The position numbers and the translations under genes are program-made. Positions 1 to 64,000 of a DNA stretch of 64,000 nucleotides are shown one piece after another. Origin of the DNA: an uncultured Aquimarina sp. GTDB lineage: Bacteria; Bacteroidota; Bacteroidia; Flavobacteriales; Flavobacteriaceae. The DNA is taken from assembly GCF_947500065.1 (NCBI RefSeq), contig NZ_CANMQT010000007.1, positions 186,001 to 250,000 on the forward strand, in the 5' to 3' direction. Every line of letters begins with the position of its first letter. The first letter of the stretch is position 1. The notes beneath the pieces were generated by a model. That model saw nothing but the letters and a program-made list of their open reading frames with translations, did not search any database and was not told the DNA's origin.

Positions 1-1310
1 TCTACATAAACCCCATTTTCTAAACCAAACTTGTCACTAAACTCTTCTTCATTAATACTAGATCCATTTAGAGAAGATATTTTTCCAGGTTTAAATTGAT
101 AGTAAGTCATATCAATTCCTGTTTTCAGTGTGTTATTATTATTAATGTACCAAGATAGTTTTGGTTTTAGGTTGTAGTTGGTGATACTAGATTTCCATCT
201 AAATTCTGAACCAGTTCTTAGATTGTCTAGATTGTATTCATAATTACTAAAAATAGCAGAAGTTTGTAGAAATAACTTTTCATTTATAACACTTGTCCAT
301 CGTAAGGTTCCAGAGGAGTTTCCCCAGGTTGTACCTAATAATCCATCAAGTTCAAATGTGTCTCTCCCGAAATATCCGGAAAGAAATAATCGATTGTTTT
401 TATTTAGATCATAGTTTGCTTTTAGGTTGAAGTCATAAAAAAACAGAGAACTGTCCTTGAAATCTTCTAAAAGGAATGAAAATAGATCTATGTATGATCT
501 TCTACCTGCTAGCATATAGCTTCCAGAAGCTTCTTCTTTATCACCTTTTAGAATGGGGCCTTCTATTAATGCTTTTGCAGAAATAAGTCCTATTCCAATA
601 TTTCCTCCAAATTTTTTAGTATTTCCTTCTTTTTGTTTTATGTCGAGTACAGAAGACAATCTTCCACCATACGTAGACGGAATTCCTCCTTTGTATAATT
701 TTGCATTTTTTATAGCATCAGAATTGAATACAGAGAAGAAGCCGAATAAATGTGAAGCATTGTAAATAGTAGCTTCGTCAAGTAGTATTAGGTTTTGATC
801 TACAGAGCCACCTCTTACATTAAAGCCAGATGAAGCTTCGTTTACACTAGAAACTCCAGGTAGCAATTGTAATGATTTTAGAATATCAGGCTCACCAAGA
901 ATGGCGGGCATTTTTTTTATAGTTTCTCCTTGTAATGATATAACACTCATTTCCGTAGATTCTATTTTTTTTCTTGTGTTGTTAGATGAGATAATAATCT
1001 CGTCCAATTGGGCTAATTCTTCTGATAAATCAAAATCTATTTTTTGATTCTTCGTAATTAGAATTTCTTTACGAATAGTGCTATATCCTAAATAACTGAT
1101 TTCTATTTGATGAGTTCCTTTCTCAATGTTTATAGAATAAAAACCATAATCATTTGTTGTGGTTCCTATAGAATCATCAATAATAATATTAACTCCCAGT
1201 AATTTCTCTCCAGAGCCAATATCTTTTATATATCCACTTATAGTAAGTTGTTCTTGTCCAAATGTTCCAAGTGCATATAAAAAGAGCAGGTATACAAATC
1301 TTTTAGTCAT
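1..1310 (-). CDS. TonB-dependent receptor with N-terminal carboxypeptidase-like domain (3' part outside window)
   Basis: The reading frame starts at the ATG complementary to 1308-1310 and runs off the left edge, so only about the first 436 residues are visible. It begins with a signal peptide (MTKRFVYLLFLYALGTFGQ). A carboxypeptidase-regulatory-like beta-sandwich follows (about residues 22-100, with GVNIIIDDSIGTTTNDYG). The receptor plug comes next (about 110-215, with SSGFNVRGGSVDQNLILLD and YGGRLSSVLDIK), then the first strands of the outer-membrane barrel. Members of this family use TonB energy to import bulky ligands. The plug is of the kind found in Bacteroidota receptors that lack a SusD partner, and no SusD gene lies beside the 5' end. 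The substrate cannot be told from this fragment. Confidence 0.9.
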   Translation of the reverse strand, partial: MTKRFVYLLFLYALGTFGQEQLTISGYIKDIGSGEKLLGVNIIIDDSIGTTTNDYGFYSINIEKGTHQIEISYLGYSTIRKEILITKNQKIDFDLSEELAQLDEIIISSNNTRKKIESTEMSVISLQGETIKKMPAILGEPDILKSLQLLPGVSSVNEASSGFNVRGGSVDQNLILLDEATIYNASHLFGFFSVFNSDAIKNAKLYKGGIPSTYGGRLSSVLDIKQKEGNTKKFGGNIGIGLISAKALIEGPILKGDKEEASGSYMLAGRRSYIDLFSFLLEDFKDSSLFFYDFNLKANYDLNKNNRLFLSGYFGRDTFELDGLLGTTWGNSSGTLRWTSVINEKLFLQTSAIFSNYEYNLDNLRTGSEFRWKSSITNYNLKPKLSWYINNNNTLKTGIDMTYYQFKPGKISSLNGSSINEEEFSDKFGLENGVYV

Positions 1311-1490
1311 ACGAATACAGTTTTAAATAATTTTTATTCAAAACTATAGGAGGAGCTTTGCTGAATTTTAGAAATTAGGATAAGCCTTGAAAAAAACCGA
1401 TAAACCATTATTTTTTCAAACGAACAAATGTTTTAATAATAGAGGTTAACTAGAATTCACCTATGAGTAATCTGTTGAAAGGTAGTGTGT

Positions 1491-2252
1491 TTAGTTACTA
1501 TTTTGCTTAATTAATTCTCTGAGTTTAGAGTACTTTAAAAAAGTAATATTGGCGGTTTGTATACATATAACAAAGCCATTAAATCCATCTAGAAATCCAA
1601 ATCTTAGAAAATAAGCTTTAAAAAAAGCCCAAGTCGGATTGAGAATAATTTTCCAGATTGGAGCTTTTTTACCCAACTTATAGTATGATTGAGCAGATAT
1701 TGTAGAAAACTTATCAGTTTTAAGGTTAAACTCTTGATAGGAAGCGTAGTTCCAGTGCAATATATCACCTGATAATTTTGAAGAAGCTTTTGGATTGGTC
1801 AATTTAAAAGAATCGTGTGGATTAATTCCTTTCCATTCACCTTTCCCTTTAATAAAAGCTCTCAGTTTTTTATCTGGATACCAATCGGAGTGTTTTATCC
1901 ACTGGCCACAAAAATTATTATATCTATTCATATAATATCCATCATGAACCCAATTAGATTTTAGTTTAATCAAAGAATTCTGAAGTTCGCAAGATAAAGC
2001 TTCATCACCATCTAAAGATATGATATGATCATAGGAAGCTTGTGTAATAGCAAAGTTCTTTTGTTCTATATACCCTAAAAATTGTTGCTTTATAAATTTG
2101 ACATCAAATTGCTTACATATTTCTTCTGTCCTATCTGTAGAAAAAGAGTCTACTATTACAATTTCATCTACAACACCTGCTAAAGATGAAAGACATCGCT
2201 CTATTTTCTTTTCTTCGTTGTAAGTAATGATAACAGCAGATAGTTTAACCAT
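1491..2252 (-). CDS. Family 2 glycosyltransferase, WaaE/KdtX-like
   Basis: A 253-residue GT-A fold glycosyltransferase. The N-terminus has the nucleotide-sugar-binding pattern SAVIITYNEEKKIERCLSSL, and a metal-binding DGDE sits at residues 81-84. The early part (IVDSFSTDRTEEI, then QKNFAI) resembles the lipopolysaccharide-core beta-glucosyltransferases of the WaaE/KdtX group, and the length is typical. There is no signal peptide, so it should act on the cytoplasmic side of the inner membrane on lipid-linked glycan. It is transcribed divergently from the next glycosyltransferase, with 70 bases between the starts, and a third glycosyltransferase follows, which suggests a small surface-glycan locus. 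The exact sugar and acceptor are not known. Confidence 0.85.
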   Translation of the reverse strand: MVKLSAVIITYNEEKKIERCLSSLAGVVDEIVIVDSFSTDRTEEICKQFDVKFIKQQFLGYIEQKNFAITQASYDHIISLDGDEALSCELQNSLIKLKSNWVHDGYYMNRYNNFCGQWIKHSDWYPDKKLRAFIKGKGEWKGINPHDSFKLTNPKASSKLSGDILHWNYASYQEFNLKTDKFSTISAQSYYKLGKKAPIWKIILNPTWAFFKAYFLRFGFLDGFNGFVICIQTANITFLKYSKLRELIKQNSN

Positions 2253-2322
2253 TCGCGTATTTTAAGATTGATTGATGCCTTATTTATAAAGGTATCTTGC
2301 AAAAATAGTTATTTTTACGGCA

Positions 2323-3144
2323 ATGCAATCACCAGAAATAACAGTAATCATAAGTACTTACAACCAACCCGAATGGTTGCAAAAAGTATTATTCGGATAT
2401 GAGTGTCAGAGTATCAGTAACTTTCAGGTAATAGTTGCGGATGATGGTTCAACAGAAGATACTAAGAAATTAGTTTCATCATTTTCTAAAACGTCTAATT
2501 ATTCTTTACAACACATTTGGCACGAGGATCAAGGATTCAGAAAGACAGTGATTTTAAACAAAGCTATTGGGGTTGCAAATTCAGATTATTTATTATTTAC
2601 TGATGGGGATTGTATTCCCAAAGAAGATTTTATTGAAACCCATTTACGAATGAGGAAACCTGGTTGGTTTTTGTCAGGAGGATATTTTAAGTTACCAAAG
2701 CATATTTCAGAATTAATTACTGAAAAACATATAAAGAATCAAGAATGTTTTGATGCTAATTGGTTAATAGATCAAGGGCTGGAGTCTTCATTTAAGTTAA
2801 ACAAATTAACTGCCACAGGATGGAAAGAACGTTTTCTTAATTTTATAACTCCGACTAAAGCTACTTGGGATGGTATGAATGTTTCAGGTTGGAAAAAAGA
2901 CGTTTTATTGGTTAATGGTTTTGATGAACGGATGCAATATGGAGGAGAGGATAGAGAAATAGGCGAGCGTTTATTTAATCTTGGGATTAAAGCAAAACAA
3001 ATACGTTATAGTGCAATTTGTTTACATTTATATCATGAAAGAGGATATGTGCAACCAGGGATGATTACCAGAAATAAAGCTATTAGAAAAATCACGAAAC
3101 AAGAGAATGTAATCAGAACTCCTTTTGGAATCGAAAAAGATTAA
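2323..3144 (+). CDS. Family 2 glycosyltransferase with galactosyltransferase-like C-terminus
   Basis: A 273-residue GT-A enzyme. The N-terminus reads ITVIISTYNQPEWLQKVL, with a conserved ADDGSTEDT near residue 40 and the metal-binding DGD at 94-96. The C-terminal part (NVSGWKKDVLLVNGFDE, then GGEDREIGERL at about 207-217) fits the Glyco_transf_7C region, whose ED pair is the usual catalytic site. It is soluble, with no membrane segments. Its stop codon overlaps that of the convergent gene at 3141-4205 by four bases. It probably adds a sugar to a surface polysaccharide or LPS core; donor and acceptor are unknown. Confidence 0.85.
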   Translation: MQSPEITVIISTYNQPEWLQKVLFGYECQSISNFQVIVADDGSTEDTKKLVSSFSKTSNYSLQHIWHEDQGFRKTVILNKAIGVANSDYLLFTDGDCIPKEDFIETHLRMRKPGWFLSGGYFKLPKHISELITEKHIKNQECFDANWLIDQGLESSFKLNKLTATGWKERFLNFITPTKATWDGMNVSGWKKDVLLVNGFDERMQYGGEDREIGERLFNLGIKAKQIRYSAICLHLYHERGYVQPGMITRNKAIRKITKQENVIRTPFGIEKD

Positions 3145-4205
3145 AACTTAAGGTTTTGAAGATATGATCTAAGTTTTGGAATAATTAATTCTGAAGAAAG
3201 ATTTTTATATAATTCCAGTGCTTTGTGTTTCATCTCTTTTGGAGTCTTATCTCCATATAACTCAGGTTTGGTATCATAAAGATGAACTGAGTCGTGTTTA
3301 GTGCCATCTTCAAACATATTCCAATCTTTTTTAATAATCCATGGTGAGAAAATCGTAAAGGTCGGTTTGTCTAAAGCTTTAGCCATATTAACTGCTCCAC
3401 CTTCATTTCCAATTAAAACATTACAATGAGAGAGTATTGCTATAAATTCACGCAAACTTTTTCCGAATACATTAAAGTGAATATGTTTCTGTGTGTTTTT
3501 TGTTGTCAAGTCATAAATAGCCTTAGCATCTTTTTCTTGACTCGGAATATAATTAAATAGAATATTACCAGAGGAAGTGGCTACAATTTCATCAATTACC
3601 TTGGCCATATAGTCAAAAGGTAATGTTTTTCTCATTTCACTACCCAAAACACTAATCATTATAAGAGGTGTTTCTGAGGTAATTCCATTGTCTTGTAGAT
3701 ATGATTTAGAGGTGTTTTTTTCCTCTTCAGTTAAGAATATTTTTGGCTGAATAATATGAGTAGCAATTTTCTCTTCAGAATATACCAATCTCAACCTATT
3801 TTCAATTGCTATAGAAGCATTAGTAATAGGTTCGGGCTTTCTGTGAATTACTTTAGAGTAGAGAAATTGGGTATACCATTTATAAAAGGATATTTTCTTT
3901 GGAGCTTTAGAAAAATAAGAGATGAGGTTACTTTCTAATTTTCCATAAGCATCGATAACCAGATCGTATTTTGATTTTTTAATTTCCTTTAAAAAAAAAT
4001 AGAACGCTTTCTTACTATCGCGATATTCATTTTTAAACTCTATAACATTATTGAAAAATGGATTTTCAAGAATTACAGGCTTTGTATTAGAGTTTACTAA
4101 ATAGTCAATCGTGGCATCAGGATATTCTTTTGCTAGTGCTTCGCAAATGATAGTGCTTGTAAGCACATCACCGATCATTTTTTGTTGAATGACTAATATT
4201 TTCAT
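3141..4205 (-). CDS. Family 9 glycosyltransferase (heptosyltransferase-like)
   Basis: A 354-residue GT-B fold protein of the ADP-heptose:LPS heptosyltransferase family. It begins with ILVIQQKMIGDVLTSTIICEAL, the usual N-terminal nucleotide-fold start (IGD near residue 12). Later it carries LIGNEGGAVNMAKALDKPT, the family's sugar-nucleotide-binding motif with a slightly altered core (GNEGG where DSGPMH-type residues are common). Family members transfer heptose to LPS inner core in the cytoplasm; in Bacteroidota the sugar may differ. Its 3' end overlaps the convergent glycosyltransferase. The start is the ATG complementary to 4203-4205, 72 bases after the end of dapD on the same strand with a terminator between, so it has its own promoter or depends on read-through. 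Confidence 0.85.
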   Translation of the reverse strand: MKILVIQQKMIGDVLTSTIICEALAKEYPDATIDYLVNSNTKPVILENPFFNNVIEFKNEYRDSKKAFYFFLKEIKKSKYDLVIDAYGKLESNLISYFSKAPKKISFYKWYTQFLYSKVIHRKPEPITNASIAIENRLRLVYSEEKIATHIIQPKIFLTEEEKNTSKSYLQDNGITSETPLIMISVLGSEMRKTLPFDYMAKVIDEIVATSSGNILFNYIPSQEKDAKAIYDLTTKNTQKHIHFNVFGKSLREFIAILSHCNVLIGNEGGAVNMAKALDKPTFTIFSPWIIKKDWNMFEDGTKHDSVHLYDTKPELYGDKTPKEMKHKALELYKNLSSELIIPKLRSYLQNLKF

Positions 4206-4229
4206 TTGCCAAGCTATTGATTAAAAGAA

Positions 4230-4257
4230 TGAGCTTGTCTTTTTTTAGACAAGCTCA
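4230..4257 (-). terminator. Hairpin terminator after dapD
   Basis: A perfect 11-bp inverted repeat, TGAGCTTGTCT / AGACAAGCTCA, is separated by a six-base loop. It lies 20 bases beyond the dapD stop codon on the minus strand and is followed on that strand by ATTCTTTTAAT. It separates dapD from the downstream heptosyltransferase-like gene. Confidence 0.75.
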
Positions 4258-4277
4258 CAAATATGTTTTATTTATAA

Positions 4278-5093
4278 TTAAACAGCTACATCGTGCTCTC
4301 TAAGTGCATCGTTAAGCGAGGTTTTTTTATTGGTGCTCTCTTTACGTTTCCCTATGATTAATGCACAAGGAACATTGTAATCACCAGCAGCAAACTTCTT
4401 TGTGTAACTACCAGGGATAACCACTGATCTTGCAGGTACAACTCCCTTTCTTTCTACAGGAGTGTCACCAGTAACATCAATAATTTTAGTAGAAGCTGTT
4501 AATACTACATTAGCTCCAAGTACCGCTTCAGTTTCTACACGAACACCTTCTACCACAATACATCTGGATCCGATAAAAGCATTGTCTTCAATGATAACAG
4601 GAGCAGCTTGTAATGGTTCTAAAACGCCACCAATTCCAACACCACCGCTAAGGTGAACATTTTTACCGATTTGTGCACAACTACCTACTGTTGCCCATGT
4701 ATCTACCATGGTGCCTTCATCAACGTATGCACCGATATTAACATAACTAGGCATTAAGATGGTTCCAGGAGAAATATATGCTCCGTGACGCGCAACTGCA
4801 TTAGGAACCACTCGAATTCCTTTTGCCTTATATCCTTTTTTTAATGGAATCTTATCGTGGTATTCAAAAATACCAGCTTCTAATGTTTCCATTTTTTGGA
4901 TTGGGAAATAAAGTACAACTCCTTTTTTTACCCATTCGTTTACTTGCCATCCACCTTCTATTGGTTCTGCTACACGAAGTTCTCCAGCATCTAGTAAGTC
5001 TACAACTTTTCTGATAGCATCCTGAGTACTTGATTCTTTTAAAAGCTCTCGATTATCCCAAGCTTTTTCTATGGTTTCTTTTAGTTGGTTCAT
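4278..5093 (-). CDS. dapD: 2,3,4,5-tetrahydropyridine-2,6-dicarboxylate N-succinyltransferase
   Basis: A 271-residue enzyme of lysine and diaminopimelate synthesis. It succinylates tetrahydrodipicolinate using succinyl-CoA in the cytoplasm. An alpha-helical N-terminal domain (about 1-95) is followed by a left-handed beta-helix of hexapeptide repeats (about 105-235, for example GAYISPGTILMPSYVNIGAY and GGVGIGGVLEPLQAAPVIIED), which is the DapD signature. The length matches the family. A TATCTTTA sequence, close to the Bacteroidota -7 consensus, lies at 5111-5118 on the minus strand. The gene ends in its own terminator, so it is probably monocistronic. Confidence 0.97.
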   Translation of the reverse strand: MNQLKETIEKAWDNRELLKESSTQDAIRKVVDLLDAGELRVAEPIEGGWQVNEWVKKGVVLYFPIQKMETLEAGIFEYHDKIPLKKGYKAKGIRVVPNAVARHGAYISPGTILMPSYVNIGAYVDEGTMVDTWATVGSCAQIGKNVHLSGGVGIGGVLEPLQAAPVIIEDNAFIGSRCIVVEGVRVETEAVLGANVVLTASTKIIDVTGDTPVERKGVVPARSVVIPGSYTKKFAAGDYNVPCALIIGKRKESTNKKTSLNDALREHDVAV

Positions 5094-5198
5094 TTATTAA
5101 AAAATTTTGGTAAAGATAACAGCTTCATCGGAAAATCATACCCTCATTGGATATTTTAGGATACTCTTAATAATTCGTACTATTTTATAATAATGTTA

Positions 5199-5206
5199 TA
5201 CTTTTG
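5199..5206 (+). promoter_or_regulatory. TAnnTTTG -7 promoter element for ruvX
   Basis: TACTTTTG matches the Bacteroidota -7 consensus TAnnTTTG and is followed by CACAAAA, 14 bases before the ruvX start. No clear -33 TTG was found. Confidence 0.65.
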
Positions 5207-5219
5207 CACAAAATAAATT

Positions 5220-5630
5220 ATGGCAAGGATTTTGGCAATAGATTATGGAGGAAAGCGATGTGGGATTGCAGTTACAGACGAATCCAAGATCATAGCTTCT
5301 GGATTAACCACAGTAGATACTAAAGAACTATTAAGTTGGTTGAAAAACTATGTGACTGAAGAAGAAGTAGAATTATTTGTAGTTGGTGAGCCAAAACGTT
5401 TGCATGGAGAAGCTTCAGAGAGCGAAAAGTTGATCAAACCGTTTTTAGAAAAACTAGCAAAACTATTGCCCGATATTCCTGTAAAAAGGATTGATGAGCG
5501 ATTTACGTCTAAAATGGCTTTTGATACTATGATCGCCAGTGGAATATCTAAAAAGAAACGAAGGGATAAAGCATTAGTAGATCAGATTAGTGCTACGATT
5601 ATACTTCAGGATTATCTTTATAATTTATAA
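5220..5630 (+). CDS. ruvX: Holliday junction resolvase-like protein RuvX/YqgF
   Basis: A 136-residue RNase H-fold protein. It opens with ARILAIDYGGKRCGIAV, which holds the first metal-binding Asp at residue 7. The middle carries FVVGEPK and PVKRIDERFTS, and the C-terminus has KALVDQISATIILQDYL with the last acidic site. YqgF/RuvX proteins act in pre-16S rRNA 5'-end maturation and may process branched DNA. The length is typical. Peptide deformylase follows 47 bases later on the same strand, so the two are probably co-transcribed from the element at 5199. Confidence 0.93.
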   Translation: MARILAIDYGGKRCGIAVTDESKIIASGLTTVDTKELLSWLKNYVTEEEVELFVVGEPKRLHGEASESEKLIKPFLEKLAKLLPDIPVKRIDERFTSKMAFDTMIASGISKKKRRDKALVDQISATIILQDYLYNL

Positions 5631-5677
5631 GGAAATTCAATAACAATAAAGAATAGAAAATATAGAATACTTATCAT

Positions 5678-6268
5678 ATGATTATACCAATTGTTGCATA
5701 CGGTGATCCAGTATTGAAGAAAAAAGCAAAGGAAATTAATAAAGAGTATCCTAAGCTTTCAGAATTACTAGAAAACATGTTTGAGACCATGTATAATGCT
5801 CATGGTGTTGGATTGGCTGCTCCACAGATTGGACTTCCGATACGATTGTTTTTGGTGGATACTGAGCCTTTTTCGGATGATGAAGAACTTTCTGAAGAAG
5901 AAAGAGAAGTGTTAAAAGGATTTAAAAAAGTCTTTATAAATGCTACAATCATTGAGGAAACTGGTGAAGAATGGGCTTTTACTGAAGGATGTCTAAGTAT
6001 CCCGGAAGTTAGAGAAGATGTTTTTAGAAAAGAAACAATCAAAATTAACTATTTTGATGAGAACTTTGTAGAATATACAGAAACGTATAGTGGTCTTGCA
6101 GCAAGAGTTATCCAGCACGAATATGATCATATCGAAGGAGTTTTGTTTACAGATAAACTATCCAGCCTTAAAAAACGTTTAATTAAAGGGAAACTTACTA
6201 ATATTTCTAAAGGTAAGATTGATGCTGACTATCGAATGAGGTTTCCTTTAGCTAAAAAAGGACGTTAA
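5678..6268 (+). CDS. def: Peptide deformylase
   Basis: A 196-residue iron or zinc enzyme that removes the formyl group from nascent protein N-termini. All three family motifs are intact: GVGLAAPQIG starting at residue 43, EGCLSIPEV with metal ligand Cys105, and QHEYDHIEG with His147, Glu148 and His151. An acidic insertion of about 20 residues (DDEELSEEEREVLKGF, after residue 65) is often seen in Bacteroidota deformylases. It follows ruvX by 47 bases and precedes the DUF5606 gene, which forms a short conserved run of housekeeping genes. Confidence 0.97.
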   Translation: MIIPIVAYGDPVLKKKAKEINKEYPKLSELLENMFETMYNAHGVGLAAPQIGLPIRLFLVDTEPFSDDEELSEEEREVLKGFKKVFINATIIEETGEEWAFTEGCLSIPEVREDVFRKETIKINYFDENFVEYTETYSGLAARVIQHEYDHIEGVLFTDKLSSLKKRLIKGKLTNISKGKIDADYRMRFPLAKKGR

Positions 6269-6379
6269 AAAATATTCGCAATACATTTTTATAGTAAGAA
6301 TTATGTAATAATTTATGTTGGTTAATGTTTGATTTTTTAAAATGAACTGTTGATATTTGCCAACCTTGAAAAGAAATAT

Positions 6380-6799
6380 ATGAGCTTAGATAAAATATTA
6401 TCGATTTCTGGAAAACCAGGTTTATACGAATTAAAAGCACAAACCCGTAGTGGATTTGTTGCAGAATCATTAGCAGATGGTAAAAAATTATCCGTTAGTA
6501 TTCAAAACAATGTGAGTATTCTTAGTGAAATTGCAATATATACTTTTACAGAGGAAGTTCCTTTAAGAGAAATATTTAAAAGAATCCAGGAAAAAGAAAA
6601 TGGTGAGAAAGCTATTAGCCATAAAGAATCTAAGAATAAATTAGAAGCTTATTTTAGTGAAGTATTGCCTGATTACGATGAAGACAGAGTGTATGTTAGC
6701 GATATGAAAAAAGTAATACAATGGTATAATATTTTACAATCTAAAGGAATTACTGATTTTGAAGAACCAGAAGAGGTAACATCCGACGAAGAAGAATAA
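6380..6799 (+). CDS. DUF5606 domain protein
   Basis: A small conserved Bacteroidota protein of unknown function, 139 residues from the ATG at 6380. The open frame extends upstream to a TTG at 6350, but MSLDKILSISGKPGLYEL is the natural start and GATATTTG, a near-consensus -7 element, lies at 6352-6359, inside that extension. The N-terminal half is a beta-rich domain (about 1-60, ISGKPGLYELKAQTRSGFVAES). The C-terminal half is acidic and helical and ends in EEPEEVTSDEEE. There is no signal peptide or membrane segment. It lies downstream of def and is followed by a strong terminator. Confidence 0.85.
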   Translation: MSLDKILSISGKPGLYELKAQTRSGFVAESLADGKKLSVSIQNNVSILSEIAIYTFTEEVPLREIFKRIQEKENGEKAISHKESKNKLEAYFSEVLPDYDEDRVYVSDMKKVIQWYNILQSKGITDFEEPEEVTSDEEE

Positions 6800-6821
6800 A
6801 AAGTATTTTTTTAATAATCGA

Positions 6822-6851
6822 AAATCCTGTCTTATTGAGGCGGGATTTTTT
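6822..6851 (+). terminator. Terminator after the DUF5606 gene
   Basis: AAATCCTGTC pairs with GGCGGGATTT (ten pairs, two of them G-U) around a seven-base loop, followed by a run of T. It lies 22 bases after the stop codon. Confidence 0.8.
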
Positions 6852-6958
6852 GTTTAGAGTTTAAGAATTCATTATCAGTTTTTTATACTGTTAAGGGATT
6901 ATGAATAAGTTATACAAATATTGCCTTATTTTCAATACACTGTTTGGGTACTTCTTCG

Positions 6959-6966
6959 TATTTTTG
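6959..6966 (+). promoter_or_regulatory. TAnnTTTG -7 promoter element for pyrG
   Basis: TATTTTTG followed by CGCAAAA lies 40 bases before the pyrG start and matches the Bacteroidota -7 consensus. Confidence 0.65.
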
Positions 6967-7000
6967 CGCAAAATTTAAACACAACCGAACAAATAGTTAA

Positions 7001-8650
<1,650 letters not shown>

Positions 8651-8689
8651 CTGGCTAGATAATTGACAATAAAAAAAGTAAATAATTTT

Positions 8690-8725
8690 AAAAAACCTTT
8701 GGGATAACCAGATCTTGGTTTTTTT
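8690..8725 (+). terminator. Probable terminator between pyrG and yidC
   Basis: AAAAAACC (8690-8697) can pair with GGTTTTTT (8717-8724). A smaller AACCA/TGGTT stem at 8706-8720 directly precedes a run of T. It lies 40 bases after the pyrG stop and just before the yidC start, so it may act as an attenuator and not a full stop. Confidence 0.5.
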
Positions 8726-8737
8726 ATACACATATCA

Positions 8738-10621
8738 ATGGAAGAAAAGAAATTTGACCTTAATACAGTAATTGGATTTGTACTGATATTTGGAATTTTT
8801 GCGTGGATGTTTTACATTAATAAACCTACACCAGAAGAGATTGAAGCAGAAAAAGCAAAGCAAGAGCAGGCAGAAACGGAACAGAAAGAAGATGAAGTTA
8901 AGACAACAGATTTTGTTACAAAAAGCGAAGCGATTACTGTAGATCCAAAAGATTCTTTGGCAATGGTAGCCGCACAATCTAAATTGGGAGTTGCTGCATA
9001 CTCTGCAAGTCTACCTTCTGCAAAAGACCACGTTACAAAAATAGAAAACGAAGTCTTAAGCTTAAAAATTAATAACCGAGGAGGATATATTGAAGAAGCG
9101 TTACTTAAAAACTTCAAAACATATGATTCTGTTCCTTTATATTTAATTAAAGATGGTAAAAATGCTTCTTTCAATCTTAATTTTGGAACTACAGATAATA
9201 GAATTTTAAATACTAGAGATTTATTTTTTGAGCCAACGGTTACCAAAAATGGAGACAATACGGTCTTATCCATGAAATGGAAAGTATCTGAATCTAAATT
9301 CTTAGAATATAGATATGAATTGAAGCCTAATGATTATATGCTAGAATTCTCTATTAAGTCTCAAGGATTGCAACAAGTTTTTAATAGTGGTCAACAGATT
9401 AACTTAGATTGGAAATTACAAGCAATCAGACAAGCTAAGAGTGCTTCTTATGAAAACCGTTATACAGATATTCACTATGAATATGAAGGAGGAGATAAAG
9501 ATGGGTATACTGGACAAGGAGAATTTGATGAAGATCAAGAAGAACAAGTAAACTGGATTGGGTTTAAACAACATTTCTTCACATCTGTTTTATTAACAGA
9601 TACTCCATTTAAAACGGCTACACTTGCATCTAAAAACGTTGCTAATACTAGTGAGTTAGATGATAAAGATATAAAAGTAACAAAGGAGTTTGCTGCATCT
9701 GTGCCTTTGGAACTTCAAGGAGGAGAGTTGAATTATGATATGGATTGGTATTATGGTCCAACTGATTATAAGATTTTAAGTGCTTATGATCGTAATTTAG
9801 ATGAAATTGTACCACTAGGATGGGGTATATTTGGAGTGATAAACAGATATATATTTATTCCATTTTTTGCATTTCTAAGTGGATTCCTTCCGTATGGGAT
9901 AGCAATTGTTGTTATGACAGTAATTGTTCGTATTGTTTTATCGCCAGTTACATATAAGTCGTATGTTTCTCAGGCTAAAATGAAAATATTAAAGCCTGAA
10001 ATCGCTGAGATTACGGAAAAATATAAGGACAATGCTATGAAAAAACAGCAGGAAACCATGGCCTTATACAGTAAGGCAGGTGCTAGTCCGATGAGTGGTT
10101 GTTTACCGGCATTTATGCAGATTCCTGTTTTTTATGCGCTGTTTAATTTCTTCCCTAGTGCCTTTGATCTGAGACAGAAGAGTTTCTTGTGGGCGGATGA
10201 TTTATCTAGTTATGATACAATAGCTCAATTACCATTTGAGATTCCATTTTATGGTGATCACATTAGTTTGTTTCCAATTTTAGCTTCTATAGCCATATTT
10301 ATTTATATGATGATGACTACAGGACAAACTATGCAACAGCAGCAACCTGGAATGCCTAATATGAAGTTTATTATGTATTTATCTCCATTGATGATGCTAG
10401 TTTTCTTTAATAATTATGCAAGTGGATTATCATTGTATTATTTTATTTCTAACTTGATTACAATCGGTATTATGTTGGTAATTAAAAACGTAATTATTGA
10501 TGAAGATAAAATTCACGCTAAGATTCAGGAGAATAAGAAAAAACCTAAAAAACAAGGTAAGTTCCAGAAGAAGATGAAGGAATTAATGGAACAAGCAGAA
10601 CAACAAAAAGGTAAAAAATAG
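8738..10621 (+). CDS. yidC: Membrane protein insertase YidC
   Basis: A 627-residue inner-membrane insertase that helps place Sec-dependent and Sec-independent proteins into the membrane. An N-terminal transmembrane anchor (about residues 9-26, TVIGFVLIFGIFAWMFYI) is followed by a charged linker and a large periplasmic beta-sandwich (about 80-350). The conserved five-helix insertase core follows (about 365-590), with GIAIVVMTVIVRIVLSPVT, the cytoplasmic hairpin rich in Lys and Gln, and SGCLPAFMQIPVFYALFNFF. The C-terminal tail is strongly basic (KKPKKQGKFQKKMKEL), suited to ribosome contact. It ends at a bidirectional terminator. Confidence 0.97.
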   Translation: MEEKKFDLNTVIGFVLIFGIFAWMFYINKPTPEEIEAEKAKQEQAETEQKEDEVKTTDFVTKSEAITVDPKDSLAMVAAQSKLGVAAYSASLPSAKDHVTKIENEVLSLKINNRGGYIEEALLKNFKTYDSVPLYLIKDGKNASFNLNFGTTDNRILNTRDLFFEPTVTKNGDNTVLSMKWKVSESKFLEYRYELKPNDYMLEFSIKSQGLQQVFNSGQQINLDWKLQAIRQAKSASYENRYTDIHYEYEGGDKDGYTGQGEFDEDQEEQVNWIGFKQHFFTSVLLTDTPFKTATLASKNVANTSELDDKDIKVTKEFAASVPLELQGGELNYDMDWYYGPTDYKILSAYDRNLDEIVPLGWGIFGVINRYIFIPFFAFLSGFLPYGIAIVVMTVIVRIVLSPVTYKSYVSQAKMKILKPEIAEITEKYKDNAMKKQQETMALYSKAGASPMSGCLPAFMQIPVFYALFNFFPSAFDLRQKSFLWADDLSSYDTIAQLPFEIPFYGDHISLFPILASIAIFIYMMMTTGQTMQQQQPGMPNMKFIMYLSPLMMLVFFNNYASGLSLYYFISNLITIGIMLVIKNVIIDEDKIHAKIQENKKKPKKQGKFQKKMKELMEQAEQQKGKK

Positions 10622-10640
10622 TAGATATATATAAAATAAG

Positions 10641-10673
10641 AAAGCCCCGTTTACAATTTGTAAACGGGGCTTT
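10641..10673. terminator. Bidirectional terminator between yidC and the fasciclin gene
   Basis: A 33-base near-perfect inverted repeat starts AAAGCCCCGTTTACAA and ends with its reverse complement. A-rich and T-rich flanks let it act on both strands, between the convergent yidC and fasciclin genes. Confidence 0.85.
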
Positions 10674-10689
10674 CTATTTTTAGTTTATT

Positions 10690-11679
10690 TTATCTTCCTG
10701 AAATAATAACGACAGGAGTTAATAAAACTCCATCTATCATATGTATTACTCCGTTAGTAGCTTGTACATCAGAGGTAACTATTGTACCAACATTTGCAGG
10801 ATCTGCTCCATCATTAACAGTTTTTGCAGTTGCATCAACATTAATTAGTCCCGATAGTGTAATAACACTGCCGTCGGTTAAATCAGCTTCTCTAGTATTT
10901 TCACTAGGAATAACATGAAGGTTTAAAGCAGACTCTAAAGTGCTCTCCTCAATATCGGCAGGAGTATTCCAATCCGTGTTAGTTGCTAGTAAAGCATCAA
11001 AAGCTGCGTTATTAGGAGCAAATACCGTAAAAGGACCATCTCCTTGCAATGTGGTAACATAATCAAAACTGTATGCTGTTAATCCTTCTACAAGTCTAGA
11101 GAAATTAGGATCTGCAGTAGCAAAAGTAGTTACGTCAGGTAACCCAATTACAGCATCTATTTTATGTATGATACCGTTTGATGCTGCAACATCAGGAGTT
11201 GTAACAGTGGCTACGCCGTTAAAAACCACTCCACTCGTGGTATTGTAGTACATACTGATTGTAGTTCCACCAGGACCAGCAGTAGATGAAGTTTCTGTAT
11301 AACCCGCTCCATTATTAGTAAGCGTTGTAGAATTAACTTCTCCAGGAATTACATGATTTAATAACAATTGTTGTAATTCATCTGTTGGAATGGCAGCGAT
11401 ATCTGCATAATTATTAGCAGTAAGATAAGCTTGCATTGCTGTATCTGTTGGAGCTAATACGGTAAAAGGTCCGGTTCCGCTAAGAACCGATACTAAATCT
11501 CCATCAGCAGCAGCAAGAGCAGCTACCAATAATGATAAGTCAGTATCTGCTGTGGCCGTAATTACTATGTTATCAGTCGGAATAATAATGTTTCCATCGT
11601 CATCGCTACCACAGGATGAAACACCCAGTACTAATGCCGCAATAATTACAGCGTTGGTGATTTTTGAAATAATTTTCAT
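10690..11679 (-). CDS. Lipoprotein with two fasciclin domains
   Basis: A 329-residue lipoprotein. The signal peptide ends in VLGVSSC, with the lipidated Cys at residue 23, followed by a GSDDDG spacer typical of exported Bacteroidota lipoproteins. Two FAS1 domains follow, at about 40-180 and 185-325. Each has the FTVLAPTDTAMQAYL or FTVFAPNNAAFDALL segment, an LNHVIPGE or LNLHVIPSE segment, and the closing NGIIHKIDAVIGLP or NGVIHMIDGVLLTP. FAS1 domains mediate adhesion to matrix or polysaccharide. It stands alone, with 261 AT-rich bases upstream in which I see no further gene. Confidence 0.93.
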   Translation of the reverse strand: MKIISKITNAVIIAALVLGVSSCGSDDDGNIIIPTDNIVITATADTDLSLLVAALAAADGDLVSVLSGTGPFTVLAPTDTAMQAYLTANNYADIAAIPTDELQQLLLNHVIPGEVNSTTLTNNGAGYTETSSTAGPGGTTISMYYNTTSGVVFNGVATVTTPDVAASNGIIHKIDAVIGLPDVTTFATADPNFSRLVEGLTAYSFDYVTTLQGDGPFTVFAPNNAAFDALLATNTDWNTPADIEESTLESALNLHVIPSENTREADLTDGSVITLSGLINVDATAKTVNDGADPANVGTIVTSDVQATNGVIHMIDGVLLTPVVIISGR

Positions 11680-11940
11680 GTTTTTGAGTTTTAAAAGTTA
11701 TAATTTGTTCAGCTAAGCTAACGTTGTATAGAATTTATATATTTTTAATAATTCGTTAAACAAAAGTTAACAATGCTAGTTTTTAGTATAGCTTAATTAT
11801 TTTTTTGGAAATTTTAATAAATTTTTTGTAGGATTTTTTTTGATAAAAATGATTTGAAATTTTCTTTTGACAGTATTTTTACTGAATATTGGTATACTTT
11901 TTGGATTATTAGATTATCTAGAAAAAAAATAAATTGAACC

Positions 11941-12627
11941 ATGCAAAATAGATTTTTGTTTTTCGTTTTTGTTTGCAGCACCATAATCGGAAATGCTCAA
12001 GAGTTTAATGCTTTTGATGCTGATGGTAAACGTCATGGAAAATGGCAGAAGAAATATGAAAATAGTAATCAGATTCGGTACGAAGGAACTTTTGATCACG
12101 GAAAAGAAGTGGGTGAGTTTAAGTTCTATAAATCTAATAGTGGAAAATCACCGACTGCAATAAAAGTATTCTCTAATAAGACTGATAGCGTTAGCGTAAA
12201 ATATTTTACCTCGAAAGGAAAAGTTATTAGTGCAGGAAATATGATTGGTAAAGAAAGGATAGGTTTATGGACCTATTACCATAAAGGTTCTTCTAAAATA
12301 ATGATGACCGAAGAGTATAAATCAGGAAAACTTCATGGAGAACAAAAAACGTATTTTGAAAATGGTCAACTAACCGAAAAGATAATGTACGTAGAAGGTG
12401 AAAAACAAGGTAAACGTATTGTGTATTCCGAGAAAGGTATAATTATGAAGGAATTCACGTATGAGGATGATCAGTTGCATGGTATTACTAAATATTATGA
12501 TGCTAATGGTAAAGTTAGAATAGAAGGTGATTACAAGAGAGACCGTAAAAATGGAGTTTGGAATTATTATGAAAATGGTAAATTATTGGAACAAAAACGA
12601 TTTCCTTTAGGAAAAGGAGGTATGTAG
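11941..12627 (+). CDS. Exported MORN-repeat protein (YwqK-like)
   Basis: A 228-residue protein with a signal peptide (MQNRFLFFVFVCSTIIGNAQ). The rest is a string of MORN-type repeats, for example GKRHGKWQKKY, IGLWTYYHKG, GKLHGEQKTYFENGQ, DQLHGITKYYDANG and DRKNGVWNYYENG. Such proteins are often labelled as YwqK-family antitoxins, but the signal peptide here argues against a cytoplasmic antitoxin role. The repeats probably form an elongated beta-sheet in the periplasm or outer membrane; the partner is unknown. A palindromic terminator follows and separates it from mnmA. Confidence 0.85.
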   Translation: MQNRFLFFVFVCSTIIGNAQEFNAFDADGKRHGKWQKKYENSNQIRYEGTFDHGKEVGEFKFYKSNSGKSPTAIKVFSNKTDSVSVKYFTSKGKVISAGNMIGKERIGLWTYYHKGSSKIMMTEEYKSGKLHGEQKTYFENGQLTEKIMYVEGEKQGKRIVYSEKGIIMKEFTYEDDQLHGITKYYDANGKVRIEGDYKRDRKNGVWNYYENGKLLEQKRFPLGKGGM

Positions 12628-12663
12628 TATCAATTTTTAGAATTGGCACATAGAAAAAACCTT

Positions 12664-12690
12664 AAAGCAATGCATATGCATTGCTTTTTT
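12664..12690 (+). terminator. Palindromic terminator after the MORN gene
   Basis: AAAGCAATGCAT is followed at once by its perfect reverse complement ATGCATTGCTTT and more T residues, 36 bases after the stop codon. Confidence 0.8.
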
Positions 12691-12697
12691 TATTTGT

Positions 12698-12705
12698 TAT
12701 TTTTG
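12698..12705 (+). promoter_or_regulatory. TAnnTTTG -7 promoter element for mnmA
   Basis: TATTTTTG followed by CAAAT, directly after the terminator and 81 bases before the mnmA ATG. It matches the Bacteroidota -7 consensus and implies a 5' leader of about 75 bases. Confidence 0.55.
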
Positions 12706-12786
12706 CAAATAATTTGAAAATAGAAGTCATATCGTTTTTCTCTTTTTAATTTTATAATAGAGAATTATGTATACAAAATAGTAATA

Positions 12787-13974
12787 ATGAAAAGAGTTAT
12801 TGTAGGTTTATCGGGTGGAGTGGATTCTAGTGTAGCAGCATACCTATTAAAAGAACAAGGGTATGAAGTAATAGGTCTTTTTATGAAAAATTGGCATGAT
12901 GATTCTGTAACTATCTCAGATGAATGTCCTTGGTTAGATGATAGTAATGATGCATTATTAGTTGCAGAAAAATTAGGAATTCCATTTCAAACAGTGGATC
13001 TGAGTGAAGAATATAAAGAACGTATCGTTGATTATATGTTTAATGAGTATGAAAGAGGAAGGACTCCTAATCCTGATGTTTTGTGTAATCGTGAAATCAA
13101 GTTTGATGTATTCTTAAAAATAGCATTATCGTTAGGAGCAGATTATGTTGCTACCGGGCATTATTGCCGAAAAGATACTGTTGTTAAAGAAGGCAAAGAA
13201 ATACATCGTCTTTTGGCAGGAAAAGATCCTAACAAAGATCAATCATATTTTTTGTGTCAGTTATCACAGGATCAACTAGCAAAAACGCTTTTTCCTGTTG
13301 GAGAGTTATTAAAACCAGAAGTTAGAGAGATAGCTAAAGAGCAAGATCTTGTAACCGCAGATAAGAAAGATTCTCAAGGATTATGTTTTATTGGAAAAGT
13401 AAGATTACCAGAGTTTCTTCAGCAAAAATTGAAACCTATACAAGGAGATATTATTGAAATTCCATCTACAGAAGAGATGTATAAAAAGAGCATCCCGGAT
13501 TTTAATTCCAAAAAACAGGAATTAGAATTCCTTTCTTCGAAATATAGATATGATGTTAATGATGGCAAAGTAGTAGGAAAGCATCAAGGAGCACATTATT
13601 TTACAAAAGGCCAAAGGAAAGGTCTGGGAGTTGGAGGAACACCTGAACCTTTATTTGTTATTGAAACGAATGTAGAAACGAATGTAATCTATACGGGGCA
13701 AGGTAAAAATCATCCTGGCTTATATAGAAAAGCACTTTTTATTAGCAACGAAGAATTACACTGGGTGCGTTCGGATCTAAAGCTTCATGTTGATGAAGAA
13801 TTAAATGTTATGGCTAGAATACGATACAGACAATCTTTAGAAAAGGCGACTTTATATCAAATAGATTCTGGTTTATATGTAGTTTTCGAAAATCCTCAGA
13901 GTGCAATCACAGAAGGTCAGTTTGTTGCTTGGTATCTAAATGATGAATTAGTAGGGTCTGGAGTAATTTCGTAA
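12787..13974 (+). CDS. mnmA: tRNA-specific 2-thiouridylase MnmA
   Basis: A 395-residue cytoplasmic enzyme that thiolates uridine 34 of tRNA for Lys, Glu and Gln. The N-terminal PP-loop ([15 protein letters not shown], residues 8-22) binds ATP. The two catalytic cysteines are Cys100 (LCNREIKF) and Cys200 (GLCFIGKV), and the [10 protein letters not shown] segment marks the central domain. The length fits the family. The secreted subtilase gene starts 29 bases downstream, so the two may share a transcript although their functions are unrelated. Confidence 0.97.
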
Positions 13975-14003
13975 CTTGTGGGGGCTACTTAAATGCCTAT
14001 ATA

Positions 14004-15623
14004 ATGAGAAAGAGAATTATTCTATTGTTTTTTTTTGTCACACAAATGGGAATTGCTCAAACTGAAGATGCCTGGGTGTATTTTGTTGATAAGGAAGATG
14101 TTGCATCCGCTATCGCTAATCCAATATCCATTCTTACTCAAGAAGCTATTGATCGAAAAAATCTTCATAATGTTGTGATTGATGAAAAAGATGTTCCTGT
14201 TAATGAAGCATACGTAACTCAGATTAAAAACGCTACAGGAGTAACAGTATTAGCAAAATCTAAATGGTTTAATTGTGTCTATGTTAGAGGTAGTCAAACA
14301 GATATTGCTAATCTGTTGAGTTTAGGTTTTGTTGACAGTATCGATTATGCAGATAACTCTTTGGATATCAGAAAATCAATAATTCATAAAAAAGACCTTA
14401 CTCCTAAAAATAATAATAAGTTCGCTGTAAAAACTACATTTAATTATGGGAGTGCAGCGCAACAAATCCAGCAGTTAAATGCTAATTATCTTCATGAGCA
14501 AGATTTCACCGGAACAGGAATGACTATTGCTGTAATGGATTCTGGTTTTCCGGGAGTGAATACTATTGATGGATTTAAGCGTATTAGAGATGAAGGCAGA
14601 TTATTAGATGGTTATGATTTTGTAAGGAGAGATGATAATGAGTTTGCTTTTTCTGGAAGCTCTCACGGAACTCAAACATTTAGTGATATTGCAGGCTTTA
14701 TCGATGGACAATTTGTGGGGACCGCTCCAGATGCTAAGTATTATTTATTTATAACAGAAGATGCGGCTACAGAAGGACCAAAAGAAGAAGCATTATGGGT
14801 AGAAGCTGTAGAACGAGCAGATAGTTTAGGAGTACAGGTGATCAACACTTCTTTAGGGTATTCTAATGGTTTTGATAATCCGGCTTATGAATACAGTACG
14901 TCTGATATGGATGGACAAACAGCATTTATTTCCAGAGGAGCGAATATGGCTTTCGAAAAAGGAATGTTACTGGTCACTTCTGCAGGAAATTCGGGAAATA
15001 GTAGTTGGGGAATAATTACAGCTCCTGGTGATGCTCTAGGAACATTAACTGTTGGAGCGGTTAATAGCATCGGGAATTATGCATCCTTTAGTTCCAGAGG
15101 ACCTACTGCTGATAATAGGGTGAAACCGGATGTTGTGGCTAAAGGGCTTGGAGCGGCAGTCATTCTATCTAATAATGTAGTGTCAACAAGTAGTGGTACG
15201 TCTTTCAGTTCTCCAATTATGGCTGGAGCAGTGGCTTGTTTATGGCAAGCTTTTCCTTCCATGACTAATGCAGAGATTATGCAATTGGTTAGAGAATCTG
15301 CATCTTTATATAATAACCCAACTATCCAACTGGGATATGGAATTCCTAATTTTAAGACAATACTCGAAAATTTATCTATAGATGAAAATTCAATAGAAGA
15401 TTTTAGAGTGTATCCAAATCCTGTACATGATAGATTATTTTTTGATTTAATTACTAAAGAATCACTTAAAATTCGGATTTTTACAACTGAAGGAAAAATG
15501 GTGAAATCTGAAAGCTTAGAAAATGTAAACTATATTTCTCTAAACGATTTGTCAAATGGCTTATACCTTGTAGAGTTGATTTCAGATACTTCACGTTATA
15601 CATTGAAGATATCAAAATACTAA
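14004..15623 (+). CDS. Secreted S8 subtilisin-like protease with T9SS sorting domain
   Basis: A 539-residue exported serine protease. The signal peptide (MRKRIILLFFFVTQMGIAQ) is followed by a propeptide-like region, then the S8 catalytic domain at about 160-445. The triad is Asp179 (AVMDSGFPG), His221 (GSSHGTQTF) and Ser400 (SSGTSFSSPIMAG). The C-terminus (from about 462, FRVYPNPVHDRLFFDL, ending YTLKISKY) is a type A sorting domain, so the protein should cross the outer membrane by the type IX system and be anchored or released. Its stop overlaps the start of the next gene (TAATG), which implies translational coupling. Confidence 0.95.
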   Translation: MRKRIILLFFFVTQMGIAQTEDAWVYFVDKEDVASAIANPISILTQEAIDRKNLHNVVIDEKDVPVNEAYVTQIKNATGVTVLAKSKWFNCVYVRGSQTDIANLLSLGFVDSIDYADNSLDIRKSIIHKKDLTPKNNNKFAVKTTFNYGSAAQQIQQLNANYLHEQDFTGTGMTIAVMDSGFPGVNTIDGFKRIRDEGRLLDGYDFVRRDDNEFAFSGSSHGTQTFSDIAGFIDGQFVGTAPDAKYYLFITEDAATEGPKEEALWVEAVERADSLGVQVINTSLGYSNGFDNPAYEYSTSDMDGQTAFISRGANMAFEKGMLLVTSAGNSGNSSWGIITAPGDALGTLTVGAVNSIGNYASFSSRGPTADNRVKPDVVAKGLGAAVILSNNVVSTSSGTSFSSPIMAGAVACLWQAFPSMTNAEIMQLVRESASLYNNPTIQLGYGIPNFKTILENLSIDENSIEDFRVYPNPVHDRLFFDLITKESLKIRIFTTEGKMVKSESLENVNYISLNDLSNGLYLVELISDTSRYTLKISKY

Positions 15624-16567
15624 TGAATAAAGTCAAAGAGCTTTTTAAAATTCAATATCCTATCATTCAAGGTGGGATGATTTGGGCAAGTGGATGGAAA
15701 CTTGCAAGTGCAGTCAGTAATTCAGGTGGTTTAGGGCTCATAGGAGCAGGATCGATGTATCCGGATGTGCTAAGAGAACATATTCAGAAATGTAAAAAAG
15801 CAACAGATAAACCTTTTGGTGTTAATGTTCCCATGCTATATCCTAATCTTCAAGAGATTATTGAAATTATTATTGAGGAAGGAGTAAAGATCGTTTTTAC
15901 ATCAGCAGGAAACCCTAAAACGTACACGCATTATCTTAAAGAAAAAGGAATTACCGTGGTTCATGTGGTTAGTAGCCTGAAATTTGCGCTAAAAGCTCAG
16001 GATGCAGGTGTGGATGCTGTAGTTGCAGAAGGTTTTGAAGCTGGTGGACATAATGGAAGAGACGAAACAACTACTTTGGCGTTAATACCTATAGTTAAAG
16101 AGAAAATAGATATACCGCTAATCGCTGCTGGCGGTATTGCCACAGGCGAATCGATGTTTGCGGTTATGGGATTAGGAGCTGATGGAGTTCAGATAGGTAG
16201 TAGATTTGTAGCAAGTGAAGAGGCTTCTTCTCATATGAATTTTAAAAAAATGGTTGTGGATGCTAAAGAAGGTGATACACACCTTACTCTAAAAGAGTTA
16301 GCTCCAGTACGAATGCTGAAGAATAAATTTTACCAGGATGTAGCCGAACTATATACTAAAAGCCCATCTATAGAAGAACTTAAAACCCTTCTTGGTCGCG
16401 CTCGTGCAAAACGAGGAATGTTTGAAGGTGATCTGGTAGAAGGTGAATTAGAAATTGGACAGGTATCTGGATTGATTCACGATATCAAACCTGTTTCAAA
16501 AATAGTAGAAGATTTAGTGACTGATTTTAATATCACCAGACTAAGGATGAGTGAAGTTAAGTTCTGA
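15623..16567 (+). CDS. Nitronate monooxygenase / FabK-like FMN enzyme
   Basis: A 314-residue TIM-barrel flavoenzyme of the PF03060 group. Family features are IQGGMIWASGWKLASAVSNSGGLG near the N-terminus, AEGFEAGGHNGRDETTT around residues 135-150, and the FMN-phosphate-binding AAGGIATGESMFAVMGLGADGVQIGSRF. Members oxidise alkyl nitronates or reduce enoyl-ACP (FabK), and sequence alone does not decide between these. The start codon overlaps the protease stop by one base, and the stop directly abuts that of the convergent glycosyltransferase with no spacer. It is cytoplasmic. Confidence 0.88.
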   Translation: MNKVKELFKIQYPIIQGGMIWASGWKLASAVSNSGGLGLIGAGSMYPDVLREHIQKCKKATDKPFGVNVPMLYPNLQEIIEIIIEEGVKIVFTSAGNPKTYTHYLKEKGITVVHVVSSLKFALKAQDAGVDAVVAEGFEAGGHNGRDETTTLALIPIVKEKIDIPLIAAGGIATGESMFAVMGLGADGVQIGSRFVASEEASSHMNFKKMVVDAKEGDTHLTLKELAPVRMLKNKFYQDVAELYTKSPSIEELKTLLGRARAKRGMFEGDLVEGELEIGQVSGLIHDIKPVSKIVEDLVTDFNITRLRMSEVKF

Positions 16568-17863
16568 TTAATTATTCTCTGGAGATAAAAGGTTCATAAT
16601 GTATTTTTCACAAATATTTAATGTGTCATAGGAATTTAGTTCTTTCTGTACTTTTTTTACCTTGTTATAGAATATCTCGGAATTCAATATTTCGTTTACA
16701 GCATTTTGTAAAGAAATAGCTCTTGGTCTTTCAGTTTTTAAATCTATCCCTAAACTACAATAGTCAATACGAGCACAAATTTCATTTTTACCCTCGTTAA
16801 TTCCAGCAGTAATCATTGGTACTCCATGTTTAAGGCTAATCATGCAACTTCCATATCCACCATTAGTAATGAAGATATCTGTTAATGGCATTACAGAATT
16901 ATAGGAAATGAAATCTTCAATATGAATGTTTTTTTGAGGATATAATTTTCTTAAGTTTTCGGTGTCGTTATATCCAGTTGTAACCAAAATGATATAATCA
17001 GAGTCTTTAAATGCCTCTAATGTTGGTATTATAAGTTTTCTGTTATTTTTTTCCACCGTTCCTTGAGATACTAGAATAATCTTTTTAGATAAATTCAAAA
17101 TGTTTTTCCAATCTTTATGTTCTTTCTTTTTGCTATTGGACCAAGTATCTAATGCCCCAACATATTTTATCGATTTAGGAGTAAAGTGTCTAGGGTAATC
17201 CATTTCGGGGATACCATTTTGTAAAAAAACAGAAGAATTTAATGGAGCAATGTCAAAAATATTATGATTCTCACTAGGTAGATTAAGGCTTTCTAATAAT
17301 TGATTATATGCTTCTTTTGTTTCTCTAAATATCAATTTTTCTGCCATTAACTTTATGAAGTTTTGTTTTCGTTTACCTAAGAAATTAGTAGCTGGCTGAT
17401 GCCCTAAACCATATTGAGGGATATCTGCTGCCGATAGCGCTAACGGAACAACGCCTATACCAACAACTGGAATGTTTAGCTTATCTTTTACTATAGTTCC
17501 CGGAAAAGTATTGTCAAAGACTAAAATATCAAAAGGGAAATATTGATGTAATTTCTTAACATCTTCATAATAATCTTTCATTCGATTTATGAATAAGTTA
17601 ATAATGTCAAATTTGATATGTGATATTCCTTTTAATTTTTTACGTTCGGGATAAGCTTGATTCAATTCTGAAATTTTAATTTCTTTAGCTTTTTCGAAAG
17701 ACATGTATGGAATCCCCATTTGCTTTAGTTTGTCTTTATAAGTTTTGCCGGTATACCATCTTACATCGTGTCCTTTCTCTTTGAGATGCATAGCTAATTG
17801 CGTCATTGGGTTAAAATGTCCGTCCGCAGGAATACAGGCAAAAAGAATTTTTATAGGAGACAT
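16568..17863 (-). CDS. GT1/MGT-type glycosyltransferase (UDP-glucuronosyl/glucosyl-like)
   Basis: A 431-residue GT-B enzyme of the macrolide or UDP-glycosyltransferase type. The N-terminal acceptor domain begins KILFACIPADGHFNPMTQLA, the classic GHFNP start. The C-terminal donor domain contains KIILVSQGTVEKNNRK and FITNGGYGSCMISLKHGVP, matching the family motif although Gly-Gly-Tyr replaces the usual Gly-Gly-His or Gly-Gly-Xaa-Asn. Such enzymes glycosylate small lipophilic molecules or lipids in the cytoplasm. No biosynthetic cluster surrounds it, so the acceptor is unknown. Its stop codon is adjacent to that of the convergent FMN enzyme. Confidence 0.88.
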   Translation of the reverse strand: MSPIKILFACIPADGHFNPMTQLAMHLKEKGHDVRWYTGKTYKDKLKQMGIPYMSFEKAKEIKISELNQAYPERKKLKGISHIKFDIINLFINRMKDYYEDVKKLHQYFPFDILVFDNTFPGTIVKDKLNIPVVGIGVVPLALSAADIPQYGLGHQPATNFLGKRKQNFIKLMAEKLIFRETKEAYNQLLESLNLPSENHNIFDIAPLNSSVFLQNGIPEMDYPRHFTPKSIKYVGALDTWSNSKKKEHKDWKNILNLSKKIILVSQGTVEKNNRKLIIPTLEAFKDSDYIILVTTGYNDTENLRKLYPQKNIHIEDFISYNSVMPLTDIFITNGGYGSCMISLKHGVPMITAGINEGKNEICARIDYCSLGIDLKTERPRAISLQNAVNEILNSEIFYNKVKKVQKELNSYDTLNICEKYIMNLLSPENN

Positions 17864-17959
17864 ATAGAATGTATATTGTTTTAAAGAAACCTCAAAGCTA
17901 TACTTTTTTTGATAAAAATTACTTTTATAATCTAATTATAGGGGGCATCATATTATCCT

Positions 17960-17967
17960 TATTTTTG
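17960..17967 (+). promoter_or_regulatory. TAnnTTTG -7 promoter element for mazG
   Basis: TATTTTTG followed by AAACAAAA, 16 bases before the mazG ATG, fits the Bacteroidota -7 consensus. Confidence 0.6.
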
Positions 17968-17983
17968 AAACAAAATTATAGCT

Positions 17984-18757
17984 ATGAATTCTAGAGAGAA
18001 TCAATTAAAGGCATTTGATCGATTACTTACCATAATGGATGAATTGCGAGAGCAATGCCCTTGGGATAAAAAGCAAACATTACAATCACTTCGGCATCTT
18101 ACTATTGAGGAAACGTATGAACTAGGTGATGCTATTTTGGATAATGATCTTGATGAGGTAAAGAAAGAGCTTGGAGATTTGCTATTACATATTGTTTTTT
18201 ATGCTAAAATAGGAAGTGAAACGGAAGATTTTGATATCGCCGATGTAGCTAATGAGATATGTGAAAAACTTATAAGTCGTCATCCGCATATTTATGGCGA
18301 TGTAGAGGTTGCTGACGAAGAAGAAGTAAAACGAAACTGGGAAAACTTAAAATTAAAAGAAGGTAAAAATAGTGTCCTGGAAGGAGTCCCAAAATCTTTA
18401 CCAGCTTTAGTAAAGGCTAGTAGGATACAAGACAAGGTTGCAGGAGTTGGATTTGATTGGGAAGAACCTCAACAAGTATTCGAAAAGTTAGAAGAAGAAT
18501 TGGCAGAATTACAGCACGAAATTAAGAAGGAAGATACTGATAAGATAGAATCCGAATTTGGGGATGTATTGTTCTCTATGATCAATTATGCACGATTTTT
18601 AAATGTTAATCCTGAAGATGCATTAGAACGCACTAATAAGAAATTTATAAAACGATTTCAATATTTGGAACAAAAAGCAAAAGAAAAAAGTAAGAGTTTG
18701 AAGGATATGACGCTTGCGGAAATGGATGTGTTTTGGGAAGAAGCTAAGAAGTTATAG
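17984..18757 (+). CDS. mazG: Nucleoside triphosphate pyrophosphohydrolase MazG
   Basis: A 257-residue all-alpha NTP pyrophosphatase with two tandem MazG domains. The first (about 20-110) has CPWDKKQTLQSLRHLTIEETYEL and EVKKELGDLLLHIVFYA, with the Mg-binding EExxE and ExxD residues. The second (about 150-235) has KLEEELAELQHEI and KIESEFGDVLFSMINYARFL. It hydrolyses NTPs and dNTPs to monophosphates as a house-cleaning enzyme. The length matches the E. coli type. It is the last housekeeping gene before the regulator and SusC/SusD island; 288 AT-rich bases without a credible gene follow it. Confidence 0.95.
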   Translation: MNSRENQLKAFDRLLTIMDELREQCPWDKKQTLQSLRHLTIEETYELGDAILDNDLDEVKKELGDLLLHIVFYAKIGSETEDFDIADVANEICEKLISRHPHIYGDVEVADEEEVKRNWENLKLKEGKNSVLEGVPKSLPALVKASRIQDKVAGVGFDWEEPQQVFEKLEEELAELQHEIKKEDTDKIESEFGDVLFSMINYARFLNVNPEDALERTNKKFIKRFQYLEQKAKEKSKSLKDMTLAEMDVFWEEAKKL

Positions 18758-19025
18758 TGTAATACCATACCATACATTTTTAGGTTTCATTTTAACATAA
18801 AAATTATTGTTAAAATACTTGTTATAAGCTATTTTTTGTTTTTTTTCATGTTTAATGATTGTAGATTGTTTAGTTTTCGCAAGGTTTTTACGGTTATACC
18901 ATATTTTTTTAAAAATATTTACCATCTGAAACACCTTGATTTTACTGGTTTTTTAGGTAAGATATTATCGGGAAATCCATTGTTGTGAGAAAATTAAGAA
19001 AAAGTTGTTGTAAATTAGGAAGTAT

Positions 19026-19058
19026 AATTATTTAGTAATAATTGTGTGGCTAACTCAA
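19026..19058 (+). promoter_or_regulatory. Hairpin plus shared GGCTAACTCAA block at the start of the first membrane regulator
   Basis: AATTATT / AATAATT form a 7-bp hairpin at 19026-19043, directly before TGTGGCTAACTCAA (19045-19058), which overlaps the GTG start at 19046. The last 11 bases, GGCTAACTCAA, are the exact reverse complement of TTGAGTTAGCC found before all three susC-type genes. The second regulator has the same 14-base block but in another reading frame. The function is inferred: an operator or an RNA-pairing site. Confidence 0.55.
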
Positions 19059-20563
19059 AAAAAATAATATTAAATTCATTATTTAGTGCTTTTATTTTCT
19101 TATTTATTTCATCATCATTATATAGTAAATCCGATAAAATAAATAATATAAGTAATAAGGGCACCGATCTTAATGATGTCATAATTTCTGCAAAGAAATA
19201 TTATGACAATAGCCGGTATGCTCTGGCTATAAAAAATTATGAAATGGCTTTAGAAGCAAAATCCAGTGATTCTATAGCTATATTTAAAAAGTTAGCATTT
19301 TCTTATGCTAAGAATAATCAACCAGACCTTGCGAGTGAATACATAAATAAATATGTGATTGCAAATCTCGATCCTTCTTTTGTGCGGCACAGTTATTTTG
19401 ATGTAATTAGTGACTCCGAATCCTATCAATTATTAGTAGATAAGTACCTCAAACAAGTTGGACTATGGTCTATTTTCTGCTTTTATGTTGCATTTATAGG
19501 TTTTTTTATATCGATTGTTTTAAATTTTAGAGAAAAGTCGGATAAAGTAGCCAATCTACTGATGAGTGCCTTCATATTGATACATTCAGTTTTTATAATT
19601 CATATAGGTTTATATTTTTCTAACTATCAGTATTATTTGCCTCATATATTGTATATGTCCACATTGTTTTCATTTCTATATGGACCACTTATTTATTTTT
19701 ATTTCAAAAGGGTTACTATAAATTATAGGTTTCAACGTTTGGATTTGTTGCATTTGATACCAACCATTTTATTATTCATATTAATGTTTCCAATTTATAA
19801 CCTTCCTTCAAGTGAAAAATTAAGAATAATACTAAATGAAGAAAGACCTTATGTAAATCTAGTATCAATTTCTAAATTGATATCCTTATTGATCTATGGA
19901 GGTTTAGTTATAAAAATGTATTTAAATTCTATTAAAATCAATAAATACTTTTCCAAGATAGTATTTAACTGGCAGAGAAATATTGTTGTTTTTTGTTCGG
20001 TGTATATAATTTCCTATGGGATATATGCAATACTGATCGTAAAACATGTTTTTAGCGGCTTTTTATTTTATATTCAGATTGTATCCATGGCCTTACTGGT
20101 TTTATATGTGAGCTATACCGCTTTTGTTCAACCTAGCGTTTTTGGGACTTTAAGGTTGATTAAAAATAATATACTACCTGAAATTGATAAGTATAAGAAA
20201 TCTGGTCTTACCGAAAGTTTATCGCTAGAGTTAAAAGAGAAGTTGCGATACCTTCTGGATGAAAAGAAAGTTTATAAACAAAACAATATTACCCTTCAGA
20301 AATTAGCGCAATATTTGGACACTACAAGACATAATACTTCTCAGATTATAAATGAACATTTTAATCTAAACTTTTTTGAATTGATTAATAAGTATAGAAT
20401 TGAAGAAGCAAAAGAACTACTAAAAGCAGAAAAACATAAGAACTTTAATATTATTGATATTGCCTATGAAGTAGGTTTTAATAATAAAGTTACTTTTAAT
20501 AAATCTTTTAAGAAGTACAATCAGATTACTCCATCAGAATACGTTAAATCTTTCGTAGCCTAA
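19046..20563 (+). CDS. Seven-TM membrane-bound AraC-family regulator with periplasmic TPR-like region (copy 1)
   Basis: A 505-residue protein. In order: signal peptide or first helix (about 1-27); periplasmic TPR-like helices (about 45-115, DVIISAKKYYDNSRYALAIKNYEMAL and KKLAFSYAKNNQPDLASEYI); seven hydrophobic segments (about 138-360, starting WSIFCFYVAFIGFFISIVL); and a cytoplasmic AraC-type double helix-turn-helix (about 405-505, LQKLAQYLDTTRHNTSQIINEHF and IIDIAYEVGFNNKVTFNKSFKKY). The layout suggests a receptor that senses outside the inner membrane and binds DNA directly. The GTG start at 19046 is the only candidate that keeps the signal peptide. A close paralogue follows at 20915, and susC-type genes lie beyond it, making these likely targets. 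The ligand is unknown. Confidence 0.85.
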   Translation: MANSKKIILNSLFSAFIFLFISSSLYSKSDKINNISNKGTDLNDVIISAKKYYDNSRYALAIKNYEMALEAKSSDSIAIFKKLAFSYAKNNQPDLASEYINKYVIANLDPSFVRHSYFDVISDSESYQLLVDKYLKQVGLWSIFCFYVAFIGFFISIVLNFREKSDKVANLLMSAFILIHSVFIIHIGLYFSNYQYYLPHILYMSTLFSFLYGPLIYFYFKRVTINYRFQRLDLLHLIPTILLFILMFPIYNLPSSEKLRIILNEERPYVNLVSISKLISLLIYGGLVIKMYLNSIKINKYFSKIVFNWQRNIVVFCSVYIISYGIYAILIVKHVFSGFLFYIQIVSMALLVLYVSYTAFVQPSVFGTLRLIKNNILPEIDKYKKSGLTESLSLELKEKLRYLLDEKKVYKQNNITLQKLAQYLDTTRHNTSQIINEHFNLNFFELINKYRIEEAKELLKAEKHKNFNIIDIAYEVGFNNKVTFNKSFKKYNQITPSEYVKSFVA

Positions 20564-20620
20564 TCTTTGGCTAAACTTATTTCCTTTCTGAAAACTACAA
20601 ACGTATTTTCTCACATAATA

Positions 20621-20691
20621 TTAACATAAGCTTTTGTGAATAAAATGGGATAAACTATAAGTTTTGTTAATTAACATATAGCTTATGTTAA
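20621..20691. repeat. 12-bp perfect inverted repeat in the upstream region of the second regulator
   Basis: TTAACATAAGCT (20621-20632) and AGCTTATGTTAA (20680-20691) are perfect reverse complements 47 bases apart, with the palindrome GTTAATTAAC (20666-20675) between them. They lie in the 351-base gap (20564-20914) between the two regulator genes, where I see no gene. A candidate operator or RNA stem controlling the second regulator. TTGGCTAAACTTAT at 20570-20583, just after the first regulator's stop, partly resembles the shared GGCTAACTCAA block. Confidence 0.45.
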
Positions 20692-20908
20692 GATTTATAC
20701 GTTGAGAAATACAATTAATTTTCGTGATATTAGGTTGTGTTTATTTTAATTAAGTATCTGGTTGTTTGGGTTTTATGGTTTTGTTTTTGAGATAATTTGA
20801 TTGTCATGAAATTGATATAATGGTGAAATATTATGCTAATTGTAAAGAAGTGGTTTTGATAGAAAATAAAAACATATCGTAAATTGCTGGATTAGGTATT
20901 TGTTTAAC

Positions 20909-20933
20909 TTAATTATGTGGCTAACTCAATTAA
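20909..20933 (+). promoter_or_regulatory. Hairpin presenting the start codon and shared GGCTAACTCAA block of the second regulator
   Basis: TTAATT (20909-20914) pairs with AATTAA (20928-20933), leaving ATGTGGCTAACTC as a 13-base loop that holds the ATG start (20915). The 14-base block TGTGGCTAACTCAA at 20916-20929 equals that of the first regulator. An overlapping GTTTAA/TTAAAC pair (20902-20907 and 20930-20935) gives an alternative stem. The loop is complementary to the susC leader loops. Confidence 0.5.
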
Positions 20934-22432
20934 ACATTACCATAGGATTACTATTTAGGGCTTTACTTTTTTTAATTTCTTTATCTGTTAATGCTTCACA
21001 AGAAGAAGGATTAGGTTCGAAGAATAATAAGCCAAAGATTGATAGTTTGTTTTATTCTGCGGAAGATAATTTTCAGAATGAGCAATATCTTATGGTCATT
21101 TCGGAATGTAAAAAAGCATTAAAAATTGGAACTATTGATTCGTCACTGGTTTACAAGAAAATGGCGTTTGCCTATACTAAATTAAATCAACCAGAACTCG
21201 CTTGTGAGTATATAGAGAAATATATAAGAAAAAGTCTAGATGTTAATTTTATTGGGCATAGCTATTTTAAAGAAATAAGCTATTCTAAAGCCTACCAGGC
21301 GTTATCAGATAAATACCTTAAAAAAATAAGTTTTTGGTCTTTGTTTTGTTTATATGTAGGGTTCATAGGTGTTTTTATATATACCATGTTGAATTTAAGA
21401 AAAGGACTCGATAAGGTCGCAAATTTCTTGATAAGTACTTTTTTGTTAATCCATTCTTTTTTTATTATTCGTGTTAGTATATTACTTACTAATTATGAAT
21501 ATTACTTACCTCATACATTATATTTATCGGCGTCATTTTCCTTTTTGTATGGACCTCTTATTTATTTTTATTTTAAAAGGGTAGCTTCAAAGTATCAATT
21601 TAAGTTATTGGATATATTTCATTTATTACCAACGGTCATTTTTCTGATTATTCTAATTCCGATTTATTCTTTACCTCCAGAGGAAAAATTAAGAATGATA
21701 CTAAATAATGAGAGACCATACTTAAGTACAATCGTGATTTTTAAATTGATATCGTTAATAGGATACATAACTTTGATCATAATAATGTATTTTACTTCAA
21801 TTCGAAATGATAAAAGTTTAGCCAAAAAAGAACGCAATTGGTTACGGAATATAGTAATCTTTTGTACTATTTATATTGTTTCTTACACCATTTATGCGGG
21901 CCTTATAAATCAATCTATTATAAGAGGCTTTTTATTTTATTTGCAGATTATTTCTATGTCTCTTTTGGTATTGTATATAAGTTATACTGCTTATTCTCGT
22001 TTAAATACTGTAGATAATTTAAAACAACTAAAAGATAAAACTAAAATAAAATTTAGCAAATATCGGAAATCAAACCTCACCCAAGGTTTATCAATAGAAT
22101 TGAAAGAAAAATTATTGGAGCTTCTTGATCAGGAAAAAATTTATCTTCAAAATGATATCACCCTTCAAAAACTCGCAGATTATTTAGATACTACTCGTAA
22201 TAATGCTTCTCAAATTATAAACGAACACTTTAATCTTAATTTTTTTGAATTAATTAATACCTATCGGATTCGGGAAGCAAAAGAAATTTTAAAGAAAGAA
22301 AAATCTAAAAATGTCAATATAATTGAAGTTGCTTATGCAGTTGGCTTTAATAATAAAGTAACATTTAATAGGTCTTTTAAGAAATATAATCACATCACTC
22401 CATCCGAATACGTGAAATCCCTCGTTGCTTGA
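20915..22432 (+). CDS. Seven-TM membrane-bound AraC-family regulator with periplasmic TPR-like region (copy 2)
   Basis: A 505-residue paralogue of the preceding gene, similar along its full length. I chose the ATG at 20915 (MWLTQLNITIGLLFRALLFL) over an upstream in-frame TTG at 20900 because it gives the same length as copy 1 and a normal hydrophobic N-terminus. It has a periplasmic TPR-like region (about 48-115), seven membrane segments (about 140-360, starting FWSLFCLYVGFIGVFIYTML) and the AraC-type domain (about 405-505, KLADYLDTTRNNASQIINEHF and IIEVAYAVGFNNKVTFNRSFKKY). The recognition-helix regions of the two copies are almost identical, so they may bind the same sites, while the periplasmic parts differ more. 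It lies 262 bases before the first susC-type gene. Confidence 0.87.
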   Translation: MWLTQLNITIGLLFRALLFLISLSVNASQEEGLGSKNNKPKIDSLFYSAEDNFQNEQYLMVISECKKALKIGTIDSSLVYKKMAFAYTKLNQPELACEYIEKYIRKSLDVNFIGHSYFKEISYSKAYQALSDKYLKKISFWSLFCLYVGFIGVFIYTMLNLRKGLDKVANFLISTFLLIHSFFIIRVSILLTNYEYYLPHTLYLSASFSFLYGPLIYFYFKRVASKYQFKLLDIFHLLPTVIFLIILIPIYSLPPEEKLRMILNNERPYLSTIVIFKLISLIGYITLIIIMYFTSIRNDKSLAKKERNWLRNIVIFCTIYIVSYTIYAGLINQSIIRGFLFYLQIISMSLLVLYISYTAYSRLNTVDNLKQLKDKTKIKFSKYRKSNLTQGLSIELKEKLLELLDQEKIYLQNDITLQKLADYLDTTRNNASQIINEHFNLNFFELINTYRIREAKEILKKEKSKNVNIIEVAYAVGFNNKVTFNRSFKKYNHITPSEYVKSLVA

Positions 22433-22463
22433 TTTTTTAACCGTTAAATTATATAATTTTTTA

Positions 22464-22653
22464 GGTAAACTTATGTAGGGTATACCCTCTATAAGCCTCT
22501 CCGTGTGTTTCTTTAACTCGATAATCATAAAGAAGGGAGGGTAGAATATGATTACATTATTCTACCTGTACTTTGTACTTTGTTCTTGTTCGAGTTTTAT
22601 AAAATATATTGAGTTAGCCTTCATTTTATTCTAGCCTTCCTTCTTATGATTAT
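22464..22653 (+). promoter_or_regulatory. Structured leader element before the first susC-type gene
   Basis: From 5' to 3': a degenerate GGTAAAC...GGTATACC dyad (22464-22486); the left arm of a long stem (22521-22547); an 80-base interior; TTGAGTTAGCC (22609-22619), 75 bases before the start codon; and the right arm (22628-22653). The arms give 24 Watson-Crick pairs, one G-U pair, one mismatch and one bulge by eye. TTGA-GTTAGCCT-TCAT forms a weak small hairpin with GTTAGCC in the loop. TACTTTG twice at 22569-22582 could be promoter elements. The same layout recurs before the other two susC-type genes. Confidence 0.65.
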
Positions 22654-22694
22654 ACAAAAGCTATTTGATAATATAATCTAGAAAAAAATTATTT

Positions 22695-25600
22695 ATGAGA
22701 GTACATCATTACAAATTGCTAATGTTCATGTTTTTGATATCTAGCATTGCATTTGCTCAACAAAAAACAATCACAGGTAATGTTACCGATGATAGTGGTT
22801 TACCATTGCCTGGTGTTAATGTATTAGTGAAAAACACTAATAATGGAACCCAAACGGATTTCGATGGTAATTATACGATTAATGCGCCAAGAGGAGCTGT
22901 TTTAACCTTCAGCTATGTAGGTTTTACTAACAAAGACATCGCAGTAGGTGATTCAGACACTATCAATGTGCAACTAGAAGCTTCAGCAGCGGAGTTAGAG
23001 GAAGTTGTGGTAGTTGCTTATGGATCGCAGGCTAAAAAGAAATTAGTAACCAGTATTAGTACAGTTTCAAATGCTGATATTGCAGATATTATTGCAGATT
23101 CTCCCCAGAATATATTGCAAGGGCAAGCATCTGGGGTTCAGGTGTTTTCTAGCTCTGGAGGTCTGGGCTCTGCTCCTACAATTAATATCAGGGGTACTAG
23201 TTCTATAGGAAGTAATACTAGACCGTTGTTCGTTGTTGATGGAGTAACTCTAGGAGACAGTTTTACCACTTTTAATCAAGGTTCTGGAGCAGGTATTAAT
23301 CCTTTGGCTAATATAAATCCAAATGATATTGAGAGCATATCTGTTCTAAAATCGGCAGCAGCTGCAGCGTTGTATGGTTCTCGTGGAGGGAATGGGGTTG
23401 TATTAATTACTACCAAACGTGGAAATAAAAATGGAAAAGTGACGGTTGACATAGATGTAAACACTTCGTTTGCTAGAATAACCGATACACCAAATTTATT
23501 AAATGCTCAGCAATACATTGACTTCACAACACTCGTAAGAAATGGTTCTGCAGTATCAGCAAATCCACTAACTAGCGCAGGAGGGGAGTTTGATGCATTA
23601 GATGCTATTTTGAGAACCGCTGTAAGCCAGTCCTATAATTTTAGTATAAGAGGAGGTAATGAAAACACAAACTATTTTATCGGAGCTACACGTGAAGATC
23701 AAGAAGGTATAAGAATAGGTGATAACCTTGAGAGAACTAGCTTTAGATCTAATATACAGGTTAAAGCCACTGATTGGTTAACAGCGACCTTAAATGCTAG
23801 TATATCAAATAATCGATTTGATAGAGTCCCTAATGAAAATAGTTTTGCTTCACCATATACCATTGCTTTACTGCAACGACCAGATGTGGTACCATTTGAT
23901 GATCAAGGCAATTTTACTACAACTGGCAATGTTGGTGGAGGTAATGTGATAGCTCAAGAAGCATTAAATCTTAACTTAGCTACGACCACCCGTATTGTTG
24001 GAAATGGTTCTTTAGATTTCAATTTATCTTCTCTAATAGATGGTTTAGGTTTTAAACAAGATATAGGAATTGATAGAACGTTTACGGAAAATCAAACAAG
24101 AAATGTTGACCTATTAGTTGAAGACGGATCAGCAGCCAATTCTGTGTTTCAACAAAATAGATATATTCTTAACAGTTTATTATCGTATAATAAAACTTTT
24201 GGTGATGCACACAATTTAAGTCTTTTGGCAGGATACTCCTTTGAGGACAATCAATTTAGGAATGTTCAAGTATCAGGTACAGGATTTTTATCCGATGCAC
24301 AACAAAATGTCGAGTCGGCTTCAACATTTCCTCTTACCTCTTCAAGCGGTGATGCAAATAGACTAGTATCTTATTTAGGTAGAGCGTCATATGATTATGC
24401 AGATGGTAGATATATTCTTGAAGGCTCCATAAGAAGAGATGGTTCTTCTAGATTTGGTGCCAATAATAGATTTGGAACATTCTGGTCAGCAGCAGTAGGA
24501 TGGAATATATCTGATGAAGCGTTTATGCAGAATGTAGACTGGGTTCAAGGACTAAAACTAAATGCAAGTTATGGTACGACTGGAAATGATCGTATTGGTA
24601 ATTTCGCATCCTTAGGGACTTTTGAAGGAAATAATTATAATGGTGAGCCTGGACTTACACCTTTCAGATTACCAAATCCTGATTTACAATGGGAAAGTAC
24701 TACAACTCGGGATATTGGGTTAACCGCTTCTTTTTTCAATAGAAGGTTAAGTTTTAATGTAGAATATTATAAAAACGTGACAGACGATTTAATTTTATTT
24801 GTTCCTGTAGATCCAACATTTAACAATGGACTTAATGGAGTAAACCGAAACATAGGAGAATTAGAAAACACTGGTTTTGATGTAACTATAGATGCTGTGA
24901 TTTTGAATGGTGCAAACGACGGCCTTAAATGGACTTCAAGTTTAAATCTTGGAATTAATGAAAATGAAGTAACAAATCTCCCTGAAGGATCGAGCGTAGA
25001 TGAGCTTGGAAATAGATTTGTTGAACGTACGGGTGGATCTCTAGCATTTTCAGGACAGAGAGCTATAGAAGGTTTCTCTGCAAATTCTTGGTATTTAATA
25101 CCATATATAGGAGTTAACCCTCAGACAGGTGATGCAGAATGGTTAGGTGCTGACGGCAATCCAACGACAACTCCAGTAGCTGCCGATAGACGTATAGTAG
25201 GTCAAGCAAATCCCGATGTAATCGGAGGATTTAGTAATGTATTTACATATAAAAACTGGTCATTAAATACATTATTCAATTTTTCTATTGGTAATGATGT
25301 ATTACTAACTTCTAGAGAATTTACTGAAAACCCAATAAGCGGGTTTAATAAATCAGATAGAGTTTTAAATATATGGCAGCAACCTGGAGATCAAGCTTTT
25401 ATACCAAGTCCTGATAGTCCAACCATAAATACTTTTAATCAAAGCTCAAGTGCACAACTCGAGGATGGGTCTTTCGTAAGATTAAAAAATGTGACTTTAT
25501 CTTACACACTTTCTCAGCAACATTTAGAGAAAATTTTTATTAATAAAGTAAGATTATATGCTACGGCTACAAATCTATTGACCTTTAAAAGTGATGGATT

Positions 25601-25718
25601 AGATGGATATGATCCTGAATTGTCCAATGGTGCTGATGGTAATGATGCGGCAGGCCAAGATTTCTTTACTTTACCGCAAGCATCAACATATACTTTTGGA
25701 ATTAATCTTTCTTTCTAA
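22695..25718 (+). CDS. SusC/RagA-family TonB-linked outer membrane protein (unit 1)
   Basis: A 1007-residue outer-membrane importer. Signal peptide to about residue 22 (ISSIAFAQQ); carboxypeptidase-regulatory-like domain (about 24-100, TGNVTDDSGLPLPGVNVLVKN and DFDGNYTI); the TonB-box-like EEVVVVAYGSQ; the plug (about 115-230, PTINIRGTSSIGSNTRPLFVVDG and ALYGSRGGNGVVLITTK); then the 22-strand barrel ending YTFGINLSF. SusC proteins form a gated pore capped by the SusD lipoprotein, whose gene follows after 24 bases. Its leader ties it to units 2 and 3. The substrate is not evident. Confidence 0.95.
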   Translation: MRVHHYKLLMFMFLISSIAFAQQKTITGNVTDDSGLPLPGVNVLVKNTNNGTQTDFDGNYTINAPRGAVLTFSYVGFTNKDIAVGDSDTINVQLEASAAELEEVVVVAYGSQAKKKLVTSISTVSNADIADIIADSPQNILQGQASGVQVFSSSGGLGSAPTINIRGTSSIGSNTRPLFVVDGVTLGDSFTTFNQGSGAGINPLANINPNDIESISVLKSAAAAALYGSRGGNGVVLITTKRGNKNGKVTVDIDVNTSFARITDTPNLLNAQQYIDFTTLVRNGSAVSANPLTSAGGEFDALDAILRTAVSQSYNFSIRGGNENTNYFIGATREDQEGIRIGDNLERTSFRSNIQVKATDWLTATLNASISNNRFDRVPNENSFASPYTIALLQRPDVVPFDDQGNFTTTGNVGGGNVIAQEALNLNLATTTRIVGNGSLDFNLSSLIDGLGFKQDIGIDRTFTENQTRNVDLLVEDGSAANSVFQQNRYILNSLLSYNKTFGDAHNLSLLAGYSFEDNQFRNVQVSGTGFLSDAQQNVESASTFPLTSSSGDANRLVSYLGRASYDYADGRYILEGSIRRDGSSRFGANNRFGTFWSAAVGWNISDEAFMQNVDWVQGLKLNASYGTTGNDRIGNFASLGTFEGNNYNGEPGLTPFRLPNPDLQWESTTTRDIGLTASFFNRRLSFNVEYYKNVTDDLILFVPVDPTFNNGLNGVNRNIGELENTGFDVTIDAVILNGANDGLKWTSSLNLGINENEVTNLPEGSSVDELGNRFVERTGGSLAFSGQRAIEGFSANSWYLIPYIGVNPQTGDAEWLGADGNPTTTPVAADRRIVGQANPDVIGGFSNVFTYKNWSLNTLFNFSIGNDVLLTSREFTENPISGFNKSDRVLNIWQQPGDQAFIPSPDSPTINTFNQSSSAQLEDGSFVRLKNVTLSYTLSQQHLEKIFINKVRLYATATNLLTFKSDGLDGYDPELSNGADGNDAAGQDFFTLPQASTYTFGINLSF

Positions 25719-25742
25719 ATAGTTTAACGATAATACACACGT

Positions 25743-27143
25743 ATGAAAACGAATATAAATAAAAACAATAAATTTAGTGTACTAGTACTTTTATTAGTAA
25801 TACTAACAACTTCTTGCGAAGATAAAATAGAATTATTACCTGAAGATGAAACAGCTTCTGAAGTCGTGTTTTCAAATGGTCCTTTAGCTTTAGGAGCTGT
25901 GACAGGGATATATAATAGAGCACAACAGGATGATGTATTGAACGGTACGCTGCAATTTATGACAGAATGGCAAGCCGATAATGTAGATTTTATAGGTACA
26001 TTTTCAACATTTGAACAAGTAAGTGCTTACGCAACATTGGCTGCTAATACTTCAATTTTTGGTATCTGGGATGATAATTACGAAGTTATCGGAGCTGCAA
26101 ATCTAGTTATTGATAATGTTCCTTTAATTGATGATGTAAACTTTACAGAAGAACAACGTGCGCAGGCTATAGCAGAAGCTAGATTTCTAAGAGCCCTAGT
26201 ATATTTTAATATATCTACGGTTTTTGGACAACCTTTACAAGCTGGAGCAGGTAGAGCTAATTTAAGTGTTCCTCTTGTAACAACATCAGAACGAGGTTTA
26301 GAATTGCCCAGAGCAACTTTAGGCGAAGTATATGATTTTGTAGAATCCGAGTTCTTAGCTATTATTCCAGATTTGGCAGATAATACTAGAATATTAGCTA
26401 ATCCTGGAGCTTGCAGAGCATTTTTAGCAAAATTATATCTATACGAAGAACGTTGGGATGAAGCTGCAAATTTTGCAAACGATGTAATCAACGATCCTTT
26501 TTATACATTAGCCACAGATTATTCGTTCTATGATTCACCTGATGCAACAGAACATATATTTACGCTATTAAATGACGCAGTTAATGGTCAGGATAGTGGA
26601 CAAGGTTTTTCTGGATTAAGTAATCCCGTGAATGGAGGTAGAGGTGATGTTCCTTTCTCCCAAAATTTGTTAGATACATTTGCAGAAGAAGCTGGAGATC
26701 TAAGGTTTACGACTCAGACAGGACCAGGTGCTGAAGGTGTGGATAGAATATTTACTGATAAATTTCCTGAGGATGCTAATAATTCAGATGATGCTCCTGT
26801 GATGAGAATTACTGAAATGTATCTAACCAGAGCAGAAGCTAATTTTAGAGGAGGCTCATCTATAGGTGCCACACCGCTTGATGACATTAATATTCTTAGA
26901 AACAGAGCTGGATTAGCTGATTTAACTAGTGTTGATTTAGATATTATTTTAAATGAGCGCAGAAAAGAGTTGGCTTTTGAAGGACAAAGACGAATGGATC
27001 TTTTGAGAAATAACTTGAGTTTGAGAAGACCTGGCCAACCAAATGAAGCTGTATCAGCACCAGGAATGGACAAAACTATATTTCCTATACCTCAAACAGT
27101 TAGGGATTTATCTCCATTTATTGATCAAAACCCTGGTTACTAA
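25743..27143 (+). CDS. SusD/RagB-family nutrient-binding lipoprotein (unit 1)
   Basis: A 466-residue outer-membrane lipoprotein. The signal peptide ends TTSC with the lipidated Cys at about residue 25. Typical SusD features are the TPR-like helices (AQAIAEARFLRALVYFNISTVFGQPL, then RAFLAKLYLYEERWDEAANFANDVI) and the C-terminal RITEMYLTRAEANFRGG, LNERRKELAFEGQRRMDLLR and FPIPQTVRDLSPFIDQNPGY. It acts as the lid on the partner SusC at the cell surface. The pair ends in a terminator and no SusE-like gene follows, unlike unit 2. Confidence 0.95.
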   Translation: MKTNINKNNKFSVLVLLLVILTTSCEDKIELLPEDETASEVVFSNGPLALGAVTGIYNRAQQDDVLNGTLQFMTEWQADNVDFIGTFSTFEQVSAYATLAANTSIFGIWDDNYEVIGAANLVIDNVPLIDDVNFTEEQRAQAIAEARFLRALVYFNISTVFGQPLQAGAGRANLSVPLVTTSERGLELPRATLGEVYDFVESEFLAIIPDLADNTRILANPGACRAFLAKLYLYEERWDEAANFANDVINDPFYTLATDYSFYDSPDATEHIFTLLNDAVNGQDSGQGFSGLSNPVNGGRGDVPFSQNLLDTFAEEAGDLRFTTQTGPGAEGVDRIFTDKFPEDANNSDDAPVMRITEMYLTRAEANFRGGSSIGATPLDDINILRNRAGLADLTSVDLDIILNERRKELAFEGQRRMDLLRNNLSLRRPGQPNEAVSAPGMDKTIFPIPQTVRDLSPFIDQNPGY

Positions 27144-27168
27144 TTACAATAAAATATTATATAAAAGT

Positions 27169-27200
27169 AAAGGCCTACTGAAAAGTAGGCCTTTTTTTAT
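27169..27200 (+). terminator. Terminator after susD unit 1
   Basis: AAAGGCCTACT / AGTAGGCCTTT form an 11-bp stem with a GAAA tetraloop, followed by a run of T. It starts 26 bases after the SusD stop codon. Confidence 0.9.
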
Positions 27201-27323
27201 TCTCATACTTCAAGACTTATCTTTTTCGTAAGTGGTTAAATTTCGAAAGCATATTGTAATAATGTTTATATGATGGAACTGGAACAGTTGTTACAAATAT
27301 TAATCCTAATACTATTTTGGTGC

Positions 27324-27353
27324 AAGATAATACTTCATTTGAAGTATTATCTT
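27324..27353. repeat. Second terminator-like hairpin in the intergenic stretch between units 1 and 2
   Basis: AAGATAATACTTCA and its perfect reverse complement form a 14-bp stem with a two-base loop, 123 bases past the first terminator. It overlaps the end of a short open stretch (27263-27361) reading DGTGTVVTNINPNTILVQD, which has no start codon and looks like the tail of a lost gene. The gap 27144-27789 otherwise holds the unit 2 leader from 27587; at 27361-27586 I see nothing beyond AT-rich sequence. Confidence 0.45.
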
Positions 27354-27586
27354 TTCATTAAGGATAATGATATAAAGGACTAAATAAGACACTTCTTATA
27401 TGATAACTACTTAATTCTATATAATTCGGTGTTTTTTTTTGTAAAAAGTTGTAAAATTTCTTGAATAAGTCTTTCTAAAAAGTGAAATAAGATTACCCTA
27501 CTCATATAGGTTAAATAGCTCGTAGCCTAATTCTCTTAAGGTTTTAAGTAAGCTTTCTTCGGAAGAAGTAAAGTTTATTCGGTAAA

Positions 27587-27750
27587 GGTAAACCTTGATA
27601 AGGGTTACCCAGCTTTATGTTTTCTATTATTTCTTTTACAGGGTAATCATAAAGAGGATGGGCAATTTCTATATAGACTTTGTTCAAGTTTTATGAAATG
27701 TAATATTTGAGTTAGCCATCAAGATATTCTTGCCATCCTTTTATGATTAC
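27587..27750 (+). promoter_or_regulatory. Structured leader element before the second susC-type gene
   Basis: GGTAAACC (27587-27594), a seven-base loop and GGGTTACC (27602-27609) form the upstream hairpin. The long stem pairs 27643-27665 with 27730-27750 (21 Watson-Crick pairs, two single-base bulges). TTGAGTTAGCCA (27707-27718) lies 72 bases before the start and forms the small hairpin TTGA-GTTAGCCA-TCAA. The preceding 45 bases, from AGTAAA, closely match the unit 3 leader. TAGACTTTG at 27674-27682 resembles a -7 promoter element with one extra base. Confidence 0.7.
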
Positions 27751-27789
27751 ACTATCTCTAATAAAGTAATTATTGAAAAATTCTAATCT

Positions 27790-30700
27790 ATGAAAGGACA
27801 TCAATACAAGTTGCTGGTGCTTGCTTTTTTTTTATCAAGCATTTCATTAGCACAACAAAAAACAATTTCCGGAACGGTAGCGGACGACTTAGGAGTACCA
27901 TTACCAGGAGTGAATATTGTAGTTAAGAATACAACGAACGGAACTCAAACTGATTTTGACGGCAATTATACGATCTCGGCAAATCGTGGAGCTATATTGG
28001 TTTTTAGTTATTTGGGATTTACAACTCAAGAAATAATAGTAGCTGATAGTAATACAATTAGTATAGCTTTAGTGCAAGATGCCGCTCAACTAGAAGAAGT
28101 AGTGGTAACTGCTTTTGGTATTCAAAGAAACTCAAAAAAACTGGGATATGCGGTGAGTACTGTTAAACCAGATAAAGTTCTGGAAAATTCCGAACCAGAT
28201 TTAATACGATCTTTAACGGGTAAAGTACCTGGAGTGAATGTTAATCTATCGACAGGGGTTGCAGGAGCTTCCAACCAAATTAATATACGAGGTGCTACTA
28301 CGTTAGGAGCAGCTAGTCAACCGCTTATTATTGTTGATGGTATTGCTTACGATAATTCACAGGTAACAACCGCTAGTCAAACTACTGGAGGAGGAGGGTA
28401 TGAGTCAGGGTTATCTTCTTTAGATCCAAATAGTATAGCTTCTATTACAGTTCTAAAAAGTACAGCAGCAGCAGCACTTTATGGTTCTAGAGCTACAGGA
28501 GGAGTTATCGTAATTACTACTAAAGCAGGATCAACAGGAGGATCAACTAATAATAAACTGACTGTTTCACTATCTTCTGGAACTTATTTTGAAAATATTG
28601 CAAATTTACCAGAGTATCAAAATACTTATGGTAATGGTGTGAATTTTAGTTATTTAAATGCTAATGGTTCTTGGGGACCAAGATTTGATTCATTAGCTAC
28701 TATACCAACTTGGCCTAATGTGTTGGCTGCATTTCCGGAAATAGGACCTACCGTTCCTTATGAAGCACAACCAGATAATGTCAAAAACTTATTCAAAACA
28801 GGAAGAGTTCTTGATAATTCAATTAGCCTTGGTTATAATGGAGAAGATGGAAACTTCAATGTTACTATTTCTGATTTAGATCAAGATGGATATATACCAT
28901 TTAATACATATGATAGAACATCAATTATTGCCGGAGGTAATTTTAAACTTGCTAACGGTATTAAGGTAGGAGCTTCTTTAACTTATTCGGAAACTGATCA
29001 GGTAGGAGGTTTTTTTGGTGAAAACCAATTTGCAGGGTCAGCATCTTCTTTTGCAAGAACCTTATGGTTAGGAAGAACCTGGAACTTTGACTTACCTTTT
29101 GAGAATCCGGTAACAGGAGCTTCTGTAACTCCTAATAATGGGTATGATCACCCATTATGGTCTTGGAAACACGATCAGATTCTTACGGATACGAATAGAA
29201 TCGTGACTAATGTGAATTTAGGGTATGATTTTAATGATAATATTTCTGTAGCTTACAGAGTAGGATTTAACAGATATAACTTAAGGAGAAAGCAAATTCG
29301 AGATATTGGATCTAGAGCTAATAATGGGCTAGGATCAATAACAACGGATGATTTTATTAATGAAGATTTAGAATCTACTTTATTAGTAAACTTTAATTAT
29401 GATTTAACAGAAGATATTAATTTAACTGCTATTGTTGGGAATAATGTATTACAAAATACAACTCAGCGTAGTGCATATCAAGGGACTAACTTTATATCTC
29501 CTAATATATTTAATATAGCGAACACTATTAATCAGTCCAATTTATTGGATAGTTTTACCAGATCAAGAAATGTGGGTGTATTTGGAGATCTAAGTTTATC
29601 TTTTAAAGAATATCTATTTCTAAATGCTACGGGAAGAAATGATTGGAGTTCTTCATTACCAAAGAATAATCAGTCTTATTTCTATCCTTCAGCCAGTTTA
29701 TCATTAATATTCACGGATGCTTTTAATTTGGATAGCAAAGTGCTAACATTTGGTAAATTAAGGGCAGGTTATGCTTCAGTAGGTAACGATGTTGCTGCCG
29801 AATCTCTGAATAGAACATTTGCTATAGGTAATCCTTTTAGTGGTATTCCAGTTATAAACAACAATGTTACTCTAGGAGATCAAGAACTTACTCCAGAATT
29901 TACCGATGAGATTGAATTTGGAGTGGACTTAGAGTTTTTTAATGCTAGAGCCGTTTTAGATTTTAGTTGGTATAAGAAAACAACTACTGATTTAATTTCT
30001 CCTGTTAGTGTTCCATCAACAAGTGGTTTTACCACATTGGTTACTAATATTGGTGAGATGCAGAATACGGGTGTAGAAATAGGGTTAACTCTTATTCCGG
30101 TTAGAACAGATAATTTTAAGTGGGAAATTTTCACAACATTCACTAAGAATGAAAATGAAGTCACTGAATTAGTAGACGGATTAGATAGAATTCAATTAGA
30201 TCCTAATCAAGTGGCCCATGCAATAGTTGGCGAGCCATTCGGAGTATTTTTTGGATCTAGATTTGCGAGAGATGATCAAGGAAACTTCCTTATTAATCAA
30301 TCAGGAGGAGGAATTGTTCAGGATTTAGAAAATGGTATTGTAGGAGATCCGAATCCTGATTTCAAAGTTGGTTTTATAAACACCTTCAAGTATAAGAATT
30401 TAACTTTCGGTGCTCAGATTGACTGGAGAGAAGGAGGAGATATCCGATCTACAAGTATCAATGCATTATTAGGAAGAGGAGTTACCCGAGATACTGAAGA
30501 TAGAGAAAGAACATTTATTATTCCTGGTTTCTATGGTGATAATCAAGGAAATCCTATTCTAGATGCTAATGGAAATCAAATTCCGAATACTACACAGATT
30601 GATACAAATGAATTATACTTCTCACCTGCAGGAGGTAACACTTTCGGAATTAATACCGTAGATGAAGGTTTTGTATATGATGGTACTGTTTATAGATTAA

Positions 30701-30936
30701 GAGAATTAAGCTTAAGTTATGACTTTCCCGCTAAATTGTTGAAATCTACACCATTTGGAAAAATCAGCTTAAGTCTATTAGGTAACAACCTATGGTATTT
30801 TGCTCCTAATGTTCCTAAATACACAAATTTTGATCCAGAAGTAACCAGTTTTGGTTCCGGAAGAATTCAAGGTATTGAGGTTTCAGCTGCCCCAACATCA
30901 AAACGATACGGCTTTAAACTTAATTTATCCTTTTAA
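27790..30936 (+). CDS. SusC/RagA-family TonB-linked outer membrane protein (unit 2)
   Basis: A 1048-residue SusC-type importer with a signal peptide (SSISLAQQ), carboxypeptidase-regulatory-like domain (TVADDLGVPLPGVNIVVKN, about 26-100), TonB-box-like EEVVVTAFGIQ, plug (about 115-240, NQINIRGATTLGAASQPLIIVDG and ALYGSRATGGVIVITTK) and barrel. NDWSSSLPKNNQSYFYPSASLS and the terminal RYGFKLNLSF are typical of the family. Its start region resembles those of units 1 and 3, but the barrel differs and is about 40 residues longer than the others. It is followed after five bases by a SusD-like gene and shares the structured leader, so regulation by the same factor is likely. Confidence 0.95.
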   Translation: MKGHQYKLLVLAFFLSSISLAQQKTISGTVADDLGVPLPGVNIVVKNTTNGTQTDFDGNYTISANRGAILVFSYLGFTTQEIIVADSNTISIALVQDAAQLEEVVVTAFGIQRNSKKLGYAVSTVKPDKVLENSEPDLIRSLTGKVPGVNVNLSTGVAGASNQINIRGATTLGAASQPLIIVDGIAYDNSQVTTASQTTGGGGYESGLSSLDPNSIASITVLKSTAAAALYGSRATGGVIVITTKAGSTGGSTNNKLTVSLSSGTYFENIANLPEYQNTYGNGVNFSYLNANGSWGPRFDSLATIPTWPNVLAAFPEIGPTVPYEAQPDNVKNLFKTGRVLDNSISLGYNGEDGNFNVTISDLDQDGYIPFNTYDRTSIIAGGNFKLANGIKVGASLTYSETDQVGGFFGENQFAGSASSFARTLWLGRTWNFDLPFENPVTGASVTPNNGYDHPLWSWKHDQILTDTNRIVTNVNLGYDFNDNISVAYRVGFNRYNLRRKQIRDIGSRANNGLGSITTDDFINEDLESTLLVNFNYDLTEDINLTAIVGNNVLQNTTQRSAYQGTNFISPNIFNIANTINQSNLLDSFTRSRNVGVFGDLSLSFKEYLFLNATGRNDWSSSLPKNNQSYFYPSASLSLIFTDAFNLDSKVLTFGKLRAGYASVGNDVAAESLNRTFAIGNPFSGIPVINNNVTLGDQELTPEFTDEIEFGVDLEFFNARAVLDFSWYKKTTTDLISPVSVPSTSGFTTLVTNIGEMQNTGVEIGLTLIPVRTDNFKWEIFTTFTKNENEVTELVDGLDRIQLDPNQVAHAIVGEPFGVFFGSRFARDDQGNFLINQSGGGIVQDLENGIVGDPNPDFKVGFINTFKYKNLTFGAQIDWREGGDIRSTSINALLGRGVTRDTEDRERTFIIPGFYGDNQGNPILDANGNQIPNTTQIDTNELYFSPAGGNTFGINTVDEGFVYDGTVYRLRELSLSYDFPAKLLKSTPFGKISLSLLGNNLWYFAPNVPKYTNFDPEVTSFGSGRIQGIEVSAAPTSKRYGFKLNLSF

Positions 30937-30941
30937 AAAAA

Positions 30942-32648
30942 ATGACGATGAAAAACATAATAAAAAATACATTTCGTAAAACTAAATTTTTTATTGCGCT
31001 CTTTTTCTCACTTCTTGTGTTGAGCTGCAGTGACTATTTAGATGTGGATACGGATACTGATAATCCTACCGTTGCACCTCTAAACCAGTTACTAACTGGT
31101 ATTGAAGTAAATATTGGATCTGTTGCAGATTTTCAATTCTTTAGCGCAGATATACTTCAGGTGTATACACACCAATTTACTGCCAGAGAAGAGCAAGATC
31201 AGTATGGCGCGAAGGCAGATAATATTTTAATGAATAATGATTGGAATAATGTCTATCTAGGATTAACAGATATAGAAACATTAATTTCTCAAGCCACAGA
31301 AAGTGGTGATCTGATTTATATAGGTACTGCAGAAATACTTAAGGCATATTTGATGTCCGTTGCAGTTGATCTTTGGGGAGATGTTCCTTTTTCTGAAGCA
31401 ACTTTATTAGAGACAGGTACTGTGAGTCCAGTTTTTGATGATCAACAAGTAATCTATCAAGCTGTATTGGATTTAATAGATTCAGGAAAAGTTAATGTTC
31501 AGAGTGGGGTAGGTATAGCTCCTACTACAGATGATTTATTTTATGGAGGTTCTACGGCTCAATGGGTGAAATTTGCAAATACACTTAAATTAAAGTTATA
31601 TAATCAAATAAGACTATCTCCATTATTTAATCAAGCTGACTTTAACGCTTTAGTGGCTGAAGATAATTTTATGACTTCTAATGCGGATGACTTTCAATTT
31701 AACCATAGCGCTGCGCAAGCACCTTCAGATGAACGTAACCGACTCTTTTTAGATGCGTATGGTGGGGCTCAAGTAACAAAATATGCAAGTCCTTGGTTTT
31801 ATGAGATTTTACGAGGAGTAAATCCTAACATCCATACAACTAATCCAGACCCAAGATTACCATATTATTTTGTGAATCAATTATTACCGGGACAGTTTCC
31901 AAGAGACCAAGGAGATATGGTAACAGGTGATCCTAATGCAGATTATTGGGATGCTTCAACAGGGTTTTTTAGTATTCGATTTGGTAGTATAGGACCTGAT
32001 AGAGATGGAGCCGTACAAAATGATGCTACTTTTCCTGGAATTTTCCCTTGTGGAGGACGATATGATGATGGCGCTGGATTTGCTAGAACCATCAATAGTG
32101 GAACAGGTGTAGCGCCTAAACGAATTCTTACATACGATGAGTTTTTATATATACAAGCTGAGTTAATGCAAGTTGGTTTAATGACAGGTGATGCAGGAGC
32201 AAAATTAAGAGAAGCTATGACAGCGAGTTTTGCTAAGGTGGATCAGGTAGTAACAGGAACGGGTACGTCTCAAACCGTGCCTGTATTAGCAGGATCTGCA
32301 GCGGTAACCACATTTATGGATAACGTAGACACAGAATTTGCAGCCGCGAGTATAGATAAGCAGCTGGAGATCATAATGACTCAAAAATGGGTAGCAACAT
32401 TTGGAGATCCTATGGATCAGTATACTGATTATAGAAGAACGGGGTATCCAGTTTTAGCAGATCCTAATGGACCTTCTCCAGAGTACCAGTTAAATAATGG
32501 TGATGGATTTCCTTTGGTTGATAATTTAACGGTTCTGAATAATGATTTTCAGGTTTCTTTATTCTGGCCTCAGAGAGAGTTAAACCTTAATCAAAATGCA
32601 CCAGGTCAAAAAAATGCGACGACTTATAAAATATTTTGGGATAACTAA
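30942..32648 (+). CDS. SusD-like nutrient-binding lipoprotein, SusD-like_2 type (unit 2)
   Basis: A 568-residue lipoprotein; the signal peptide ends LLVLSC (Cys at about residue 29). It belongs to the divergent SusD-like_2 branch: NTLKLKLYNQIRLSP, YDEFLYIQAELMQVGLM, IIMTQKWVATFGDPMDQYTDYRRTGYP and the terminal LFWPQRELNLNQNAPGQKN fit that group better than the RagB type of units 1 and 3. The start may be the ATG at 30942 or at 30948 (MKNIIKN). It begins five bases after the partner SusC stop and should form the lid of that transporter. The different SusD class suggests a different ligand from units 1 and 3. Confidence 0.92.
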   Translation: MTMKNIIKNTFRKTKFFIALFFSLLVLSCSDYLDVDTDTDNPTVAPLNQLLTGIEVNIGSVADFQFFSADILQVYTHQFTAREEQDQYGAKADNILMNNDWNNVYLGLTDIETLISQATESGDLIYIGTAEILKAYLMSVAVDLWGDVPFSEATLLETGTVSPVFDDQQVIYQAVLDLIDSGKVNVQSGVGIAPTTDDLFYGGSTAQWVKFANTLKLKLYNQIRLSPLFNQADFNALVAEDNFMTSNADDFQFNHSAAQAPSDERNRLFLDAYGGAQVTKYASPWFYEILRGVNPNIHTTNPDPRLPYYFVNQLLPGQFPRDQGDMVTGDPNADYWDASTGFFSIRFGSIGPDRDGAVQNDATFPGIFPCGGRYDDGAGFARTINSGTGVAPKRILTYDEFLYIQAELMQVGLMTGDAGAKLREAMTASFAKVDQVVTGTGTSQTVPVLAGSAAVTTFMDNVDTEFAAASIDKQLEIIMTQKWVATFGDPMDQYTDYRRTGYPVLADPNGPSPEYQLNNGDGFPLVDNLTVLNNDFQVSLFWPQRELNLNQNAPGQKNATTYKIFWDN

Positions 32649-32725
32649 TAAATGAGATTTTGAAATGAGCCAACATATGTATTGGTAAATAAGTCTGACA
32701 ATTGATAAACTCTAAATTTTAACAG

Positions 32726-33610
32726 ATGAAAAAAATAAAAATAATAGCATGTATATTAACAATTGCAATGCTAGGAAACTCATGCCAAAATGATGGAGGT
32801 GAATCTTTCATTCCATTAAATGATGGTGTTGTTCCTAATATGCAAAAATTAGCAACAGGAGAAGCTTTCATTGATCTTTTTAAGATTGAAGATGGAGACC
32901 CGGTAAATCTTGAATTTAGTGCAGAAGTTGCGCAAGGAACTCCAGCTTCTACGGATGTGGTAGGAATATATAGAACAGCAGCTGGCCCCGTATATAATGC
33001 AACGCTGTTTAGTGGAGCAACCTTACCTCAAAACTATAGTCTGAATACCAATGATATTTTAGCTGCTTTTACAGAACTTAATAGCAATGACGATATTAAA
33101 TTAGGAGATATTTTAACTATAACTACACGATTTACAATGCCAGATGGTACGGTACTTAATATTGTAAATGAGGATGGTACTAGTAATACAGGAAGTAATA
33201 TTCAAACTACTGTTTTATTTGCGTCAGTTATAAACTATCCGGTAACCTGTCCTTCTGATTTAGGAGGTACATATTTGGTAACCAGTACTGCATCAGGATG
33301 TTGTGGTGTGGCACCAATTACAGATTATGAGTATACAGTAACCGTTACAGATAATGGTGGAGGATCATACGCATTATCTGATTTTTCAGGAGGAATGTAT
33401 GATGGTTTATTTTGCGGACCTTTTGCTATATGTGGTGATGCATCTGGAGGTAATATCACTGATATTTGTAATGAATTAAGCGGCTCAGCTCCAGATTGTT
33501 GTGGGGATAATATTGTGTTTGAAGGCATAGTAGATCCAGTAACCAAAAATTGGAATGTAAATATATCCAGTGGTTTTTTAGTAGGAACATCAGTTTGGGT
33601 TAAGCAGTAA
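32726..33610 (+). CDS. Exported lipoprotein at the SusE/SusF position (unit 2), function unknown
   Basis: A 294-residue lipoprotein (signal peptide ending MLGNSC, Cys at residue 20). The N-terminal half (about 30-170) is beta-rich with conserved-looking GEAFIDLFKIEDGDPVNLEF and DDIKLGDILTITTRF. The C-terminal half (about 172-294) is rich in Cys, with pairs in SGCCGV and PDCCGD and single Cys in YPVTCPSD, GLFCGP, AICGDA and DICNEL, which could form disulfides. It lies 77 bases after the SusD-like gene and before the unit terminator, so it belongs to the same operon. By position it may be a surface ligand-binding protein like SusE or SusF; I do not recognise the family. Confidence 0.75.
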   Translation: MKKIKIIACILTIAMLGNSCQNDGGESFIPLNDGVVPNMQKLATGEAFIDLFKIEDGDPVNLEFSAEVAQGTPASTDVVGIYRTAAGPVYNATLFSGATLPQNYSLNTNDILAAFTELNSNDDIKLGDILTITTRFTMPDGTVLNIVNEDGTSNTGSNIQTTVLFASVINYPVTCPSDLGGTYLVTSTASGCCGVAPITDYEYTVTVTDNGGGSYALSDFSGGMYDGLFCGPFAICGDASGGNITDICNELSGSAPDCCGDNIVFEGIVDPVTKNWNVNISSGFLVGTSVWVKQ

Positions 33611-33699
33611 TAAATAATATCAAGTTCAATAGTAAATCGAGAATGTTTTATAGATGATTTGTTTATAGGTTATAAAATGTTTTAGTTTTATTATTTAAT

Positions 33700-33737
33700 C
33701 AAGACATCGTCTTTATGGACGATGTCTTGTCTTTTTG
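33700..33737 (+). terminator. Terminator after unit 2
   Basis: CAAGACATCGTC / GACGATGTCTTG form a perfect 12-bp stem with a six-base loop, followed by TCTTTTTG. It starts 89 bases after the lipoprotein stop codon. Confidence 0.88.
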
Positions 33738-33779
33738 TATACTATTTAAGTTGGTTATGATTAGAAATTAATAGAAAAA

Positions 33780-33833
33780 ATGAAATATAACCCTTACCTG
33801 AATCCATATCTGAATCTTTATCCAAGCTTATAG
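33780..33833 (+). other. 17-codon micro-ORF with an internal repeat
   Basis: ATG at 33780 opens MKYNPYLNPYLNLYPSL and stops at TAG (33831-33833). The DNA carries an imperfect tandem repeat of the type CCnTAyCTGAAT. It follows the unit 2 terminator and precedes the unit 3 leader by 84 bases. It could be a leader peptide or only a short tandem repeat. The other parts of the 33611-34143 gap outside the terminator and leader show nothing I can name. Confidence 0.2.
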
Positions 33834-33917
33834 GGGTATTAGTTGTGTATATACAATCTTAAAGCTTAAAAGTAGTAAAATTCCCCAAATAACCCTTTTC
33901 CACTAATAAAAAGTAAA

Positions 33918-34105
33918 TTTTTATCGGTAAAGGTAAACCTTGATCAGGTTTACCCACCTTTTTGGTTTCTATAGCTTCCTTTATAAAGCAATTATAAAAA
34001 GAATGGGGCAAGGGATTACCGATAAAAATCGTGTAGTTTATTCTTATTGGTGATGTTATTATTGAGTTAGCCTTCAATATACTCTTGCCCTCCTTTTATG
34101 TTGTG
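33918..34105 (+). promoter_or_regulatory. Structured leader element before the third susC-type gene, with an extra crossing stem
   Basis: The upstream hairpin is perfect: GGTAAACC (33932-33939), TTGATCA loop, GGTTTACC (33947-33954). The long stem pairs 33989-34014 with 34082-34103/34105, imperfectly, with a strong GGGCAAGGG/CTCTTGCCC core. TTGAGTTAGCC (34062-34072) lies 71 bases before the start and forms ATTGA-GTTAGCCT-TCAAT. Unique to this copy, TTTTTATCGGTAA (33918-33930) and TTACCGATAAAAA (34016-34028) are perfect complements whose pairing crosses the long stem. Confidence 0.68.
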
Positions 34106-34143
34106 ACTAACTATTGGAGTATAAATCTTGAAAAATTTTATTT

Positions 34144-37100
34144 ATGAAAGTAAATCGTTACAAATTGTTTGTACTGGTATTTTTTATATCAAGTATAGCA
34201 CTAGCCCAACAAAGACCAATCTCGGGAACTGTTACAGACAGTAAGGGATTACCATTGCCAGGAGTGAATATTATTATCAAAGACACAAATAGGGGAACAC
34301 AAAGTGACTTTGATGGAGTATACACAATTGAAGCGGCAGATGGAGAAATTATTATGTACTCTTATCTTGGTTTTATTACAAAGGAAATAAATGTATCGAA
34401 TCAAAATGAAATAGATGTAATTCTCGAAGAGGATGTGAGTTCTCTAGAAGAAGTTGTAGTAGTAGGATTTGGTACGCAATCCAGAAGAAAAATTACAGCA
34501 AATATTGCTTCTATATCTTCGGATCAAATTAACGAAATTCCTACACCAAGTGTGCAAAGTACATTGACGGGAAAAGCCGCTGGTGTACAGGTAACACAAT
34601 TGAATGGTAAAGTAGAAGGTGGTATAAAAGTGAGGGTTCGGGGAATCTCTACGATATCATCATCTCAGGAACCTCTATATGTGGTAGATGGAATTCCTAT
34701 TACCAATGCAGATGAATCTATTAATGATTCTCCTATCAATCCTCTTATTGCGTTAAATCCTAATGATATAGAATCTATAGATATTCTTAAAGATGCATCT
34801 TCGGCAGCGATTTATGGAGCAAGAGGTACTAATGGAGTAATCATTATTACCACAAAGCAGGGAAAACGTGGAAAAACAAAAGTATCTCTTAATTCTTCTT
34901 ATGGTGTTAGTAGTGCCACTAATACAAGGGATTGGCTAAATGCAGATCAGTATGTCGAATTGATAACGGAATCAGCGTTGAATGTTGGTATTAGTCAGGC
35001 AGGGATCGAAGGACAGTTCGATTTTTATGCAAATGGTTTGGATTGGAGAACCGGAGAAGTGGATACCGATTGGCAGGAATTAGCTTTAGTAGATGGATCA
35101 GTACAAGATTTCGGAGTATCCGTTTCTGGAGGAAGTGAAAAGACAAGATTCTTTATGTCTACCGCTTATAACAATACTGATGGTATCGTAAGAGGAAATC
35201 AATTAGAAAGATATTCTTTTAGAACAAATATTGATCATAATCTTTCGGAGAAATTTAGAGTAGGAACAAATTCGAGTATTTCTAAATCTATAATTGATAG
35301 GATTTCTAACGATAATGCTTTTGCAACACCACTTCAAGCGATTGCGCAAACACCATTATCGCCGGCATATTTAGCTGATGGAGTTACTCCTAATAATAAT
35401 ACAACAGAATACTATAACTTTTTAACCGAAGAGTTTAATGGAAATTTTAAAACAAATATTTGGAGAATTTTAGCAAATGTATATGCGGAATATCAGATTT
35501 TACCTGAACTGAATTTTAGATCAGAAATAGGATATGATCTCTTGTCACAGGTAGCAGAACGATTTTCTGGAAGCTTAACAGAATCAGCTTCAGTAGGTGG
35601 GTTTGGAACTACTAATACGGTTCAAACAGAAAAATATAACCTTAATAACTACTTTACGTATAATAAGGTGTTTAATGATGTTTTTGATTTAGAAGGAACG
35701 TTAGGGATGAGTTATGAAGATAGTTTCAGAAGAGCACAGTTTAATCAAGGACAAGGTTTTCCATCGGATGATCTACAAACATTAAACAGTGCAGCAGAGA
35801 TTGTTGCAGGAGGATCTAGTCGTACCCGATTTAATTTCCTTTCTTATTTTGGTAGAGCTACGCTTTCTATAGCTGATAAATATTTATTAAAAGCAAGTTT
35901 GCGATATGATGGTTCATCACGATTTGGTGAAGAGAATCGATTCGGATGGTTTCCAGCCGCTTCCGCTGGATGGATTATTTCAGAGGAATCTTTTCTTAAT
36001 AATTCAGCAGTAGTTTCACTATTAAAACTAAGAGGAAGTTGGGGGATTACGGGTAATGCTGGTATTGGAAACTTTGCTAGTTTAAGTTTATTCCAAGGAT
36101 CACCTTATAACCAAAGAGCAGGATTAGCTCCGACTCAGCTAGGAAACCCAGCACTTAAGTGGGAAAGAACTACTCAAGTAGATGTGGGACTAGATTTTGG
36201 TTTCCTAAATAATAGAATTTCTGGAGAAATAGATTATTATGTTAAGGATACAGAGGATCTGTTATTAAATGAACCAGTTCCAGGTACTTCAGGATTTCCT
36301 AATATTACCAGAAACGTAGGAGAAATGAAAAACACAGGATTTGAATTTATCATAAATACAAAGAATATTGTTTCTCAGGATGGAAGTTGGAGTACATCGC
36401 TAAACTTTTCTACTATTGATAATGAAGTTACAAAACTTCCTGGAGGAGATATTATTGCAGGAAGAAATATTGTAAGAGAAGGAGAAACTGTTTCATCCTT
36501 TTATGTAGTAGAATTTGCTGGAGCTGATCCAGCCAATGGAGATGCTTTGTTTATAAGAAATACAGTCAATGCAGATGGTACTATCGATAGAAGCACTACC
36601 AATAATTTTAATGAAGCTGATAGAATTATTGCAGGCAGTCCATATCCTGATTTTATTGCCGGATTAACAAACAATGTTACTTATAAAGGGATTGATTTCT
36701 CCTTTACTTTTCAGGGAGAGTGGGGAGCTTCCATATATAACAATGGAGGACGATTCCAGTCAGGAAATGCGAGATTTTTTGATAATCAAACAACAGATCA
36801 ATTAAGAAGATGGCAACAACCTGGTGACATCACTGATGTGCCTCAAGCTCGATTATTTAGTACCAATGGTCAGCAGGCTTCTACCCGATATCTGCAAGAT
36901 TCAGATTTTATTAGATTAAGAAATCTAACCTTGGGATATACGATACCAAAGGATGTAACCAAAAAGTTCTATATGGAGCGAGTAAGGATTTATTTTACAG
37001 GGTTTAATCTATTAACGTTTACAGATTACGATGGTTATGATCCAGAGTCTACGGCAGATTTTAATGGAGATTCGAATATCCAAGTTGGTGAAACTTTTTA

Positions 37101-37152
37101 TTCAGCTCCTCCAGCTAAGACATACACTTTAGGTATAAATATTGATTTTTAA
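34144..37152 (+). CDS. SusC/RagA-family TonB-linked outer membrane protein (unit 3)
   Basis: A 1002-residue SusC-type importer. Signal peptide (SSIALAQQ), carboxypeptidase-regulatory-like domain (TVTDSKGLPLPGVNIIIKD, about 26-100), TonB-box-like EEVVVVGFGTQ, plug (about 115-230, GIKVRVRGISTISSSQEPLYVVDG and AIYGARGTNGVIIITTK), then the barrel with LRYDGSSRFGEENRFGWFPAASAGW and the terminal YTLGINIDF. It is closer in plan to unit 1 than to unit 2. No regulator gene lies beside it, so its leader, shared with units 1 and 2, is the main hint of how it is controlled. The SusD partner overlaps closely downstream. Confidence 0.95.
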   Translation: MKVNRYKLFVLVFFISSIALAQQRPISGTVTDSKGLPLPGVNIIIKDTNRGTQSDFDGVYTIEAADGEIIMYSYLGFITKEINVSNQNEIDVILEEDVSSLEEVVVVGFGTQSRRKITANIASISSDQINEIPTPSVQSTLTGKAAGVQVTQLNGKVEGGIKVRVRGISTISSSQEPLYVVDGIPITNADESINDSPINPLIALNPNDIESIDILKDASSAAIYGARGTNGVIIITTKQGKRGKTKVSLNSSYGVSSATNTRDWLNADQYVELITESALNVGISQAGIEGQFDFYANGLDWRTGEVDTDWQELALVDGSVQDFGVSVSGGSEKTRFFMSTAYNNTDGIVRGNQLERYSFRTNIDHNLSEKFRVGTNSSISKSIIDRISNDNAFATPLQAIAQTPLSPAYLADGVTPNNNTTEYYNFLTEEFNGNFKTNIWRILANVYAEYQILPELNFRSEIGYDLLSQVAERFSGSLTESASVGGFGTTNTVQTEKYNLNNYFTYNKVFNDVFDLEGTLGMSYEDSFRRAQFNQGQGFPSDDLQTLNSAAEIVAGGSSRTRFNFLSYFGRATLSIADKYLLKASLRYDGSSRFGEENRFGWFPAASAGWIISEESFLNNSAVVSLLKLRGSWGITGNAGIGNFASLSLFQGSPYNQRAGLAPTQLGNPALKWERTTQVDVGLDFGFLNNRISGEIDYYVKDTEDLLLNEPVPGTSGFPNITRNVGEMKNTGFEFIINTKNIVSQDGSWSTSLNFSTIDNEVTKLPGGDIIAGRNIVREGETVSSFYVVEFAGADPANGDALFIRNTVNADGTIDRSTTNNFNEADRIIAGSPYPDFIAGLTNNVTYKGIDFSFTFQGEWGASIYNNGGRFQSGNARFFDNQTTDQLRRWQQPGDITDVPQARLFSTNGQQASTRYLQDSDFIRLRNLTLGYTIPKDVTKKFYMERVRIYFTGFNLLTFTDYDGYDPESTADFNGDSNIQVGETFYSAPPAKTYTLGINIDF

Positions 37153-37165
37153 AAAACACATTGAT

Positions 37166-38527
37166 ATGAAAACATTAAATTATATAATACTGACATTACT
37201 TTTGATAGCAGTTTCAATTGTCGGATGTGAAGATAATCTGGAATTAGAACCTGAACAAAGTTTATTGCCAGAGGTAGCAGTATCTAATCCAGCAAATGTG
37301 CAGAACATATTGACAGGTATTTATGATGAAGCCGCACAGATTGTATCCTATGGAGGACAAATAAATTTAGCATCAGAACTGTTAGCAAACGACACAGATC
37401 TTTCCTGGAATGGAACTTTTGAACAACCAGCTCAATTAGTAGAGAAACAATTGGTTCCTGATAACACATTTGTGAGAGATTATTGGTTAAATGCATACGA
37501 GGTTAATAATCAGGCAAATATAGTTTTGGCAAACCTAGATGTGTTTGAAGATCAAACTGAACGTGATAGAGTAGAAGGAGAAGCTAAATTTCTTCGAGCT
37601 TTAGCATATTTTGATCTTGCACGATTATTTGGTCAATCCTATGAAGCTACAGGCGGAAATGCTCAACTTGCAGCTCCGATTGTACTTGATGCGGTATTAA
37701 ATCCAAATGATATTACATCTCCTTCTAGAAATACTGTAGAAGAGGTATATACTCAGGTGGTTGCTGATCTCCAGGATGCGAATAATTTATTACCTGATGC
37801 TAATGGCATATTTGCGGATAAATACGCTGCTCAAGCACTTTTGGCGAGAGTTTATTTACAGCAAGGTAATTATGCCGGAGCCAGAGATGCTGCAGATGAT
37901 GTATTACAAAATAGTGGTCATTCATTAACAGCGACGTATGGCGGAGCGTTTAATAATGATGGAAATTCTAGTGAAGATATTTTTGCGTGGCAGATTACTA
38001 GTCAGGATGGTGTGAATGAAATGAATACTTTCTGGGCAGGAAGCGATTTTGGAGGCAGATCTGGTAATCCAGATGTTTCTATAAACGGATCGTTTTTCGA
38101 TATTTTTGATGATGTTAATGATGAAAGATCTCAGTTTTTCTATAATACCTCAGGAGGTACGGCTACAACAAAATGGCAATCTCAATTTGCTAATATTCCT
38201 TTTTTACGTATTGCAGAAATGCATTTAATTAGAGCAGAAGCGAATTTTAGGTTAACGACAACTACTGGACTAGACCCATTAGTAGAAATTAATGCGCTTA
38301 GAGGAAGATCCAATGCCGCAGCCCTTGGTGCAATTACTTTGCAGGATATAATTGACGAGCGTAAAAGAGAACTTGCATTCGAAGGTTTTGCATTGCATGA
38401 TATAAAACGATTGCAAGGTACTGTTGGAACATTGAATTATGATGATGATTTTTTAGTGATGCCAGTTCCTCAGAGAGAACGAGATGCAAATCCTAATTTG
38501 ATGCAAAATCCAGGTTACGGAAATTAA
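37166..38527 (+). CDS. SusD/RagB-family nutrient-binding lipoprotein (unit 3)
   Basis: A 453-residue outer-membrane lipoprotein. I chose the ATG at 37166 (MKTLNYIILTLLLIAVSIVGC, lipidated Cys at residue 21); the open frame reaches back to a TTG inside the susC end, but that would spoil the signal peptide. SusD features include RVEGEAKFLRALAYFDLARLFGQSY, YAAQALLARVYLQQGNYAGARDAAD, RIAEMHLIRAEANFRL, DERKRELAFEGFALHDIKR and the terminal VMPVPQRERDANPNLMQNPGY. It starts 13 bases after the SusC stop and acts as that transporter's surface lid. It ends in a terminator shared with the convergent amylase gene. Confidence 0.95.
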   Translation: MKTLNYIILTLLLIAVSIVGCEDNLELEPEQSLLPEVAVSNPANVQNILTGIYDEAAQIVSYGGQINLASELLANDTDLSWNGTFEQPAQLVEKQLVPDNTFVRDYWLNAYEVNNQANIVLANLDVFEDQTERDRVEGEAKFLRALAYFDLARLFGQSYEATGGNAQLAAPIVLDAVLNPNDITSPSRNTVEEVYTQVVADLQDANNLLPDANGIFADKYAAQALLARVYLQQGNYAGARDAADDVLQNSGHSLTATYGGAFNNDGNSSEDIFAWQITSQDGVNEMNTFWAGSDFGGRSGNPDVSINGSFFDIFDDVNDERSQFFYNTSGGTATTKWQSQFANIPFLRIAEMHLIRAEANFRLTTTTGLDPLVEINALRGRSNAAALGAITLQDIIDERKRELAFEGFALHDIKRLQGTVGTLNYDDDFLVMPVPQRERDANPNLMQNPGYGN

Positions 38528-38688
38528 TTGTTGAGTTTTTTATACTTTTCTTAAACTGCCTGGAATGGGATTAGATTTCATCTTGTAGAGTGGAATGAAT
38601 ATAATCATATTAAGAGATTTTTTCAGGCAGTTTTAATCTATTGAAAACAATGTAGGGTTTTATCACACATCCTTTTCATACCCAAAAA

Positions 38689-38725
38689 AATTCCCCGCTT
38701 GAATATCATTTTCAAGCGGGGAATT
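38689..38725. terminator. Bidirectional terminator between susD unit 3 and the amylase
   Basis: AATTCCCCGCTTGAA (38689-38703) and TTCAAGCGGGGAATT (38711-38725) form a perfect 15-bp stem with a seven-base loop. A-rich sequence before it and T-rich sequence after it fit termination from both sides. Confidence 0.9.
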
Positions 38726-38758
38726 ATGTTTTTCATGAATGTTTTCTGATACTATATC

Positions 38759-41700
38759 CTATTGCTTCAGGATTTTTCTTGTAGAGGATTTACCATCGAT
38801 AGTGATTTTACAGAAATAAATTCCACTTGCCAATGATCTTTCTCCTAATTCATATTGATGCGCTCCTGAGTTAACCTTTTTATTAACGATAATTTGGGAT
38901 GCTCCATAAACATTAATAAGCTCAATTCTAAGATCGCTCGTGGCTTTTGTAATGTATAATTGTAATACAGAGTTCTCTGTTATAGGGTTAGGGAATACCT
39001 TAATACTTTTATCAGAAATTTCTTCTTCCGAAATAGTATCATCTGACCTGACAGTGTCAGGCTTTTGATCGTACCAAGTGCCATTATAATACCATCCCTC
39101 TTGACATCTATTAAGATCAGATGTTTGCGAAGCTCCATTGTTACTAAAGATGATATTAGCACAAGAGGTATTAGATAAGGTATATCGATACCAACCATTT
39201 GTATCAATTTCCATAGATTCTCCTGGCCAGGAAGTTGTTAACCCTGATGGAGTAGTATTCCAAAAATAAATGACAGGAGATGTGTAAGAATCAGATTTAA
39301 AATAAACTGTGAGATCTTGATTTTGATTTTCCTCAGGATTAGTATCGTACCAAACTCCGTTATAATACCATCCATCACCGCATCTTTGAAGATCTGCAGT
39401 TTGGTTATTTCCATTGTTACTAAAGATTAGATTGGCACAATTAACCGTATTAATAGTAAATGAAAACCAACCATTACCCATATCCGTCATGTTATTTCCA
39501 GGCCAAGCAGTAGTGATTTCAACCGGAGTAGTATTCCAATAATAGATATTAGGATTGGTCAACGTTCCTTTGTAATAAATTGTCATGGAATTAGTTGCTG
39601 TAGAAAAAGTGAATGGGCCACTAATCACTTCTGACGATAATCCTTCTGCGTCATATGCAATAGCTTTTATAGTAGTATCTGATGTAATAGCTATTGATGA
39701 GGTATATCTAATAGAGGAAGTATTGGGCTCATTTCCATTAAGCGTATAATAAATTTCAATTCCTTGAGGAGAATTATCAGTTGCACTTAAGGATACGGTT
39801 ACAGTTTCTCCTTCTGTAAAAGATCCGCCTTCTGGAGACATAGATAGTGTAGGAGGAGTGTTTTCTGTATTTCTTGGATCAGTATCATACCAAGTTCCAT
39901 TATCATACCATCCATCTCTATTTCTGGTTAAGTCATCTGTTTTAGCACCGCCATTATCATTAAAAAGTAGATTTGTGCTTTGAACTCCTTCAAAAATATA
40001 TTCATACCATTCAGAGTTATCAATCTGACTCATTTGAGGTCCGGGCCAATTACTAGGTGGTAAAACATCAGGTGATTCATCCCAGTAATGCACATTAACT
40101 TGTGACCAAGAAGATGGTTTTTTGAAATAAATATGTAAGCCTTCTATTGGACCGATTTGATAGTTTTTCGTAACTATATCAGATGCAGTGCCATCTTTAT
40201 CAAAAGCAATTGCTTTGATAGTAATAGATTCTGTGATAGTAAATGAACTAGTATATTGAGAGCTGGAAGTACTTGGGTTAGATCCATCCATAGTATAGTA
40301 AATACTGTAAGGGGCTCCAGCACCACCAACACCTTCCATAGTAACTTGGATTGGATTTTCTGAACTTGTGGTGTTTGGATTAATAATTACAACAGGATTG
40401 CTTGGACCATTAACACAGTTCTCAAAGAATCCTCCTCCACAGCCGCCAATAAGACCCGGTCCATTCAATACATAAATTCCGGCAGATCCAGATGTTACCG
40501 TAAAGTTTAATACACCATTTTGCGCTGCAATTTCACGGCCAGTTACGGCATCTCTATATAATCCATTGGTCATTCCTGAAATACTAAAGGATGCATTTCC
40601 GTCTTTGGCTAGTCCTACAGCAACTTCACTACCTTGATGCACTCTGCGATAAGAAACGGCATTTCCAGGAGCCTCTTTCCAGTCCCAACTTCCTTTTTGT
40701 AAAGCGGGAACTGCTTTTCTGATTGCATTCAGTTTTTTTATATGTTGGTATATTCTGTGGTTTGGAGCTTGATCCATAACATCCCCATAATAGGCTCTTC
40801 CGGTTTCATTGATGGATTTTTCAATCCCTGATGCGTCATGGATATCATTAAACTCACCAGCTTTAAATCGCATTTCCGTTCCATAATATACCGTTGGAAT
40901 TCCTCTCCAAGTGAACATGAAATTCATACACGCTGCCAAGTTTTCATCAGACCCTCCATAACGTCGATTCCAATCATTATTAGGACCGAAATCATGATTA
41001 TCCAACCAGGTTACCAGTGTCGAAGGATCACTATATAAATTATCATATCTGGCAGCAGCTTTTACAGTAGGAAAAGATTGTCCTTCCTCAAATGTACCAT
41101 GAAAAGTAGCTTCTCCAAAGAAATCTATTACTGCAAGATCTAAAGGTGCAGAATTATTAACAGCTCCTCTCCAGGTATAATAATGAGGGTTGGTTTCCTC
41201 TACAGGATGCAATTCATGACGTTTTTGAGCTACTTCTCCAAAAATAAATAAATCAGGGTTTATGGCTTTAAAGGCATCATAGAAATAAATAATATCCTCT
41301 CTACTCATATGTTTTACTGTATCCCAACGGAAGGCATCTACTCCCATATTGATATAAGTAGCATATGCATTAACAAGATAATCTCTAACAACTTGACTTT
41401 CTGTATTGAGATCTGGAGTATCACCTGCTAATGCTCGGTTTTGCAAATTTTCTACATCGTCAAAACCTTGTGCGAAACCGTTTCCAGAATGATGATACCA
41501 ATCCGGATCAGAAGTATCGACATAACTTTCTTTCCCTGGAAAATTATGCTGAGATAAATCTTGATTATAAGGAGGAGGCATTTTTGCTAAATTCGCTCTA
41601 CTCCATATTAATCCATCGTCTGGATTAGGAGTTAAACCATCATATTCCCAATTGGGATTGTCTGGTGCAAACCAGGGTTTGGTTGGATCTGTATTGTATT

Positions 41701-42208
41701 TTATTTCGGCTACATCCTTTATTCCAAAGCGACCCGCATGATTCGTAACTACATCCAATACAATTTTCATATCACGTGCATGGATTTCGTTAATTAAATC
41801 TTGAAATGTAGCTCCAGGAGACTCTAAACGTGGATCAACCTTAGTGAAATCCCAAGCGTGATATCCGTGGTAATCTAAAGGACTACGATTATGTACTATG
41901 GGTGTAATCCAAATTGCTGTAAAACCGAGATCTTTTATATAATCTAGTTTTTGAATTAATCCTTTAAAATCTCCTTTCCAGGTTACATCATCAGAATCAG
42001 TAATGGTTGGATTGATTTCAGGATCAGGGTTGTAAGATGACCATTCTGTAGGAGCGTTATTGCTAGAATCTCCATCAAAGAAACGAGTGGTCATTAAAAA
42101 ATAAATGGTTTCTTCTCTGAAATCTGTTTGTGCAGTTACTATATAGGAATTTAGTAATAGACTCCATAGACAAAGTATGCCTAGGAGTTTAGGTAATGAG
42201 TTTTTCAT
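38759..42208 (-). CDS. Secreted GH13 alpha-amylase with three starch-binding-like modules and T9SS domain
   Basis: An 1149-residue exported alpha-glucan hydrolase. Signal peptide (to about 27); GH13 barrel (about 30-500) with region I DVVTNH (152-157), nucleophile Asp296 in DAFRWD, acid/base Glu325 in FGEVAQ and Asp406 in LDNHD; C-terminal sheet domain (about 500-590). Two chitobiase/FN3-like sandwich domains (about 605-686 and 785-869) alternate with three CBM26-like modules (about 690-778, 874-957 and 965-1050). Each module has a Y-W-pair region, a NWPG/AWPG/SWPG turn and a repeated GWYYNGTWYD-type end. A type A sorting domain (about 1068-1149, VFPNPITENS to KILKQ) sends it through the type IX system. 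It is convergent with SusD unit 3; the starch-binding modules link the island to alpha-glucans. Confidence 0.95.
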   Translation of the reverse strand: MKNSLPKLLGILCLWSLLLNSYIVTAQTDFREETIYFLMTTRFFDGDSSNNAPTEWSSYNPDPEINPTITDSDDVTWKGDFKGLIQKLDYIKDLGFTAIWITPIVHNRSPLDYHGYHAWDFTKVDPRLESPGATFQDLINEIHARDMKIVLDVVTNHAGRFGIKDVAEIKYNTDPTKPWFAPDNPNWEYDGLTPNPDDGLIWSRANLAKMPPPYNQDLSQHNFPGKESYVDTSDPDWYHHSGNGFAQGFDDVENLQNRALAGDTPDLNTESQVVRDYLVNAYATYINMGVDAFRWDTVKHMSREDIIYFYDAFKAINPDLFIFGEVAQKRHELHPVEETNPHYYTWRGAVNNSAPLDLAVIDFFGEATFHGTFEEGQSFPTVKAAARYDNLYSDPSTLVTWLDNHDFGPNNDWNRRYGGSDENLAACMNFMFTWRGIPTVYYGTEMRFKAGEFNDIHDASGIEKSINETGRAYYGDVMDQAPNHRIYQHIKKLNAIRKAVPALQKGSWDWKEAPGNAVSYRRVHQGSEVAVGLAKDGNASFSISGMTNGLYRDAVTGREIAAQNGVLNFTVTSGSAGIYVLNGPGLIGGCGGGFFENCVNGPSNPVVIINPNTTSSENPIQVTMEGVGGAGAPYSIYYTMDGSNPSTSSSQYTSSFTITESITIKAIAFDKDGTASDIVTKNYQIGPIEGLHIYFKKPSSWSQVNVHYWDESPDVLPPSNWPGPQMSQIDNSEWYEYIFEGVQSTNLLFNDNGGAKTDDLTRNRDGWYDNGTWYDTDPRNTENTPPTLSMSPEGGSFTEGETVTVSLSATDNSPQGIEIYYTLNGNEPNTSSIRYTSSIAITSDTTIKAIAYDAEGLSSEVISGPFTFSTATNSMTIYYKGTLTNPNIYYWNTTPVEITTAWPGNNMTDMGNGWFSFTINTVNCANLIFSNNGNNQTADLQRCGDGWYYNGVWYDTNPEENQNQDLTVYFKSDSYTSPVIYFWNTTPSGLTTSWPGESMEIDTNGWYRYTLSNTSCANIIFSNNGASQTSDLNRCQEGWYYNGTWYDQKPDTVRSDDTISEEEISDKSIKVFPNPITENSVLQLYITKATSDLRIELINVYGASQIIVNKKVNSGAHQYELGERSLASGIYFCKITIDGKSSTRKILKQ

Positions 42209-42479
42209 GAATTTTAGTGTTTGAATTGTGTCTTGTGTGATTTTTTTTCCTTCTCTAAGAAGTTAGTGTCTAAGTTGTCATATTCGAATAAAAATTTATA
42301 AATTATTAATACAATCTTATTTTTTTAATAACAAATAAGATGAATAAGCAATTTAGGGTAATAATTATTCACTAAAGCGATAGCTTAGTTACTCAAACGT
42401 TTTCGTGTTGATAACATTTTGTTTAGTAGTTTTTTAGAGTAGTGATAGATCCGAATTCTTAGCGAATGTATTACAGAAA

Positions 42480-43106
42480 CTATTTTCTAAAGATGATGAG
42501 TTTTTTGGATATAATTACTTCACTGAAGCCATAGTGATCCTTAATCCAATTCAATGTGTTTTTAGAGTAAAAGAATACATGAGTAGCATCATTCTTGTAC
42601 CACCAAGAATTAAAATCGATTGAAGTGTCGTAAAGATATGTCTTACAGTATAAGCTTCCATTTTCGCGCAATAATGAATGTAATAATTTGAATTCTTTAT
42701 TAGGGTGATAAAAGTGTTCCATTACTTCGCAGCAGGCTATATAGTCATATGTTCTATGTAATGCTTTTGAATTTGGATCAAAAAATGGATCGTATGTATG
42801 AATCACATATCCTAGATTTCTTAACATTGTAGTGATAACAGGAGCGCTACCACTACCAAAATCTAATCCTTGATGGTTTTCACCATAATTTTTTACTATT
42901 GCGTTAACTATCGGAGATACAAAATTTTGATACCCCAAATCTGTAATATCATTGTTATGTGTTTCATATCTTTTTCTTTCTTTATCATTAGAAAGAAAAT
43001 AAGTTGGATGCAACGAAATACCATCACAATTAGAGCAATGGTGGTAAGCTCTTTTTTTTATAACGGAAAATTCTGTAGTTCCAGAACCACAAAGAGCACA
43101 ATCCAT
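42480..43106 (-). CDS. SAM-dependent methyltransferase with N-terminal zinc ribbon
   Basis: A 208-residue protein. Four cysteines in MDCALCGSG and YHHCSNCDG (two CxxC pairs, residues 3-6 and about 24-27) should bind zinc. A class I methyltransferase domain follows, with the SAM-binding LDFGSGSAPVITTML (about 76-90) and YIACCEVMEHFYHP (about 121-134). The VMEHF segment is like that of the Methyltransf_23 group found in sugar-modifying and RNA-modifying enzymes. The substrate is unknown. It lies 17 bases downstream of the DUF349 gene on the same strand, so the two are probably co-transcribed. Confidence 0.85.
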   Translation of the reverse strand: MDCALCGSGTTEFSVIKKRAYHHCSNCDGISLHPTYFLSNDKERKRYETHNNDITDLGYQNFVSPIVNAIVKNYGENHQGLDFGSGSAPVITTMLRNLGYVIHTYDPFFDPNSKALHRTYDYIACCEVMEHFYHPNKEFKLLHSLLRENGSLYCKTYLYDTSIDFNSWWYKNDATHVFFYSKNTLNWIKDHYGFSEVIISKKLIIFRK

Positions 43107-43122
43107 ATAAGTAATAGGTATG

Positions 43123-45309
43123 TTATAGTTCTTTGATTTTCTTTAATTTATTCTTCCAGACCTGAAGACTTTCCTTATGCTTTCCTATGTTTTTACGTAC
43201 TTCAATTACTAATGGATTATTATCATCCGCATGTTTGAAGAATTGCAGATTATTTTCTAGCTGTCGAATTTCATTATGAACCTCTTCAATCTTTTTACGA
43301 ATGAAATTTTGTTCGTTTCTAAGTGCTCGATCATCAGATTGACTAGCTAAGGAGTTAAGTTTGTTTTCGTACTTGATCATTTCTGTTTCTTGTCGACTAA
43401 GGTTTAGTTGTTCAAAAAAACCATCCAAGACTTTGTTATAATCAGAATCGATATTACGTTTTTTATAAGGTACTCTACCTATGGCTTTCCAAGTACTAAT
43501 ATTTTCTTTAATAGTGTCAAGATCATTTTTAGTATCACCGGTTAACTTTAGCTCTTTTAATGCTTCGATATGTGCTAATTTTTTCTCGTAAGCTACAACT
43601 TCTTCTTTATTAGCTTCATTTTTCTCGGCATGAATACGATCAAAATAAGAGTTACAAGCATCTTTGAATCTTTTCCAGATTCGATCACTATCCTTACGAG
43701 GTACGTGACCAATTTTTTTCCAATCAGCTTGAATTTTTTTCATTAAAGGAGTGGTGACAGAAAAATCATCACTATCCTTATTATCTTCAGCAATTTTGAT
43801 GAGTTCCATTTTCTTATTCAGATTTTCGAACTGATCTTTTTTAAGACTCTTATAGAAGGCATTTTTATTCCTATTAAAATCTCTTACGGCGCCTTTAAAC
43901 TGACTCCAAGTGTCTTCGTTAGCATTAGAAGGTACTTTTCCAGCTTTAAAAAACTCTTCTCTTAAGGCTTCTATATCTTTTATTTTTTGTTGCCAACCTC
44001 CATGATTCTTAGGGTGTTCAGAAGCAACTTCAATAATTTTGGCAATGATTTCTTGTTTTACTTCCAGGTTTTTTTCATAAACCTTGTCCTGCACTTTAAA
44101 AAACTGTTGACGATTTTCATGAATCTGCTTGGTTAGCGCACTAAATTTTTCCCAGATAGGTTCTCTATATTCTTTGGCAACAGGTCCCAAATCTTCTTTC
44201 CACATTTTATGAAGAATTTGCAACTCCCTAAATGCTCTATTTACGTCCGTTTCCTGAGCTAATTCTGTAGCACGTTCAATAATTTTAAGTTTCTGTTCTA
44301 GATTATGTTTAAAATCAAGATCTCTAAAATCTCTGTTTAGATGCAGAAAATCATAAAAATTTTCTGTGTGATGGTGGTATGTGTTCCAAACTGTATTGTA
44401 TTTGTCTCTAGGAATTGGTCCAGCATTATGCCATCTTTCTTTAATTTCTTTAAAGTGATTGTATGTAGTGTTTATGTTCTCTTCTACATTTAATAGTCCT
44501 TTTAATTCTTCAATGATATCTAATCTCTTCTGCAGATTTGCCTGAAGATCTTTTTTAAGGTTTTGATAGTAAGCGTTTCTTTTTTCTTTGTAATCAAAGT
44601 AAACAGAATTAAATTCTTTTTTAAGAGGAGTAGAGTAATAGAAGTCAATAATATCTCCACCATCCGCTAAGAATTCATCTTTTTTCTGTTCTACTTCTTC
44701 ATTGAATTTGGCATTAAACTCCGTCTTTATTTCTTCTACGTGTTCTTTGATCGCCTGTGTTTTCTCACTTTTTATCAAATGACGTAATTCAGATATGAGT
44801 TCATCTTTACTCATTGCATGATAATCTTTCTTTTCGATATCATGACGTTCTAATTTGCTTTCATCCTCACTATCTTTAGCGACAGCTTCATCCATTTCAT
44901 TTATAACCTCATTATCAACATCTGTAGTTGTTTTCTCTTCTTCAATATTTGGCGAATCTGGTTTGTCAGTTGATTCTTCAGAGAGATTACTTTCATCAAT
45001 AGATTCTTTTACCTCAGAAGCGTCCTCATTTTGAATCTCATTATCAGGCTCTTCAGCGGTTATAGTAGTTTCTTTTTCTACCTCAATATTTGGTGCATTT
45101 TCATTAGCAGCAGATTCTTCAGCAGGAATGCTGTCCTTCACAGTTTCTTCTAAGTTAGCGTTTTCTTCAGGTGTACTATCCTTAGATTCTTGTGGTACAG
45201 AATTAGATTCAGGAATTTCAGAAATAGAATTTTCTGATGTTTCCTCTATAGATTTTATCTTATTCTCTTTATTTCCATCTGCCTTAGGCAGGTTATCGTG
45301 TGTGGACAT
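43123..45309 (-). CDS. DUF349 repeat protein
   Basis: A 728-residue cytoplasmic protein. The N-terminal 160 residues are very acidic and low in complexity (many Glu, Ser and Asp, with repeated EESTD-like segments) and probably disordered. The rest holds about five DUF349 helical repeats, each with a W-K-x-I/A-G-x-V/I-P segment such as RWHNAGPIPRDKYNTVW, DWKKIGHVPRKDSDRIW and TWKAIGRVPYKKRNIDSDY. A coiled coil closes the protein (about 640-725). DUF349 proteins are widespread in Bacteroidota, and their role is not settled. It precedes the zinc-ribbon methyltransferase gene. Confidence 0.88.
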   Translation of the reverse strand: MSTHDNLPKADGNKENKIKSIEETSENSISEIPESNSVPQESKDSTPEENANLEETVKDSIPAEESAANENAPNIEVEKETTITAEEPDNEIQNEDASEVKESIDESNLSEESTDKPDSPNIEEEKTTTDVDNEVINEMDEAVAKDSEDESKLERHDIEKKDYHAMSKDELISELRHLIKSEKTQAIKEHVEEIKTEFNAKFNEEVEQKKDEFLADGGDIIDFYYSTPLKKEFNSVYFDYKEKRNAYYQNLKKDLQANLQKRLDIIEELKGLLNVEENINTTYNHFKEIKERWHNAGPIPRDKYNTVWNTYHHHTENFYDFLHLNRDFRDLDFKHNLEQKLKIIERATELAQETDVNRAFRELQILHKMWKEDLGPVAKEYREPIWEKFSALTKQIHENRQQFFKVQDKVYEKNLEVKQEIIAKIIEVASEHPKNHGGWQQKIKDIEALREEFFKAGKVPSNANEDTWSQFKGAVRDFNRNKNAFYKSLKKDQFENLNKKMELIKIAEDNKDSDDFSVTTPLMKKIQADWKKIGHVPRKDSDRIWKRFKDACNSYFDRIHAEKNEANKEEVVAYEKKLAHIEALKELKLTGDTKNDLDTIKENISTWKAIGRVPYKKRNIDSDYNKVLDGFFEQLNLSRQETEMIKYENKLNSLASQSDDRALRNEQNFIRKKIEEVHNEIRQLENNLQFFKHADDNNPLVIEVRKNIGKHKESLQVWKNKLKKIKEL

Positions 45310-45447
45310 TATATAAAATGTTTTTGTTTGTCTGAGGTTAAGGATTGACTAAGATACTAACATCTTATATAAACTCAAAGCAAAAGGAAGGTTTTAGGAA
45401 TTACTTAAGTAAGATCCTTTGTGTAATTTTATGTCTTAAAAAGAATA

Positions 45448-46176
45448 TTATAAATTCCAGATTTCCCAAGATTTCTCTGCTTGTAAAATTAGCATATTCA
45501 ATCCATTAGATGTTGTAGCCCCTTTTTGCTTTCCTTTTTTCATAAAGGTAGTTTCTTCTGGATTATAGATAAGATCATACAAAACATGATTGTCACTTAG
45601 GTATTCATATGGAATATCAGGATGATTTTCTGTATTTGGATGGGTGCCTAAAGGAGTGCAATTAATAATTAGCTTATAGTTTTTTACGATATCCTCATCG
45701 AGATCATGGTAACTAAATTCTTTAAAATCAGGATTTCGAGAAACAAAGACGTATTCAATATTTAACTTATTTAATGCATAAGCGATCGCTTTTGATGCTC
45801 CGCCGGTTCCTAGAATTAGTGCTTTTTTAATTGTTTTATTAAGCAGTGGTTTTAGAGATTCTGTAAAACCGTAGTAATCACTATTATAACCTTTTAACGT
45901 ACCATCATTTTCAAACTTAATTACATTCACTGCCCCAATTTCTTTGGCAACAGGATCTAATGTATCTAGATATGGAATAACCTCTTCTTTATAAGGGATC
46001 GTTACATTCATTCCCTTTATATCCGTACTTTGTACGATAGTTTTTAGTTCCTCTATTCTTTCAAGATCAAAATTCTGATACTGGCAATTTAGTTGTTCTT
46101 TTTGGAATTTATTAGAGAAGAAGTTTCTGGAAAAAGAATAACCTATATCTCTTCCCAGTAATCCGAATATGTTCAT
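45448..46176 (-). CDS. aroE: Shikimate dehydrogenase
   Basis: A 242-residue enzyme that reduces 3-dehydroshikimate with NADPH in aromatic amino acid synthesis. I chose the ATG complementary to 46174-46176 (MNIFGLLGRDIGYSFSRNFF); an in-frame extension to 46221 would run into the preceding gene and lacks family residues. Catalytic Lys63 lies in NVTIPYKE and Asp100 in GYNSD. The NADP-binding loop is ALILGTGGASKAIAYAL (about 118-134). The start overlaps the stop of the upstream DUF368 gene in an ATGA sequence, implying translational coupling. Confidence 0.93.
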   Translation of the reverse strand: MNIFGLLGRDIGYSFSRNFFSNKFQKEQLNCQYQNFDLERIEELKTIVQSTDIKGMNVTIPYKEEVIPYLDTLDPVAKEIGAVNVIKFENDGTLKGYNSDYYGFTESLKPLLNKTIKKALILGTGGASKAIAYALNKLNIEYVFVSRNPDFKEFSYHDLDEDIVKNYKLIINCTPLGTHPNTENHPDIPYEYLSDNHVLYDLIYNPEETTFMKKGKQKGATTSNGLNMLILQAEKSWEIWNL

Positions 46177-47201
46177 TTTGGTTTGGTTTTTAAAGTTCTT
46201 TCGCCATACCATTCTAACCATAAAACAATGGCAATACCAACTAATATAAAAAAGAATGCTATGTATGTTGGTGCTAATGTTAGATCAGGGAGATAACGAT
46301 CATAATTGTCAAGAATAGGATTACCTTGCGCGTCAATTAAAATTTCTCCTAACTCATTTTGTTTATACATTTTATATTTCCAAGGCCAAACAACACCGAG
46401 AGATCCTGTAATAAAGCCAATAATAGCAGCAAAGGTTGCATTTTTATAATGCTTCAATACATAACCTAAAAAATGTGATAATGTTACTAAGCCGGTAATA
46501 GAGCCTAGACTGAATACAACAAGGACTTTAAGCAATCGTATTCTTTTAGCGTTTTCCATAAAAGATAAATCCCATTGGACTAGGTCTGCAATAGTATCAT
46601 ATAAGGCATTCACAGCATCTACTAATAATAATACATAATTTCCAAAGAGTATAAGGATAAATGAACCAGATAATCCAGGTAATGTCATGCCAGAAACACC
46701 AACGATACCGCAGAAAAACACAAAAAATAAATTATCATTTTCTCTAGCGGGTTCTAATAAACTGATACTTATTCCTACTATTGTTCCTATAATAATAAAG
46801 CAAATATTACGTCTGCTCCAGTCATCAAAATCTTTTACTATGTAATATATAGAGCCTATGATCATACCAAAAAAAGCAGCCCAAACATATAATTCATAAT
46901 GGATAATCAGGAAATCCAGGATTTTGGAAACACTAAAATAGCTGATTAGCATTCCTAAGATTAATAGTGCTAAAAAACGACCATTTATATATTGCCAAAA
47001 ACTCTTAAATCTAAAGTTGATAAGGAGTTTAAATGCTTTAAGGTTTACTTTCTGTAAGGAATAGATGAATTCTTCGTAAAAACCAGCAACGAATGCAACA
47101 ACACCTCCAGATACACCAGGCACTTTATTAGCTGCTCCCATAGCCAAACCTTTAATGACTAAAAAAAACTTATCGCTAAACGTTCTGATGTTTTCTGCCA
47201 T
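46173..47201 (-). CDS. DUF368 membrane protein, PopT-like (copy 2)
   Basis: A 342-residue inner-membrane protein with about nine hydrophobic segments. The family signature is near the N-terminus (KGLAMGAANKVPGVSGGVVAFVAGFYEEF), and a related motif lies mid-protein (GIVGVSGMTLPGLSGSFILILFGNY), as expected for an internal duplication. DUF368 proteins (PopT) have been implicated in returning undecaprenyl phosphate across the inner membrane for peptidoglycan and glycan synthesis; applying that here is inference. The first motif has ANKVPG where copy 1 has ADVVPG. It lies three bases after copy 1 and overlaps aroE. Confidence 0.88.
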   Translation of the reverse strand: MAENIRTFSDKFFLVIKGLAMGAANKVPGVSGGVVAFVAGFYEEFIYSLQKVNLKAFKLLINFRFKSFWQYINGRFLALLILGMLISYFSVSKILDFLIIHYELYVWAAFFGMIIGSIYYIVKDFDDWSRRNICFIIIGTIVGISISLLEPARENDNLFFVFFCGIVGVSGMTLPGLSGSFILILFGNYVLLLVDAVNALYDTIADLVQWDLSFMENAKRIRLLKVLVVFSLGSITGLVTLSHFLGYVLKHYKNATFAAIIGFITGSLGVVWPWKYKMYKQNELGEILIDAQGNPILDNYDRYLPDLTLAPTYIAFFFILVGIAIVLWLEWYGERTLKTKPK

Positions 47202-47204
47202 ATA

Positions 47205-48170
47205 TTAATTATCTTTTCTTGTTGCGAGACGCTCTAATATAAGAATTAATAGAAAACCAACAGACACAAAAAGTAGTACCCAAATGATTCTAGGGTCTCC
47301 ATCAAAATTTGTAGGTAATATGCTTTTTTCTATAAAAGGAACTTGCGCACCTTCAGAATTTGTTCTCCAGGATACTACTTTTTTCCAAGGCCATAGCTTA
47401 TTAAGAGATCCGATCATAAAACCTGTAAGTAAAGCTAAAGTGATATTTTTATGTTTACTGAACATCCAATTTAATACTTTAGAAAATAATTTTAGACCAG
47501 CAATAGCCCCAATAGCAATAATTAGAATTTTATAAAAAGCTTGCCATATCATCTCAAAATTCATGGTTGTTAACCCTTCTCTAAATTGATTAAGAATACC
47601 AATAAAGGTTTCATAAGCTCCTAGAATTAATAAAATGAATGCTCCTGAAACACCTGGTAAAATCATTGCGATAATTGCAATAAAACCGCAAAAAAGTAAA
47701 TACCAAAGGCTTTCTGGCGATGCCATTGGTTCTGCGATAGTCACAAAATATGAAATGACAGCTGCTATAATTATACTAAGAAAAACTTTGAGATTCCAGG
47801 AAGTTATTTGTTTACCAATATACAGGATACTTGCTAGTACTAATCCAAAGAAAAACGACCAGAGTAATAGTGGTTCGTTATGCAAAAGCCATTTAATTAT
47901 TTTAGCTAGAGAAAGAATACTTATCGCTATGCCCATAAACAGCGCTAACAAAAACGAAAGATTATATTTTTTCCAGGCATTGCCAAATCCCTCGTTTTTC
48001 CATTCTTTGAAAAAATTAAGATCTAAGGCGTTAATTGTAGAAATGAGTTCTTCGTATATTCCTGAGATGAAAGCTATAGTTCCTCCTGAAACACCAGGAA
48101 CAACATCCGCAGCTCCCATAGCAATTCCTTTTAGAGAAATTACTAAGTAGTCCTTAAGACTTCGTTGCAT
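47205..48170 (-). CDS. DUF368 membrane protein, PopT-like (copy 1)
   Basis: A 321-residue polytopic inner-membrane protein, paralogous to the next gene. The N-terminal motif KGIAMGAADVVPGVSGGTIAFISGIYEEL and the central GFIAIIAMILPGVSGAFILLILGAY are typical of the family. About nine hydrophobic segments follow the inverted-repeat pattern of a transporter. It is the first gene of a tight minus-strand operon: DUF368, then DUF368, then aroE. Undecaprenyl phosphate recycling is the role proposed for the family. The tandem pair suggests either a heterodimer or two specialised copies. Confidence 0.9.
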   Translation of the reverse strand: MQRSLKDYLVISLKGIAMGAADVVPGVSGGTIAFISGIYEELISTINALDLNFFKEWKNEGFGNAWKKYNLSFLLALFMGIAISILSLAKIIKWLLHNEPLLLWSFFFGLVLASILYIGKQITSWNLKVFLSIIIAAVISYFVTIAEPMASPESLWYLLFCGFIAIIAMILPGVSGAFILLILGAYETFIGILNQFREGLTTMNFEMIWQAFYKILIIAIGAIAGLKLFSKVLNWMFSKHKNITLALLTGFMIGSLNKLWPWKKVVSWRTNSEGAQVPFIEKSILPTNFDGDPRIIWVLLFVSVGFLLILILERLATRKDN

Positions 48171-48252
48171 TCTTTTTAGTTTAGCAATTGTTATACAAAC
48201 AAATGTATGTATTTTTTGATTTAAAGTATGCTGTTATTTTTAGGAAATATTA

Positions 48253-49650
48253 CTACGCTTTATATTCGGAAATGATATTTTGAACCAATGTAAGATTAAA
48301 TATTGGTTCGAATAACTCTTCCAAAACAATTGTATATTCTATATCTAAGGCGAGTGCTTTTCTAAGATGGAACTCTCCTTTGTCGTATTCTTGTTTTTCG
48401 TAGTGTAATCCTGCTAGTCTATATTGAACTTCTGCATTTTCTGGATAAAATTCTATAGCCTGATTCATATTTTGAATGGCTGCATCCGATTCTCCAATAA
48501 ATTTTAAGATATCAGATCGATTAAGCCAGGTTTCTAGTTCATAGTTACCTAATTCTAAAGCTTTTCTGTATCCACGTTCTGCTTCTTCAAAGAAAGCTAA
48601 TCTGTTATTGATTTTAGCATAACGTTTCCAATACAATACATTTTCGGCATCAATACTTATTGCCTTATTAGTGTAGTATAATGCTTTTTGATAGTTGCGT
48701 TTCCGCATATAGAAATCCGTAATTGCAATCCAACCTTTATCCAATAATGGATCTTCATGAACGGTTTTAGAGAAATGTTGAATAGCCAGATCATCGCTAC
48801 CCAATTTTTCAAAACATTTTCCTATTCTTAATAAAGCAAAAGAAGTGGGGTCATCTAGTTCTAATGTGATTCGATAATTTTCTATCGCTTCGTTATAGCG
48901 TTTTAGTTTTTCTAATACTTTTCCTTTTTCTAGATAGGCTCCGATAAAATATTCATCACTGATGATTGCAAAATCAAAAGCGGCTAAGGCCTTTTTGTAA
49001 TCTTTAAGGTCAAAATATTGTTTACCTACCTGATGCCAGGCAACTTCGCAATATGGATTCTTGTCCAAAAACATATTGAGATATGTAATAGCCTCTTCGT
49101 GTTGTTCTAAGAAGTCAAAACAATATATAATATTATATAACGCAGAGTAATCTTGATTATCACTTTCGAGACATCTCATGAAGTTTACTTTTGCATTTTC
49201 GAAATCATCCATAAAAAGATATTCCATTCCGATCAGGGAGTAGACATCAGCTTCATCCGCTGTATACTGTAGCGCTGTGCTCAATAATTCAATCGCTTTT
49301 ATATGATCATTCTGCTTAGAAAGAATATTCGCTTTTTGGATGTATATTTCTTCATTTTCAGGTTCTAAAGCATGAAGCTGAACTAGAAGATTATTAGCTT
49401 TATCTAAACGATCTTCAAAAACAAGAATTTCGACTTGCAGTAGTTTTAAATTTACAGAAGATGGATGCTGGGAAAGTCCTAAAGAAATTGCCTTTTTTGC
49501 TTTAGCTATTTTTCCGTTTTCCAAATAGTGATGAATAATAGATTCGAACTCATCAGAATCAAAAAACTTTACATCATTAGATCTCAACATAGACTCGTAT
49601 CGAGTAATTGAGAAATTATTTTCTTCGAATTCGTCGTGGTTAAATTTCAT
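48253..49650 (-). CDS. Tetratricopeptide repeat protein
   Basis: A 465-residue soluble protein made almost entirely of TPR units (about eleven, from residue 27 to 450), for example YIQKANILSKQNDHIKAIELLSTAL, AWHQVGKQYFDLKDYKKALAAFDFAI and ALLRIGKCFEKLGSDDLAIQHF. There is no signal peptide, so it is probably a cytoplasmic scaffold. It lies 82 bases upstream of the DUF368 operon on the same strand and could be its first gene. The partner is unknown. Confidence 0.9.
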   Translation of the reverse strand: MKFNHDEFEENNFSITRYESMLRSNDVKFFDSDEFESIIHHYLENGKIAKAKKAISLGLSQHPSSVNLKLLQVEILVFEDRLDKANNLLVQLHALEPENEEIYIQKANILSKQNDHIKAIELLSTALQYTADEADVYSLIGMEYLFMDDFENAKVNFMRCLESDNQDYSALYNIIYCFDFLEQHEEAITYLNMFLDKNPYCEVAWHQVGKQYFDLKDYKKALAAFDFAIISDEYFIGAYLEKGKVLEKLKRYNEAIENYRITLELDDPTSFALLRIGKCFEKLGSDDLAIQHFSKTVHEDPLLDKGWIAITDFYMRKRNYQKALYYTNKAISIDAENVLYWKRYAKINNRLAFFEEAERGYRKALELGNYELETWLNRSDILKFIGESDAAIQNMNQAIEFYPENAEVQYRLAGLHYEKQEYDKGEFHLRKALALDIEYTIVLEELFEPIFNLTLVQNIISEYKA

Positions 49651-49978
49651 ACACGTTGATTAAAGATGCTCTGTAAATCATAAATGTGCTGTATACCTAT
49701 TTTGTTTTCCCCAACAAGCAAGAGTCGTACAAAACACCATTACTTAATTTATTTTAGCATTATTGATTTCCTCTGTATTAAAATTACAAATGAAATAGCA
49801 TGATACTACTTCAGAAATCAATTGTTTTTAACAAACTAATTAACAAAATGTGTACCATTAATAATTAATGGATTAGCATTTTGTAATATTATAAGCCGTG
49901 AAATACTATTGAATGTGTGATATGGTAAGATAGTCTACTAAAGGTAAGGGTTTTAGATGAATTAATCACTATGATTAT
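49651..49978. other. Intergenic stretch without visible gene
   Basis: This 328-base AT-rich gap lies between the start of the TPR gene and the end of the aminotransferase gene, both on the minus strand. I see no gene, strong hairpin or clear promoter in it; the promoter of the TPR gene should lie near its left end. Confidence 0.5.
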
Positions 49979-51169
49979 TCAGGTTTTTATAGCTTCAATC
50001 TCGTGTAGTACATCCATAATGATCTGACATCCTTCTTTGATTTCTTCTTCAGAAATCGTCAAAGGAGGTGTAATACGTACTGCTTTTGGTTCAAAAAGTA
50101 ACCAAAAAAGGATTAATCCTTTGTCTTGACATCTTAAAACAATTTCATTTGTGATTTCTGCAGAAGGAGTTATAAAAGCTAACATTAACCCAATACCTCT
50201 GATTTCTTTTATTAATGGATGTACGAGTAGTGATCTGAACAGTTTTTCTTTTTTTAGAGTTGCTGCCATTAAGTCACCTTCGGTAATTTCCTGTAATGTT
50301 GCCAAAGAGGCAGCCGCAATTACCGGATTACCTCCAAATGTAGTAATATGACCAAGTTTAGGGTTGTCTTGTAGTTGATCCATCATCTTAGAGGAAGCTG
50401 TAAAAGCGCCAACGGGTAATCCACCTCCCATTCCTTTACCCATAACGACAATATCGGGAGTCATTTCATAATTCTGAAATCCGAATAATTTTCCTGTACG
50501 TCCAAATCCGGGCTGTATTTCATCTAAAATAAGTACAGCACCTACTTTGTCACAACGTTTCCTAACTTTTTTTAAATAATCATTTTTTGGTTCAATAAAT
50601 CCTGCTCCGCCTTGTATGGTTTCGAGGATTACACCAGCTGTTTTCTCTGTAATGAATTGTAGATCTTCTTCTTTGTTAAATGTTATAAAGGATACATCCG
50701 GAATTAATGGTCTGAAAGCTTGTTTTCTTTCTTCATATCCCATAACACTCATAGATCCCATTGTGTTGCCATGATACGCGTATTTAGCAGCGATGATTTG
50801 ACTTCTTCCAGTAACTCTTCTAGCTAATTTAAGTGAACCTTCGATTGCTTCGGTTCCCGAGTTAGTAAGATATGTTTTTTCTAAAGGATCAGGTAGGAGT
50901 GATGCCAAAAGTTTTGTGAGTTCTACAGCTGGTTTTTGGATGTATTCTCCATATACCATTACATGTAGATATTTATCTAGTTGTTCTTTTACAGCGTTTA
51001 CAACTCTTGGATGTTTATGCCCAAGACTACAAGCGGAAACTCCTGCTACGAAATCAAGATACTTTTTGTTATCAGTAGAAAAGATATAACTTCCTTCTGC
51101 ATGAGAAATTTCCATAGCTAAAGGATGTGGTGTGGTCTGAGCCTGATATGTAAAGAAATCCTTTTTCAC
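49979..51169 (-). CDS. Class III PLP-dependent aminotransferase
   Basis: A 396-residue fold-type I aminotransferase of the acetylornithine, ornithine and 4-aminobutyrate group. The cofactor site is clear: LTNSGTEAIEGSLKLAR (phosphate binding, about 101-117), LILDEIQPGFGRTG with Asp216, and the Schiff-base Lys245 in VVMGKGMGGGLPVGAF. GHITTFGGNPVIAAASL fits the family. The specific substrate cannot be fixed from sequence, and no arginine or GABA pathway genes lie nearby. The OstA-like gene lies 105 bases upstream on the same strand. Confidence 0.88.
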   Translation of the reverse strand: MKKDFFTYQAQTTPHPLAMEISHAEGSYIFSTDNKKYLDFVAGVSACSLGHKHPRVVNAVKEQLDKYLHVMVYGEYIQKPAVELTKLLASLLPDPLEKTYLTNSGTEAIEGSLKLARRVTGRSQIIAAKYAYHGNTMGSMSVMGYEERKQAFRPLIPDVSFITFNKEEDLQFITEKTAGVILETIQGGAGFIEPKNDYLKKVRKRCDKVGAVLILDEIQPGFGRTGKLFGFQNYEMTPDIVVMGKGMGGGLPVGAFTASSKMMDQLQDNPKLGHITTFGGNPVIAAASLATLQEITEGDLMAATLKKEKLFRSLLVHPLIKEIRGIGLMLAFITPSAEITNEIVLRCQDKGLILFWLLFEPKAVRITPPLTISEEEIKEGCQIIMDVLHEIEAIKT

Positions 51170-51274
51170 TTTAGCAAAGTTAAGTCAATCAAATTGGAGT
51201 TTTACTATGTTTATTTAAGAAGCGGTATCATAGAATATATTAAAAGGCTGTAGTGGATAATTACCAAATTATTT

Positions 51275-53176
51275 TCACTGTGATTTTTTCTTTTTAATAC
51301 TATCCACGATTTTTTCGTTTTTTAGGGTTGTCACGGTAATACTATCTCGCTGTTTTGCAGTGCGATTGAGATCAGGATCTACAAAGGCAGTATTATTAGA
51401 TGTTTTCTTTTTAGAGGTTGTATCTTTTTTCTTTTTAGGTTTTAATTCTAGATTTTCTTTAGTTTTTTGTTTTACCTTCGGTATAGAATCAAGTTCTTCG
51501 TTTGTTTCCTTTAGTTCTGCATCTTCTAATTTTTGCTCTAACATGCGTGAGCCTTCAGATTTATTATCTTCGAGACGTTTTATGGTTTCTTCATCGAAGA
51601 AGTCATCATCTTCTATGGGTAGCGGTATTCCTGTTATTTTAGTCAATTTAGGAGGTGATTCTCCTCTAAAAAGATCCTTTTTACTAACTATTTGTTCATC
51701 TCCGCGCCATTTAAAACCGGAGAGTTCTCTAGCATTTTCTGGTAGATCCATTTCTCGATACAATGTTCCATCTACATTCTGGTAGTAATATACATCTACA
51801 ATTTCTCGTTGCTCCAATAAAAGCTTAATAGAACTGGACAATACTTTGTTGATACCGATCAATTTCAATTCGCCTTCACTTTCTCTCTGATAAAAGATAG
51901 TCTCGGTATTTTTGTCAATATCTACCTGATAAATTTCATTGTCTTTAAACAGCCCGTATAAAGTCTGACCTTTTACCTGATTATATCCAGCTTTTAGTGT
52001 GTCTTCTTGAACTAAAAAGGCATTTTGATATACCATAAGAGAATCAAGTTTCTCCGTCTCTGTGTTAGAAATAATTTTGATTGTATCTCCAGTCATCTGA
52101 TTTCTTTGTGCCCAGATTATAGGTTTTCCTACCATCTTAGTATATCCCGTGGTTTGATCTACATTAATAGAATCACTTTTACCGCTCATATTACTTTTAA
52201 AAATCCTAACATCATAAAAACCATTCATAATTCTGCGTTCTGGTTTTCCTGTAACCATTAGCGTATCACTATGAATATAGATAGAATCCTTCTCTTGCAA
52301 AGTAGCAGCTAATGCTCTTTTAGTAATAAATACAGAATCTTTATCTTTAAAGACTTCGGCATAATGACCTGTAATAACCGAATTGTTAGCAGTATCTAGT
52401 ACCTTGATGTTATTGGTTGCTGATGCAAATTGAATAGCACTATTATAGAATATACTATCCCCATAAACTGTACGATTATCATAATCGATTCGTGCATTTT
52501 TTATGGCATATCCAGTTTTTACTTTAGTATCATAAAAACCACGTTCGCAATACAATGTGCTTTCTTCTCCTTTTACTGTCGATGGTCCATAAAGATATGC
52601 GTGACCATTATCTGTATAATAATCTAAACGATCAGAGTCAACAGTATTTTCTGGATTAACGATTTTTACTTTTGTATTAAATGAATATTGTTTTCTATCC
52701 ATAAAGTACCTTCCTATTATACTCGTCAGAGTATTAGAAGAATCTCTTACAGTTCCTCCGCTACGATAATACGCTTGCTGGCGTAAACGATCAAAAAACA
52801 AGGTGTCGGTTGTTAATGTATTAGATGGAGTTTCTAAAAGTACTTTTTCCCTAGCATAAGCAAATTTACTGTTACCATTGTATTCTGCATAGGCACTGGT
52901 CATAGTTAGCGTATCCCCTTGTTTCATTTTTACATTACCAAGAGCCTTAATAAACTTATCTTCTCCATAATGAATCGCTTGGTCACACCAGATCTCAATA
53001 CCTTCATGCTCTATATAAACTTGTTTGTTTACTTTGGCCAGAATCGTTGCTCCAGGAAATCGTTTTTCATTTTTAATCGTACGGTCAGATTGAACCTTAA
53101 TTTTTTTACCTTCTTGAGCAAATGTGATGGTAGAAAAAAATAAGATAAAAACTATATAGAAAAATGTATTTTTCAA
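51275..53176 (-). CDS. OstA-like (LptA/LptD N-domain family) exported protein
   Basis: A protein of about 633 residues with a signal peptide and a long run of OstA-type beta-taco segments (about 25-500), for example IEIWCDQAIHYGEDKFIKALGNVKMKQGDTLTMTSAYAEY and YLYGPSTVKGEESTLYCERG. OstA domains bind lipopolysaccharide in the periplasm, so a role in LPS transport is likely. The C-terminal 130 residues are charged and low in complexity. The start is uncertain: the TTG at 53176 gives a normal signal peptide (LKNTFFYIVFILFFSTITFAQ) just after a TTATTTTGCAG promoter-like sequence. In-frame ATGs at 53266 and 53308 give longer, less natural N-termini. Confidence 0.85.
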   Translation of the reverse strand: MKNTFFYIVFILFFSTITFAQEGKKIKVQSDRTIKNEKRFPGATILAKVNKQVYIEHEGIEIWCDQAIHYGEDKFIKALGNVKMKQGDTLTMTSAYAEYNGNSKFAYAREKVLLETPSNTLTTDTLFFDRLRQQAYYRSGGTVRDSSNTLTSIIGRYFMDRKQYSFNTKVKIVNPENTVDSDRLDYYTDNGHAYLYGPSTVKGEESTLYCERGFYDTKVKTGYAIKNARIDYDNRTVYGDSIFYNSAIQFASATNNIKVLDTANNSVITGHYAEVFKDKDSVFITKRALAATLQEKDSIYIHSDTLMVTGKPERRIMNGFYDVRIFKSNMSGKSDSINVDQTTGYTKMVGKPIIWAQRNQMTGDTIKIISNTETEKLDSLMVYQNAFLVQEDTLKAGYNQVKGQTLYGLFKDNEIYQVDIDKNTETIFYQRESEGELKLIGINKVLSSSIKLLLEQREIVDVYYYQNVDGTLYREMDLPENARELSGFKWRGDEQIVSKKDLFRGESPPKLTKITGIPLPIEDDDFFDEETIKRLEDNKSEGSRMLEQKLEDAELKETNEELDSIPKVKQKTKENLELKPKKKKDTTSKKKTSNNTAFVDPDLNRTAKQRDSITVTTLKNEKIVDSIKKKKSQ

Positions 53177-53325
53177 GTATCTAATATTTGTCTGCAAAAT
53201 AACGAAAATTGTATGTAATGATTGTGAGGGTTTACTTAAAATAAAATCCCTTACGTATAAGTTCATAGATAAATACTTAAGTAATTTGGTTTTGTTGCAT
53301 TTTTGCACGTAAAATCTATAAGCTG

Positions 53326-54174
53326 TTATTGTGCAGTCTGTTTATCACTCAATTTAATGTTTTCATACCCGATAATAGCTGTTTTTCTATTGCTTCCCCA
53401 TCGATAATTACCCAAATGTCCAGTTTGTTTTATCACACGATGACAGGGAATAAGATAAGCAATAGGGTTTTTACCGATAGCAGTTCCAACAGCTCTTTGC
53501 GCATTTGGTTTGTTAATTAAAGAAGCAATATCATTATATGCTAACAATTGCGAAGATGGGATCGTAAGAAGGGCTTTCCATACGTTTAGTTGAAAAGGAG
53601 TTCCTTTTAAATCCAGTACAATTTGCTCATCAGGGGTTTTCCAATTTTTGAAATAATGCATCACCTGAGTACCATAGTTGCCTAATTCCTGAACTAGGTT
53701 TGCCTCAGGATATTCTGATTGTAATGTTACTAAAGGATTCGATGTTTCTTCAATGAATGCTAGCTTGCAAATTCCAATAGTGGTTTCTGCAATTAATACA
53801 TTTCCGAAGGGAGATGATATAACATCGTATCGTATTAGTATTCCTTTTCCTCTTTTCTGAAATTCTCCTGGAGTACAAGCTTCCAGTTTTATAAAAAGAT
53901 CGTGTAATCTTCCGTTTCCTGATAATCCTACATTATAGGCAGTTTCTAATGTAGATCTACCTTCAGAAAGACTTTTTTTAGCGTGTTGTGTTGTAATAAA
54001 TTGTAAAAATTGTTTGGGACTAACACCTGCCCATTCCTGAAATATTCTTTGGAAATGGAACTTACTAAGATGCACAGATTCAGCAATTTCATCAAGATTA
54101 GGTTGCCTTTGGTAATTGTTGGTAATGTACTGAATAGCTTGTTGTACAATTTCAAAATGATAGTTGTTTTCCAT
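53326..54174 (-). CDS. AraC-type HTH / O6-methylguanine-DNA methyltransferase (Ada-like, lacking the N-terminal Ada domain)
   Basis: A 282-residue fusion. The N-terminal AraC-type double helix-turn-helix (about 5-100, LDEIAESVHLSKFHFQRIFQEWAGVSPKQFL) is joined to a methyltransferase domain (about 115-270) with acceptor Cys244 in PCHRVI and LGNYRWG after it. The suicide enzyme removes methyl groups from O6-methylguanine, and the HTH part suggests it also regulates transcription. Compared with E. coli Ada it lacks the zinc-binding phosphotriester domain. A -7 element lies only five bases before the ATG, so the mRNA may be leaderless. Confidence 0.94.
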   Translation of the reverse strand: MENNYHFEIVQQAIQYITNNYQRQPNLDEIAESVHLSKFHFQRIFQEWAGVSPKQFLQFITTQHAKKSLSEGRSTLETAYNVGLSGNGRLHDLFIKLEACTPGEFQKRGKGILIRYDVISSPFGNVLIAETTIGICKLAFIEETSNPLVTLQSEYPEANLVQELGNYGTQVMHYFKNWKTPDEQIVLDLKGTPFQLNVWKALLTIPSSQLLAYNDIASLINKPNAQRAVGTAIGKNPIAYLIPCHRVIKQTGHLGNYRWGSNRKTAIIGYENIKLSDKQTAQ

Positions 54175-54178
54175 AATC

Positions 54179-54186
54179 CAAAAATA
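54179..54186 (-). promoter_or_regulatory. TAnnTTTG -7 promoter element immediately before the Ada-like gene
   Basis: The minus strand reads TATTTTTG here, a full match to the Bacteroidota -7 consensus, with four bases between it and the start codon. Transcription should begin at or next to the ATG. Confidence 0.55.
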
Positions 54187-54257
54187 TAGAAAACACCTTT
54201 TTTAATCAATCCGATTATTGCGGTTTTCTAGTAAGTTATACATCACTCTGTCTGTTG

Positions 54258-54785
54258 TTATAGCTGAATTTTTTCTATTTCGGCGATTCTTTTAGTATAC
54301 ATTTCTATAATCATATTTTCATTCCATTCTTCATCTTCGGTTTTTCCATGTCCGTGAGACATTATAGTGATCACCTTATTGTTTTGCACATAAAATTCGC
54401 AGTTCCATCGTATTTGCTCAAAACTATTAATAGGAGTGTAATTTTGAGTTTCTTTTGCATAGAGAAGCTTACCTTTCTTTTCAAAATAAATTTCCTGAAA
54501 ATAAGTAGATTCTGAATGGGATTCTATTTGAATGATTCTGTTTTCGTTTTGCAATTCACATATTTTCCAAAATTCAGTTTTTCCATTAAAATTCGTTACT
54601 CCATTTTTACTGATAAAAGAACAGTTACCGTAGTTTTTAACAAATTCATTGTTTATAGAATCTCTGATTTTTTGCTCAACGTGCTTTGGATTTTGAGAAA
54701 AACCATTATTGATTGCACATAAGATAAAGAATGTTATCAATCGTATAGTAATCAAAGCAGGTTTTCGCTTAATCAATACTTTCAT
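54258..54785 (-). CDS. Exported protein of unknown function
   Basis: A 175-residue protein I do not recognise. It starts MKVLIKRKPALITIRLITFFILCAINNGFSQ, a basic stretch and a hydrophobic core ending in a plausible cleavage site. The mature part is a compact alpha/beta domain with FWKICELQNENRIIQIESHSE and ISHGHG-like elements (VITIMSHGHGKTEDEEWNENMIIEMY). It is the last gene of a same-strand set of four small genes (54258-56643), 44 bases after the NTF2-like gene. Confidence 0.7.
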   Translation of the reverse strand: MKVLIKRKPALITIRLITFFILCAINNGFSQNPKHVEQKIRDSINNEFVKNYGNCSFISKNGVTNFNGKTEFWKICELQNENRIIQIESHSESTYFQEIYFEKKGKLLYAKETQNYTPINSFEQIRWNCEFYVQNNKVITIMSHGHGKTEDEEWNENMIIEMYTKRIAEIEKIQL

Positions 54786-54829
54786 AAGATCTAAAGGTTA
54801 GGATTATTCTTAGATATGTATAGAGTAAC

Positions 54830-55360
54830 TTATTTCTTTGGTAAATATTCTTTTGGAATTGGATTCTCTTCTGTTTCCTGAGTCCAATAAATATTAATAA
54901 CCCACCATCTTTTTCCATCATTAAGAAGTTGAATACTATTAATACCTCTCATAAACGGTTTTGTATCCGTTTTGCTTTTAAAAGATTCATAAGTACTGAA
55001 AACCTGAGTGATATTGCCAAAAGTATTAGTAATTCTATGGATTTCTTTTTCAAAAAAACCATTCTCCACGAGCCATTTCCCTGAACTTTTTATGTATTCA
55101 TCAGGAGATAAATAACGTACGCCAAAAGTTCCTTGTCTATTTTTTCCTGAAGGTATTAATTTTGCTTCAGGCTTAAATAGAAATTTAAATAACTCCCAAT
55201 TTCTTTCTTCTCCTTTTTCACCAGAAATCACACTGTATAAGGTCTCCAATGTACTATCTAAGGATGTTACTTTTTCGATATAGTTTGTTTTAGATTCTTG
55301 CGCCTGTATCGTTGTAATAGCAAGGAAACAGAATAAGATTACTGTTATATAGTTTTTCAA
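54830..55360 (-). CDS. Exported NTF2/SnoaL-like protein
   Basis: A 176-residue protein with a signal peptide (MKNYITVILFCFLAITTIQAQ). The mature part looks like a cone-shaped NTF2-like fold: LETLYSVISGEKGEERNWELFKFLFKPEAKLIPSG, FEKEIHRITNTFGNITQVFSTYESF and the final strands INSIQLLNDGKRWWVINIYWTQE. Such proteins may be enzymes or binding proteins; the role here is unknown. Its start overlaps the end of the glyoxalase-fold gene in an ATGA sequence, so the two are translationally coupled. Confidence 0.75.
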   Translation of the reverse strand: MKNYITVILFCFLAITTIQAQESKTNYIEKVTSLDSTLETLYSVISGEKGEERNWELFKFLFKPEAKLIPSGKNRQGTFGVRYLSPDEYIKSSGKWLVENGFFEKEIHRITNTFGNITQVFSTYESFKSKTDTKPFMRGINSIQLLNDGKRWWVINIYWTQETEENPIPKEYLPKK

Positions 55361-55758
55361 GGTTTTGGTTTTTCTTGGTATATAATAATTTGTAACCCAT
55401 CAGGATCTCTTAGATATAGGTATTGAGCACCCCAAGGACGATCAATCGGACCTTTGACTTCCCATTTTTCATTAAGATGTTCTGCCCATTGATCTATATC
55501 GTTTGTTTTTATTTGGATATCTATTTTATCATTTTCGACGTACTCATCGAAGGAGGTGTGATAATAGTAATGGCCTTTAGGTATTTCTGAAATTTCTAAA
55601 AAAGCATTGGTGTCCTTATCACCAACCCTAAGAATACATCCTCTATTTTCACTATTATATTCTTCGACAAGATCTAAGTTAAGGATTTGGCAATAAAACT
55701 TTTTTGAAGCATCATAATCTTTTGTTCTTATTACAGTTTTAAGACTTAATAAATTCAT
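55357..55758 (-). CDS. VOC family (glyoxalase/dioxygenase fold) protein
   Basis: A 133-residue two-module VOC fold: the first half has VIRTKDYDASKKFYCQILNLDLVEEY, the second RPWGAQYLYLRDPDGLQIIIYQE. RDPDG followed by LQII is the usual end motif, and a Glu of the same region may be a metal ligand. Members include glyoxalases, dioxygenases and antibiotic resistance proteins; which activity applies cannot be told. It is cytoplasmic, unlike its exported neighbours. Confidence 0.85.
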   Translation of the reverse strand: MNLLSLKTVIRTKDYDASKKFYCQILNLDLVEEYNSENRGCILRVGDKDTNAFLEISEIPKGHYYYHTSFDEYVENDKIDIQIKTNDIDQWAEHLNEKWEVKGPIDRPWGAQYLYLRDPDGLQIIIYQEKPKP

Positions 55759-55770
55759 AGATAAGTACTA

Positions 55771-56643
55771 TTAGATGGCCGAATAAAGTATTGTAGGTTT
55801 TTTATAAAAATCCTTGATATTATGAGTATATATTAAATGATCCATTTTGTCTTCGATTTGAAAAACGGTAGGGTTCTTTTCATTAATAGGGACTAACATT
55901 AAACGGCTCTTTTCATTACAACTGGTTTTTTTTTCAGAAGAATCGAAGCTAACATCAAAATAGAATAAATATTTAGCTACCCAATTGATTTTAGCTAATG
56001 CCACTTTTTTATCAAAGTTACCGTGTATATTTCTTAATACGATTCGTTCTTTATTTGCAATAATTGCTTTTTTGTATTCTACAGCATTTAGAGGAACTTC
56101 ATCCAGGAAAGGGATACAATTAATTTGCCCATCCATAAAAATCCATTTTTTGAGTTCAGGAATATAAGCTTCTGATACTACATGACCTGTTCCATATTTC
56201 GTGGTTTCTACATCCTTGGTTTTGATGCCTAATGTTCTGGTAGGGATACCGATAGCATTTAAAGTTGCAGATAAAACAATGCCATACTCTACACATCTAA
56301 ACTTTTCTCCTTTTTCTGCTTCTTTTAGAATATTTATTGCGTCAGCATTTTTTGGTCTGTTATTTCCATCATGTTTCCATCTACTATTAGTCCAATTTAG
56401 TAAAATCAATGATTTTTGTAGATCCGAGTTTTCACTGCTAATCAGGTTATCTATCTTGTATTCTTTCTTTAAGTCTAGTAGTTTCTGATTGGTTTCTGGG
56501 TTTGGAAAAATTAAATTACAGAGTGATTCATCTTTGGACACTGTATCAAACGTTACAGCAACTATTTTGTTACTCGGATTTTTATTACTAGCACAGGAGT
56601 TTAGTATTATGAATGTAATCAAAAGGATATTTAGTTTTTTCAT
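55771..56643 (-). CDS. Transglutaminase-like lipoprotein
   Basis: A 290-residue lipoprotein (signal peptide ending ILNSC, Cys17). The transglutaminase-like cysteine-protease fold lies at about 75-185 with the triad Cys117 (FRCVEYGIVLSATLNAIGIPTR), His154 (GTGHVVSEAYI) and Asp171 (WIFMDGQINC). The C-terminal part is beta-rich. It may act as a peptidase or hydrolase in the periplasm. It is the first gene of the four-gene minus-strand set, 12 bases before the VOC gene. Confidence 0.85.
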   Translation of the reverse strand: MKKLNILLITFIILNSCASNKNPSNKIVAVTFDTVSKDESLCNLIFPNPETNQKLLDLKKEYKIDNLISSENSDLQKSLILLNWTNSRWKHDGNNRPKNADAINILKEAEKGEKFRCVEYGIVLSATLNAIGIPTRTLGIKTKDVETTKYGTGHVVSEAYIPELKKWIFMDGQINCIPFLDEVPLNAVEYKKAIIANKERIVLRNIHGNFDKKVALAKINWVAKYLFYFDVSFDSSEKKTSCNEKSRLMLVPINEKNPTVFQIEDKMDHLIYTHNIKDFYKKPTILYSAI

Positions 56644-56820
56644 GGTAAATCGCTAAGTATATAAAACGAATGCATACATGTGTTTGGCAATGTATTAATA
56701 TATTTTGATTTCTAATTAGTATTTTTTTGCCGGATATAGGGATTACCGTATTCTTTATGTAATTACGGGCTGCTTTAACAAAATAGCCATAATGGTAGTA
56801 GAATAATTTTCTTTCTAATG

Positions 56821-56836
56821 TATCTTTGTAACTTTG
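56821..56836 (+). promoter_or_regulatory. Two adjacent TAnnTTTG elements before the TPR membrane protein gene
   Basis: TATCTTTG (56821-56828) and TAACTTTG (56829-56836) stand side by side, both matching the Bacteroidota -7 consensus, 10-18 bases before the ATG at 56847. Only one need be used. Confidence 0.6.
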
Positions 56837-56846
56837 GCAAAATCAT

Positions 56847-59153
56847 ATGACTACAGAAACTAAAAAAACTTTAATAAAAGATTTGTGGGAACGAAAGGTT
56901 CCTCAATATCTAGGTACTTATTTTGCATTGGGTTTTGGTCTTTTGCAATTTGTGGAATTTATTACAAATCGTTATAATTTAAGCGAATTTTGGGTAGATA
57001 AATATTTCTTGGTATGGCTCGCTCTAATACCGGCTATTGCAATAATAGCATATTTTAGTGGTCAACTAAATCCATCATCAAAGTCTAGAACCTTAAAATG
57101 GCCAAAATTATTAGTCATTGGAAATATAAGTATTGCTTTATTATTAGGAGCTTTATTATTTAATGGGGAAGCCATTGCCCAAAGCGAAGTTGTTGAGCTA
57201 ACTGACGAAGAAGGGAACGAAGTAAGGGCAGTAGTTCCATCACTGCATAAAGTAAAAACTATTGCATGTTTTCAGTTTGAAAATCTAACAGGTGATACAG
57301 AGCAAGATTGGTGGGGAGTTGCTTTTTCTAATTTACTGCAATTTAACTTAGACCAACGTCCAGAATTTTATGCTTATTCTGCGTATTCCTTGAATAGTTT
57401 TTATGATGTTGTAGGACTTACTTCTTTTACAGTTCCTAATGTGGGGATGCAAAGAGAGATAGCTCAAAAATCACGGAATGATTATTTTAGTAGGATTTCT
57501 TATACGAAAGAAGGAAACAAGTTTATATTTAAGGGTAATGTTTATAATACTAAAGATGCTAAAAGTATTATTAATATAAAAGCTGAAGATGAAGATCCTT
57601 ATGCTGCTATTGATAAGATCAAAGAACAAATTTTAGCTGATATACCAAATGCACTAAAGGATGCGGAAAACGAAATTAGTCTTCCAGCTTCAACTTTAAT
57701 TACTAGTGATCAAGAAGCTCTTAAGAACTTTACCTTATCTCGAATAGCATATTACAAAAATCCCGCAGGACTGAATGAAGTATTGAGCATAACAAAGAAA
57801 GCTGTTGAATTGGATCCAACTTGTTCGCAGTGTCATTATTATGTGGGAGATGTTTTATATGGATTGGGTAATAGAGATGAAGCTATTCTCTATATAAAAA
57901 AATCTATTAAATATGCGGCATCATTACCGGAACGAATGCAGTTCGGAGCAAAAGGAATACTGTACGCGATTACTAATAATATGGATGCTTATTTAAAACT
58001 TCAAGAATTACATAGAAAAATGTATCCATATGATTTCTTGCCTTATAACCGGTTACTTTCCTTATATAAATCAAAATATGGTATTGATCGCGCAAAGGAA
58101 TTGATTCAGGAAGCTATAGCCCATGGTAACTTAGAAAAAGGATTGCTAACCATGTACAGTTTACAATTGGAGAATGAAGAATATGATGAAGCTGTAAAAA
58201 CTTTAGATAGATTTATTAAAGAATTTCCTGATAGAGATCAGGACAAAGTAAAGTATGCAACAATCTATGAACGTCAGGGTAAGTTAAAAGAAGCTAGAGA
58301 AATATTACTAGAGGAAGAAACAATAGACCCTCTTAATACAGATATACAGAGACGACTTGCTTATTTGGATTACCGAGATTTGGATATTGTTAAAGCAACA
58401 GAAAGAGTAGAACAAGGTATAGAACAAGCAACTACACTTACGGATAGCCTGAGATTTTTTTCCTTAAAGATGCACTTTTTACGTATGTCTGGTCAAATAG
58501 AAAAAGCACTTAGTATTTTAGATACAGTAGAAAAGTATGAAGTTAGAAGAACTCCGGTAAACAGAGTGATTTCGTCCACTTTTACAGCAAAAGCTGATAT
58601 GTATCAATCCATTGGGAACTCAGAAAAAATACCAGATCTATTAGAAAATATAGCAAAGTATTCTCCAGAAAGTGTTTCTCGATATGCTTGCCAAGCAGCT
58701 TCAAGTGCAATACAAAGAGGTTTTGATTCCCAAATGGATAAGGAGAAATTTGCAGACTGCAATGAACATTACAAATCATATGGGGAAGGGTATAATAAGT
58801 ATTTTGACTTGATCGTAGCATATCAATCTCAAGATTATGATACTTGTTCTAAAATTCTTAAGGAAGATGATGGTAGAATTAAAGGAATGTTTTTTGAGAA
58901 ATATTTTTTAGCTAGTGTATATAACAAAATAGGTAACATAGAAAAAGTTAAAGAAATATTGCAAACTGCGATTGATCAAAAAGATGATGATGCAATATAT
59001 TATTATCAAATGGCAGCTCTTCTAGAAAAAGAAGATGCAAATGCTGCTAAAAAATATTTGAACATAGCTTTGCAGTTTTGGTCTAATGCCGACGATAATT
59101 TCATTCCATTACAAAGAGCTAATGAGTTAGCGCAACGATTAAATGTTTTATAA
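56847..59153 (+). CDS. Inner-membrane TPR protein with TolB/FlgO-like N-terminal domain
   Basis: A 768-residue protein. Three transmembrane helices near the N-terminus (about 20-38, 53-71 and 88-106) follow a short cytoplasmic start (KKTLIKDLWERKVPQYLGTYF). A periplasmic domain of the TolB or FlgO type comes next (about 120-280, VKTIACFQFENLTGDTEQDWWGVAFSNLLQFNL). A long TPR array fills the rest (about 295-765). The layout resembles TPR proteins linked to adenylate-cyclase-like families, but no cyclase domain is present. The role is unknown, possibly a scaffold or sensor. It is convergent with the S41 protease gene. Confidence 0.8.
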   Translation: MTTETKKTLIKDLWERKVPQYLGTYFALGFGLLQFVEFITNRYNLSEFWVDKYFLVWLALIPAIAIIAYFSGQLNPSSKSRTLKWPKLLVIGNISIALLLGALLFNGEAIAQSEVVELTDEEGNEVRAVVPSLHKVKTIACFQFENLTGDTEQDWWGVAFSNLLQFNLDQRPEFYAYSAYSLNSFYDVVGLTSFTVPNVGMQREIAQKSRNDYFSRISYTKEGNKFIFKGNVYNTKDAKSIINIKAEDEDPYAAIDKIKEQILADIPNALKDAENEISLPASTLITSDQEALKNFTLSRIAYYKNPAGLNEVLSITKKAVELDPTCSQCHYYVGDVLYGLGNRDEAILYIKKSIKYAASLPERMQFGAKGILYAITNNMDAYLKLQELHRKMYPYDFLPYNRLLSLYKSKYGIDRAKELIQEAIAHGNLEKGLLTMYSLQLENEEYDEAVKTLDRFIKEFPDRDQDKVKYATIYERQGKLKEAREILLEEETIDPLNTDIQRRLAYLDYRDLDIVKATERVEQGIEQATTLTDSLRFFSLKMHFLRMSGQIEKALSILDTVEKYEVRRTPVNRVISSTFTAKADMYQSIGNSEKIPDLLENIAKYSPESVSRYACQAASSAIQRGFDSQMDKEKFADCNEHYKSYGEGYNKYFDLIVAYQSQDYDTCSKILKEDDGRIKGMFFEKYFLASVYNKIGNIEKVKEILQTAIDQKDDDAIYYYQMAALLEKEDANAAKKYLNIALQFWSNADDNFIPLQRANELAQRLNVL

Positions 59154-59207
59154 ATTATAGATGATTTAGTCGACTTTATTCGCTGCGCATACTGGTTTTT
59201 TGTTTGA

Positions 59208-60566
59208 TTATTTATTTAGAACTTTTGTGAGTTCCATTGGAGAATCAATCCCTATAAGTTGAACGACATCTCCATTTTTGTCTAATACAAATTGAATTCT
59301 TTCTTTGATATCGCCTACTTTAAAGGTGTGGTTTTCTAATAGTGTTAATTCCATTTTACCTCCTTTAGCTCTCATTTGCCCATACAAAATGTTATTTTCT
59401 AAGGTAATAGTGATATGTATATTTCCTCCTTTATAGCTGCCTAGGTATTTAGAATAGACTTTTTGATCTATAGATCTATTGTTTTTTGGAATAGCAATAA
59501 AATCAATTAAATGATCGTAATTTGAAGGATGTATATTTCTTTTGTTGTTTTCTTTTGCATATTCTAACGCTAGTTTATATCCCACAGAGAAAGCTTGCAC
59601 GCTAGTCGCTGATATATGCGGAATAACTCCGGTTTTTTCAAAACTAGTTTTGGTTATCGCATTGATGGTTTCTTCACTAGATACTTGTACTGTAAATCGA
59701 TCATTTATCTTGTGAATTGATGCACCATTACCAGCTCCGGCGGTTGTCTCTCCAATGATAGTTGCTCTATCCAGATGTTTAAGCATATAAGCAAATGATT
59801 CTGCAGCGGATCCCGTATTAGCATTAACCAATACATATAATTTGGTATCTGGCAATTTGGTTCCTAATACATTAGGATCGGTAGAAACCCCATATGTATG
59901 GTTGTGTAATGTACATCGATAATCTGAAAGATGGATTGGAGTCTTACTATCAAAAAAATAACTGATGTAATAGGCAACCATTTCTTCAAAACCACCTCCA
60001 TTGTCTCGGACATCTACAATAAGTGCATCCGCATGTTTTAAGGATTCGATAGCAGTTGTTATGATTGGTTTTATGCTGTCTAGATATTGGTGTCGCGTAA
60101 AGTGTTTAACCTTTAGGTATCCTATATTTCCATCTAATACTTTAATTTCGTTTAACCCATAATTGGTCCAGATGCCTGTCTTATTTACTTGTATAGATGG
60201 AGAATCATTAGTGGAGATTTCTCTGGGAGATCTATATATCATATCCATATGTAAATCTCCATTAATTGCTCTTAGATCTTCACTAAGTGAATCAGATAAT
60301 ACTTGTGGATTCGTTATACCGGAATAGTGTCCATTCTTATTTTTGACATGGATACGATTTACAATCTGCTTAGCTATTGCTGGTTCTATGTAATACCGTT
60401 TTACGATTGTCGAAATAGAATCTACAATAGTGTTTAGTTCTTCTGCATGTACAGGTTTTATATTGTCTTGTTGAGCTGATACTTTAATTGATGTTAGAAG
60501 AATTGCTAATGTGGTAAATAATAAGGGTAAAGATTTAATCGTTTTTTTTATCGGATTGATGTTCAT
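59208..60566 (-). CDS. S41 family peptidase (C-terminal processing peptidase-like)
   Basis: A 452-residue exported protease. The signal peptide (about 1-31, ending IKVSAQ) is followed by an N-terminal helical domain (EELNTIVDSISTIVKRYYIEP, about 42-62) and the S41 core (about 130-345). The core has DALIVDVRDNGGG and catalytic Ser253 in NANTGSAAESFAYML; GETTAGAGNGAS is another family motif. No PDZ domain is apparent between the parts. A C-terminal beta domain (about 360-452) resembles those found in Bacteroidota tail-specific protease-like proteins. It lies 72 bases downstream of a cupin-AraC regulator on the same strand, which may control it. Confidence 0.9.
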   Translation of the reverse strand: MNINPIKKTIKSLPLLFTTLAILLTSIKVSAQQDNIKPVHAEELNTIVDSISTIVKRYYIEPAIAKQIVNRIHVKNKNGHYSGITNPQVLSDSLSEDLRAINGDLHMDMIYRSPREISTNDSPSIQVNKTGIWTNYGLNEIKVLDGNIGYLKVKHFTRHQYLDSIKPIITTAIESLKHADALIVDVRDNGGGFEEMVAYYISYFFDSKTPIHLSDYRCTLHNHTYGVSTDPNVLGTKLPDTKLYVLVNANTGSAAESFAYMLKHLDRATIIGETTAGAGNGASIHKINDRFTVQVSSEETINAITKTSFEKTGVIPHISATSVQAFSVGYKLALEYAKENNKRNIHPSNYDHLIDFIAIPKNNRSIDQKVYSKYLGSYKGGNIHITITLENNILYGQMRAKGGKMELTLLENHTFKVGDIKERIQFVLDKNGDVVQLIGIDSPMELTKVLNK

Positions 60567-60638
60567 AAAATTTGTTTTTTGATGGTGTAAAAGTACTCGT
60601 ACTTATGCATCAAAAATAGAATGTAATTAGCCTATTTC

Positions 60639-61433
60639 TTAAAACCTTCTGTAATCTTTAGGTAAGAATCCTGTAAGTTGTTTAAAGTTTCTAATAAAAT
60701 GACTTTGGTCAGTAAAACCGCAATAAAACGCAATTTCAGAAAGGGATAGAGAGGTATTTTTGATTAGATCAATACTTTTTTTGATTTTTAGCTTTCGTCG
60801 ATATTCCCCTAAATTACAATGAAAGTATTTTCTGAAATTTTTTGAGATGGTTACAGGATGAGCTCCAACTTGTAGTGCAATTTCTTGTAGGGATATTGTC
60901 TCATTCCAACTATCATGTAGTAATTGATTAAGCTGTTTTGCCCACATAGGTTGATAGGTGTTGATTTTTTGTTTTTGGTATGAAACTAATTCGAGTAACA
61001 ACGTCTGAAGATGCAGGTAATCATATTGATCTTCATAAAGCAGTTCTTTTTGCATTTTTAAGATCAAAGCTTTGGCATTCACATTGGTCAGAATTGCTTT
61101 TTTTATATCTTCTTCTGTGAGCCCATATTCTAGAAGGAAGGAACGTTCAATTTCTATATTTGCACTTTTTGAAACGGGTAATGGAGAGATCCATTTATGT
61201 CGCTCTTCTGAATGATAAAAAAATAGGCTCCCTTCTTTTTTACTATATATAGTTTGATGTTTGGTTTCTGCCTTTCCTCCTTCAAAAACAAAACAAATAT
61301 GAAGATTCTCATGATAGTGCCACTCAGGATTGTTTTTGTTTTCTGAATAGAGTGTATTAGTAATAGTACTGCCTTCTACTTGAGCACTATATATAATATC
61401 TCCGGTATATTCTCCTTTATTTAGGACTATCAT
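60639..61433 (-). CDS. AraC-family regulator with N-terminal cupin-like domain (copy 1)
   Basis: A 264-residue cytoplasmic regulator. The N-terminal beta-barrel (about 10-90, EWHYHENLHICFVFEGGKAETKH) has His residues as in a cupin sensor domain, and the C-terminal AraC-type domain (about 165-264) ends SEIAFYCGFTDQSHFIRNFKQLTGFLPKDYRRF. It is paralogous to the regulator at 63046-63864. Its target may be the downstream S41 protease. The ligand is unknown. Confidence 0.88.
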   Translation of the reverse strand: MIVLNKGEYTGDIIYSAQVEGSTITNTLYSENKNNPEWHYHENLHICFVFEGGKAETKHQTIYSKKEGSLFFYHSEERHKWISPLPVSKSANIEIERSFLLEYGLTEEDIKKAILTNVNAKALILKMQKELLYEDQYDYLHLQTLLLELVSYQKQKINTYQPMWAKQLNQLLHDSWNETISLQEIALQVGAHPVTISKNFRKYFHCNLGEYRRKLKIKKSIDLIKNTSLSLSEIAFYCGFTDQSHFIRNFKQLTGFLPKDYRRF

Positions 61434-61638
61434 CTTGCGTATCTTGCTAATTTGAATTCTCTAAAATATAGAAAACTATTCAAACCTATTTTTATTTTCC
61501 TAAATAGATGTTCTTTTAACAACTTAATGATGAATTTTCTTAGATCTATTTTCTGTAAAGTTTAAAAATATATGATGACTTGATGATTTAATACAAATAC
61601 GTATAGTTTATATGTTTTATGGTGTATAGTAGTCCTAA

Positions 61639-63000
61639 TTATTTACTTTTTTCTAGTAGTTCTTTAATAGTTCTCCACTCCTTATGCGCATGTAAATAGG
61701 AAAGTTCTTTATTATTGACTATTTGATTTCGATTATCCCATTTTCTCCAGATAAGAACTTTTAGAATTCTTAAGCTCTTCTGGTAAGAGATTTCATTGTT
61801 TAATGAAATAAGTTTTATAGAAGCCTGAAAAAGTTGTTCATTGCTTATATCTCCGTGAGCTCCAATTGCTTTAGATAAATATATGTGAGCAGAATCTATT
61901 GTTTTTAATCCTACAAAATGTTCAAACTTTTTATAATCTGTCTGAGCATTTTCATATGTATTTCGTAATTTCTTTTGAGCTTCTAATTTGGAAGGTACAT
62001 TGTATATAATGCCATGGTAAATTGCTTGAACTTCAATAGGCTCTGGAAGCCCTAATTCATAGCGTCTTTTGTTTACATTTTCAGGATCTTGTATTGGATA
62101 AGGAGTAGTTTCTTTCATGCTTGCGCCATAAGTTTGTTTTTGCCAAGTTTCTCTAGCAATTCTATCATTTAGTTCAGCATAATAGTTTGGGTCTGTATCA
62201 TTCTTTAGAAGTGATTGTTCAATTAATGATAAACAAGTTTCTTTGTAAAAAACATCAGGGTGATGTTGTGGGATTGCCCAAGCTAGTTTAGCTCCGTATT
62301 CTCCTACTAGTTTATATCCTGGCCAACCATGGATATTTACAATACTATCTAACTTACTTCTATTTATCTCCCATCTGTTTTCTACTTTTTTAAATAGATC
62401 ACGATATTCTTGTGCTGTAGCGTTGCTATCCAAAGTACTAATACTTTCTTCATATTTTTGTAACTCCTCTTGATCTTTACGATACATTACTTTTAGCTCT
62501 TTTAAAACTTCAGGGTTTTGAATAGATTTTAGATGTTCTTCATTTTTCAATTTTATTTTTTCTAAAATACTTTTCCATTTTAGATCCTTTTGTAAAGATG
62601 AAAATTCGGGAATAGAATTAAGTAATTCAGAATCTTTAAAGCCATTATCTGTAGCACTTTCAATAGAAAGTAATGCTTTTTTATTTTTATTGTTAGCCGT
62701 ATAGATCATTGCAGCCAATATGTAATTTTCTAAGTTCTTCTTAGGCATCAATTCCGTTGCTTCGTATATTTTATCCGCGGCAATTATACTGCGATTTTGA
62801 TTAAATTCCTGAAAGCCTTGGATCATGAGATTAACCCATTTCTTGTTAGTGTTTTCGCTTGTTTCACTAATTTTTTGCTGGATTTCACTTTTTTTGTTAT
62901 TGGTGCACCCGATGATTACTATAGTTAAACAAAAACTTAAGTACAATAATATTTGCTGTGTTCTTTGTTGATACATACTGAATAAGATATTTGAATACAA
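61639..63000 (-). CDS. DUF6624-like lipoprotein with helical repeats
   Basis: A 453-residue exported lipoprotein. The signal peptide ends TIVIIGC; an ATG at the ninth codon (62976) gives a shorter, equally good start. The N-terminal part (about 50-140) has TPR-like helices (YILAAMIYTANNKNKKALLSIESA). The middle (about 215-310) carries the DUF6624-type pattern: HGWPGYKLVGEYGAKLAWAIPQHH, then DPNYYAELNDRIARETWQKQTYG. The C-terminus is helical. The function is unknown. It lies directly downstream of a cupin-AraC regulator on the same strand. Confidence 0.78.
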   Translation of the reverse strand: MYSNILFSMYQQRTQQILLYLSFCLTIVIIGCTNNKKSEIQQKISETSENTNKKWVNLMIQGFQEFNQNRSIIAADKIYEATELMPKKNLENYILAAMIYTANNKNKKALLSIESATDNGFKDSELLNSIPEFSSLQKDLKWKSILEKIKLKNEEHLKSIQNPEVLKELKVMYRKDQEELQKYEESISTLDSNATAQEYRDLFKKVENRWEINRSKLDSIVNIHGWPGYKLVGEYGAKLAWAIPQHHPDVFYKETCLSLIEQSLLKNDTDPNYYAELNDRIARETWQKQTYGASMKETTPYPIQDPENVNKRRYELGLPEPIEVQAIYHGIIYNVPSKLEAQKKLRNTYENAQTDYKKFEHFVGLKTIDSAHIYLSKAIGAHGDISNEQLFQASIKLISLNNEISYQKSLRILKVLIWRKWDNRNQIVNNKELSYLHAHKEWRTIKELLEKSK

Positions 63001-63045
63001 AGAAACAATTCGTCGATAAACTAAAATAGAATGAAATTGGCGTTT

Positions 63046-63864
63046 TTAAACTTTACTATAATCTTTAGGAAGATATCCTATAATTGATTTAAAGACTCTA
63101 GTAAAATGGCTATGATCTGAAAAACCACATAAATATGCTATTTCAGTAATGGAATATTGGGAAGAACGCAAATAATTAAGAGAGCCGATTACTTTAAGTC
63201 GTCTCGTATATTCTCCATATGTATATTGAAAATATTTCCTGAAGTTTTTAGAAATTGTTGTAGGGTGGATATTACAAAGATGCGCTAATTCTGTAAGGCT
63301 TATGTTTTCATTCCATCGATCATTTAAGAGTTCTTCTACTGTTTTCATCCAATATGGAAATTTATTTATGTTTTTTAGATTAAAAGATTTTTCCATGAAT
63401 TCAAGAAACAACATTTCAACTGTAGAGGAAGATTGAGAATCACTATGTTCCAATTCACTCATTAAATTTATAAACGTTATTGGCGTGTTTTGATTTTGCT
63501 GAATAGCATATTCAATTTCCGATTCTTTATAATTATACTGTTTAAGAAATTTTTGTTCTAATTCTATACTAATATGTTTAGATGGAAAACTTTTGTAGAT
63601 ATTTTTATGTATTTCATGTGAGTTGTAAAAATTCGTTGAACCCGCATTTCTTGTTACAACTTTTCCTTTTCTAAATTCGATATTACTTCCATATAAAACA
63701 AAACTGATCATTGGGTTCTCATGAAAATGCCATATTCCTGTTTCTAAGGGTGTATTATATTCGGTTAATCCTATTAACAAGTTCCCATAATCACAGGTTT
63801 GATATTTTGGAGCCAAATAATCTCCTTTTTTAAGGGAAACATTTATATGCGTATTGCTGTTCAT
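63046..63864 (-). CDS. AraC-family regulator with N-terminal cupin-like domain (copy 2)
   Basis: A 272-residue regulator, paralogous to the one at 60639-61433. The cupin-like sensor half (about 20-100) contains GIWHFHENPMISFVLYGS, and the AraC-type double helix-turn-helix (about 170-272) ends TEIAYLCGFSDHSHFTRVFKSIIGYLPKDYSKV. It precedes the DUF6624-like lipoprotein gene by 45 bases and so probably forms an operon with it or controls it. The ligand is unknown. Confidence 0.88.
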   Translation of the reverse strand: MNSNTHINVSLKKGDYLAPKYQTCDYGNLLIGLTEYNTPLETGIWHFHENPMISFVLYGSNIEFRKGKVVTRNAGSTNFYNSHEIHKNIYKSFPSKHISIELEQKFLKQYNYKESEIEYAIQQNQNTPITFINLMSELEHSDSQSSSTVEMLFLEFMEKSFNLKNINKFPYWMKTVEELLNDRWNENISLTELAHLCNIHPTTISKNFRKYFQYTYGEYTRRLKVIGSLNYLRSSQYSITEIAYLCGFSDHSHFTRVFKSIIGYLPKDYSKV

Positions 63865-64000
63865 TTTTTGTAGCTATGCGAAACGTTAAAGATAACAAAC
63901 CTTGATGATCGAAATTACAAGCATATTTTGTTATATAATGCGTTTTTTTTGATACTTAATCTATCCCTATGTATTAATTCAAATTTTACTATTTACTTAA

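Follow-up and report, generated by a model that had tools for sequence, protein, structure and literature searches.

Polysaccharide loci of the Bacteroidota have been studied mostly through their protein regulators, and to our knowledge few small RNAs have been studied in the marine flavobacterial group. In the same phylum, the FopS small RNAs of Bacteroides thetaiotaomicron form a multicopy family that is described as pairing near the start codon of polysaccharide-locus mRNAs, with a single-stranded 5′ seed stretch and a terminator hairpin, susC as the target and a translation block shown in vitro (PMC11697453). In Vibrio cholerae, RNase E takes part in processing OppZ and CarZ out of 3′ UTRs, and such a same-operon RNA pairs with its own transcript and inhibits translation (PMC7398697). 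In the antisense systems hok/Sok and RNAII/RNAIII of pIP501, a YUNR loop serves as the contact point (PMC6562991). Rfp18 of Flavobacterium psychrophilum is reported to have predicted stem-loop pairing with protease and adhesin mRNAs (PMC9723704).

The Aquimarina locus analysed here, part of a 64-kb window (the whole stretch of DNA under study), points to an RNA feedback brake built into marine flavobacterial sugar-uptake loci, judging from sequence comparison. Set against FopS, its RNA element shares the phylum, membership of a multicopy RNA family and a predicted start-codon pairing at polysaccharide-locus mRNAs, but it is a long hairpin with loop seeds, lies inside the locus and has its site at the regulator gene. 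Folding predictions give long hairpins that carry the complementary segment in their loops, as opposed to a 5′ seed followed by a terminator hairpin. With OppZ and CarZ, the likeness would be feedback through an RNA that the operon itself supplies; in contrast to these, many of the present elements have promoter- or operator-like upstream sequence, they are often the leader of susC, and their action would be in trans, on a transcription factor. The genes of YUNR-loop antisense RNAs lie opposite their targets, whereas that of the present element lies elsewhere, on the same strand, with a match of about 9-20 nt; the UUAG in its loop fits YUNR. Rfp18 is likewise a flavobacterial RNA with predicted stem-loop pairing, and is set apart by its described targets. 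These are the nearest systems found. We class the element outside any known family, as a new family of RNAs that would work in the manner of known start-site antisense RNAs. Open-access titles and abstracts included none describing such an RNA at regulator starts, which is weak evidence of absence as subscription papers lie mostly outside that set.

Gene content and the repeated 11-mer

The locus consists of two paralogous membrane AraC-type HTH proteins (57% identical to each other) followed by three susC/susD units (Table 1). Hydropathy indicates about 6-7 hydrophobic segments in the membrane protein regulator 1. The nearest named Aquimarina loci show 77-79% identity. Convergent to susD3, an alpha-amylase with CBM26 and Por_Secre_tail domains occupies positions 38759-42208 of the window, which suggests an alpha-glucan substrate for the locus.

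Table 1 Features of the locus (window positions)
Feature	Position	Strand	Remarks
Operator-like motif GTAAGATATTATCGGG, upstream of regulator 1	18957-18972	+	
Regulator 1	19046-20563	+	GTG start; C-terminal AraC-type HTH, Pfam HTH_18 E 8.8e-16
Proposed RNA target site GTGGCTAACTCAAA over regulator 1 start codon	19046-19059	+	14 contiguous pairs with element 2, one G.U included
Regulator 2, paralogue	20915-22432	+	ATG start; HTH_18 E 2.9e-15
Proposed RNA target site, regulator 2 start	20917-20932	+	Score 30 against element 2; 13 contiguous pairs
Operator-like motif, upstream of element 1	22465-22479	+	
Predicted RNA element 1, before susC1	22521-22654	+	R3 E 4.9e-11, own sequence in training alignment
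11-mer, predicted loop part of element 1	22609-22619	+	
susC1	22695-25718	+	Pfam Plug, CarbopepD_reg_2; susD1 25743-27143, SusD_RagB
Tandem operator-like motifs, upstream of element 2	27568-27603	+	At 27568 and 27588; 20-bp period
Predicted RNA element 2, before susC2	27643-27751	+	R3 E 1.8e-22, training member; R2 27645-27747, E 0.0015
11-mer, predicted loop part of element 2	27707-27717	+	
susC2	27790-30936	+	Pfam; susD2 30942-32648
Protein after susD2	32726-33610		No Pfam match
Tandem operator-like motifs, upstream of element 3	33913-33948	+	At 33913 and 33933; 20-bp period
Predicted RNA element 3, before susC3	33988-34106	+	R3 E 1.2e-13, training member; R2 33992-34102, E 0.037
11-mer, predicted loop part of element 3	34062-34072	+	
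susC3	34144-37152	+	Pfam; susD3 37142-38527

A preliminary description of this DNA had reported five exact copies of an 11-mer, TTGAGTTAGCC, and none elsewhere in the window. All five were located at the positions and on the strands given there, and the 64-kb window holds no sixth. The spacing to the susC ATG, which it had called near-constant, is 75, 72 and 71 bases for susC1, susC2 and susC3. Its statement that the complement covers or abuts both regulator starts likewise holds: at regulator 1 the complement overlaps the GTG (19046-19048), and at regulator 2 it begins at 20919, with one base separating it from the ATG (20915-20917). The reading frames of the complement differ between the two genes (GTG GCT AAC TCA in regulator 1, ATG TGG CTA ACT CAA in regulator 2), which argues for conservation at the nucleotide level. 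Dinucleotide shuffles give a chance expectation of 0.02 copies, and five or more were obtained in 0 of 100 shuffles, in keeping with the earlier view that five copies are unlikely by chance.

The 11-mer is not common genome-wide: the 6.57 Mb contain 9 exact copies, 5 of them at the locus. Three of the four outside copies lie outside open frames of at least 80 codons and one inside such a frame, and tblastn, queried with the regulators, SusC and SusD of the window, found no match (E up to 1e-3) within 1.5 kb of any of the four. A genome-wide signal was accordingly rejected, the other four copies being unlinked.

A conserved hairpin around the 11-mer

All three susC leaders are predicted to fold as long hairpins with the 11-mer in the inner part. 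In this modelled structure, the 11-mer is the apical loop of a larger conserved hairpin, and only its tip. Apparently, the element is a previously undescribed, conserved hairpin RNA with a predicted length of ~110-130 nt. Two covariance models were used: R2, built from elements of other genera only (19 sequences, 27 pairs), and R3, built from Aquimarina elements (22 sequences, 25 pairs). R2 recovers two of the three window elements (2 and 3), with no match to element 1 at E up to 1 and none in the genome at E 0.001 in a family-wide search. Its scores for the window elements, 27-34 bits, are not overwhelming alone, as opposite-strand matches reach up to 35 bits; 15 of 81 R2 matches are the opposite strand of another listed match, as expected of hairpins. 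With R3 the genome yields three elements at E up to 1, all at the locus and all training members, so that the informative point is that there is no fourth.

The proportion of hairpin cells that are paired is 87.7% in the R2 set (at most 44.4% in slid controls) and 79.3% in the R3 set (at most 55.8%), each structure having been derived from the same sequences. Covariation scores exceed all 500 shuffles for both structures, and counts of doubly changed pairs are not above shuffles, 254 and 99 of 500 being equally high for the two models. Between positions 18000 and 39000, Rfam 15 gives no family at gathering score and four sub-gathering matches at E up to 1, none overlapping an element. RNAalifold on a mixed alignment gave no consensus structure, and a model built without base pairs (R1) was left unused.

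The loop reads UUGA-GUUAGCCA-UCAA, and its UUAG, which each of the three window loops has, conforms to the YUNR U-turn pattern. Most elements of other genera were selected by a pattern containing TTAG, so that their TTAG is by construction; L079 and L108 would pair via another segment than the TTAG loop. Upstream of the loop, Aquimarina elements carry a strongly conserved CTTTGTTCAAGTTTT segment (e.g. window 27678-27692), for which no target was found. A search of the genome with the conserved segment CTTTGTTCNAGTTTT of Aquimarina elements gave no clear second target.

Loops are complementary to regulator starts

Regulator homologues were taken from two overlapping sets, one of 149 family genomes, of which 58 gave a match at E 1e-20, and one of the best 76 named loci of 434 candidates. 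In these best 76, susC lies downstream on the same strand in 60, some of the others being cut by contig ends. The start window (-25 to +20) is more complementary to the linked susC leader than every internal window tested for 32 of 78 regulators with a linked susC, as against 2/78 for a same-strand control. The other 46 fail this strict test. By group, 26/48 Aquimarina regulators pass (control 2/48) and 6/30 of the others (control 0/30). The motif CTAAYTC occurs within -40 to +30 of 47 of 95 regulators, compared with 10 of 1900 internal windows, and is absent at the start of the remaining 48. With the first in-frame ATG or GTG taken as the start, Aquimarina sites follow it by 4-6 nt and those of the others precede it by 13-29 nt; this shift between lineages argues against conservation at the protein level.

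We compared site and loop across 46 regulators having both a CTAAYTC site and a downstream GARTTAG loop, a choice that fixes the core pairs. Matched changes outside this core occur at positions -3, -2, -1 and +4: position +4 has C-G in 30, T-A in 14, T-G in 1 and C-A in 1, and position -2 has G-C in 32, A-T in 6, G-T in 1 and no pair in 7. None of 2000 shuffles paired as well as the regulators' own loops, a result to which clade structure contributes. Loops were taken by pattern anywhere downstream in the locus, so that single entries can be chance; that of L046, whose leader has TTGGGTTAGCC, probably is. Among 22 non-Aquimarina loci (L082 and L100, which have no in-frame ATG, were dropped) own pairs show no advantage over cross pairs, with 1196 and 1484 of 5000 permutations as good. 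The covariation therefore rests on differences between lineages.

Complementarity in other letters is seen in another lineage as AAATGAGACAGA/TCTGTCTCATTT and in further ones as AAATGAAGTCAG/TTGACTTCATTT and TAGCTAATTCAAA/TTTGAATTAGCTA, as well as in L115 (AAAGACTAATTCA with TGAATTAGTCTTT), L078 (AAATGAGATCAA with TTGATCTCATTT) and, within Aquimarina, L047 (GGGCTAATTCAAAA with TTTTGAATTAGCCC). Some Maribacter-type elements have a second loop that matches the start codon, e.g. GUCUCAUUUU against AAAAUGAGAC in L080. An element is present with no clear site at the regulator start in L088, L092, L094, L096, L103 and L107, and the second regulator has no site in L048, L049, L050, L054 and L056.

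Ranked by their weakest duplex energy with the three loops, the two regulator starts come 1 and 2 among 187 candidate starts of the window, partly because all share the 11-mer; by the strongest single duplex energy they rank only second and fifth of the 187. When entire leaders were folded against entire 5′ ends as unconstrained duplexes, the pairing obtained was long and unspecific, and this approach was discarded.

A separate operator-like motif

The stretch 19045-34072 contains, beyond the 11-mer copies, separate operator-like repeats. Upstream of elements the repeated motif is roughly GTAAAC-N-TTTATCGG. A pattern GTAAAC..TTATCGG, written after inspection of example sequences, occurs within 120 nt of 49 of 69 elements (20/35 and 29/34), against 1.4% of random 120-nt windows. 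For regulators, it occurs in 66 of 93 of the 340-nt windows around the upstream region, for which the background is higher. The copy upstream of regulator 1 suggests transcriptional autoregulation; none was found before regulator 2 in the window. At 33932-33954, overlapping the operator-like repeat that precedes element 3, GGTAAACCTTGATCAGGTTTACC has two 9-base arms that are perfect inverted copies of each other. The promoter consensus T[AT]nnTTTG is matched near 38 of 69 element starts, against a background of 8.5%. Operator- and promoter-like sequences upstream argue for independent transcription starts of the elements.

These observations bear on whether the 11-mer is itself a DNA operator, bound as duplex by the regulators to activate susC and repress themselves. 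The word is common to regulators and targets, and matched changes at the two places would be expected of a protein site as well. Departures from pairing do not settle the choice between RNA pairing and a DNA operator, with 13 wobble pairs against 1 A.C at positions -1 to +8, the respective counts being 1 and 2 at -2, and 1 and 11 at -3. AraC operators, however, precede the promoters they control, often in the form of direct repeats spaced by about two helix turns. The 11-mer does not have this placement, being inside a conserved paired element and after the promoter-like site where one was found; GTAAAC..TTATCGG does, with its 20-bp tandem period in window copies, and is the likelier candidate AraC operator. 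That the regulators would bind it we infer from association. With the low pass rate of the same-strand control added, a role of the 11-mer as the regulators' operator is judged quite unlikely. Of the three readings offered in the preliminary description, the two RNA readings, pairing of the susC leader as feedback and a piece of an antisense RNA, thus fit, and the shared operator fits poorly.

Distribution and genomic setting of the element

In 52 genomes of the genus, R3 detects the element in 25 and the regulator (E 1e-60) is found in 28; all 25 element genomes have the regulator, 24 have neither, and 3 (G209, G244 and G248) have the regulator with no element detected. The Fisher p for this co-occurrence, 7e-12, is uncorrected for relatedness, and R3 was trained on elements beside regulators. 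R2 finds elements in 14 of 199 family genomes, and a regulator match is present in all ten of these that also belong to the 149-genome draw. A search of 296 genomes of the order with R2 returned two genomes already known and one 52-base match in another family, which is probably spurious. A regulator lies within 1.5 kb of 34 of 52 fetched element loci, the genome's own three included.

It is extremely improbable that the copies are a chance or inherited functionless repeat. The five are linked in one locus and could stem from duplication, but this reading is largely contradicted by the start-window test, the CTAAYTC enrichment and the co-occurrence over 52 genomes; the copy number expected by chance, the different frames at the two regulators and the complementarity kept with other letters in other genera also stand against it.

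The preliminary description spoke of a susC leader, a framing too narrow for related genera. Among 30 Maribacter-type elements (from other Flavobacteriaceae), 24 are not directly before a susC-size ORF and 6 lie 21-70 nt before one; 9 follow the regulator and are separated from the next ORF by 363-819 nt, and 15 lack any same-strand ORF of at least 100 aa within about 1.3 kb. An additional element lies between the two regulators in L048, L049 and L056. Second element copies occur after the susCD operon, near a convergent gene, at L076:18314, L080:16966, L093:18173 and L095:17051, among others, and that of L095 is followed by a long T run. At L092:11526 and L103:11527, an element directly follows the regulator with no clear complementarity to its start, and BLAST found no susC in the 10 kb downstream; these elements are possibly degenerate or retargeted.

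A candidate site for FopS-like pairing near a susC start was found by the scan in four loci only (L031, L032, L034 and L037). There, downstream of the regulator, GACTAAYTCA stands 51-56 nt after the loop TTTTTTGAATTAGTC and 24-27 nt before the susC start. By its sequence this loop could sequester its own susC start too, and the regulator may not be the only target of the element. A susC-start target in four loci of another lineage indicates that the loop can evolve to face other starts. These four loci, together with the fusion of each window element to susC, favour an element acting mainly in cis on susC, as a leader switch or translation control, with the complementarity to regulator starts secondary. 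The same scan after Aquimarina and Maribacter-type loops found no GACTAAYTCA-like site, and this, with the 24 of 30 Maribacter-type elements away from susC, makes such a main role unlikely.

Discussion

We consider it probable that the 11-mer serves as recognition loop in a structured RNA made from regulator-controlled promoters, which pairs with the regulator start and blocks initiation. The membrane AraC regulator would activate susCD and the RNA element as well as its own gene. The element, mostly the 5′ leader of susCD transcripts in Aquimarina and often what appears to be a free-standing RNA gene in related genera, would be transcribed with them, and its loop would pair in the cell with the regulator mRNA at the point where translation starts and block initiation. 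Accumulating element RNA would then limit new synthesis of the regulator. The simplest circuit would be positive autoregulation with RNA feedback at the regulator's translation start, spread over several operons.

The direction of the effect could be the reverse, with the RNA opening or protecting the regulator mRNA, or the regulator mRNA acting on the leader RNA, and sequence does not reveal direction. In Aquimarina, however, the pairing would cover or adjoin the start codon, where FopS blocks susC translation (PMC11697453), and positive pairing is very unlikely.

A block on regulator translation, as preferred above, could be one case of a broader arrangement, for which we see about an even chance. 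A gene for a hairpin RNA, equipped with an AraC operator of its own, would be placed, as leader or stand-alone copy, at the operons of a polysaccharide locus. Its one or two recognition loops would change together with the translation start of the gene being braked, which is susC in one of the lineages seen and the regulator in most, and fast RNA feedback would thereby be added to positive autoregulation.

A conserved RNA apparently aimed at the regulator, and encoded by the regulator's own operons, would explain limited, level induction across several operons. It would also add an RNA family with no Rfam match in a marine group.
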